In this document: piece after piece, positions 1-37,024 of the stretch | Layout of the letters: the number at the start of each line of letters is the position of its first letter | Position numbering within the stretch: position 1 is the stretch's first letter | Source of the DNA: Actinomycetota bacterium | Lineage (GTDB): Bacteria > Actinomycetota > Humimicrobiia > Humimicrobiales > Humimicrobiaceae | NCBI GenBank assembly: GCA_026392215.1 | Contig: JAPLCN010000143.1 | Span: forward strand, 1-37,024 | DNA length: 37,024 nucleotides | Reading direction: 5' to 3' | Notes under the pieces: generated by a model | The model's input: only the letters and a program-made list of their open reading frames with translations | The model's database searches: none | What the model was told of the DNA's origin: nothing | Translations under genes and position numbers: made by a program

Positions 1-1
1 A

Positions 2-616
2 CCTATAATATCTGGTTTTGTGGACAATAATATAACAAATATAGTAAAGAACCGGACCAGTATAGGAATAATAGGATTTCTTATTCTGTTTATTACATCT
101 ACATATGTCTTTGATTCTATACAATTTGCTTTAAACAAAATATTTGGGACTGAGACACACCGGAAGTTCTGGAAACAAAAAATATATGGTTTCTTAATAA
201 TGTTTTTAATCTTTCTTATCGTAGTAATAACTTTTAGCCTTTCAACAGGTCTCTTTTACTTGTCTAATACTCTGATAGATATATTAAATATTGAGGAATT
301 TTTATCAACATGGATATTAAAATTATTATCAATAGCAATTGGAATTTTCTTTAATTTTTTAATTTTTATTCTTATTTATTATTTTGGTATAAATAAAAAA
401 ATTAATTTCAGACAGATATACCGGGGAGCGCTTACCGTTGCCGTAGGCTTGGAAGGTGTAAAGCATTTATTCGTATTTTATCTTGACCGTTTTGCCAGTT
501 ATCAGTTGACTTATGGTTCTGTTGGTTCGGTAATCGCTTTCCTTTCCTGGGTATATATATCCAGCATGATACTGCTTTTAGGAGCCGAGATAAACTCTTT
601 AAGATTTAAAATCTAA
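2..616 (+). CDS. YihY/BrkB-family (UPF0761) inner-membrane protein, 5' truncated by window edge
   Basis: The frame is open from base 2, with no in-frame stop before the GTG at base 20, so the gene begins outside the window. About 205 C-terminal residues are visible. They contain at least four long hydrophobic segments. The C-terminal pattern is typical of the YihY/BrkB family: a Y-R-G-A-L block followed by a Tyr/Gly-Ser turn (LTYGSVGSVIAFLSWVY) and a final helix ending GAEINS. Full-length members are about 280-400 residues. The family is integral to the cytoplasmic membrane and its molecular role is not firmly known; the old ribonuclease BN label is a misassignment. The next gene lies on the opposite strand about 400 bases away, so this is the last gene of its transcript. 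The family call is confident, the function is open. Confidence 0.8.
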   Translation, partial: PIISGFVDNNITNIVKNRTSIGIIGFLILFITSTYVFDSIQFALNKIFGTETHRKFWKQKIYGFLIMFLIFLIVVITFSLSTGLFYLSNTLIDILNIEEFLSTWILKLLSIAIGIFFNFLIFILIYYFGINKKINFRQIYRGALTVAVGLEGVKHLFVFYLDRFASYQLTYGSVGSVIAFLSWVYISSMILLLGAEINSLRFKI

Positions 617-1020
617 TACAGTTTTAAATATCTTTAGCCCTGGTTTGCAGACTCACTCAAATCTCCAGCAATATCTAGCATAGATAATAATTCCTATGAT
701 GAAAAATAGAATGGAAATTATTATTGTATAAGAAATATGGAAGATAGATATTGGATTATAACCAAAATTTCCGGTAAACAGGTAAATAATAGGATTTCTA
801 AAAGTTATTAACTCTTTTAAAAATTGGTTCGAAATTTCACACCTTGGGGCAGCCAGTAAAATATGTCACATAAATCTTAAGATACTTATTTAATTTAGTT
901 TTCAATAAAATTCTTTGACTTGGATTTATTTAAATAATAAGACCCCATTTATTAGACGGGGCCTTATTTGTATAGAAGAAATTAGGTATTAATAATTACT
1001 TTGTTGATTTTTTTGCTAAA
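617..1020. other. 404-bp intergenic stretch with a possible decayed coding trace
   Basis: There is no intact gene here. On the minus strand between about 865 and 652, two adjacent frames join across one frameshift near 715-722 and read as a hydrophobic peptide. It contains FRNPIIYLFTGNFGY, then SILFFIIGIIIYARYCWRFE and a stop. The pattern (NPI...Y, terminal helix, R-x-x-W-R-F-E) is reminiscent of the C-terminus of an ABC-2 type exporter permease. AT-rich DNA often encodes hydrophobic strings by chance, so this is only a weak suggestion of a pseudogene. A terminator-like hairpin at 936-968 is listed separately. Confidence 0.25.
936..968 (-). terminator. Terminator-like hairpin downstream of the SHOCT gene
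   Basis: AATAAGACCCC (936-946) faces GGGGCCTTATT (958-968), an 11-bp stem with one A/C mismatch around an 11-base loop. On the minus strand it lies about 50 bases past the stop codon of the SHOCT gene and is followed by an AT-rich tract (TTATTTAAATAAATCC). This fits a Rho-independent terminator for the minus-strand genes. The symmetric stem could also work for plus-strand transcripts. Confidence 0.6.
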
Positions 1021-1278
1021 TTAATTTAATCCTAAGTCTTTTTTCATGCTTTCATATTGTTCTTTTGTTATTTCACCTTTGGCATATCTTTCTTTTAAAA
1101 TATCCAGTGCTCCACTTTTGTTTTCACCATGGTAATAGTCATGGTAATGGCCGTGATAATGGTCTGTTCTTCTTACAAGTCTTATTATTATAATTATTAT
1201 CGCTGCTATTATTAATCCAAATAAAACATTACCTAAAATCATACACGTAAAACCTATTCCTCCAAGACCCCACATCAT
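1021..1278 (-). CDS. Small SHOCT-domain membrane protein with His-rich linker
   Basis: The protein has 85 residues. Residues ~8-34 form one strongly hydrophobic helix with a run of isoleucines. A short Arg-rich stop-transfer stretch and a His/Tyr-rich linker follow (DHYHGHYHDYYHGE, ~38-51). The C-terminus is a SHOCT motif (ALDILKERYAKGEITKEQYESM, residues ~57-78), a short helical domain common at the C-terminus of small bacterial membrane proteins and thought to act in oligomerisation. AAAGGA lies 6-7 bases upstream of the ATG. The gene follows the ABC exporter pair on the same strand after a 129-bp gap holding a perfect palindrome. The linker could bind metal, but nothing here shows it. The domain call is firm, the function unknown. 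Confidence 0.75.
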   Translation of the reverse strand: MMWGLGGIGFTCMILGNVLFGLIIAAIIIIIIRLVRRTDHYHGHYHDYYHGENKSGALDILKERYAKGEITKEQYESMKKDLGLN

Positions 1279-1316
1279 ATTTAATTCCTTTCATTTATTT
1301 TAAATAATTTTAAAGT

Positions 1317-1340
1317 ATTTTATAACAACAGTTATAAAAT
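1317..1340. repeat. Perfect 10-bp inverted repeat between exporter permease and SHOCT gene
   Basis: ATTTTATAAC (1317-1326) and GTTATAAAAT (1331-1340) are exact reverse complements around the loop AACA. The site lies 39 bases upstream of the SHOCT start codon and 68 bases after the permease stop. It could be a dimeric-repressor operator or a weak attenuator. The stem is very AT-rich and no U-run follows it on the minus strand, so a terminator is less likely. Confidence 0.45.
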
Positions 1341-1407
1341 AAGAAGCAATCAAGCTTTATAAGATATTAGAAATGAAGACCATAAAAAATATATTATCCA
1401 GTTTTTG

Positions 1408-2283
1408 TTAGCTAAGGACCCTCTTTTTGAAACCCTTGATACCAACCCAGAGGAACAAGCCGCAGAAAGCCAGAAGCACAGGATAGATAATATACAAATT
1501 CATATGTGGCATAGTAGTTAAAGCAGCTCGAAAACCCTCAGTCACGTAAATAAGTGGATTAATGCATACTAAAGCTTGTAGCCAGGGGAAACCAAAAACC
1601 TTGATGGTTGATAGAGACGTCCAGGAGTAGTAAGTGCCCCCGAGGAAAGTCATGGGCAAAACAATGAACCCGAACATGGCTCCAATGTTACGCGGTGCGA
1701 TACGAGTTCCTAGTACAAGACCAAGGCTGGAGGTCATAATACCAGTGATAGGAATGAGTGTGAGCAGAATAAACCAGTGAACTGATAGCTGAACCTGTAT
1801 ACCTTTCGCATGGATAACATATGCAATTGGGAATACAAGAGCCGCTGCGATGAACCCCTGAATTGTCCCCGCTATCACTTTTCCAATGGCAACCAGTGAT
1901 ACTGATAGAGGTGCAAGAACCCTATCCTCAATCTCCTTAGTATAGCCGAACTCTGTAGCTAATGGCAATGCCACTGCCTGAATCCCCTGAAACATAATTG
2001 ATAATCCCACTACACCAGAAATTAAAACTGCAGCAAATCTTGACTCGCCAGTAAGTCCTGAGCCCCCACCTATACCCATACCAATTTGAGGGAACACATA
2101 TAAGAATACGAATACCAGAAGAAAGGGCTGTATAATGGTACGTGGGATAAACTCGCTTAGATTCTTTCTAAGTACCGCAATGTCGCGCAGCAGCAATGCT
2201 CCAAATGCAGCTCGGCTGGCAGTAGCCTCAGAGCGTAAGGATTTGGCAACATGAGCATTAGAATGAACTATGTTGTTCCTCAA
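1408..2283 (-). CDS. ABC-2 type transporter permease (DrrB-like)
   Basis: A 291-residue polytopic membrane protein with about six hydrophobic segments, beginning after a hydrophilic N-terminus of ~35 residues. The features are those of ABC-2 / daunorubicin-resistance type exporter permeases: an early LLLRDIAVLRKNL segment, a central glycine-rich loop, FLGGTYYSWTSL, and NPLIYVTEGFRAAL near the C-terminus. Length is as expected for the family. The start ATG overlaps the stop of the ATPase gene in an ATGA arrangement, so the two are translationally coupled and form one exporter. The substrate is unknown; relatives export drugs, antibiotics, lipids or polysaccharides. G+C is well above the surroundings (53% in the line from 2161 against about 30% nearby), suggesting acquisition by transfer. 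Confidence 0.88.
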   Translation of the reverse strand: MRNNIVHSNAHVAKSLRSEATASRAAFGALLLRDIAVLRKNLSEFIPRTIIQPFLLVFVFLYVFPQIGMGIGGGSGLTGESRFAAVLISGVVGLSIMFQGIQAVALPLATEFGYTKEIEDRVLAPLSVSLVAIGKVIAGTIQGFIAAALVFPIAYVIHAKGIQVQLSVHWFILLTLIPITGIMTSSLGLVLGTRIAPRNIGAMFGFIVLPMTFLGGTYYSWTSLSTIKVFGFPWLQALVCINPLIYVTEGFRAALTTMPHMNLYIIYPVLLAFCGLFLWVGIKGFKKRVLS

Positions 2284-3281
2284 TCACGCAACTCCCTTCC
2301 GGTGAGGTTAATAAAAACGGTCTCAAGAGTTGGCTCTGATACAGAAAGGTCAGTAACATTGAAGCCCTCCTGCTCAGCAATATCAACTACTTTGGGTAAA
2401 ACTCCAGTTGTGCTTTTGACATGAAGTTTTATGGTTCCGTCAACTCGCTGGCTTTTAGTTGCACCCTCCACCTTATATTTAAGAATCTGGGCAAGGGCAT
2501 CGAGATCTCCTGCGGCAGATATGGTAACTATGCTGTCAGCACCAACAGACTCCTTGAGTCCTTTAGGAGTATCAATAGCCAGAATTTTGCCGCAGTCCAT
2601 TATGGCTAATCGGTCACAGAGCAAGTCAGCCTCTTCCATATAATGAGTAGTTATAAAAATAGTCTGACCTTCGGCATGCAAACTGCCTAGAATGTCCCAC
2701 AAAGCAATTCGGCTCTGCGGGTCAAGGCCTGCTGTTGGCTCATCTAAAAAGACCACTGATGGATGGTGCAATAGAGCTCTTGCTACCATGAGTCGCTTCG
2801 CCATACCTCCTGAAATAGCCATTACTTCTGCTTTTGCCCTATCAACAAGATGAAACTTTACCAGAGATTCGTCGGCAGCAGTACGACTCTCACTGGCAGT
2901 CATACCAAAAAAGCGAGCATGATAATAGAGATTCTCCCAGACGGTCAGGGCTCTATCAAGATTATTGGTCTGTGCCACAACACCAATAACCTGTTTTAGA
3001 AGGGCTGGATGGGTAACTACATCGATGTCAGACACAAAAGCTTTACCCGCTGTTGGTATTACCAGGGTAGTTAACATACCAACGGTCGTTGTCTTACCTG
3101 CACCATTAGGACCGAGCAATCCAAAGATTTCTCCTCGGCGTACCTCTAGGTCAAGTCGGTCCACAGCCAGAATATTGCCAGGATAGCGCTTGGTCAATTG
3201 CTCACAACGAATGACCACATCATTCGTTGTAGATTTATCAACTATGTCCACTTTTGTGTTATTGATGTGCTGTGTAGCCAT
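2280..3281 (-). CDS. ABC transporter ATP-binding protein (DrrA-like)
   Basis: The cytoplasmic ATPase of the exporter, 333 residues from the preferred ATG at 3281. Walker A is GPNGAGKTT (~57-65), the Q-loop VVAQTNNLD, the signature ISGGMAKRL, Walker B VVFLDEPTAGLD, and the switch histidine is in FITTHYMEEADLL. A ~100-residue C-terminal extension, usual in DrrA-type exporters, ends ETVFINLTGRELRD. An upstream in-frame ATG at 3317 would add 12 residues, but it has no ribosome-binding site and would sit only about 12 bases from the predicted transcription start. The ATG at 3281 has GAGG three bases upstream. The gene leads an operon with the permease and shares its raised G+C. Confidence 0.92.
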   Translation of the reverse strand: MATQHINNTKVDIVDKSTTNDVVIRCEQLTKRYPGNILAVDRLDLEVRRGEIFGLLGPNGAGKTTTVGMLTTLVIPTAGKAFVSDIDVVTHPALLKQVIGVVAQTNNLDRALTVWENLYYHARFFGMTASESRTAADESLVKFHLVDRAKAEVMAISGGMAKRLMVARALLHHPSVVFLDEPTAGLDPQSRIALWDILGSLHAEGQTIFITTHYMEEADLLCDRLAIMDCGKILAIDTPKGLKESVGADSIVTISAAGDLDALAQILKYKVEGATKSQRVDGTIKLHVKSTTGVLPKVVDIAEQEGFNVTDLSVSEPTLETVFINLTGRELRD

Positions 3282-3335
3282 GTGCCTCTTGTTTATACTC
3301 AAATATAATAAAAGCATTTTATATAATTTATGTGC

Positions 3336-3363
3336 ATTATACTAGAGTTTGCATAATTGTAAA
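3336..3363 (-). promoter_or_regulatory. Sigma70-type promoter for the ABC exporter operon
   Basis: Read on the minus strand, TTTACA (3363-3358) is followed after 16 bases by a perfect TATAAT (3341-3336). Transcription would begin near 3329, about 48 bases upstream of the chosen ATPase start codon. Confidence 0.6.
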
Positions 3364-3511
3364 GTTCAGCGTCCTTATAGCAAGAAAAGCTTCAAAGCTG
3401 CTAAATAATATTTTTAAATATTATATTTTTATTAGTATTGTATTAATAATTACAAAAATTTAAAGAGTATTTTAATAATTTATTAATCAGATCTTTGAAG
3501 TTTTGAGTAAA

Positions 3512-3823
3512 TCAACTGCCTATATGTTTGTCTACTTCAAATAGTTCAATAATTTTTATAAGCAAGTTTATGTTCTGTTCATTAACATTTAATGCTTTGG
3601 TCTCTTTGTCATCAATAATAATTTTTACTACTTTCATTTTATAGCTTCCCTTCCAGGTGCCATTTTGTTTATTTTTAAAAAATAGCCTTGTAAATATATT
3701 AGGTTTTTTATCTGCAATCGATAGACTGTTTTGCAGACCTGCATTTATAATATTTGCCTCTTGATTTATGCTTTTGTTGCCTTGCTGAGGAAAATAAACA
3801 AAAAGTAGGTTTCTATTATTCAA
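3512..3823 (-). CDS. Hypothetical protein, possibly a decayed or mis-started ORF
   Basis: I do not recognise this 103-residue frame. Its only start at full length is a TTG at 3823. A better supported signal is an internal ATG at 3637 with AAGGGAAG about 7 bases upstream. That gives a 41-residue protein beginning MKVVKIIIDDKE and ending in a predicted helix (INLLIKIIELFEVDKHIGS). Another good signal lies further upstream: AGAGGTG followed by ATG at 3878 opens a different frame that stops after 20 codons, overlapping this one. Either the 41-residue protein is the real gene, or a longer gene starting at 3878 has been broken by a frameshift near 3820. The region is AT-rich like its surroundings. 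Confidence 0.4.
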   Translation of the reverse strand: MNNRNLLFVYFPQQGNKSINQEANIINAGLQNSLSIADKKPNIFTRLFFKNKQNGTWKGSYKMKVVKIIIDDKETKALNVNEQNINLLIKIIELFEVDKHIGS

Positions 3824-3878
3824 GCATAAACCGAATTCCTTCTTTCTCTTTATTAATATTTACATTTAATACATACAT
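3816..3878 (-). other. 20-codon ORF with a strong ribosome-binding site, perhaps the 5' end of a frameshifted gene
   Basis: On the minus strand AGAGGTG lies 5-6 bases before ATG (3878). The frame reads MYVLNVNINKEKEGIRFMLE and stops at 3816-3818, overlapping the start of the neighbouring 103-codon frame in another register. A one-base indel near the overlap would join them into one protein of about 120 residues. Otherwise this is a short leader peptide. Confidence 0.3.
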
Positions 3879-4132
3879 AATAACACCTCTTGAGTAATTA
3901 TCACAATTTTTAAGTGTCTGTAATTTAATTAGCTAATTTAATTCTTAATATTATTTAACCACCTATAGCAAAACCTTCTTTTATTAACTTAATTTGAGGG
4001 ATTAGCGAGATAATATCTGAGTAATATAAAGTTCTAAATGTGTTCAATATCCCCAGCCAAAAACCAAAAAACTCACGATTTTTGGGTCATAAGTTAATTG
4101 ATAATCTGCTAAGACCAGGTAAATTGCCTTAT
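3879..4132. other. AT-rich intergenic stretch, no gene seen
   Basis: This stretch lies between the small-ORF region and the end of the RnfD-reductase gene. I see no coding potential on either strand and no RNA gene. The only structure is a weak hairpin, listed at 4064-4085. Confidence 0.4.
4064..4085 (-). terminator. Weak AT-rich hairpin downstream of the flavin operon
   Basis: CCAAAAA (4064-4070) and TTTTTGG (4079-4085) are exact reverse complements with an 8-base loop. On the minus strand this sits about 48 bases after the stop of the RnfD-reductase gene and is followed by GGTTTTTGG. The stem is short and weak, so terminator function is only possible. Confidence 0.3.
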
Positions 4133-5632
4133 TTACGCAAAGCCTGGGAAATAATCGGTTTTGATGTGGCTTTTTTTGACTCCGATCTTCTTCAAGTTGG
4201 TTTCAAAAGCGGAGACCATTGAGGGCGGACCGGAAATATAGAAAAATCTTTCCTGGTAATCCGGTACTCTTTCTCTAATAGCCTGGTAATATGAAGCTGA
4301 TGGGATGTCTACAATAGAATAAACTACTTTAATGCCCAATTGTAGCTTGGCTTTATCAAAAATATCTTTATAAGCAAAATCATCGCGTGTCTTATTTAAA
4401 TAAAACAAAACAATTGATCTTTTTTCGTTGGTGTCGAGCAGATATTTTATCATGCTCCTAAAAGGTGTTATGCCGATGCCGCCGGCAATAAAGACCAATT
4501 TTTTATTTTTTCCCTTGGGCAAAGTAAAATCGCCTGCCAGTTGCGACGCCACGATCTTCTGGCCCAGCTTGGCAAGTAGTAAAGATTTTTTAAAACTGCT
4601 GGGGTTATTGTAAAATTTTATTCCGAGCAGGATTTCCTGTTCTGTAGGAGAAGAAGCGATAGTTAAATAACGCCTGATGCCGCGACTGTCCTGCCTGGGA
4701 TGCTCTAAAGTCAATTCCATATATTGACCAGGCTTAAAAGCCATTTCTTGATCTGAGGTGAACTCAAAATCATATATACTCGGTGCAAGTTTTGTTCTTT
4801 TTTCCAAAGTTAAAATAAGTTTCTTGTCGGAGCTAACCAAATAGGAAAAAACGCTTCCCACAACCAGAGCCAGCTCAGGGGTAATATACAGAGAGCCGAT
4901 ATGGATCTGTGGTGCAAACAAAAAGCCGACCAGCGCCCCGTAGCATATGCGTAATATTTTAGTTGGTGGCAGCGTCATTGGTTCAGTTAACATTATAAAA
5001 GCAAAAAATAGCATGGGTGAATATACTAATGCTTTTTGCAGACCCGAAAATAAATTCTGCCCGTTCATTAAATTAAAGATAGAGGTGGTCAGCAGCGAAA
5101 CAATGAAAAAACTCCAAACCAAATCAAATCTTTTTATCTTTCTGACTACCAGCAACCCGCCAATTATCACAAACGGTATCATATATAAATTAGCTATCCA
5201 CCAGCTGGCTGACTGGTTGGAGGCCAAAGTTATTAAAACCAAGGATATAGCCACTGGATTGAAAAGATGTTTTTTGCCAACAGCAAGTACATACTTTGAT
5301 GCCATAGCCAGCACCGACACCCAGCTTAAAAACAATAAATTATCAAAGGGCTTGGCCGGAGTTATGATCAACGCTAAAATAAGCGCTGTGATATAGACAG
5401 ACTCAACGTTGCTTGGCGCGTTAAAGGCCCAGGCAAAAATGGCGTTAGCAAAAAAGCACACGGCCAGAATAAACACAGCCGAGATAATTAAGTCAAACGG
5501 CCCAAAGGCCAATAAATTTAAAAAGCTCAAGCCGAACGCTTCGGCTAAAAGAAACAATAGACAGTAAAGCACTGCTCTATACATTGTTATTTTGTTGAGA
5601 ATTCCGTCAATATTTTTAAACATTTTCATCAT
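4133..5632 (-). CDS. RnfD/NqrB-like membrane domain fused to an FAD/NAD(P)-binding ferredoxin reductase domain
   Basis: This 499-residue fusion probably passes electrons between a soluble nucleotide or flavin and the membrane. Residues ~15-265 are polytopic, with about eight hydrophobic segments and RnfD/NqrB-like motifs (FNPVAISLVLI ~124-134; MLTEPMTLPPTK ~214-225, then YGALVG). Residues ~272-499 are a ferredoxin-NADP reductase fold: FAD motif RRYLTIASSP (~320-329), nucleotide-binding AGGIGITPFRSM (~383-394), ISGPPSM (~466-472), and a terminal aromatic segment DYFPGFA. The SGAT flavinylation motif of true RnfD/NqrB is not visible, so FMN is probably not attached here. The gene overlaps the 3' end of apbE by 17 bases and closes a three-gene operon. 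Its G+C exceeds that of the surroundings. Domain calls are firm; electron direction and partners are inference. Confidence 0.85.
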   Translation of the reverse strand: MMKMFKNIDGILNKITMYRAVLYCLLFLLAEAFGLSFLNLLAFGPFDLIISAVFILAVCFFANAIFAWAFNAPSNVESVYITALILALIITPAKPFDNLLFLSWVSVLAMASKYVLAVGKKHLFNPVAISLVLITLASNQSASWWIANLYMIPFVIIGGLLVVRKIKRFDLVWSFFIVSLLTTSIFNLMNGQNLFSGLQKALVYSPMLFFAFIMLTEPMTLPPTKILRICYGALVGFLFAPQIHIGSLYITPELALVVGSVFSYLVSSDKKLILTLEKRTKLAPSIYDFEFTSDQEMAFKPGQYMELTLEHPRQDSRGIRRYLTIASSPTEQEILLGIKFYNNPSSFKKSLLLAKLGQKIVASQLAGDFTLPKGKNKKLVFIAGGIGITPFRSMIKYLLDTNEKRSIVLFYLNKTRDDFAYKDIFDKAKLQLGIKVVYSIVDIPSASYYQAIRERVPDYQERFFYISGPPSMVSAFETNLKKIGVKKSHIKTDYFPGFA

Positions 5633-6374
5633 ATATGTTATATTTTTTAAAACCGCTGGTTTCGGTCGCCAGACCGTCTTTATTAATCATGTACCCTTCA
5701 AAGCCCTTTAAATTTTCAATAAACCTGATTCCCTTCTCTCCCATGGCAAACGCCGCGGTTGCAAACCTGTCGGCCTCGTAAACATTAGGGCCGATGACAC
5801 TTATGCTGACAATCTCAGTTAAAGGCTTGTTTCTGGCGTGCGGGTCATAAATATGTTGGCCTCTGAGGTATGTACCAGAAGTGGCAATACCCTGGTCTTT
5901 TAAATAAAGGACTTTGACAATTTGTTCCTGGTTAAAGGGGTTTTTAATTCCCACGCTCCAGTATCGGCCCTGCTCGTTTTTACCGTGAGCTTGAATGTCG
6001 CCGCCCGCTTCCACATAGAAATTTTTAAATCCTTGCGCCAATAATAATTTGGATGCGTTATGGATCGCCCATCCTTTCACCAAGCCGGAAGGATTGTATT
6101 TCCCTTCAGATGCGACAATATCAAAATATCCGTTTGTTTCTTTTTTTGTTTTTTCTGCAAGAGTAAACACGAGTTTCATGTCTTCGCTCCACTGGCTTTC
6201 TTTTATCTTGCCATTATTAATGAGCGTTATCTCGCTGGTGGTTTTAAAAACGCTGAATTTATTTTCAACGTTCTCAAAATACGAAAAGACCTTATCGATG
6301 TCAATTTTTGTGGCAGAAGTATCCGCGATTTCAACCGTTATTGTCATTCCCATTAAAGCTCTGGTTTGTTTCAT
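5616..6374 (-). CDS. apbE: FAD:protein FMN transferase (ApbE family)
   Basis: Transfers FMN from FAD to a Ser/Thr of target flavoproteins by a phosphodiester bond, using Mg2+. The 252 residues show the family's landmarks: NPSGLVKGWA (~94-103), AGGDI (~123-127), ATSGTY (~164-169), HIYDP (~174-178) and ADRFATAAFAMG (~201-212). It is shorter than the usual 300-350 residues and has no signal peptide or lipobox, so it looks cytoplasmic, whereas many ApbE proteins are lipoproteins. That raises the question of how it modifies the anchored target next door, whose FMN domain is predicted to lie outside. The start is 2 bases after the FMN-binding gene stop, and the 3' end overlaps the RnfD-reductase gene. 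The natural substrate is the Thr of SGAT in the upstream neighbour. Confidence 0.92.
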   Translation of the reverse strand: MKQTRALMGMTITVEIADTSATKIDIDKVFSYFENVENKFSVFKTTSEITLINNGKIKESQWSEDMKLVFTLAEKTKKETNGYFDIVASEGKYNPSGLVKGWAIHNASKLLLAQGFKNFYVEAGGDIQAHGKNEQGRYWSVGIKNPFNQEQIVKVLYLKDQGIATSGTYLRGQHIYDPHARNKPLTEIVSISVIGPNVYEADRFATAAFAMGEKGIRFIENLKGFEGYMINKDGLATETSGFKKYNIYDENV

Positions 6375-6376
6375 AC

Positions 6377-7033
6377 TTACACCTTTGCCTGGCTAAGAGC
6401 CGAAGATAATGAATTTATGAAAGCATTGCTAGTGTTAGTGGCTCCGGAAACAGTATCAACTTGGGCACTCTGGGCCTGAATCGCTTCTGATTTCAGTATG
6501 GGCAAGGCGTAGGTGTTAACCTCGACTGAATATCTTCTGTCGCTTGGATAGCTTAAAAACTGGACATCAGCGAGCTTTCCGCCCTGAATTATCGCCTTTA
6601 CCTGAACATTGCCATAATAGGCGTCTGCAATGCCCCCGTCATATTGCCCGTTTTTATAAAGACCATCCGCAACTGTTGTTGCAGCCGTAGTTGTATTAGT
6701 TGTGGTTGCAGCAGCTGTAGTTGTGCTAGTTGTGGTTTCAGCAGCCGCAGGTGACTGATTGATGGATGACTGCGACGTCTGTGTGGAATAAGATTCGTCA
6801 TCGTTCCCGGATTTGTCCCCGTTCCCGGATAAAGTTAAAGGCGGATTGGGAGAGGATTGGCTTTCAGTCGTGTTTGAAGCCAAATCCGGGGATGATTGGG
6901 TCACGGGAGGGTTAGCCAGCGAATTAACCGTAAAGTTTTGCTGGCCGTTGTCGTTGCGCTGATAGATCGCGTAAAAGACAAAACCTATAATCACAAAAAA
7001 GGATACTAATAATTTTTTAAAGTGTATTTTCAT
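6377..7033 (-). CDS. Membrane-anchored FMN-binding-domain protein with Ser/Thr-rich linker
   Basis: This 218-residue protein starts with a short basic N-terminus and one hydrophobic helix (~7-23). A low-complexity linker rich in Ser, Thr, Pro, Asn and Ala follows (~30-120), including long Thr/Ala runs. The C-terminal FMN-binding domain (~125-218) is like that of RnfG/NqrC and PplA-type proteins. DTVSGAT (193-199) is the flavinylation motif, with Thr199 the expected attachment site for FMN. No lipobox cysteine is seen, so the helix is probably an uncleaved anchor, with the linker and FMN domain outside the cytoplasmic membrane. It is the first gene of the operon with apbE and the RnfD-reductase fusion, and is likely the external electron carrier of that system. 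The linker may span a cell wall or surface layer. Confidence 0.88.
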   Translation of the reverse strand: MKIHFKKLLVSFFVIIGFVFYAIYQRNDNGQQNFTVNSLANPPVTQSSPDLASNTTESQSSPNPPLTLSGNGDKSGNDDESYSTQTSQSSINQSPAAAETTTSTTTAAATTTNTTTAATTVADGLYKNGQYDGGIADAYYGNVQVKAIIQGGKLADVQFLSYPSDRRYSVEVNTYALPILKSEAIQAQSAQVDTVSGATNTSNAFINSLSSALSQAKV

Positions 7034-7074
7034 TGTTTTTTTCTTTTTTTTAATAGTTAAAGCTTATTTTAATA

Positions 7075-7374
7075 TTGTTAGATTTAATCATACTGCATAA
7101 AAATGAAGACTTTATGAAGAAAGAAATATTTAAATTTAAAATTCAGGAAGTTGATTTTATACTTGGAGATAAAGAAGTCGCTTTGGAAATAAAATCGGGT
7201 AAAATGGTTCATGGCATTGAACTTAAAAGCCTTAAAGCACTACAGGAAGACGGACAAACAAAACATTCAGTTGTCGTCTGCTGTGAAAAATATCCCAGAG
7301 AAGTCGGTAATATATCAGTAATTCCCTGGACTATCTTTTTAGAAAAGCTTTGGGCCGGGGATTTTGGTGTTTAA
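7075..7374 (+). pseudogene. C-terminal fragment of a DUF4143-type AAA ATPase
   Basis: Only the last ~85 residues of a family that is normally about 400 residues are present. The fragment IQEVDFILGDKEVALEIKSG is the characteristic restriction-nuclease-like core (E-V-D-F, then E-I-K-S), followed by the helix KSLKALQED and the family's C-terminal ending SVIPWTIFLEKLWAGD. The nominal start is a TTG at 7075; an ATG at 7114 lies inside the domain. No Walker motifs or other upstream parts of the ATPase remain, and the sequence just upstream belongs to the divergent flavin operon. It is almost certainly a remnant left by a deletion or insertion. A small expressed domain is possible but unlikely. Confidence 0.7.
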
Positions 7375-7702
7375 TTTTTCATTTCTGTTATAAAAATATG
7401 GGATTTTGGGTATTTTCTTTTATTTTATCAAGTAAAAGTCATTAGAAAAACCATAATACTATTTGATATTGTAAAATACTATTATTTAGGCTTAAAAAAC
7501 TGGTTATAATTTAATAATTTTCAGGAATATATGATTTTTATATTATTCATTAGATTGCATTGATTTATTTAAAATCAAAATGAAATTGTATTGGTGCCCA
7601 TAAGCATATAAAGTATAATTAAAATAAATATATTAATGTAATGTTTTGGAGATCTTAATTTAAATATTTATAACTAAAGTTTCAAATAAAAAACATATAT
7701 TT
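7375..7702. other. AT-rich intergenic stretch upstream of the glnS promoter, no gene seen
   Basis: I see no open frame with coding character, no RNA gene and no clear repeat between the DUF4143 fragment and the glnS promoter. Confidence 0.4.
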
Positions 7703-7731
7703 TTGACAAGAGTTGTTCAATTCTCTAAAAT
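7703..7731 (+). promoter_or_regulatory. Near-consensus sigma70-type promoter for glnS
   Basis: TTGACA (7703-7708) is followed by a 17-base spacer and TAAAAT (7726-7731). Transcription would begin near 7738, giving a leader of about 35 bases before the glnS ATG. Confidence 0.7.
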
Positions 7732-7772
7732 GTTATTTTTTACTTACTATTTAAATTCTAAAAAGACAATCC

Positions 7773-9452
7773 ATGAGTGATATTAAAGAGAAAACGGACT
7801 TTATAAGAGACATAATCAGCAAAGATCTGGAAAAAGAAGGCAGTAACAGAAAAATTCACACAAGATTTCCGCCTGAACCCAATGGATACCTGCATGTAGG
7901 ACATGCAAAATCTATATGCTTAAATTTTGGACTGGCCGATGAATTTGGTGGTAAATGCAACCTAAGGTTTGACGACACAAACCCGACAAAGGAAGAATCT
8001 GAATACGCGGAATCTATAAAGACAGATATAAAATGGTTGGGATTTGACTGGGAAGATCGGGAATATTATGCTTCTGACTATTTTGAGAAGCTTTATGAGT
8101 TTGCTATAGCGCTGATAAAAAAGGGCAAAGCATACGTTTGTGATCTAAGCGCTGAAGAGATACGGCAGTACAGGGGGACACTCACAACACCGGGAAAAGA
8201 AAGTCCCTGCAGGAGCCGTTCTCAAGAGGAGAACCTGGCGCTACTAAAAGAAATGCGGGACGGTAAATATCCTGACGGTTCAAAGGTGCTGCGGGCAAAA
8301 ATAGATATGTCTTCGCCCAACCTTAATATGCGGGATCCGGTAATGTATCGCATACTGCATAAAAGTCATCACCGCACGGGTAGCAGCTGGTGTATGTATC
8401 CAACATACGACTGGGCACATGGACAATCAGATTCTATTGAAAACATTACACATTCAATATGCACTTTAGAGTTTGAGGACCACCGCCCGCTCTATGATTG
8501 GTTTATTGATCAGCTCGGTATACATCACCCCAGGCAGATAGAGTTTGCCAGACTTAATCTTACATATACCGTAATGAGCAAAAGGATGTTGCTTGAACTG
8601 GTAGAAAAAAAATATGTAAATGGCTGGGATGACCCGCGAATGCCTACCATTTCAGGCATGCGGCGAAGAGGTTACAGCCCCCAGGCAATCCGTAATTTCT
8701 GCTTGCAAATAGGGTTGGCAAAAGCAGAAAGCACAGTAGATATAGCATTTCTGGAACATTTTATAAGAGAAGACTTAAATAAAAAAGCTGCCAGGGTTAT
8801 GGCAGTACTAAATCCTTTGAAGGTTATAATAGATAATTATCCTGATAGCAAGGAAGAAGAACTTACGGCGGTAAATAATCCGGAAGACCCTTGTGCAGGC
8901 ACAAGAAAAGTACCTTTTTCAAAAATTTTATACATAGAGAGAGAAGACTTTATTGAGGACCCGCCTAAAAAATTTTACAGGCTGGCTCCTGGAAGAGAAG
9001 TGCGGCTAAGGTATGCCTATTTTATAAAGTGTGTTGACGCAGTCAAAGACAGCGATGGCAGTATTTTAGAACTTCATTGCACATATGACCCAGCCACCAG
9101 GGGAGGAGATGCACCTGACGGAAGAAAGGTAAAAGCAACTCTTCACTGGGTTTCTGCCAAACACTCAATACCGGCAGAAGTCAGATTGTTTGGCCACCTT
9201 TTTATAAAAGAAAATCCTCTTAAATTAGAAGAAGGCAGTGATTTTAAAGAAAATTTAAGTCCGCATTCATCGCAGGTAGTTAAGGACGTGAGGCTTGAAC
9301 CGTCTCTTTACGGAGCAAAACCAGGAAACATTTATCAATTTGAAAGGTTAGGATATTTCTGCGTCGATTCTGACACCACAAATGGGAAAATTGTATTTAA
9401 CAGAACTGTAACCTTAAAAGATGAGTGGGCGAAGATAAGAACAGCCACATAA
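7773..9452 (+). CDS. glnS: Glutaminyl-tRNA synthetase
   Basis: Charges tRNA-Gln with glutamine at the expense of ATP in the cytoplasm. The protein has 559 residues, the usual length for bacterial GlnRS (E. coli about 554). The class I signatures are intact: the HIGH-type motif as HVGH within [15 protein letters not shown] (~33-47) and the KMSKS-type motif as MSKR (268-271). The catalytic domain is followed by the two-barrel anticodon-binding region, with conserved blocks such as [20 protein letters not shown]. Many anaerobic bacteria lack GlnRS and use GatCAB amidation instead, so its presence is informative about the lineage. The ATG has only a weak ribosome-binding site but a strong promoter just upstream. 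It appears to be a single-gene transcript. Confidence 0.97.
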
Positions 9453-9638
9453 ACCACTCGCCTGTCTAAAGAAATAGGGATTTTACAATAAAAAAGCGTT
9501 ATGGAAAAGTACCATTGTTCGCTTGGGTATTTAATATTTCAGGTTAATTTAATTAAAATCTTTTTGAAATAAATTAATGATATATTGCTGTTTAAAGTTA
9601 TTTTCATAAGTAAATAAAAGAGCAGAAGGATAGATTCC

Positions 9639-10364
9639 ATGAAGAAAAAAGACATTACACAGAACGCAGACCGTGATTTGTTTAAGACACAAGTGCCTGT
9701 AAAATCTGATTTTGTAGATACAGATCCATGGCGGGTTCTTCGAATACAAGGTGAGTTTGTCGAGGGATTTGACACACTGGCTAAAGTTGGACCCTGCATT
9801 TCCGTTTTTGGATCAGCCCGCACCTTACCCGGTGATGACTACTATAAAGCTGCAGAAAAAACAGCGGCGCTTCTTGCAAAAAGCGGTTTTGGCATAATTA
9901 CCGGAGGCGGCCCCGGAATAATGGAAGCAGCAAATAAAGGGGCATATGAAGCCGGTGGGTTATCCATAGGCTGCAATATTGAACTGCCATTTGAGCAGGA
10001 AGCAAATAAATATCAGAATATATCATTGAAATTTCACTACTTCTTTGTAAGGAAGATGCTTTTCGTTAAATATTCAATAGGCTATGTTATTTTCCCTGGA
10101 GGCTATGGCACTCTGGATGAACTTTTCGAATCTTTAACTTTGTCCCAGACAAATAAGATAATGCATTTCCCGATAGTCCTGTACGGCACTCCTTACTGGA
10201 AAGGAATCTGCGAATGGATAGATGAAGTACTGCTTAAAAGGCACGCAACCATCAGCCCGGAAGACACGAAACTTTATAAAGTGGTAAACGATCCGCAGGA
10301 AGCAGTAGATTATGCTTTGAAAATCATTAAAAGGGATAACTTTATTTCAAAATCGTGCCGTTAA
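9639..10364 (+). CDS. LOG-family (TIGR00730) nucleotide phosphoribohydrolase-like protein
   Basis: A 241-residue cytoplasmic Rossmann-like protein of the LOG / lysine-decarboxylase-like family. Characterised members cleave nucleoside 5'-monophosphates or cytokinin ribotides to free base plus ribose 5-phosphate. The two diagnostic motifs are present: GGGPGIMEA (~89-97) and PGGYGTLDE (~153-161). A ~45-residue N-terminal extension precedes the core (FGSARTLPG), as in the longer bacterial subgroup. GAAGGA lies 9 bases before the ATG. The gene converges on the HNH/ParB-like gene and follows glnS after about 190 bases. The family call is sure. The older label lysine decarboxylase should not be used, and the physiological substrate is unknown. 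Confidence 0.9.
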   Translation: MKKKDITQNADRDLFKTQVPVKSDFVDTDPWRVLRIQGEFVEGFDTLAKVGPCISVFGSARTLPGDDYYKAAEKTAALLAKSGFGIITGGGPGIMEAANKGAYEAGGLSIGCNIELPFEQEANKYQNISLKFHYFFVRKMLFVKYSIGYVIFPGGYGTLDELFESLTLSQTNKIMHFPIVLYGTPYWKGICEWIDEVLLKRHATISPEDTKLYKVVNDPQEAVDYALKIIKRDNFISKSCR

Positions 10365-10461
10365 TTATTCATGGCTTCAATTTTTAATAATCTTACGTAC
10401 CCTGTCCATTGCAATTTCAAGAATGATGCTGCATCTGGTTTAGATTAGAGCAGCCAAATGT

Positions 10462-11970
10462 TTAGTCAACAAAGTTATCTGCATCAAGTCCGGAGCGGCT
10501 TAGCATTTCGTTTACGCTTATACCTCTTCTTGAGAGATATTTTCTCACCTGACTTTTATTTGACAGTCTCAACATGTTGTAATTTTCTTCAGAGTCGTCC
10601 TGCCATACTCTTCGCTCAAACATAAGAGCTATACAGTTTTCGATGTTTTCCCATTTGTCTTCGCTTATTTCTCTAAGGAAAATTTCTTTTCTCTCATTTT
10701 CATCAAAGAGCTCCAGAATAGTCGCAATTACATCTTTTAAAATACCTGCCCAAGCCTTAAATGAACCAGATAAATAAATCCTTTCAGATATTTTATGGTT
10801 TTCGTCATTTTTATCAGGATCCCATTTATCTTTTAAAGTATATTCAGTAATAATATTTAGAAGCTTTACAACATTTTTTCGCTCAAATTCTCTCAATCTG
10901 TCAGATTCTTCAATATCAATATCCAGAGGAGGCGTGGCAATAAATTTTTTGAAGATGGTTTGTTTTAGCCTGTTCGTGGTTATTGGTTTTTTGTTTGTTG
11001 AACTGTATTCCTCTATATATTTTATAATTGAATTTTTCTTATCCTCAATTATACTGTCGTAAATATTGCTATCGATCATGTTGATTGCTGCAGATTTTTT
11101 CTTGCCCTTGTTTATTAAAAAAGCAACGAAACCTGATTCAGATTTTGTTCCTTTTTGAGCCATATATTCTTTCCACTCTTCTGCGAATATGCTTGCCCAT
11201 TTGTTAATAAGGACAGATGTGAAGAATGGCATCTGCCTTAATTTATCATGTGCCACAAGGTTTGTTTCTTTAAGCAGTTTTATGTTTGGCTCCACATAAA
11301 CCTTACATTCAATTTCTTTTCTGTCTGCCCAGATCTGGGCAGCAGCTTTATGCTGGCCGTCAAAAAGAAGAATCTTATTTTCAGTCAGGCGGCAAACTGA
11401 TGGAGTAAGCTGGCTGTTTACAAGCAGGTGCCTGTAAAGTTCCCAAAGCCTGTCCATTTCAAGAGGCCTGGGCTGAAGCTCTTCGTCATTATGTATATAT
11501 TCAACCGGAAGAACAATATAAAAATATTTAAAACCGGTTGAAGGGCAGGTAGATAACGGAAATGCTCTTGCTTCATTGCTGTTTTCAAGAGTTATTTTAA
11601 TTTCGCTGTCTGCTTTACTTAACTCTGCCTTCAGATGTTTTCCGTAATTATTTTCATGGAGTTTTAATTTAAGAACGTCATTTAATTTTTTTAGCCCGTT
11701 TCCTTTGAAGAATTTCTCCATTTCCAAAATTGAGCTATATTCAGTAAGAGATAATTCACCCATTTCCTTATGATGCTTTTTGCAGACAGCAATAAAATTT
11801 GACCAGTCAAACTTATCCTGGAAAGTCAGTGGCTTTATATGATGGAACTGGATTTCTGATTTATTATTTATTGGTTTCTTATCGATTGCGCAAATCAATT
11901 TATTATTAACAGTGTTATTTGAAATGATTATTTTTTTATCTTTAGCAGAAGGCTCCGGGTGTGCTGACAT
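10462..11970 (-). CDS. HNH-like zinc domain plus ParB/Srx-like (DGQHK) domain protein, unknown function
   Basis: A 502-residue soluble protein with two recognisable parts. Residues ~25-70 resemble an HNH nuclease: C27, then FHHIKPL (H43, H44), N58, and CKKHH (C63, H66, H67). The second cysteine of the usual first CxxC pair is absent (CAID). Residues ~150-225 look like a ParB N-terminal/sulfiredoxin-like domain, with LLFDGQHKAAAQIW (~201-214) as the signature loop; related DGQHR domains occur in DndB-type DNA-modification proteins. The C-terminal ~270 residues are helical, charged and unassigned. GGAGG sits 7 bases before the ATG. It stands alone, facing the LOG gene and with a flavodoxin remnant behind it. 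A role in DNA transactions or defence is possible; no partner genes support it here. Confidence 0.65.
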   Translation of the reverse strand: MSAHPEPSAKDKKIIISNNTVNNKLICAIDKKPINNKSEIQFHHIKPLTFQDKFDWSNFIAVCKKHHKEMGELSLTEYSSILEMEKFFKGNGLKKLNDVLKLKLHENNYGKHLKAELSKADSEIKITLENSNEARAFPLSTCPSTGFKYFYIVLPVEYIHNDEELQPRPLEMDRLWELYRHLLVNSQLTPSVCRLTENKILLFDGQHKAAAQIWADRKEIECKVYVEPNIKLLKETNLVAHDKLRQMPFFTSVLINKWASIFAEEWKEYMAQKGTKSESGFVAFLINKGKKKSAAINMIDSNIYDSIIEDKKNSIIKYIEEYSSTNKKPITTNRLKQTIFKKFIATPPLDIDIEESDRLREFERKNVVKLLNIITEYTLKDKWDPDKNDENHKISERIYLSGSFKAWAGILKDVIATILELFDENERKEIFLREISEDKWENIENCIALMFERRVWQDDSEENYNMLRLSNKSQVRKYLSRRGISVNEMLSRSGLDADNFVD

Positions 11971-12020
11971 TCTTAACCTCCAAAAAACAGTTTATTTTTA
12001 TTAATAAATATATGAAAATT

Positions 12021-12050
12021 ATAGTATTTAATATCGATAATCAAAAGCAA
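12021..12050 (-). promoter_or_regulatory. Possible promoter of the HNH/ParB-like gene
   Basis: On the minus strand TTGCTT (12050-12045) and TACTAT (12026-12021) are separated by 18 bases. Transcription would begin near 12014, about 45 bases before the ATG. The region is AT-rich, so chance matches are likely. Confidence 0.35.
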
Positions 12051-12102
12051 GTTTAGCTTATTTTAATAAAAATAATAAAAAAAAATAAAAGAAGGGCAGC
12101 CA

Positions 12103-12219
12103 ATGAAAATAAATATAATTTATGAATCAAAAATTTGGCAACGATAAAAATGTGTTGAGAAATTAAAGGAAATCCTGGAAGGCAGAGGACAGGAAGTAAA
12201 AATATTTTTTAATTTTTAA
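12103..12219 (+). pseudogene. Broken N-terminal fragment of a flavodoxin-like gene
   Basis: AGAAGGG precedes an ATG at 12103. The frame reads MKINIIYESK, then IWQR and a stop, then in the same frame KCVEKLKEILEGRGQEVKIF and a stop at 12217-12219. This is the first beta strand, phosphate-loop region, first helix and second strand of a flavodoxin. Removing one A from the run near 12129-12133 and adding one to the run near 12146-12150 restores a normal loop (ESKFGNDKKCVEK). So two opposite one-base indels in A-runs surround the internal stop. Only ~35 of the usual ~140 codons remain. It is non-functional as it stands. Confidence 0.7.
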
Positions 12220-12296
12220 AATTAAAGCTATAATATGCATTTAATTTTACTAATTTTACCATTTTGAACAAACTGAAGCTGCAAGTTTAATTTTTT

Positions 12297-14603
12297 ATGG
12301 AAAAATTTAAAGCTTTTTTTAAGAATATAGCAGGTATTTTTAACAGCATAATAAGCAGAGCTCAATTCTATATTGATGAGCAGGGAAGAATTGAGGGAGA
12401 TTTTGAGCAGAATTACTGGCATATCAATAATAGCTTCGTAAGAGACAAACTTCATATTAAAAAAATAAATATCAACAAAGTAACAACAATAATAGTATTT
12501 GTATTAATCTATTTTGCAATATGTGTTGTTTTCAGGCCATGGCTGATTTTCAGTTTGACAACTACAGCAGGAGGAGATACCGGGACCCATCATTATGCGG
12601 TTAAGTTTATGATTGACAACCTGCTGCCAGAGTTCAGGGTTACCGGCTGGTCTAATGGCTGGTATGCTGGTATGCCGATTCTTCAGTTTTACTTCCCGCT
12701 TCCTTATCTGATGATTGCTATTTTAAGCAAAATCATTCCTTATAATATTGCTTTTAAGGTTATTACTGTTCTGGGATCTTTTATTCTGCCGGCTTGCGCT
12801 TATTGGATGACTAAGCTTTTAAGGTTTAAATATCCGTATCCGTTATTAAGCGCGCTTGGAGCGACCTTATTTTTATTTATTGAAAGCTTTTCAATTTATG
12901 GGGGAAATTTCTTAAGTACTCTTGCTGGGGAATTCGGGTATTCTTTCAGCTTTGCGCTTGGTTTTTTATTTATAGGAACCATGCATCTTGCATTGGAACG
13001 GGAAGCAAAATTCAATTGGCTTTTTGTTTTAAACTGTTTTATTTTGATGGCGGTGGCTCTTTCCCATGTCCTGACAACAATATGCCTGCTTTTAATGCTG
13101 CCATGGCTGCTGCTTGAAAACAGGAAAGGCAGAAACGTCTGGTATATGATTTCAGTATTTGCGCTGGGATTTTTTCTGACGGCCTTCTGGAGTGTCCCTT
13201 TTGCCCTCAAACTTAAATACACACCCAATATGGGGTGGCAGAATTTAAAGAATTTTAAGCCTCTGGTTCCAATGGAAATGATTCCTGCTGTTGTGCTGGC
13301 CGTGATAGGAATAATAATTTACATAGCCGTAATTACCAGAAGAGATGATAAAAGAAACATAATGCTGACAATTTCATATCTTCTTCTGAATTTAGCATTT
13401 TTTATCCCCAGCGGAGGCAGGATATGGAATGCAAGGCTGCTTCCATACATTTATATTATTGACTTGCTGCTTGCCGGATATACATTGTTTATTTTGTTCG
13501 GGATCCTGATGATATGGCTTCGCAAGTATAAAATTTCCGTAAGCAAAATTGTGGCAATAATATTTGTACCCTTAATTGCTTTTGGAGTTTTCGCAGTAAG
13601 GCTTCCCATGCAGCCAAAAGCTGCAGGATGGGCAACATATAACTATTCAGGTTATGAGAAAAAGCCTTACTGGAAAATTTACAGTTTGATGATGGGTTAT
13701 ATTAATTCAAAGCCGGAAGGCAGATGGATGATTGAACAAAACCATGATGCTCTTGAAAAACTGGGGACAACAAGAGCTTTTGAGCTTATCCCTTATTGGA
13801 CAAAAAGTGCAACAATGGAAGGACTGCTTGTTGAAGGCGCTTTTACATCCCCATTTCATTTTACAGAACAGGCTTTGATTTCAAAAAGCCCAAGCAATGC
13901 AATTCCAGGGTTAAAACTCCCGCCTTTAAATGTTAAACTTGGGGTTGAGAATCTTAAAATGATGAACATCAGATATATGATTGCAAGCTCACCTGAAGTT
14001 CAGGCCGAGCTTGATAAAAATCCTGATGCAGAGCTAATGGCGAAATTTGATGTTTTTAATTTTTACGAGATAAACACAACAAATAAATATGTCGAGATAT
14101 TAAAAAATATTCCCGTCAAAGTTAAAACAGAAAAATGGTATGACGCAATACTCCCCTGGTTTAAATATGATGATCCTGACAGAGCATTCATCATCTGGGA
14201 TCAGGGAGAAAAAGGGCTGGAAAACTTTAAATTAATATCCCCGGATGCAGTAACCAAAGTTGAGAAAATCTCAATTAAAACTGACGGGGAAGTGCTAAAA
14301 GAGCATGTTGAAAATGAAAAAATAACTTTTAAGACTACCGCAATTGGAGTTCCGCACCTTATAAAAATATCTTATTTCCCTAATTGGAAAGCTATTGGAG
14401 CAGACGGTCCATATGCAATTTCTCCATCGTTTATGATGGTGATTCCAAGACAGGAAAATGTAACTTTGTATTATGGCTCAACAAAAGAAGATGTTATTGC
14501 CAGAACTTTTACTCAAGCTACGTGGGTATTTTTAATCGTACTGCTGATTGTTGATGGAACAAAGTTTATTCTTGCAATCAGAAAAAGTAAGAAAATAAAA
14601 TAA
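12297..14603 (+). CDS. Large polytopic membrane protein, GT-C-like (6-pyruvoyl-tetrahydropterin synthase-related membrane family)
   Basis: A 768-residue protein with a hydrophilic start (~1-60), about 11-12 membrane segments (~62-435) and an external-looking C-terminal region (~440-740) closed by one more helix. After the first helix comes a loop with GGDTGTHHY (~92-100), then GWSNGWYAGMPILQFYFPLP. This arrangement of acidic and histidine residues in the first loop is typical of GT-C type glycosyltransferases that use lipid-linked sugars. Database entries for such proteins often carry the name 6-pyruvoyl-tetrahydropterin synthase-related, which does not imply pterin chemistry. The start ATG has no obvious ribosome-binding site. 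The gene stands alone on its strand, with a convergent cupin gene 12 bases after its stop. A role in cell-surface glycan assembly is inferred only. Confidence 0.65.
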   Translation: MEKFKAFFKNIAGIFNSIISRAQFYIDEQGRIEGDFEQNYWHINNSFVRDKLHIKKININKVTTIIVFVLIYFAICVVFRPWLIFSLTTTAGGDTGTHHYAVKFMIDNLLPEFRVTGWSNGWYAGMPILQFYFPLPYLMIAILSKIIPYNIAFKVITVLGSFILPACAYWMTKLLRFKYPYPLLSALGATLFLFIESFSIYGGNFLSTLAGEFGYSFSFALGFLFIGTMHLALEREAKFNWLFVLNCFILMAVALSHVLTTICLLLMLPWLLLENRKGRNVWYMISVFALGFFLTAFWSVPFALKLKYTPNMGWQNLKNFKPLVPMEMIPAVVLAVIGIIIYIAVITRRDDKRNIMLTISYLLLNLAFFIPSGGRIWNARLLPYIYIIDLLLAGYTLFILFGILMIWLRKYKISVSKIVAIIFVPLIAFGVFAVRLPMQPKAAGWATYNYSGYEKKPYWKIYSLMMGYINSKPEGRWMIEQNHDALEKLGTTRAFELIPYWTKSATMEGLLVEGAFTSPFHFTEQALISKSPSNAIPGLKLPPLNVKLGVENLKMMNIRYMIASSPEVQAELDKNPDAELMAKFDVFNFYEINTTNKYVEILKNIPVKVKTEKWYDAILPWFKYDDPDRAFIIWDQGEKGLENFKLISPDAVTKVEKISIKTDGEVLKEHVENEKITFKTTAIGVPHLIKISYFPNWKAIGADGPYAISPSFMMVIPRQENVTLYYGSTKEDVIARTFTQATWVFLIVLLIVDGTKFILAIRKSKKIK

Positions 14604-14615
14604 AATTTATATATT

Positions 14616-14981
14616 TTAATAATCAATATTAATTTCTCCGCCAAAAACGAAAAATATCCGAATCCTGCTGTTATTACCTGTTATTATTGAGTGCTCTATA
14701 TTTTTAGGCACATAAAGAAAATCTCCCTTTTTAACATGGTAGATTGTTCCCCCAACTTCAACGACGCCTTTGCCAGCAAGAACATACAGAGACTCTCCGA
14801 CATTATGTGAATGTGAAAGAGAAGTTTTATCTTTATCAAATTCCACAATTCCCAGGCTTAAATTTTTTGTATTGACAAAGCCTTGAGAACCGAATGCAAA
14901 TCTTACCCATCTGTCTTCAAAGATTTTTTTCTCTATATCATTTTCGTTGAACTTTTCAGGTTTTAAATCTTCAGTTTCCAT
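14616..14981 (-). CDS. Single-domain cupin protein
   Basis: A 121-residue cytoplasmic cupin. Cupin motif 1 is HSHNVGESLYVLAGKG (~57-72), with likely metal ligands H57, H59 and E63. Motif 2 is GDFLYVPKNIEHSI (~86-99), with H97. Small cupins of this kind bind a metal and act as sugar or amino-acid isomerases, dioxygenases or sensors, and the sequence does not choose among these. The gene converges on the GT-C-like gene, with only 12 bases between stops. The 295 bases upstream, to the LVIVD gene, show nothing beyond AT-rich sequence. Confidence 0.82.
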   Translation of the reverse strand: METEDLKPEKFNENDIEKKIFEDRWVRFAFGSQGFVNTKNLSLGIVEFDKDKTSLSHSHNVGESLYVLAGKGVVEVGGTIYHVKKGDFLYVPKNIEHSIITGNNSRIRIFFVFGGEINIDY

Positions 14982-15276
14982 CTGATTTCCCTCTAAAAAC
15001 AGTAATAAAAATTTGTGCTATATTTTGCTATATTTTATCAAAAAAGAAATAAATATGATAATTATTTTAAAATATGACTGTGATTTAAGACACTATCGCA
15101 TTAAAAATATTAGTTTAGCCCAAAATAATCAACCATTTTATAAATTTCCAGAGATAAAAAATTAATTTGTGGAAATATGAAGAATTGTCTTGCATAAAAT
15201 TAATAATTAGTGAAAAAAATCAAAAAATTTATTATTATTACTAATATATTCATAAAAATTTATAAAAATAATTTAA

Positions 15277-16500
15277 ATGAAAAAAGAAAATATTTTAAAG
15301 CTGGTAAAAATATCCACTCTGGCAGTTTTAATCTTAATAATATTAAACATATTCACCTTTCCGATTTATGGACAGGAAGCAGATAAGGGATTCCTGAAAT
15401 TCATATCAGTAATTCAGGGTGCTGGGGCTCCTGATTTCCTTAAAGGGGCCAGTGATGTTTTTGTAAGCGGGACAAAAGCTTATATTGCAGCATCCGGAGA
15501 TAATGCCATGACAATTGTTGATATTTCAGATCCTAAGGCTCCAAGGTTTGAAGGTTCAGTTAGCGGAGCCGGAGATCCAAACTATTTAGGAGGCATTTCA
15601 AAGCTATTTGTTGCCGGAAAATATTGTTTTGCAGTCAGTTACAATGATGATGCTTTTGTTGTAATTGATTGTACTGATACGAAGGCACCAAAAATTAAAG
15701 CAGTGATAAAAGGAGCAGGAAGCCCTAATTATTTAAAGGGCGCAAAAGATGTTTTTGTTGAAGGCAAATATGCTTATGTAGTTTCTGCACTTGATAATGC
15801 CCTTGTTATGATTAATATATCAAGTCCCTCGACTCCTAAAGTAGAGGGTGCAATCAGTGGAGCAGGCAGCGGCAAATATCTTGGCGGTGCAAGTGGTATT
15901 TTTGAGAAAGATGGATGGGCTTACGTTGCGAGCGCCAAAGATAATGCATTGGTAATTTTTAACACGGGGAATCCTGCAAAGATAGAATTTGCGGGAGCAA
16001 TAAGCGGAGCCGGAACCCCAAATTATCTTGGAGGGGCTAAAAGTGTATTTTTAAAAGGTAATATTGCTTATGTAGCAAGTTCTGCAGACAACGCACTTTC
16101 TGTTATTAATATTAATGATCCCCATCATCCTTCACTTGAAGATGTAATAAAAGGAACAGGAGTTCAGAATTATCTCCAAAGTCCGCAGACGGTTTTTGTA
16201 AGAGAGAATAATGTTTTTGTCATTTCTGAAAAAAGTAATTCTCTGGCTGCTTTCGATATTTCTAATCCTTCCAAACCCAAGCTGATTTCTTCTCTGCAGG
16301 GGATGGGAAGCCCTAATTTTCTTGGGAAACCTGCAGGATTATTTGTAAGCGGTAAATATGTGTTTGTAACAACGTCAGGGGACAATTCACTTTCTATCTT
16401 TGAAACAAATATAGGAATAAGCGGAAATGAAAACACCACCAGTGAGAATGTAACAAGTCTTAGGAAGTGGCTAAGAATTCATAATCCTTATTCAATCTGA
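15277..16500 (+). CDS. Secreted seven-bladed LVIVD-type beta-propeller protein
   Basis: A 407-residue exported protein. Residues 1-~33 form a signal peptide: KKENILKLVK, a hydrophobic core, then a cleavage region near IYGQEA. The rest is a tandem repeat of exactly 49 residues, seven times. The GAG-type turn falls at residues 48, 97, 146, 195, 244, 293 and 342. Each unit follows the pattern GAG-x-P-N-Y-L-x-G-A, VFV-x-G-x-YAYVAS, DNAL-x-V-x-(N/D)-IS-x-P-x-x-P-K, as in LVIVD repeats. Seven units predict a closed beta-propeller outside the cytoplasmic membrane. A 40-residue tail ends SLRKWLRIHNPYSI. No membrane anchor or enzyme motif is seen. Ligand or adhesion roles are guesses. Confidence 0.88.
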   Translation: MKKENILKLVKISTLAVLILIILNIFTFPIYGQEADKGFLKFISVIQGAGAPDFLKGASDVFVSGTKAYIAASGDNAMTIVDISDPKAPRFEGSVSGAGDPNYLGGISKLFVAGKYCFAVSYNDDAFVVIDCTDTKAPKIKAVIKGAGSPNYLKGAKDVFVEGKYAYVVSALDNALVMINISSPSTPKVEGAISGAGSGKYLGGASGIFEKDGWAYVASAKDNALVIFNTGNPAKIEFAGAISGAGTPNYLGGAKSVFLKGNIAYVASSADNALSVININDPHHPSLEDVIKGTGVQNYLQSPQTVFVRENNVFVISEKSNSLAAFDISNPSKPKLISSLQGMGSPNFLGKPAGLFVSGKYVFVTTSGDNSLSIFETNIGISGNENTTSENVTSLRKWLRIHNPYSI

Positions 16501-16577
16501 TTACTTTAAAAAATTCATCTACCATGTATTTTTTACATATAAATATTAATTTTTTTATATCTATCCTGTTTGGTTAA

Positions 16578-17078
16578 CTATTCTGACTCGCATTCAGAAT
16601 CTCTTCCCATCAGGATGTCGATGCCATGCGGCAGGGGTTTATAAATAATGTCAAGGCTTTCTTTTACACCTTTTAAACTTCCGGGAAGATTAATTATAAG
16701 TGTTTTTTTCCTTATGCCGCTTACTCCCCTTGAAAGAATTGAACGCGGAGTTTTTTTCTGACCTTCAAGCCTGATAATCTCACTGAATCCAGGAGCCTCT
16801 CTTTCAATTATTTCTTTTGTTGCTTCTGGTGTAACGTCGCGTGGAGAAAAACCCGTACCGCCTGTTGTTAAAATTAGATTTGCTCTGCCGCTATCGCAGA
16901 TATCCTCTAATTTTTCCTTAATTAAATCCTTTTCATCAGGAACTATAATATAATCTGAAATATCCCACTGTTTTTCTCTAAAAAAATCTATTAAGTATTT
17001 TCCGCTTCTATCTTCTCTTTCGCCTCTATACCCTTTATCACTTATAGTAATTACTGCTATTTTAAATGTTTTTTCCAT
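16578..17078 (-). CDS. mogA: Molybdopterin adenylyltransferase (MogA/MoaB family)
   Basis: Adenylylates molybdopterin before molybdate insertion, in the cytoplasm. The 166 residues are the family's normal size. The diagnostic loop TTGGTGFSPRDVTPEA (~71-86) binds the pterin, and INLPGSLKGVKESL near residue 130 is the second conserved block. The ATG overlaps the MOSC gene by 17 bases, with GGGAG about 9 bases upstream, so it is the last gene of the moeA-moaA-moaC-MOSC-mogA operon. MogA and MoaB are close paralogues and the name is chosen by family only. Confidence 0.9.
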   Translation of the reverse strand: MEKTFKIAVITISDKGYRGEREDRSGKYLIDFFREKQWDISDYIIVPDEKDLIKEKLEDICDSGRANLILTTGGTGFSPRDVTPEATKEIIEREAPGFSEIIRLEGQKKTPRSILSRGVSGIRKKTLIINLPGSLKGVKESLDIIYKPLPHGIDILMGRDSECESE

Positions 17079-17601
17079 AAATATTATCTCCCACCTTTAT
17101 TTTCCCGGTTTTTATAACCTTACAGAAAATTCCTTCAGTAGGCATTATACATGAACCAAGCTGATGATATATTCTGCAGGGATTTATACATTCCTTGCCT
17201 ATCTGTGTTATCTTCAATACTACATTTCTTTTATTTTCAGGTAAATTATTTTTCAATAAATCATTCTCATCAACCGGTTCACTGCTGATAATTATTAAAT
17301 CTCCAATTTTCAGTTTCGCTATTTTTATTCCCGCCGTAGTTATATTTTCTGCAAAGTCACCCGGGCCGACATTAACTCCTTTTTTAATAACATCTTGTAT
17401 GCTCTCATATGAAAGAAGGCTTACCTGTCTGTGCCAATCGCCGCAGTGGCCATCACCCTCAAGACCAAATTCAGTTATATAGATTTCCTTTACAGGATAC
17501 TTCTTTCCGCCTTTTCCCTTGCTTATATTTATTGAAAATATTTTTCCAGATTCCCCAATAATTAAATTATCCAGATAATTAATATTATCATTTTTTTTCA
17601 T
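17062..17601 (-). CDS. MOSC-domain protein of the molybdenum cofactor operon
   Basis: A MOSC-domain protein of ~179 residues. MOSC domains bind the molybdenum cofactor or carry sulfur in its maturation, as at the C-terminus of Moco sulfurases and in YiiM. Conserved blocks include GLEGDGHCGDWHRQVSLLS, GVNVGPGDFAENI and ITQIGKECINPC, then CIMPTEGIF. The cysteines in this last region are probably functional. The start is placed at ATG 17601, preceded by AGGTGG at 11 bases. A GTG at 17616 would add five residues (MENLT) but has no ribosome-binding site. The gene overlaps the moaC 3' end and the mogA start, showing tight coupling. MOSC proteins fused to or next to MoaC and MogA are common in anaerobes; the exact reaction here is not known. 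Confidence 0.87.
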   Translation of the reverse strand: MKKNDNINYLDNLIIGESGKIFSINISKGKGGKKYPVKEIYITEFGLEGDGHCGDWHRQVSLLSYESIQDVIKKGVNVGPGDFAENITTAGIKIAKLKIGDLIIISSEPVDENDLLKNNLPENKRNVVLKITQIGKECINPCRIYHQLGSCIMPTEGIFCKVIKTGKIKVGDNIYGKNI

Positions 17602-18070
17602 AGTCAGATTTTCCACCTGTTTTATTAATTAATTCAATTTCACCTATAATCATTTTTTTTGATACAGCCTTACACATATCATAAATAGCAACTAAGCTCA
17701 AAGCTACAGATACCAATGCTTCCATTTCTACACCTGTTTTGTCGTAACCTTTAATTGTAGAAATAGCAATAATTTTATTTTCAATATCAGAAATTTCGAA
17801 ATTTATATCAATGCCTGTCAATCTTATCTGGTGGCAAAGCGGCACCAGTTCCCAAGTTTTTTTTGCTGCATTAATACCTGCTATCTTCGCAACTGCAAGA
17901 GCATCACCTTTTTGAATTTGATTTTCTCTTATCTTTTTTATTATCTGGCTATTTAAAATTATACAGCCTCTGGCTGTAGCAACTCTAAGTGAATCTTCTT
18001 TTTTTGAAACATCCACCATTTTAGCTTTGCCATTATTATCAAAATGAGTAAATTTTTTTATTTTCTCCAT
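17588..18070 (-). CDS. moaC: Cyclic pyranopterin monophosphate synthase MoaC
   Basis: Converts the MoaA product (3',8-cyclo-GTP) to cyclic pyranopterin monophosphate, the second step of molybdopterin synthesis. The 160 residues match the family length. Signatures include MVDVSKKEDSLRVATA near the N-terminus, VPLCHQI in the middle and KTGVEMEALVSVALSLVAIY near the C-terminus. The start ATG is 3 bases after the moaA stop, and the 3' end overlaps the MOSC gene. Confidence 0.96.
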   Translation of the reverse strand: MEKIKKFTHFDNNGKAKMVDVSKKEDSLRVATARGCIILNSQIIKKIRENQIQKGDALAVAKIAGINAAKKTWELVPLCHQIRLTGIDINFEISDIENKIIAISTIKGYDKTGVEMEALVSVALSLVAIYDMCKAVSKKMIIGEIELINKTGGKSDYEKK

Positions 18071-18073
18071 TTT

Positions 18074-19123
18074 TTATCCACCAATCTGATTCATGAAATT
18101 TGATATTTTAATACTATCTGCAGTATTGAAGTTTTGACTGCACTGCCTATTTTCAGATTTAGTTTTTACAAAATTCATTAAATCAATTTTTATCTCTTCT
18201 GTATTTATTTTGCTTCTTATTTTTCTTTTGATATCAAATTCTTTATCGGAAAATAAACATAACTTGATAGTCCCTCCGGGTGTTAATCTTATTCTGTTGC
18301 AACTACTGCAGCAATTCTTATCATTAAAAATAAAACCTATATTTCCTTTGCCCCCTTCTATTTTATAATACACTGCAGGTCCATAACCAATAGGTTTCTT
18401 AATTTTGTAATACTTTCCCATTTTGCCCATAATTAAAAAAATTTCTTTAATAGAATTCTTTGTAAAATTATTTAGTTTTGCACTATTGCTATCCATTATG
18501 TTGCTGGTGCTGCTGCATTCAATGCTGCCCAGTCCTAAAACAGGCATCATTTCAATAAATCTGATATCAATAGGGTTATCTATAGTTAATTTAATAAATT
18601 TCCAGATATCTTCCTTGTCAAGCAAAACTGTCATAACTATGTTTATTTTTATTGAGCTAAAGCCGATATTAATTGCATTTGAGATCCCATTTAAAACTTC
18701 ACTGATTTCGCCGCCTCTTGTGATTTCCTTATATTTTACCGGGTCCAGGCTGTCAAGACTGATATTTATTCTTTTTACATCCAGCTCATATAATCTCGGC
18801 AGGTATTTATTTAGCAAAATCCCATTTGTAGTTAAAGAAATGTCTTCAATACCTTTAATTTTTTTAATTTTTCCTATCAGGTCCAGAAAATTATCTCTTA
18901 CAAGCGGTTCTCCTCCTGTTATTCTGATTTTTTTAATACCGAGCTCAACCAGAATTTGAACAATCTTTATAATTTCTTCAAAAGTCAGTATTTCGCTCCT
19001 GCTAAGTAATTGAATACCTTTTTGAGGCATGCAGTAAATGCACCTTAAATTACATCTATCTGTAATTGAAAGCCTAAGATAATCTATTTCTCTTTTATAA
19101 CTGTCAATTAATAATGGACTCAT
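18074..19123 (-). CDS. moaA: GTP 3',8-cyclase MoaA (radical SAM)
   Basis: Catalyses the radical-SAM rearrangement of GTP that starts molybdenum cofactor synthesis. The 349 residues carry the N-terminal SAM cluster CNLRCIYC (C24, C28, C31), the GGEPLVR motif (~70-76), and the C-terminal substrate-binding cluster in CCSSCNRIRL...CLF (C272, C275, C289). The protein ends in the conserved double glycine (QIGG). An insertion-like, Ser/Asn-rich segment (~203-226) is slightly unusual. The gene is second in the minus-strand operon, 16 bases after moeA. moaD, moaE and a moeB-type gene are not in the window and must lie elsewhere. Confidence 0.97.
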   Translation of the reverse strand: MSPLLIDSYKREIDYLRLSITDRCNLRCIYCMPQKGIQLLSRSEILTFEEIIKIVQILVELGIKKIRITGGEPLVRDNFLDLIGKIKKIKGIEDISLTTNGILLNKYLPRLYELDVKRINISLDSLDPVKYKEITRGGEISEVLNGISNAINIGFSSIKINIVMTVLLDKEDIWKFIKLTIDNPIDIRFIEMMPVLGLGSIECSSTSNIMDSNSAKLNNFTKNSIKEIFLIMGKMGKYYKIKKPIGYGPAVYYKIEGGKGNIGFIFNDKNCCSSCNRIRLTPGGTIKLCLFSDKEFDIKRKIRSKINTEEIKIDLMNFVKTKSENRQCSQNFNTADSIKISNFMNQIGG

Positions 19124-19139
19124 TTTGTAAAATATTATC

Positions 19140-20354
19140 TTATTCTTTCAACAAATATATTTGCATGTCATCATCCTTTTTTATGTTTCCCTTATGTTCC
19201 GGGAATATGGCAATACCATCTGCCTCAGACATAGAAGTTAATACTCCAGAGCCCTGTGTGCCTGTAGATTTAAAAAAATATTCACTGCCCTTTTTTTCAA
19301 TTATAACCCTTACAAAATCAGTTCTTCCTTCTTTATGCTCAAAATTATATGACGATTTTGCATAAATGCTATTCCTGAAAGGCTTATCCATGCCCATCAT
19401 TTTTTTTATAAGAGGTCTCACATACATTTCAAAACAAACCATAACGGAAACAGGATTACCAGGCAGTCCAAAAATAAATTTATCTTTATAAGTCAAAAAA
19501 GCAAGTGGCTTGCCCGGTCGCTGGTTGACTCCCCAGAATAAAAGCTGGGCACCAATGCTGCCGAGAACTTCTTTAACAAAATCATAATTACCAACTGAAA
19601 CACCACCAGTTAAAAGCAATATATCGCATTCAGCTAAAGCTTCTGTAATCTTTTTTCCAAGTATTTCTTTCTCATCCCTTACAATTCCATATTTTTTGTA
19701 ATAAGCTCCGACTTCTTTTACCTGTGCAGCAAGAGAATAACTGTTACTATCTCTAACTTTACCCATTGTAAGTTCACTGTCTATCTCAAGTAATTCATTT
19801 CCTGTAGTCATTATTCCTAAAAGTGGCGGATAAATAACAAGCACTTCACTTTTCCCGATAGATGCCATTACTCCAATATCTCCGGGATATATAACTTTGC
19901 CTCTTTTGAGTACTTTATCACCCTTTTTTATATCTTCACCTCTATATCTTATATTTTTCCCTTCTCTGCATTCCTTAAAAACTAAGACGAAATGCCCTTT
20001 CTCTTGCGTATCTTCTCTCATCACCACACAACTGCACCCCTGCGGTATCGGTGCTCCAGTCATTATTGACATTGCATAACCTGACTCGAGGCTTCTGCAT
20101 GGCACTTTTCCTGCCGGAAGATCTTCCTTTAACAAATTTAATTTAACCGGATAATTTTTATCAGCCCCCAGAATGTCTTCTGCTTTTACAGCATACCCAT
20201 CCATAGCTGAATTATCATAAGCAGGTATGTTGTCATCTGAGATTATGTCTTTAGCCAGAACCAGTCCAAGAGTATCAAGGACAGGAACTTTTTTTGTTTT
20301 AATTTTTACCTGTAAATTTAATATTTGCTGCTGTGCTTCTTTTACTGAAAGCAT
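19140..20354 (-). CDS. moeA: Molybdopterin molybdenumtransferase MoeA
   Basis: Inserts molybdate (or tungstate) into adenylylated molybdopterin, releasing AMP. The 404 residues have normal length. Motifs include DNSAMDGYAV (~44-53), TGAPIPQGC, the MoCF loop TGGVSVGNYDFV, then WGVNQRPGKPLAF and FGLPGNPVSVMVCF. It is the first gene of the operon. Its 5' end faces fdhA across 569 bases, so cofactor synthesis and the main predicted molybdoenzyme of the window are divergently arranged. Whether the enzyme handles Mo or W cannot be told from this sequence. Confidence 0.96.
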   Translation of the reverse strand: MLSVKEAQQQILNLQVKIKTKKVPVLDTLGLVLAKDIISDDNIPAYDNSAMDGYAVKAEDILGADKNYPVKLNLLKEDLPAGKVPCRSLESGYAMSIMTGAPIPQGCSCVVMREDTQEKGHFVLVFKECREGKNIRYRGEDIKKGDKVLKRGKVIYPGDIGVMASIGKSEVLVIYPPLLGIMTTGNELLEIDSELTMGKVRDSNSYSLAAQVKEVGAYYKKYGIVRDEKEILGKKITEALAECDILLLTGGVSVGNYDFVKEVLGSIGAQLLFWGVNQRPGKPLAFLTYKDKFIFGLPGNPVSVMVCFEMYVRPLIKKMMGMDKPFRNSIYAKSSYNFEHKEGRTDFVRVIIEKKGSEYFFKSTGTQGSGVLTSMSEADGIAIFPEHKGNIKKDDDMQIYLLKE

Positions 20355-20526
20355 TCTTCTCTACCGCCAATGTCGGAATCTAAAGACAAATATAATAGCA
20401 AAGTATATTTTTAAATAATCCTTTAACATCCTTAACTATTAAATTCGGTTAATATTTTCTTTTAAACGCTATTATAATAAATATCAGTTTATAATTAAAA
20501 TATTTTTTCATTTGGAAAACATCATT

Positions 20527-20700
20527 TCAATTAAAATTATATATTTGCAAAAAAAGTTGTTCTATGTCTGTGGTAGGGTTAGGTTTTGAAATATCAATAT
20601 GAATAAACTCTTGATTGGATGTGTCCCAATCCTGGTACCTAAAATAAAATAAATTCAAGGGTGTCCAGCTTGGAGAAAAAGCTATGTTCTGGCAGGGCAT
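20527..20700 (-). CDS. 57-residue unidentified ORF in the moeA/fdhA spacer
   Basis: ATG at 20700 opens a frame of 57 codons on the minus strand. The peptide is not low-complexity or AT-biased like random frames here. It is rich in Trp, Tyr, Phe, Asp and Gln, with SPSWTPLNLFYF, RYQDWDTSNQEFIHIDI and PNPTTDIEQLFLQIYNF as notable stretches. An in-frame stop directly precedes the ATG and no ribosome-binding site is visible. It may therefore be a C-terminal fragment of a lost gene rather than an intact one. I do not recognise the family. Confidence 0.35.
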   Translation of the reverse strand: MPCQNIAFSPSWTPLNLFYFRYQDWDTSNQEFIHIDISKPNPTTDIEQLFLQIYNFN

Positions 20701-20780
20701 TTATAATATTTTTGAAAAGAATTTGAAATTATTTTAAAAAATATTAAAATTGAGAACATTGGAATAAGGGAAGCTTAGAA

Positions 20781-20816
20781 GTTAGCGGTGCGAAGCACCA
20801 GATTTGAGACACTAAC
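20781..20816. promoter_or_regulatory. Nested hairpin in the fdhA leader
   Basis: GGTGC (20787-20791) and GCACC (20795-20799) form a perfect 5-bp stem with a GAA loop. An outer pair, GTTAG (20781-20785) with CTAAC (20812-20816), can close around it. The structure lies about 110 bases upstream of the fdhA ATG and is more GC-rich than its surroundings. It could be part of a regulatory leader; no U-run follows, so a simple terminator is unlikely. Confidence 0.35.
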
Positions 20817-20923
20817 AATTTTATTTAATATAAGATTATGAGTGCATGAAGTTTTTATAAGTAACTTAGTTAACAGGGATTTTCATAAATAAAAATTGAA
20901 ATAGACAAAAATTAATAAAGAAC

Positions 20924-22960
20924 ATGCCAAGGGTATTGACCACCTGTATATATTGCGGTTGCGGATGCGGATTGTATCTAATTTCCGATGGGAAAAGATT
21001 AACCGGAGCCTATCCCAGCCGGAATCATCCGGTTTCAAGAGGCGCGCTCTGCGTGAAAGGTTGGAATTCTTATGAGTTTTCCAATGATTTAAATCGGCTA
21101 ACCGCTCCTTTAATAAAAAAGGATGGAAAATTTATTCCAGCAAGTTGGGATGAAACATTAGGGCTGGTGGTAGAAAAATTTAAACATTATAAAAATACTT
21201 TCGGCCCGGATAGTCTAGCATTCCTAAGTTCAGCAAAAACAACTAATGAAGAGAACTTTCTAATGATGAAACTTGCCAGAGCCGTATTTAAAACCAACAA
21301 CATTGACCACTGTGCCAGGCTCTGTCATGCCTCTACCGTAGTGGGTTTATCTTTAGCTTTTGGTGGTGGAGCTATGACAAATTCCATAAATGAATTTAAG
21401 GATGCAGAAGTTATCTTAGTTACAGGCTCTGATACAACTGCTCAACATCCATTGATAGGTTCCCGAATAATTAATACTGTAAAAGATAAGGGAGCAAAGT
21501 TAATCGTTATTGACCCAAGAGAGATACAATTAGCAAAATATGCCACTATCTATGCTCAACCCAAGTGCGGAACTGATGTAGCCTGGATTAATGGTTTAAT
21601 TTATGTGATTATTGCAGAGGATTTACATGACAAGAAATTCATTGAAGAACGAACAGAAGGTTTTCTAGAACTTAAAAGAACTGTCAGAGATTACACGCCG
21701 GAATTGGTTGAAGAAATAACTACAATACCAAAAGAAAAAATTATTGAAATAGCACGTCTCTATGCCAAGGCACGCAAAAGTATGATTGTTTATTCCATGG
21801 GTATTACACAGCATACAACCGGAGTAGATAATGTTTTATCTTTGGCGAATTTAGCAATGGTTACCGGGCATATAGGATTCGCCTCTACCGGAGTAAATCC
21901 TTTAAGAGGCCAGAATAACGTTCAGGGTTCCTGTGATGTGGGAGCGCTGCCGGACGTATATTCAGGTTACCAGAGCCTGGTGGATGGGGATATAAGGAAG
22001 AAGTTTGAACAGGGATGGAGGGTTGAAGGTCTGCCGCCTAAAGCCGGTCTTACGGTTACCGAGATTATAAGCGCCGCAGGAGAAGGCAGGATCAAAGGTC
22101 TTTATATAATGGGGGAGAACCCCATTATAAGCGACCCAGATTCTAATCACGTCAGAAAATGTTTAAGCGAGGTGGAATTTCTCGTCGTTCAGGATATATT
22201 TTTATCCGATACCGCAGAATACGCAGATGTCGTGCTGCCGAGCGCCAGCTTCGCTGAGAAAGACGGGACCTTTACGAATACCGAAAGAAGAGTAGAAAGG
22301 ATCAGGAAGGTTATCGATCCACCGGGACAGGCTAAGGCAGACTGGCAGATACTCAGTGAAGTCGCCAGGAGGATGGGGTATAAAGGCATGGATTATAAAC
22401 ATCCTTCCGAGATTATGGATGAGATAGCAAGCCTGACTCCTATTTATGGTGGCATAACTTATGATAGGCTCGGTCCTTACGGCCTTCAATGGCCTTGCCC
22501 GACAAAAGATCATCCTGGCACGTCCGTACTTCATAAGGAGAAATTCACGAAAGGGAAAGGGACGTTTATGCCGAGGCCGTATATACCGCCGGCAGAATCT
22601 ACGGATGAGGAATACAATTTTGTCTTGACCACGGGCAGGGTATATTGGCATTGGCATACCCGCACGATGACTAATAGGACCTCGACACTTGAGCGGGAGG
22701 CACCAGAGCCGTATGTTGAGATAAATTGCGAAGATGCTGAAGATTTACAGATAAGGGATGATCAATTGATAAAGGTATCCTCGCGCAGAGGGGCAATTAC
22801 GCTCAAGGTGAGAGTTGGTCATAAAGTAGCGAAGGGGACGTTGTTTATTCCTTTTCATTACAGAGAAGCGGCTGCGAATATTCTTACTATCCTCGCGGTG
22901 GACCCTATAGCCAAAATTCCGGAGTATAAGGTATGCGCGGTAAAGGTGGAAAAGATATGA
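20924..22960 (+). CDS. fdhA: Formate dehydrogenase catalytic subunit (molybdopterin, Cys form), apparent chimera
   Basis: The 678-residue catalytic subunit probably oxidises formate to CO2 or runs the reverse. C8, C11, C15 and C43 bind one 4Fe-4S cluster. In CARLCHAS, C134 takes the place of the Sec140 metal ligand of E. coli FdhF, followed by the catalytic His135. GVNPLRGQNNVQG carries the conserved Arg, and the C-terminus ends KIPEYKVCAVKVEKI. It is collinear with FdhF (715 residues) and lacks the N-terminal ferredoxin extension of NAD-linked forms. No twin-arginine signal is present, so it is cytoplasmic. Base composition changes abruptly near 21840 (about residue 305): lines counted before it are 30-35% G+C, those after it 45-52%. 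With an orphan fdhA C-terminus downstream, this suggests a recombinant gene. The stop overlaps the next start (ATGA). Confidence 0.9.
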   Translation: MPRVLTTCIYCGCGCGLYLISDGKRLTGAYPSRNHPVSRGALCVKGWNSYEFSNDLNRLTAPLIKKDGKFIPASWDETLGLVVEKFKHYKNTFGPDSLAFLSSAKTTNEENFLMMKLARAVFKTNNIDHCARLCHASTVVGLSLAFGGGAMTNSINEFKDAEVILVTGSDTTAQHPLIGSRIINTVKDKGAKLIVIDPREIQLAKYATIYAQPKCGTDVAWINGLIYVIIAEDLHDKKFIEERTEGFLELKRTVRDYTPELVEEITTIPKEKIIEIARLYAKARKSMIVYSMGITQHTTGVDNVLSLANLAMVTGHIGFASTGVNPLRGQNNVQGSCDVGALPDVYSGYQSLVDGDIRKKFEQGWRVEGLPPKAGLTVTEIISAAGEGRIKGLYIMGENPIISDPDSNHVRKCLSEVEFLVVQDIFLSDTAEYADVVLPSASFAEKDGTFTNTERRVERIRKVIDPPGQAKADWQILSEVARRMGYKGMDYKHPSEIMDEIASLTPIYGGITYDRLGPYGLQWPCPTKDHPGTSVLHKEKFTKGKGTFMPRPYIPPAESTDEEYNFVLTTGRVYWHWHTRTMTNRTSTLEREAPEPYVEINCEDAEDLQIRDDQLIKVSSRRGAITLKVRVGHKVAKGTLFIPFHYREAAANILTILAVDPIAKIPEYKVCAVKVEKI

Positions 22961-24021
22961 AAGCCTCAAAGGTAAAGATAATTGGAAAAAAGAAGATAAA
23001 GGATTTGTTAAGAGAAGCCTCGCAGGAGTGGAATGTCTACGTTCCCCAGAAGTGGTCAGACGGAGATGTCTGGATGGATCAGCTTCCAAAAGACAAGCAG
23101 ATGCTCGATGAAGCTTTGGAAGATGTGGTATTAGAGGATGTGGATACTGTCATTTCCCCAAAGGACATATTCTTCCCGCAGCTTGAGTCTATATTCAAAT
23201 TTAAAGATGACAAGATCTGGGAGACGCCGGAATTTTCTCCGAAGTTGATATTCGGCGTGCAGCCGTGTGACTTAAAAGGAATACTCTTTTCAGATGATTT
23301 TTACAGGCGTAACTTCGAAGACAGGTATTATGTAAGTCGTATACAGAACAGACTTATTGTGGCAAGGGGGTGTTTAAGGCCTCCGCGGCCTACCTGCTTT
23401 TGCTCCTCTGCTAAGACTGGCCCCTTTGCAGAAGATGGGTTTGATTTGCAGCTGGTTGATTTTGGGGATTCTTATTTCGTAGAAGTGGGCACAAGGGAAG
23501 GTGAAGAGTTTATCACCATGCATAAAAAATTTTTTAGCGAACCTGACGGAAATTATGATATGACCATTAAAGAGATAAAGACGAAGGCCTGCGATTCTCT
23601 TGAGCTAAAAGTGGATTTTCAGAATGCCTTAAGCCTTATGGCGCAGGACAGTTTCATTCCCGAAGAGAATTATAGGCGGATAGGCGAAAGGTGCATCTAC
23701 TGCGGTGGCTGTCTATACGTGTGTCCTACATGCACCTGCTTTAACGTATTCGACAACGTCAAAGATAAAGAGGGCGAGCGGGTGCGAAACTGGGACGCAT
23801 GCGTCTTTGAGGGATACACACGAGAGACAAGCGGCCATAATCCAAGGAAGGACAAATGGTTAAGGACGGCCCGCCGCTATGAGCATAAACTTAAGTTTGA
23901 CTATAAGGTAACGGGGTTGAGCGGTTGCATAGCCTGCGGGCGTTGTCTTTCAAGTTGCCCTGTAGGCATAGGAATCTCTAAATTTATACAGGAAATAACA
24001 GAAAAAAGAAAGATAATGTAA
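22957..24021 (+). CDS. 4Fe-4S electron-transfer subunit (sulfhydrogenase beta / AsrA-like) of the formate dehydrogenase
   Basis: A 354-residue cytoplasmic iron-sulfur protein. Two ferredoxin-type clusters are evident in the C-terminal third: C246-x2-C249-x2-C252-x3-C256 and C324-x2-C327-x2-C330-x3-C334. Extra cysteines (C259, C261) lie beside the first. The N-terminal part has VQPCDLKGI (~101-109) and RPTCFCSS (~144-151). This is the layout of the beta subunits of sulfhydrogenase-type (group 3b) hydrogenases and of anaerobic sulfite reductase subunit A. The ATG at 22957 overlaps the fdhA stop and has GGTGGAAAAG upstream, so it is preferred to an in-frame ATG 24 bases earlier. It sits in the GC-richer block. 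No hydrogenase genes are nearby, so it most likely serves FdhA. Confidence 0.85.
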   Translation: MKASKVKIIGKKKIKDLLREASQEWNVYVPQKWSDGDVWMDQLPKDKQMLDEALEDVVLEDVDTVISPKDIFFPQLESIFKFKDDKIWETPEFSPKLIFGVQPCDLKGILFSDDFYRRNFEDRYYVSRIQNRLIVARGCLRPPRPTCFCSSAKTGPFAEDGFDLQLVDFGDSYFVEVGTREGEEFITMHKKFFSEPDGNYDMTIKEIKTKACDSLELKVDFQNALSLMAQDSFIPEENYRRIGERCIYCGGCLYVCPTCTCFNVFDNVKDKEGERVRNWDACVFEGYTRETSGHNPRKDKWLRTARRYEHKLKFDYKVTGLSGCIACGRCLSSCPVGIGISKFIQEITEKRKIM

Positions 24022-24023
24022 CT

Positions 24024-24860
24024 ATGAAGAACGAATATTTTCCATATCCAGCGGTCATCGAGGATATTAAGACGGAGACCACTGATACAAAAACTTTCCG
24101 CGTGTGGTTTACGGATAAAGTTTTAGCTGATTCATTCGACTATCAACAGGGGCAATTTATGGAACTATCGGTGCCTGGTGCGGGAGAAGCACCTATCTCC
24201 ATTAGCTCTTCTCCATCAAGAAAAGGATTCCTGGAATTTACGATACGCGCTGCCGGAAAAGTCACGAAAAGTATCCATATGTTAAAAAAGGGCGACTATA
24301 TCTACCTAAGAGGTCCCTACGGCAATTCCTTTCCTTTCGAAGATATTAAAGGAAAGAACCTCTATTTTGTAGTGGGCGGCATTGGCTTAGCTCCACTACG
24401 AAGCCTTATAAATCTGGTTATGGATAATCGCAACAACTTCAGGCACATAAAGGTATTATACGGTGCGCGAACTCCCGACGACCTCTGTTTTAAAGACGAA
24501 CTTGAACAATGGAAAAAGATTCCCGATACAGAAGTGTGGCTGACTGTCGACAAGCCCAGTGCAGGCTGGGGCGGCAGGGTCGGTGTGGTAACGGAATTAT
24601 GGAAAGAGACGCACATTAATCCAGAAAACGCTGTCTCAATAGTCTGCGGTCCTCCCATTATGATCAAATTTGCGGCGGACAAGCTTCAGGAATCGGGGTT
24701 TAAAGATAAAGACATCTTTATGACGCTTGAAAGGTATATGAAATGCGGGATTGGAAAGTGTGGTCATTGCAACATAGATGATAAATTTATCTGCAAAGAC
24801 GGCCCTGTATTTACTTATGAACAGAAAAAGGGATTCCGGCATAAGGAACATATCTTCTGA
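24024..24860 (+). CDS. FAD/NAD(P)-binding reductase with 2Fe-2S domain (sulfhydrogenase gamma / AsrB-like)
   Basis: A 278-residue cytoplasmic flavoprotein that probably exchanges electrons between the iron-sulfur subunit and NAD(P). The FAD site is APISISSSP (~56-64), the nucleotide site VVGGIGLAPLRS (~116-127), and the second nucleotide block VCGPPIMI (~207-214). The C-terminus has a 2Fe-2S cluster of the dihydroorotate dehydrogenase electron-transfer type (C241, C246, C249, C257). It begins 2 bases after the beta-like gene. Together they would make FdhA an NAD(P)-linked enzyme; the choice between NAD and NADP cannot be read from the sequence. The gene shares the raised G+C of the inserted block and is followed at once by a truncated fdhD. 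Confidence 0.87.
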   Translation: MKNEYFPYPAVIEDIKTETTDTKTFRVWFTDKVLADSFDYQQGQFMELSVPGAGEAPISISSSPSRKGFLEFTIRAAGKVTKSIHMLKKGDYIYLRGPYGNSFPFEDIKGKNLYFVVGGIGLAPLRSLINLVMDNRNNFRHIKVLYGARTPDDLCFKDELEQWKKIPDTEVWLTVDKPSAGWGGRVGVVTELWKETHINPENAVSIVCGPPIMIKFAADKLQESGFKDKDIFMTLERYMKCGIGKCGHCNIDDKFICKDGPVFTYEQKKGFRHKEHIF

Positions 24861-24875
24861 TAAGTTCTGTAAGAG

Positions 24876-24995
24876 ATGGAATCGTTTAAGATAATCAAGA
24901 TAAAAGAAAATAGCAGGGAAGCTGCGGAGGACATTGTGGTCGAGGGGGTCTCTTTCATGCTTGACTGTGTATTAATTTTTAGCAAAAGAAAATAA
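24876..24995 (+). pseudogene. Truncated N-terminus of a second fdhD
   Basis: ATG at 24876, 15 bases after the reductase gene, opens a 39-codon frame. It begins MESFKIIKIKENSREAAEDI and continues VVEGVSFML, after which similarity to the FdhD start is lost and the frame ends (DCVLIFSKRK, stop). The first ~29 residues match the typical FdhD N-terminus that leads into the conserved IVVEE-type strand. The loss of similarity near 24963 marks the right edge of the GC-richer segment. A complete and different fdhD lies 400 bases on. Confidence 0.65.
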
Positions 24996-25075
24996 TTTAA
25001 AAGTCTGGACACTGAACAGTTACTAATTTTTTAAATAAACATTAACACGATAGGCAACGATACAGTTTCGTTTAG

Positions 25076-25312
25076 ATTTTAAATGAAGCAATTCGTAATA
25101 TTAGCAGCGGTGATAGAATTACTGTAGAATCAAGAAGAGGTTCCATAATTTCAAATGTTATTGTAAATTCAAAAATTAAGCAGGGTGTTGTATTTATCCC
25201 TTTTCATTTTGCTGATTCTCCTGCCAATAAACTTACAAATCCTGTTGTTGACCCGAAAGCTAAAATACCCGAATATAAGGCGTGTGCTGTGAGAATTGCA
25301 AAAGCCTTTTAA
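25076..25312 (+). pseudogene. Orphan C-terminus of a formate dehydrogenase alpha subunit
   Basis: A 78-codon frame without a start codon ends at TAA 25312. It carries GDRITVESRRGSI, VVFIPFHF, NPVVDPKAKIPEYK and ACAVRI, closely matching the last ~75 residues of the intact FdhA (SSRRGAI, LFIPFHY, VDPIAKIPEYKVCAVKV). It is AT-rich (27% G+C in the line from 25141), unlike the 3' half of the intact gene but like the native DNA. It ends 81 bases before the native fdhD. This looks like the displaced tail of the original fdhA. No promoter or start suggests that it is translated. Confidence 0.85.
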
Positions 25313-25393
25313 ATATGACTTTTGCAATAAAATTTTTTCGTCAGGTATTTAATTTTTAATTATTTTTTTTTCTAATAAAGCGCTGATAAAGTT

Positions 25394-26206
25394 TTGGAAA
25401 TAGGGAAAAAAGTAAAAATTGAAAAAATAAAAGTTTCTGCTGGTAGTGAAATATTGCAGGATATAATACCTGCTGAATTGTTTTTAACGATAGTTTTAAA
25501 TAATAATGCTATTTCTATTATTTCATGCTCACCGCACAATTTGATCGAGCTTACTATAGGTTATTTGATAAATAATGGATATATTGAAAAATATTCAGAT
25601 GTAAATATCATAAATTTTTGCCAGGATTTTTTAAATAAAAAAAAGAGCGGAACTATACTAAGTGCGCAAGTTGATGTAAGTGCAAATTGTAAAATAAATA
25701 ACTTAAGTGACTTAAAATATCCAAAGTTTATTTCTTCTGCATGTGGAAGCGTGGATGAATTCGTATTAGAAAAAAGATTAAATCGAATTAAGAGTGATAT
25801 TAAGATCAGTCCGGAAGTTATTTTTAAATTAAATCTTGAAACGGTAAAACAACAGAAGTATAAAAAGGAATTAGGGGGCCTCCATAGCGCGGCATTATTT
25901 GACAAAGACGGGAAAGTTTTAAATCTGATGGAGGATATTGGCAGGCATAATTGCATAGATAAAATTACAGGCTATATGTTGATTAATAATATAGAATTTT
26001 CAGATAAAATAATATTTACAACTGGCAGGCTGAGCTTGGATGTAATTTATAAAATTTGCAGAATGTCTGTTCCAATAATAGTTACAAATTCTTCAATTAC
26101 TCATAGTGCAGTCCAACTGGCAAAAAAAATGAACTTAACTGCAATTGGCTATGCAAGGAGCGGCAGATTTAATGTTTATTCCAATTCTATTAGAATAATT
26201 AAATGA
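25394..26206 (+). CDS. fdhD: Formate dehydrogenase accessory sulfurtransferase FdhD
   Basis: Transfers sulfur to the molybdenum cofactor of formate dehydrogenase, which is needed for activity. The 270 residues are normal length. Family motifs are SCSPHNLIELTIGYLI (~50-65), GGLHSAALFD, EDIGRHNCIDKI, TTGRLSLDVIYK and GYARSGRFNVYS. The sulfur-carrying CxxC loop is altered: the sequence reads SACGSVDEF (~112-120), so only the first cysteine remains. The start is a TTG with a poor ribosome-binding site. The gene is AT-rich (28% G+C in the line from 25441) and belongs to the native DNA, directly after the orphan fdhA tail, which suggests an original fdhA-fdhD order. It can serve the chimeric FdhA. 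Confidence 0.92.
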   Translation: MEIGKKVKIEKIKVSAGSEILQDIIPAELFLTIVLNNNAISIISCSPHNLIELTIGYLINNGYIEKYSDVNIINFCQDFLNKKKSGTILSAQVDVSANCKINNLSDLKYPKFISSACGSVDEFVLEKRLNRIKSDIKISPEVIFKLNLETVKQQKYKKELGGLHSAALFDKDGKVLNLMEDIGRHNCIDKITGYMLINNIEFSDKIIFTTGRLSLDVIYKICRMSVPIIVTNSSITHSAVQLAKKMNLTAIGYARSGRFNVYSNSIRIIK

Positions 26207-26527
26207 TGAAAGAGGCTTTGAAGCACTTTGCGGTATATATTCAAAAAATTTTAAGAATTGTTTTTTAATTAATTATTTTTAAAGTATAATATACAATTGG
26301 TTTTATGTCGGATTGTTTATTCTAAATTTGCAGCCTTTATAAGTTATTATATTTAATGACAGTAATTTTTTGTACTTTCTAATTAGTTATTGGTGGATAA
26401 ACTGATTTTTATTAAATTATTTATCTAAGCTGTGTTTAAATTTTTCTTAATTTGGATTATTTAGCCAATTATTCACCAGAAACTAAATAATAAAATAAAA
26501 AAAAAGAGCATCTGTTAATTACCAGTA
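26207..26527. other. Leader region of the nuo operon
   Basis: These 321 AT-rich bases separate fdhD from nuoA. They hold a ~108-bp imperfect palindromic element (26381-26488), listed separately. A TATAAT at 26285-26290 has no convincing -35 partner. No gene is seen. Confidence 0.4.
26381..26488. repeat. Palindromic element copy 1 in the nuo leader
   Basis: The left end AATTAGTTATTGGTGGATAA (26381-26400) and the right end AATTATTCACCAGAAACTAA (26467-26486) are imperfect reverse complements (about 15 of 20). The right end, read in reverse, matches 22 of 25 bases with the left end of a second element at 35335-35443 between nuoM and nuoN (TTAGTTTCTGGTGAA, then AATT and CTAAA). The element ends 40 bases before the nuoA ATG. 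Length and terminal inversions resemble a small MITE or an extended palindromic intergenic repeat. Confidence 0.5.
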
Positions 26528-26908
26528 ATGCAAGTAACCCAACAAGCACAATTTAATGTAAACTACATAACTCTGGTAGTTTTCTTTTTTGTAAGCATTG
26601 TTTTTGTCCCTTTTGTTGTATTTATAACCAAATTTTTAGCCCCTCATAATCCCGGCGAAGAAAAAAATTTAATTTATGAATGCGGAGTTCCCCCAAGAGG
26701 CGGAATATTCACTCATTATTATATCAGGTATTATATTTTTGCTTTCCTGTTTGTTTTATTTGATGTTGAAGTTGTTTTCTTATATCTGTGGGCGGTCTTA
26801 TTTAGAAATTTAGGGTTTGCCGGTTTGATTGAAGTTCTGATATTTGTTGCTGTTTTGATTTTAGGTCTGGCTTACGTGTGGAAAAAAGGAATACTTAAAT
26901 GGGATTAG
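26528..26908 (+). CDS. nuoA: NADH-quinone oxidoreductase-like subunit A
   Basis: A small membrane subunit of complex I at the junction of the peripheral and membrane arms. The 126 residues contain three helices, with the conserved loop [10 protein letters not shown] (~50-59) and the acidic second helix [15 protein letters not shown] (~78-92). No ribosome-binding site is visible before the ATG. The gene overlaps nuoB by 10 bases and opens the nuoABCDHIJKLMN operon. Confidence 0.96.
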
Positions 26909-27429
26909 AAAGAAAAAAGACTTTAGAAGACCATCTTTATCTTAAAGATAAATTCGGGAAACCTAATATTTTAACGGTTTCATATGACAAGATCATGAAT
27001 GCCGCCCGTTCCAGGTCTATCTGGTATCTTACTTTTGGAATTGCATGCTGTGCTATTGAAATGATGGCAACTGGCGGATCGCATTATGATCTGGACAGGT
27101 TTGGCATGTTTTTCAGGGCAACACCCAGGCAGGCTGATCTGATTATTATTTCAGGAACGATAACAAGAAAATATGCACCTGTTGTTCAGAGAGTATATAT
27201 GCAGATGGCTGAACCTAGATATGTTCTTGCCATGGGTTCATGTGCTATTACGGGCGGCCCATTTTATGATTCATACAATGTTGTTCAGGGGATAGATAAA
27301 GTTATTCCTGTTGATGTTTATGTTCAGGGTTGTCCTGCAAGGCCGGAAGCGCTGTATTGCGGTCTTCTTAAATTAAAAGAAATAATAAACAGGGATTCAA
27401 TTGTAAAAAAACCTGTGATTGTAAAATAA
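26899..27429 (+). CDS. nuoB: NADH-quinone oxidoreductase-like subunit B (N2 cluster)
   Basis: Carries the terminal 4Fe-4S cluster N2, which hands electrons to quinone. The ligands are visible as the adjacent pair C50-C51 ([13 protein letters not shown]), C115 (GSCAITGG) and C145 (QGCPARPEA). The 176 residues are typical. AAAGGA lies 8 bases before the ATG, which overlaps the nuoA end. The 77-base gap to nuoC is larger than others at this end of the operon. Confidence 0.97.
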
Positions 27430-27506
27430 ATTTAGCTTAGGGGACAAATAAGCCAAACCATAAAATATTTATACTTAAAAGTATTTACTTAAAAGAAAGT
27501 TTTAAG

Positions 27507-28028
27507 TTGGAAGTAAAACAATATAATTTTAAAGCAGTAGACAATGATAAAGTAATTTCTCTTTTGCAGGATAAATTTAAATCTGTTGGTACTAGCGAGG
27601 GTAATTTTAGTTTAAACCACGGGCAGATTTATTGTGAAGTTTCAAAAGAAACTATAAAAAATACGATAAAGATGCTTAAAAACGATAAAGATTTAAAATT
27701 TGACTATATAAAGTGCATAACTGGTGTGGATTATAAAGAATATCTTGAGATAGTTTACAGTCTTTATTCATTTGATAATAACTATTCTGTAAATATAAAA
27801 GTAAGAATTGATGCTGCCAATCCTGATGTTGACTCCATAACAGATGTTTTCTGGAGCGCTGACTGGTTTGAAAGAGAAATATGGGAATTTTTCGGCATTA
27901 ATTTTAAAGGTCATCCAAACTTGAAAACTTTACTTCTTCCCGGTGACGTTGATTATCACCCGTTGTTGAAAAGTTTTGAAATCAAATGGGAAAAAAGAGA
28001 ATACGTCCGCCCTAAAGTATTTGAATAA
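27507..28028 (+). CDS. nuoC: NADH-quinone oxidoreductase-like subunit C
   Basis: A peripheral 30-kDa-type subunit without cofactors that packs against NuoD. The protein has 173 residues and begins with TTG. The family block is VFWSADWFEREIWEFFGINFKGHPNLKTLL (~112-141), given here as key residues D-W-F-E-R-E and G-H-P-N. It is separate from NuoD, unlike the fused NuoCD of E. coli. Confidence 0.95.
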   Translation: MEVKQYNFKAVDNDKVISLLQDKFKSVGTSEGNFSLNHGQIYCEVSKETIKNTIKMLKNDKDLKFDYIKCITGVDYKEYLEIVYSLYSFDNNYSVNIKVRIDAANPDVDSITDVFWSADWFEREIWEFFGINFKGHPNLKTLLLPGDVDYHPLLKSFEIKWEKREYVRPKVFE

Positions 28029-28094
28029 TCTTTTAAGTTTTTTTTATTTATTAATCTTAAGTGAATTTTAAATAATTTTTTAAATTAAATATTT

Positions 28095-29258
28095 ATGGCA
28101 GATGAAATAAAAAATAATGAAATAGAAGTTGATGAGATATCGGCGGTAAATGAACCGGGAGATTTTCCAAAGGACTATATGGAGATAAACTTTGGTCCCC
28201 ATCATCCTTCAACTCACGGCGTTTTCAGGTTTATTGCAAAGCTTGACGGTGAAAAAATCCTGGAGGTTGAACCCATCGTCGGCTACCTGCACAGAGGCAT
28301 TGAAAAAATTGCCGAGAATAGGACTTATGTTCAGTTTAAACCTCTGGTTGACAGGCTTGATTATACCGGCGCAATGAATAATGAGTTTGGTTATTGTATA
28401 GCTGTAGAGAAATTAATGGAGCTTGAAGTTCCTTTAAAAGCGCAGGCTATAAGAGTAATTTGCGCGGAATTAAACAGGATTTGCGCGCATGAAGTTTTTT
28501 TTGGGGCAATGGGTCTTGAAGTAGGAGCATTTACACCTTTCCTGTTTGGATTTAAAGACAGAGAGATTGCGATGCATCTTATGGAAATGCTGGCTGGCGG
28601 CAGGCTTACTTTTAATTACTTTACTATTGGCGGTGTAAGGCAGGATGTGCCAAAAGGATTCTACGCGGAAACAAAAGAATACTTAAAAAAGTTTAAGAAA
28701 AATCTGGCTGAATACCATGAACTTTTCAGTGGAAACGAAATATTCATTAAAAGAACAAAGGGTGTTGGGGTTATTACCAGGGAAGATGCCATTGAATGGT
28801 CAATGAGCGGACCTACTTTAAGAGGCTCCGGAGCAGTTTTTGATATCAGAAAAGTAGAACCTTACAGCGGTTACGATAAATATGACTGGGAAGTGCCTGT
28901 TGGCAAAAACGGCGATGTTTATGACAGGTACCTGGTAAGAATGAATGAAATGGCACAATCTGCCAGGATTATTGAGCAGGCGCTGGAATCTTTACCTGAA
29001 GGAGATCATCAGGCTAAAGTAGCCAGAGTAATAAAACCGCCTGCAGGAGAAATATATTTAAGGGTGGAAGGAACAAAAGGAGAATTAGGCTTTTATGTTG
29101 TCAGCGATGGTACAGACAAGCCATACAGAATGAAAATAAGAACTCCTTCGTTTAATCATCTCAATGCTTTAAATTATGTATTAAAAAATAATTACATAGC
29201 AGACTTCCCGATAATTTTAGGAAGTTTTGACACTGTTATGGGAAGTGTTGACAGGTAG
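28095..29258 (+). CDS. nuoD: NADH-quinone oxidoreductase-like subunit D
   Basis: The 49-kDa-type subunit that forms the quinone-binding pocket with NuoB and is related to [NiFe] hydrogenase large subunits. The 387 residues show GPHHPSTHGV (~34-43), VGYLHRGIEK, and the C-terminal SFDTVMGSVDR. The hydrogenase metal cysteines are absent, so it is a true complex I subunit. An N-terminal ~25-residue acidic extension precedes the core. No ribosome-binding site is evident before the ATG in a very AT-rich leader. Confidence 0.97.
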   Translation: MADEIKNNEIEVDEISAVNEPGDFPKDYMEINFGPHHPSTHGVFRFIAKLDGEKILEVEPIVGYLHRGIEKIAENRTYVQFKPLVDRLDYTGAMNNEFGYCIAVEKLMELEVPLKAQAIRVICAELNRICAHEVFFGAMGLEVGAFTPFLFGFKDREIAMHLMEMLAGGRLTFNYFTIGGVRQDVPKGFYAETKEYLKKFKKNLAEYHELFSGNEIFIKRTKGVGVITREDAIEWSMSGPTLRGSGAVFDIRKVEPYSGYDKYDWEVPVGKNGDVYDRYLVRMNEMAQSARIIEQALESLPEGDHQAKVARVIKPPAGEIYLRVEGTKGELGFYVVSDGTDKPYRMKIRTPSFNHLNALNYVLKNNYIADFPIILGSFDTVMGSVDR

Positions 29259-29266
29259 GAGCTTAT

Positions 29267-30244
29267 ATGGTTTGGTGGCTGGCATTACTTTGGGCCTTAT
29301 TAAAATTAATAATTGCATTTTTATTTATTTTCCTTACTGCACTGATACTTATATATATGCTAAGGAAAGTAATGGGCCATATGCAGTACAGGATGGGCCC
29401 AAGGCATCATGGTCCGCATGGAATTTGGCAGACTGTTTTTGATGCTTTAAAGCTTCTTGGCAAGGAAGATATAATTCCAAATGGTATTGATAAATACGTT
29501 TATTTATTTGCCCCGGTAATTGCTTTTGTGCCTTCACTTACAATATTTGCTTTTTTACCGTTTGCTCCAAAAGTAGCAGCTTCAAATTTTGAAATCAGCC
29601 TGTTTTTTATTTTTGCTATATTAGGGTTTTCAACAATATCACTATTAATGGCAGGCTGGGGCTCAAACAACAAATATTCGCTCATTGGCGGCATCAGGGG
29701 AGCGGCGCAGCTTATTTCCTATGAAATTCCTCTTGTATTATCCACTATGGGTGTTGTAATCATGGCTGGCAGCTTGAATTTGACAGATATAGTAAATGCA
29801 CAAGTCAAAATCTGGTATATAATTCCACAAATAGTCGGGTTCTTTTTATTTTTTACCTGCGGACTGGCTGAAATAAACCATACTCCTTTTGATATTCCTG
29901 AAGCAGAATCAGAAATAGTTTCAGGCTTTAATACTGAATACAGCGGTTTCAGGTTTGCAGCTTTTTTCCTTGCTGAATTTGTAAACTTATTTATTATATG
30001 TGCACTTGCAGTTTTGCTGTTTTTCGGGGGCTGGAAACCTTTTACTAACCCGATAGCAGGAACAATATGTTTCATTGCCAAAACTTATGTCTTAATATTT
30101 ATTTCGATGTGGGTTCGTTCAACATTTCCAAGGTTCAGGCTTGACCAGTTCATGGATTTTGGATGGAAGTTTATGCTTCCGCTTTCTCTGGTAAATATTT
30201 TCGTTACAGCAGTGGTTGTTTTGATTGTTGATAAGATCAGATAA
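29267..30244 (+). CDS. nuoH: NADH-quinone oxidoreductase-like subunit H
   Basis: A membrane subunit lining the quinone entry path and coupling it to ion transport. The 325 residues have about eight helices and the conserved loops MQYRMGPRHHGPHG (~43-56), IRGAAQLISYEIPL, and AEINHTPFDIPEAESE followed by GFNTEYSG. RSTFPRFRLDQ near the C-terminus is also diagnostic. It starts 8 bases after the nuoD stop. Confidence 0.97.
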   Translation: MVWWLALLWALLKLIIAFLFIFLTALILIYMLRKVMGHMQYRMGPRHHGPHGIWQTVFDALKLLGKEDIIPNGIDKYVYLFAPVIAFVPSLTIFAFLPFAPKVAASNFEISLFFIFAILGFSTISLLMAGWGSNNKYSLIGGIRGAAQLISYEIPLVLSTMGVVIMAGSLNLTDIVNAQVKIWYIIPQIVGFFLFFTCGLAEINHTPFDIPEAESEIVSGFNTEYSGFRFAAFFLAEFVNLFIICALAVLLFFGGWKPFTNPIAGTICFIAKTYVLIFISMWVRSTFPRFRLDQFMDFGWKFMLPLSLVNIFVTAVVVLIVDKIR

Positions 30245-30284
30245 TTAATAGTTTAAAGACAAAATATTAACAAAGGGGACAGAA

Positions 30285-30746
30285 ATTAACTTAATCGGCA
30301 TAGGGCTGTTAAAAGGATTAAAGGTAACACTTATAGCTTTTTTCAGAAAGCCTGTAACTGTTATGTATCCATATCATAAGTTACCTGTTCCAAAAAGAGG
30401 CCAGGGTCTTATAAAGTTAAGGATAACGCAGCTTGAGCCGGAACCGAGGTTCAAGTGCACGGCTTGCGGAATATGCGAAAAAAACTGTCCGCAGCATTGT
30501 ATTGAAGTTGTAAAAATGGAAAATGATAAGCAGCCTGAAGTTTATACTGTTAATTACGGGCTTTGCATGTTCTGTAGGATTTGCATAGACGTCTGCCCCT
30601 TTTCTGCTCTTGAACAGACCCAGGAATATGAATTTATCGGAGAATCAAGATCAGATTTTATAAGGCCAAAAGAACAGCTGATGATGAGAACTGTTTTTGT
30701 GGAGTCTGAAAAAGAAACCAGAACTAAGGAAAAAACAGAAGCATAG
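30285..30746 (+). CDS. nuoI: NADH-quinone oxidoreductase-like subunit I (2x 4Fe-4S), apparent ATT start
   Basis: A ferredoxin-like subunit with clusters N6a and N6b that relays electrons to NuoB. Counted from the proposed start, the ligands are C58, C61, C64, C68 and C94, C97, C100, C104. The first ATG in frame is at 30363, but it has no ribosome-binding site. The 26 codons upstream of it encode the conserved amphipathic start of NuoI (GLLKGLKVTLIAFFRKPVTV). That frame opens after a TAG at 30249 and has no ATG, GTG or TTG. AAAGGGG lies exactly 6 bases before ATT at 30285, the most likely initiation codon, giving 153 residues. If only the ATG were used the protein would have 127 residues and lose its membrane-facing helix. 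Confidence 0.9.
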   Translation: MNLIGIGLLKGLKVTLIAFFRKPVTVMYPYHKLPVPKRGQGLIKLRITQLEPEPRFKCTACGICEKNCPQHCIEVVKMENDKQPEVYTVNYGLCMFCRICIDVCPFSALEQTQEYEFIGESRSDFIRPKEQLMMRTVFVESEKETRTKEKTEA

Positions 30747-30860
30747 TTTTTAATTAAAATATTTGATTTTACATTATTAATTTAAGAAATTTTATAAAAA
30801 AATTTAAAAAAAAAAATTTAAAGAACAAGTCAGGCAGATTTAAAAGGAAGGGAGTTTAAA

Positions 30861-31391
30861 ATAATAAGTTTAATTGTTTTTCTGGGTGTTAGCCTGGTTC
30901 TTATTTTTTCAGGGCTGATGGTGATTTTTTCAAAACATATAATCCATTCTGCGCTATACCTGGCACTGGCGCTATTGTGCGTTGCAACTTATTTTATATT
31001 GCTTAAGGCCGAGTATCTTGCTGTTGTCCAGATTATGGTATATATAGGAGCAGTTGTTGTAATGATTTTATTTGCATTAATGCTTACAAGGACACATGTA
31101 GGAGAAGTAACCAATATCTCAAACAAGCAGGTATGGATTGCCGGTGCTATATCAATCTTGTTATGCTGGGCATTGGTAATAATTATTTATATGGCCAGAA
31201 GCGGCTTCACATGGATAAGTTCTGATAAAATTCCTGTTCTTTCTGTAAAAGACCTGGGTTCTATTTTATTTTCAAAATATGTTCTTCCGTTTGAAATTAT
31301 CTCGCTTTTAATTTTAGGCGCATTAATTGGTTCAGTAGTGCTGGCTATGAAGGAAAAAGATGACAGTAAAGACAAGAAGGAAGGAAAATAA
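30861..31391 (+). CDS. nuoJ: NADH-quinone oxidoreductase-like subunit J, apparent ATA start
   Basis: An antiporter-adjacent membrane subunit with five helices. Conserved features are NPV-like KHIIHSALYLALALL and YLAVVQIMVYIGAVVVMILFALM (key residues Q-I-x-V-Y-I-G-A-V-x-V). The first ATG in frame (30918) would remove most of helix 1. The in-frame codons upstream encode the missing helix (SLIVFLGVSLVLIFSGL). GGAAGGGAG lies 6 bases before ATA ATA at 30861-30866, so translation probably starts at one of these rare codons, giving 176 residues. No ATG, GTG or TTG is available in that stretch. Confidence 0.88.
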   Translation: MISLIVFLGVSLVLIFSGLMVIFSKHIIHSALYLALALLCVATYFILLKAEYLAVVQIMVYIGAVVVMILFALMLTRTHVGEVTNISNKQVWIAGAISILLCWALVIIIYMARSGFTWISSDKIPVLSVKDLGSILFSKYVLPFEIISLLILGALIGSVVLAMKEKDDSKDKKEGK

Positions 31392-31393
31392 TA

Positions 31394-31741
31394 ATGAGCA
31401 TTGCTTTATTTAAAATACTTATTGCAAATTACGATATAAAACTCTGGTATTTTCTGGTTATTTCTGCAATTTTGTTTTGTATTGGAATATTTGGAGTTTT
31501 AACAAGGCGGAACCTTGTTCAGATACTTATGTCAATTGAGCTTATTTTAAATGCAGCGATGATTAATTTTGTTGCTTTTTCAGCATATCAGAAGCCTGAA
31601 AGCCAGCTTGGGACAATATTTACAATTTTTATTATTATAGTTGCAGCATGCGAAGTTGGAATAGGGCTTGCAATTATTCTTTCCATTTACAGGGGAAAAA
31701 GCACAACAGATATTTCAAAAATAAATATCTTAAAGTGGTAG
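31394..31741 (+). CDS. nuoK: NADH-quinone oxidoreductase-like subunit K
   Basis: A three-helix membrane subunit homologous to MrpC, with conserved glutamates in the ion path. The 115 residues include GVLTRRNLVQILMSIELILNA (~34-54, with the essential-type Glu in SIEL) and a second acidic helix (AACEVGIGLAIIL, ~84-96). It starts 2 bases after nuoJ and has AAGGAAAA upstream. Confidence 0.96.
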   Translation: MSIALFKILIANYDIKLWYFLVISAILFCIGIFGVLTRRNLVQILMSIELILNAAMINFVAFSAYQKPESQLGTIFTIFIIIVAACEVGIGLAIILSIYRGKSTTDISKINILKW

Positions 31742-31760
31742 AAAGTTATAATTATTAAAA

Positions 31761-31802
31761 TTTAGAATTTATCATAAGAGAGTTAAAACCTGAAATTCTA
31801 AA
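31761..31802. repeat. 10-bp inverted repeat between nuoK and nuoL
   Basis: TTTAGAATTT (31761-31770) and AAATTCTAAA (31793-31802) are exact reverse complements separated by 22 bases. They fill most of the 89-bp gap before nuoL, ending 28 bases before its start. It may be an mRNA processing or stability hairpin. The stem is AT-only apart from one G-C pair, so it is weak. Confidence 0.4.
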
Positions 31803-31830
31803 AGAAAGCAACTAAAAAAGGCAGGCAAGC

Positions 31831-33774
31831 TTGGAAAAATTTATTTGGATAATACCGGTTCTCCCAATTTTTGGATTTATTATTACATTCTTTTTTGGTA
31901 AAAAATTTCCAAAAGCTGCCTCTGTTTTTACTACCGTAATTTTGGGAGCCTGTGTTTTATTGTCAATGATGAGTATTTTTATTGTTAACTCCGGCGGTCC
32001 TTTTGAAATCACAAAGAACTGGTATGTTACGGGAAAATACTCTATAGCAATGGGTTTTGCTGCTGACGGGCTTACTGCCATGATGCTTAATGTTGTTAGT
32101 ATTGTGTCTTTTCTTGTCCACCTTTATTCCATCGGATACATGCATAATGACAGCCGATTCTGGATGTTTTTCTTGTACCTGCAGCTGTTTAGCGCCTCAA
32201 TGTTCGGGCTGGTGTTATCAAATAACTATTTGCAGCTATATATTTTCTGGGAGCTTGTAGGGCTTTGTTCATACCTGCTTATTGGATTCTGGTACGAAAA
32301 GAAATCTGCTGCAGATGCCGCCAAAAAAGCTTTTTTAACAACAAAAATTGGTGATGCCGGCATGCTTATCGGAATATTTTTGCTTTTCTTTAATACCGGA
32401 AGTGCTGTTTTTAAAGATGTATTTAATTTTGCGGCAGGCCCTGAAGTATCGCAGGGTCTTATTACAGCATCAGCAATACTTCTTTTCTGCGGCGCAATCG
32501 GAAAATCAGCTCAATTTCCCCTGCATATCTGGCTTCCCGATGCCATGGAAGGTCCTACTCCTGTTTCAGCTCTGATCCACGCTGCCACAATGGTGGCTGC
32601 CGGTGTTTATCTGGTTGGGAGAAGCTTCCCGCTTTTCTCACTTTCAGCAACAGCAATGCAGGTAGTTGCAGTTGTTGGAGCATTTACTGCAATCTTTGCG
32701 GCAACAATTGCAATTACTCAAAACGACATAAAGAAAGTCCTGGCTTATTCAACAATCAGTCAGCTTGGTTATATGATGTTTGCTTTGGGAATGGGAGCAT
32801 ATGTTGCCGGAATGTTTCACTTATTGACACATGCATTTTTTAAAGCTTTGTTATTTTTAGGTTCCGGAAGCGTAATCCACGCAACAGGAACGCAGGATAT
32901 CAGAGAAATGGGCGGTTTGTTTAAGAAGATGAAAGTAACTGCGATAACTTTCATCATTGGAACTCTTGCTTTAGCCGGGTTTCCGTTAACTGCAGGATTT
33001 TTCAGCAAGGATTACATACTTGGCTTTGCTTATGCGCAAAATAAATATATATTTTTTATAATAGGAATAATTACTGCATTCTTTACGGCATTTTACATGT
33101 TCAGAGTTATCTTTGTAGTTTTCTTTGGAAATCCAAAGAAAGATGGTATCCATGCCCATGAGTCTCCAAAAGTAATGACTATACCTTTAATAATTTTAGC
33201 AGTATTATCAGTGGTTCCCGGCTATTTTGGGGCATGGTTTATTTCTGAAAGGTTCAGCATTGATAAGTTTATTTCATTTTTTGGCTTTGAAGGACAGGAA
33301 CCTCTTCACATTATTCCGATGGTCATAGCAGTTCTTGTAGGGCTGCTCGGAATTCTTATAGCATTTATCCTTTATTTTGGAAAACCTATAACAAATAAAA
33401 AAATAAGCAAATGGATTTATCCTTTATATAAGCTTCTCCATAATAAATATTATATTGATGAAATATATGGTTTTATTATCATCAAGCCATTAATGAAGCT
33501 TGCAGAATTTATTAATACTTTTGACAGAGTCGTTGTAGACGGTTTTGTAAATTTTATCGGGAAATTAACTGTCATATTTTCAAGGGCAGTAGATATATTT
33601 GATATTAAAGCAGTAGACGGTGTGGTAAACAAGGTTGCAGATGTTACTTACTTAAGCGGCAAAAAATTAAGGCTGCTTCAGACAGGAAATACTTCATCTT
33701 ATCTTGCAATAATGTTTGGAGCTGTTGCCATTTTTGTAATTTATCTTTTAATAAAAGTAATTTTCATCAGATAA
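31831..33774 (+). CDS. nuoL: NADH-quinone oxidoreductase-like subunit L (antiporter-like)
   Basis: The distal proton-pumping subunit with the long lateral helix. The 647 residues begin at TTG, with AAGGCAGG about 7 bases upstream. Conserved parts are YIFWELVGLCSYLLIGFWY with the key Glu, KAFLTTKIGDAGMLIG, LHIWLPDAMEGPTPVSALIH (~230-249) and the broken-helix region around KKVLAYSTISQLGYM. The extended C-terminus (~500-647) matches the lateral helix and final anchor. Length is normal. Confidence 0.97.
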   Translation: MEKFIWIIPVLPIFGFIITFFFGKKFPKAASVFTTVILGACVLLSMMSIFIVNSGGPFEITKNWYVTGKYSIAMGFAADGLTAMMLNVVSIVSFLVHLYSIGYMHNDSRFWMFFLYLQLFSASMFGLVLSNNYLQLYIFWELVGLCSYLLIGFWYEKKSAADAAKKAFLTTKIGDAGMLIGIFLLFFNTGSAVFKDVFNFAAGPEVSQGLITASAILLFCGAIGKSAQFPLHIWLPDAMEGPTPVSALIHAATMVAAGVYLVGRSFPLFSLSATAMQVVAVVGAFTAIFAATIAITQNDIKKVLAYSTISQLGYMMFALGMGAYVAGMFHLLTHAFFKALLFLGSGSVIHATGTQDIREMGGLFKKMKVTAITFIIGTLALAGFPLTAGFFSKDYILGFAYAQNKYIFFIIGIITAFFTAFYMFRVIFVVFFGNPKKDGIHAHESPKVMTIPLIILAVLSVVPGYFGAWFISERFSIDKFISFFGFEGQEPLHIIPMVIAVLVGLLGILIAFILYFGKPITNKKISKWIYPLYKLLHNKYYIDEIYGFIIIKPLMKLAEFINTFDRVVVDGFVNFIGKLTVIFSRAVDIFDIKAVDGVVNKVADVTYLSGKKLRLLQTGNTSSYLAIMFGAVAIFVIYLLIKVIFIR

Positions 33775-33847
33775 AAGAAGTAAAATTTTTTAATATAGAT
33801 TTCCGGGAAGGAAAAGTTTTATATGACTTTAAGAACGGAGGCAGTTA

Positions 33848-35314
33848 ATGGGCTTTAACATATTATCTATTTTAGTATTTTTGCCAATATTGGGATTGAT
33901 TATAACAATAGCTTTACCAAAATCAGCCGCCGGCAAGGCAAAAATTGTTGCACTGGTATTTACAATACTTACTGTAATAATTGCTTCTTACATCTGGTTT
34001 GCTTTTGACAAGACAAACGGATCAATGCAATTTGTGGAAAAGTATAACTGGATCCAGGGAGTAAATATATATTATCATCTTGGAATTGATGGAATCAGCC
34101 TGCCAATTGTTTTTCTGACCTGCGTTCTTTCCGTTCTGGGAGTTTTAGTTTCATGGAATATTGACAACAAGCCGAAAGCATTCTTTGCACTGTTGCTGCT
34201 GCTTCAAACCGGAATGCTTGGTGTTTTTGTTTCCCTTGATTTTATTTTATTTTATATATTCTGGGAGCTGGTTTTACTTCCGATGTATTTTCTGATAGGT
34301 ATATGGGGAAGTTCACGGAGATTATATGCATCCATTAAATTCTTTATTTACACATTATTTGGAAGCGTTTTAATGCTTGTTGGTATTCTTATCATATTCT
34401 TTAAATCAGGAATAAATTCATTTGACATGCTGGAGCTTACAAAAAACAGCATTGCCCCAAATACACAGAACTGGATATTTCTTTTGATGTTTATGGGTTT
34501 TGCAATCAAGGTTCCGATGTTTCCGCTGCACACATGGCTTCCGGATGCCCATACCGAAGCGCCGACAGCAGGTTCAGTGCTGCTTGCAGGCATCCTGTTA
34601 AAAATGGGTGCATATGGGTTTATAAGGATCAGCATACCTATTTTGCCTTATGCTTCAAAAAGCTGGGCTCCGGCAATTTCCATACTTGCAGTAATAGGCA
34701 TAATTTATGGAGCGCTTGCATGCCTTGTCCAGAAAGATGTAAAGAGACTTATTGCCTTCTCTTCAGTTTCGCATATGGGATTTGTAATGCTTGGAATTGC
34801 ATCTCTTAATCCTACAGCTATAACAGGGTCTGTTCTGCAGATGTTTAACCATGGATGCATAACCGGAATGCTCTTTCTTATTATCGGAATGATTTATGAC
34901 AGAACACATACAAGGCAGATATCCGAGCTTGGAGGCCTGGCAAACAAGATGCCTTTCTTTGCAGGGATGCTTGCTTTCGCTTCTTTTGCATCTCTGGGGC
35001 TTCCTGGATTGTCAGGATTCTGGGGAGAGTTCTTAATCCTGTTTGGAACTTTCAAAAATCATACAACTTTTTACCAGGTAATGGTATATATAGCAGTGTT
35101 TGGAATAGTTTTAGGCGCAGCATATCTTTTATGGATGCTTCAGAGAGTTATATTTGGCGAATATAAAGGCCAGGTCCAGGAGTTCAGAAAAGTCAGTGCG
35201 GTTGATATCATCACACTTATACCTTTAATAATAATAATAATTTTCATAGGTGTTTATCCTTCAGGCATGGTTAATATTATTGCCGGTTCAGTTTCAAAGC
35301 TTATTGGCATGTAA
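33848..35314 (+). CDS. nuoM: NADH-quinone oxidoreductase-like subunit M (antiporter-like)
   Basis: The second antiporter-like subunit. The 488 residues have about 14 helices. Conserved motifs are LGIDGISLPIVFLT (~78-91), FYIFWELVLLPMYFLIGIWG with the key Glu, KVPMFPLHTWLPDAHTEAPT (~223-242) and KRLIAFSSVSHMGFVMLG. A perfect GGAGG stands 7 bases before the ATG. A 192-bp gap containing a palindromic element separates it from nuoN. Confidence 0.97.
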   Translation: MGFNILSILVFLPILGLIITIALPKSAAGKAKIVALVFTILTVIIASYIWFAFDKTNGSMQFVEKYNWIQGVNIYYHLGIDGISLPIVFLTCVLSVLGVLVSWNIDNKPKAFFALLLLLQTGMLGVFVSLDFILFYIFWELVLLPMYFLIGIWGSSRRLYASIKFFIYTLFGSVLMLVGILIIFFKSGINSFDMLELTKNSIAPNTQNWIFLLMFMGFAIKVPMFPLHTWLPDAHTEAPTAGSVLLAGILLKMGAYGFIRISIPILPYASKSWAPAISILAVIGIIYGALACLVQKDVKRLIAFSSVSHMGFVMLGIASLNPTAITGSVLQMFNHGCITGMLFLIIGMIYDRTHTRQISELGGLANKMPFFAGMLAFASFASLGLPGLSGFWGEFLILFGTFKNHTTFYQVMVYIAVFGIVLGAAYLLWMLQRVIFGEYKGQVQEFRKVSAVDIITLIPLIIIIIFIGVYPSGMVNIIAGSVSKLIGM

Positions 35315-35334
35315 TTTTATAAGTTAATTATTTT

Positions 35335-35443
35335 AATTAGTTTCTGGTGAACAATTCACTAAAGTTTAAAAAATTATGAAATTTTGAGCTTATAAAACTG
35401 AAAAATTTATAAAAAAACTTAAATTAATCACCAAGAATTAATT
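35335..35443. repeat. Palindromic element copy 2 between nuoM and nuoN
   Basis: The left end AATTAGTTTCTGGTGAACAATT (35335-35356) and the right end AATTAATCACCAAGAATTAATT (35422-35443) are imperfect inverted repeats (17 of 22). The element is 109 bp, almost the same length as copy 1 in the nuo leader, and matches it best in the opposite orientation. It sits inside the operon, 64 bases before the nuoN ATG. A further pair, TTTTATAAG (35315-35323) and CTTATAAAA (35389-35397), can also fold. Confidence 0.5.
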
Positions 35444-35506
35444 AGTAAGAGCGTTGAAATTTAATTTCATTAGAGAATATTTAAAGAAAGGTATGTAAAG
35501 TTAAAT

Positions 35507-36988
35507 ATGAATATTGATATATTATCGTTAATGCCGGAAATAATTGTTGCTTTTTTCGCCTTCCTTATTTTAATGGCTGGCGTTTTTATGGGTAAAAGTT
35601 TCGAAAAAGCAGCAGCACCGGTTGCAGCCCTGGGACTGTTTGCAGCAATTGGAGCAGTTTTATGGTTTAACGTTGGAAGAGCCGGCTTATTTTATAACTT
35701 TACCTACAGCATAGAAGGATTTTCAATATTCTTTAAGATTTTTGCACTTGTAGTTTCAATAATTATCGTAGGGCTTTCCCCATATTATATATACAGGACT
35801 GAAAGAATTAAAAACCATATATCAGAGTTTTATTTTCTTGTTTTAATAATTACTATTGGCACAATGCTTATCAGTTCTGCAAATGATCTGATAATGCTTT
35901 TTATTTCGATCGAGCTTGTAAGTATGCCGGCATATATTCTTGCAGGTTTTGAGAAGAACAATAAAAAATCAGGCGAAGCTTCACTAAAATATTTCCTTCT
36001 TGGAGTTTTAGCTTCGGCAATCATGGTTTATGGATTTTCTCTTGTTTTTGGAGTAACCAAAGAGATTAATCTGTTTGCCATTTCAAGAGCTTTCAATGAA
36101 ACCGATAGCATTGTGGGAAATCCTTTGCTCATAACCGGTATTGTAATGTCTCTTGCCGGATTTGCCTTTAAGATAGCTGCAGTACCGTTTCACTTCTGGG
36201 CTCCTGACACATATGAGGGCTCTCCAACCATAGTCACAATGATAATAACTTCCATAGTGAAGGTCGCTGCTTTTGCAGGACTGATCAGGCTTCTTTATGT
36301 TGGTTTTGGAAATTACGGGGCTTCAAAATGGATTGTGCTAACTATTGCGGCCTTATCAGTTTTAAGCATGGTTTTAGGAAACATAAGCGCATTGCCTCAA
36401 AAGAATTTTAAAAGGCTTATGGCTTATTCAAGCATATCTCACGGCGGCTACATATTAATCGGATTTGCTGCAGCAAGCGCAAATGCACAGTGGTCAATCT
36501 TAATATATGTTATGGCTTATGTAATTATGAATCTTGGAGCTTTTGCTGTAGCAATGATTGTGGAAAAGGAAACAGGTTCCGAAGAGATAAATGCATTTGC
36601 CGGACTCGGCCAGTCAAATCCATATTTAGCTATCACTATGACTATATTTCTTGTTTCAATGGTAGGAATTCCTCCCTTTGCAGGTTTTATCGGAAAGCTT
36701 TTTGTTTTCCAGGCGGGTATAAATTCACATTATACCTGGCTTGTTGTAATCGGAGTTCTAACGAGTGTCATCTCTCTTTATTACTATATGAACATTGTCA
36801 GGCAGATGTTTTTCACAAAAAACGAAGATAGTTTATCTAAGAGCACTTCTTTAAAATTGCCTTTAACATATATTATTATTATTGCTTTGTGTGCTGCTTT
36901 GACATTATTAATGGTTATTCTGCCGTCTATATTTATAGCAATATCCAAATATGCTATAACTTTAAACCTGTTTAATTTTGTAAAATAA
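35507..36988 (+). CDS. nuoN: NADH-quinone oxidoreductase-like subunit N (antiporter-like)
   Basis: The third antiporter-like subunit and the last gene of the operon. The 493 residues show MPEIIVAFFAFLILMAGV at the start, LFISIELVSMPAYILAGFEK (key Glu), EASLKYFLLGVLASAIMVYG, AAVPFHFWAPDTYEGSPTIV (~223-242) and KRLMAYSSISHGGYILIG. AAAGG lies about 14 bases before the ATG, farther than usual. After the stop only 36 bases remain in the window, with no further gene visible. nuoE, nuoF and nuoG are not in this operon. Confidence 0.97.
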   Translation: MNIDILSLMPEIIVAFFAFLILMAGVFMGKSFEKAAAPVAALGLFAAIGAVLWFNVGRAGLFYNFTYSIEGFSIFFKIFALVVSIIIVGLSPYYIYRTERIKNHISEFYFLVLIITIGTMLISSANDLIMLFISIELVSMPAYILAGFEKNNKKSGEASLKYFLLGVLASAIMVYGFSLVFGVTKEINLFAISRAFNETDSIVGNPLLITGIVMSLAGFAFKIAAVPFHFWAPDTYEGSPTIVTMIITSIVKVAAFAGLIRLLYVGFGNYGASKWIVLTIAALSVLSMVLGNISALPQKNFKRLMAYSSISHGGYILIGFAAASANAQWSILIYVMAYVIMNLGAFAVAMIVEKETGSEEINAFAGLGQSNPYLAITMTIFLVSMVGIPPFAGFIGKLFVFQAGINSHYTWLVVIGVLTSVISLYYYMNIVRQMFFTKNEDSLSKSTSLKLPLTYIIIIALCAALTLLMVILPSIFIAISKYAITLNLFNFVK

Positions 36989-37024
36989 ACTCCTCTTGAG
37001 TTTATGAATTCTATGCAGCTATAG

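Follow-up and report, generated by a model that had tools for sequence, protein, structure and literature searches.

Three adjoining genes in an Actinomycetota genome (2.15 Mb, 96.5% complete) raise the question of whether parts of the Nqr and Rnf complexes can serve, on their own, as a minimal route for electrons from NAD(P)H to the outside of the cell. The genes lie in a stretch of 37,024 nucleotides, here called the window. We compared their products with profile libraries, predicted structures, sister genomes, and a collection of related loci. The results concern three matters: whether the locus is a recognizable electron transfer system, how its lineage is distributed, and on which side of the membrane its flavin is attached.

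Gene content and organization

The original prediction described three tightly packed genes, and these are present head to tail on the minus strand (Table 1). In transcription order, they encode an FMN_bind protein, an ApbE flavin transferase, and a 499-aa fusion of a membrane domain with a reductase. The first two genes are separated by a spacer of 2 nt, the ApbE and fusion genes share 17 nt, and all three reading frames are open. Both halves of the fusion, PF03116 at the N-terminus and PF00175 at the C-terminus, score above the Pfam cut-offs within this single protein; PF00970 (FAD_binding_6) falls slightly under its cut-off in the reductase domain. As the ApbE gene adjoins a gene for an FMN_bind protein with an N-terminal hydrophobic anchor, recognized by hydropathy, the operon qualifies as a flavinylation cluster. 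The membrane anchor, Ser/Thr-rich linker, and DTVSGAT site originally attributed to the FMN_bind protein were all found, and the protein contains a single FMN_bind stretch.

Table 1. Coordinates and supporting evidence for the operon genes and the domains of their products.
Feature	Position in window	Strand	Size or residues	Evidence
FMN_bind protein (NqrC/RnfG-type domain)	6377..7033	-	218 aa	PF04205, E 8.2e-9, above cut-off
N-terminal TM anchor, FMN_bind protein			aa 8-25	Hydrophobic, maximum KD 3.0, no lipobox
Linker rich in Ser/Thr/Ala/Asn, FMN_bind protein			about aa 26-122	Composition
FMN_bind domain with DTVSGAT			aa 139-213	PF04205
ApbE FAD:protein FMN transferase	5616..6374	-	252 aa	PF02424, E 2.2e-40
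Fusion, whole	4133-5632	-	499 aa	NqrB/RnfD-like membrane domain + FAD/NAD(P) reductase
Fusion membrane domain	4838..5632	-	aa 1-265	PF03116 (NQR2_RnfD_RnfE), E 4.3e-8, above cut-off
Fusion reductase domain	4133..4837	-	aa 266-499	PF00175 (NAD_binding_1), E 5.5e-11, above cut-off

The operon is flanked by genes for an ABC transporter and by glnS. GlnRS and NuoD from the same contig are 80-90% identical to the proteins of genomes of the same genus, and the contig is therefore truly part of its genome. Further downstream, the window contains genes of a formate dehydrogenase-like set together with a cluster encoding complex I (20924-36988). Complex I, as represented by NuoD, is patchy in the host family and was found in 5 of 23 genomes (G000, which is the host, G003, G004, G013, and G021). 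A 502-aa frame at 10462-11970 combines an N-terminal HNH-like stretch (CAIDKKPINNKSEIQFHHIKPL) with a subsequent ParB-like DGQHKAAAQ motif. No two-component system was found in the window; one is encoded downstream of the operon in Actinomycetota bacterium fen_731 (L063), on a Mesorhizobium plasmid (L223), and at two other related loci (L139, L134).

Fold and topology of the fusion protein

The full-length fusion was modeled by AlphaFold, with 44 homologues supplied, at a pLDDT of 92 and a pTM of 0.87; the membrane domain alone gave a pLDDT of 91. When the membrane domain was searched against the PDB, the top 15 matches were all RnfD or NqrB chains (TM about 0.6-0.7), the RnfD chains including 9eri_D and 8rbq_D, and the next matches were urea transporters at E > 0.5. 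The reductase domain matched those of flavohaemoglobin, NOX, and NqrF. In the model, the protein begins inside, passes through ten crossing elements, and ends inside, with Lys and Arg concentrated in the alternate loops that face inward. On the basis of this topology and the positive-inside rule, both termini are predicted to lie inside and the reductase domain to be cytosolic. The side of the reductase, which the original prediction left to modeling, is thus predicted to be the inner and not the outer one.

The fusion was also described as lacking the RnfD flavinylation motif. This proved correct: no [ST]GA[ST] occurs in its first 330 residues, and the same holds for every one of the 85 fusions compared, the window copy included. 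Related reductases also occur singly in the host family. Genomes of this family encode a stand-alone 226-aa reductase (L051:3762-4442, L052:4721-5404) near a desulfoferrodoxin-like frame; it is 31-41% identical to the C-terminal domain of the fusion and possibly acts as a superoxide reductase partner.

Relationship to known electron transfer systems

The full RnfABCDGE set is absent, as originally stated. In profile searches of the host genome, FMN_bind, PF03116, and ApbE matched only at the operon locus and RnfA/RnfE (PF02508) matched nowhere. A faulty search does not account for this last result, since most sister genomes, searched in the same way, yielded two RnfA/E copies.

The gene set itself has been described before. 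Meheust et al. (2021) define an NQR/RNF-like system by a PF03116-PF00175 fusion encoded in a flavinylation cluster, report it from 127 genomes, mainly of Actinobacteria and CPR, and propose that it transfers electrons one way from NAD(P)H to the outside (PMC8238504). Huang et al. (2024) found no conservation of the flavinylation site in the membrane subunit, and proposed that the partner's covalently bound FMN may sample a site within the membrane at which flavin is held non-covalently (PMC10979944, PMC11334425). The window operon is a further member of this system, with which it shares the fusion, the FMN_bind subunit, the ApbE, and the motif-free membrane subunit. Given these reports and the uniform absence of the motif among the fusions compared here, the lack of the RnfD motif in the fusion is a known hallmark. 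The minimal NAD(P)H-to-outside route that was originally suggested corresponds to the model already published for such a gene set, and the present observations are consistent with those of its predictions that can be tested at the level of sequence. No biochemical characterization of any NQR/RNF-like member was found in the literature searched.

With RNF and Na+-NQR, the operon has in common the NqrB/RnfD fold, the NqrC/RnfG-type FMN domain, and the NqrF-type reductase domain. It differs from both in that the genome encodes no RnfA/E, the fusion contains no 2Fe-2S domain, the membrane subunit has no covalent FMN site, and there is no second, ion-pumping path. It is likewise distinct from the actinobacterial MsrQ-like systems, in which haem cytochromes (PF01794) are predicted as the membrane subunits, whereas that of the window is NqrB/RnfD-like. 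A resemblance to flavin-based extracellular electron transfer had also been suggested, and part of it stands: as in the Listeria-type systems, a cytosolic reductant would supply an ApbE-flavinylated extracytosolic FMN_bind protein. Listeria-type systems use other membrane components, a lipoprotein with multiple FMN groups (PplA), and an exported ApbE (FmnB; PMC9973259). In contrast, the window operon encodes one FMN_bind domain, no lipobox, and an unexported ApbE, and no gene for a quinone dehydrogenase or EetA/EetB adjoins it in the window. The comparison is a loose one, since no membrane component is held in common.

Distribution and phylogeny

When one genome was scanned for each species, at least 377 relatives were recovered among the stretches examined. 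Among the best 80 loci, the order FMN_bind-ApbE-fusion is kept in 78; of the two exceptions, L064 is cut off at the edge of its contig, and L066 is without the upstream partners. None of 23 genomes of operon-carrying relatives encodes RnfA/E. The survey of domain co-occurrence without other Rnf genes that had been proposed bears out the original expectation. In L064, which is from Levybacteria, a 78-aa frame (L064:4543-4779) located 3 kb downstream of the full fusion resembles a truncated second copy, its only match being to the C-terminal end of that protein.

The window fusion is most similar to that of fen_731 (70% identity), followed by copies from Levybacteria (54%), Peribacter (50%), and a Mesorhizobium plasmid (46%), while its identity to those of Saccharibacteria and typical Actinobacteria is about 30-40%. 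In the trees, the first four and the window copy form one clade with 100/100 support. When all Actinomycetota copies were forced together, the log-likelihood was 203 lower (AU p about 1e-55 to 2e-55). Since the window copy groups with those of CPR and the Mesorhizobium plasmid, and the monophyly of the Actinomycetota copies is rejected, transfer between phyla is the simplest reading of the fusion phylogeny. Two actinobacterial-type copies of the operon occur in assemblies labelled as Vibrio cholerae strain 35D (L113, WNZI01000018.1), where the tree places the copy with Arthrobacter, and as a plasmid of Pseudomonas sp. DR48 (L224, NZ_CP081947.1); both assemblies are probably mislabelled or contaminated.

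Mobility between lineages had been proposed on the grounds of GC content, and it is the phylogeny that supports it; base composition gives weak evidence. The operon is indeed richer in GC than the window as a whole (41.3% against 36.1%), only 6% of stretches of equal length being as high, and its GC3 is mildly elevated (z 1.7-1.9). However, other genes of the window are as rich or richer, among them those of the ABC transporter and the fdh genes. The fusion and ApbE genes rank 12th and 9th among 33 genes, and GC was set aside as evidence of mobility.

The clade also differs from most NQR/RNF-like loci in its FMN_bind protein and its ApbE. The window copy has a canonical SGAT, a transmembrane anchor rather than a lipobox, and an ApbE of the other subtype. 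The motif [ST]GAT is present in the FMN_bind proteins of the window, fen_731, Peribacter, and Mesorhizobium; of 79 proteins surveyed, 76 are without [ST]GA[ST], the usual ending being [AS]GSSLTS. A lipobox was identified in 71 of the 79, with a transmembrane segment serving as anchor instead in six copies from CPR and in both from the host family. Export by the Tat pathway was considered and rejected, as RR is present in 9 of 79 proteins only and not in the window copy. Judged by these sequence features, the window copy is a distinct, cross-phylum subtype, which is a modest new point.

Side of flavinylation

The window ApbE has neither a signal peptide nor a transmembrane segment (maximum KD over the whole protein 1.15). 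There is no space for a signal peptide to have been overlooked in the gene model, since the stop codon of the FMN_bind gene is only 2 nt upstream of the ApbE ATG. An N-terminal hydrophobic segment is likewise absent from all 78 operon ApbEs. Such a segment is present in 24 of the 30 top-scoring ApbEs of the same phylum, several of which are from RNF clusters, and in none of 18 additional ones sampled from this phylum. A signal-less ApbE is consequently not unique to the NQR/RNF-like operon. Between the two subtypes, the ApbEs are deeply divided into class A and class B, with 100/100 support. Convergent loss of the signal peptide in two unrelated ApbE lineages was not retained as an explanation, since a common origin of the operon ApbEs is not rejected (p 0.29).

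In the textbook order, a protein is exported first and flavinylated outside afterwards. The operon ApbE appears, from its sequence, to be on the wrong side of the membrane relative to its extracytosolic target, and flavinylation may hence precede export. Either FMN attachment takes place in the cytosol and precedes export, or ApbE reaches the outside by another route, or the topology differs from that predicted. Tentatively, and at rather less than an even chance, we suggest that ApbE works in the cytosol on the internal FAD pool and flavinylates the FMN_bind chain before or during its export, apparently as in other actinobacterial clusters. No FAD exporter or secreted ApbE would then be needed. 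In lacking a signal, the operon ApbEs depart from the published background on ApbE (PMC12052999). An ApbE without an export signal acting on an extracytosolic target was not found to be discussed in the main text of the literature searched.

Proposed mechanism and alternatives

The operon very probably encodes a two-subunit transmembrane electron conduit of the NQR/RNF-like type, together with its own flavin transferase. By analogy with the family, NAD(P)H would reduce the FAD of the fusion's C-terminal domain, on the cytosolic side. The electrons would then cross the NqrB/RnfD-like domain, probably through a non-covalently bound flavin, as has been proposed for the system, since the covalent site is missing. 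From there, as the motif and the operon context suggest, they would reach an FMN attached by ApbE to the SGAT threonine of the anchored, extracytosolic FMN_bind protein, which would pass them to an acceptor outside. Transport would be one-way, without the second electron path that makes Nqr and Rnf ion pumps.

No gene for an acceptor adjoins the window operon. Fe(III) is the best guess, because a VIT family protein is encoded beside the same-order three-gene relative on the Mesorhizobium plasmid and VIT1 ferrous iron transporters have been reported in six NQR/RNF-like clusters (Meheust et al., PMC8238504). These links would equally suit a conduit whose chief role is that of an assimilatory ferric (or other envelope) reductase, in which Fe(III) is reduced outside for uptake as Fe(II) and not for respiration. 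We consider such a role possible but do not favor it: no VIT protein is encoded at any of the 80 other loci up to a distance of about 5 kb, for which reason VIT linkage was discarded as a general functional clue, nor does one adjoin the window operon, whose neighbors are the ABC transporter and glnS genes. At the other extreme, the operon could be what is left, without function, of a decayed RNF or NQR cluster, given that just two Rnf-type domains remain and the membrane subunit lacks the flavinylation motif. This is highly improbable. The three frames are open, both the gene order and the motif-free fusion recur across phyla in 78 of the 80 loci, and 41 residues are invariant among 44 sequences; such conservation contradicts decay.

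The pattern within the host family points to a further role, in which the operon replaces a lost RNF as an outlet for NAD(P)H in redox balance while complex I conserves energy. RnfA/E is present in 24 of the 28 family genomes searched and the full fusion in only 2 of 35. The two carriers, the host (G000) and fen_731 (G021, PMCC01000127), belong to different genera; both are among the four genomes without RNF (p = 0.016, with no correction for kinship) and both encode complex I. Still, there are two carriers only, and completeness is limited, at 85% for G021 and under 80% for the other two genomes without RNF. In addition, the operon could not replace RNF energetically, because it has no ion-pumping subunits. 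While we regard this role as unlikely, the pattern suggests, as a lead only in view of the two carriers and the incomplete genomes, that the operon is acquired, or retained, in genomes that lose RNF.

Implications

If the conduit works as proposed, its two genes would constitute a minimal NAD(P)H-to-outside electron route made of Nqr and Rnf parts. The lineage to which the window copy belongs crosses phyla, extending from deep Actinomycetota to CPR and a Mesorhizobium plasmid, and occurs in host genomes without RNF. Its unexported ApbE poses a simple and testable question, namely where flavinylation happens. Should ApbE prove to act in the cytosol, a flavin-bearing polypeptide would cross the membrane and the textbook order of export and flavinylation would be reversed.
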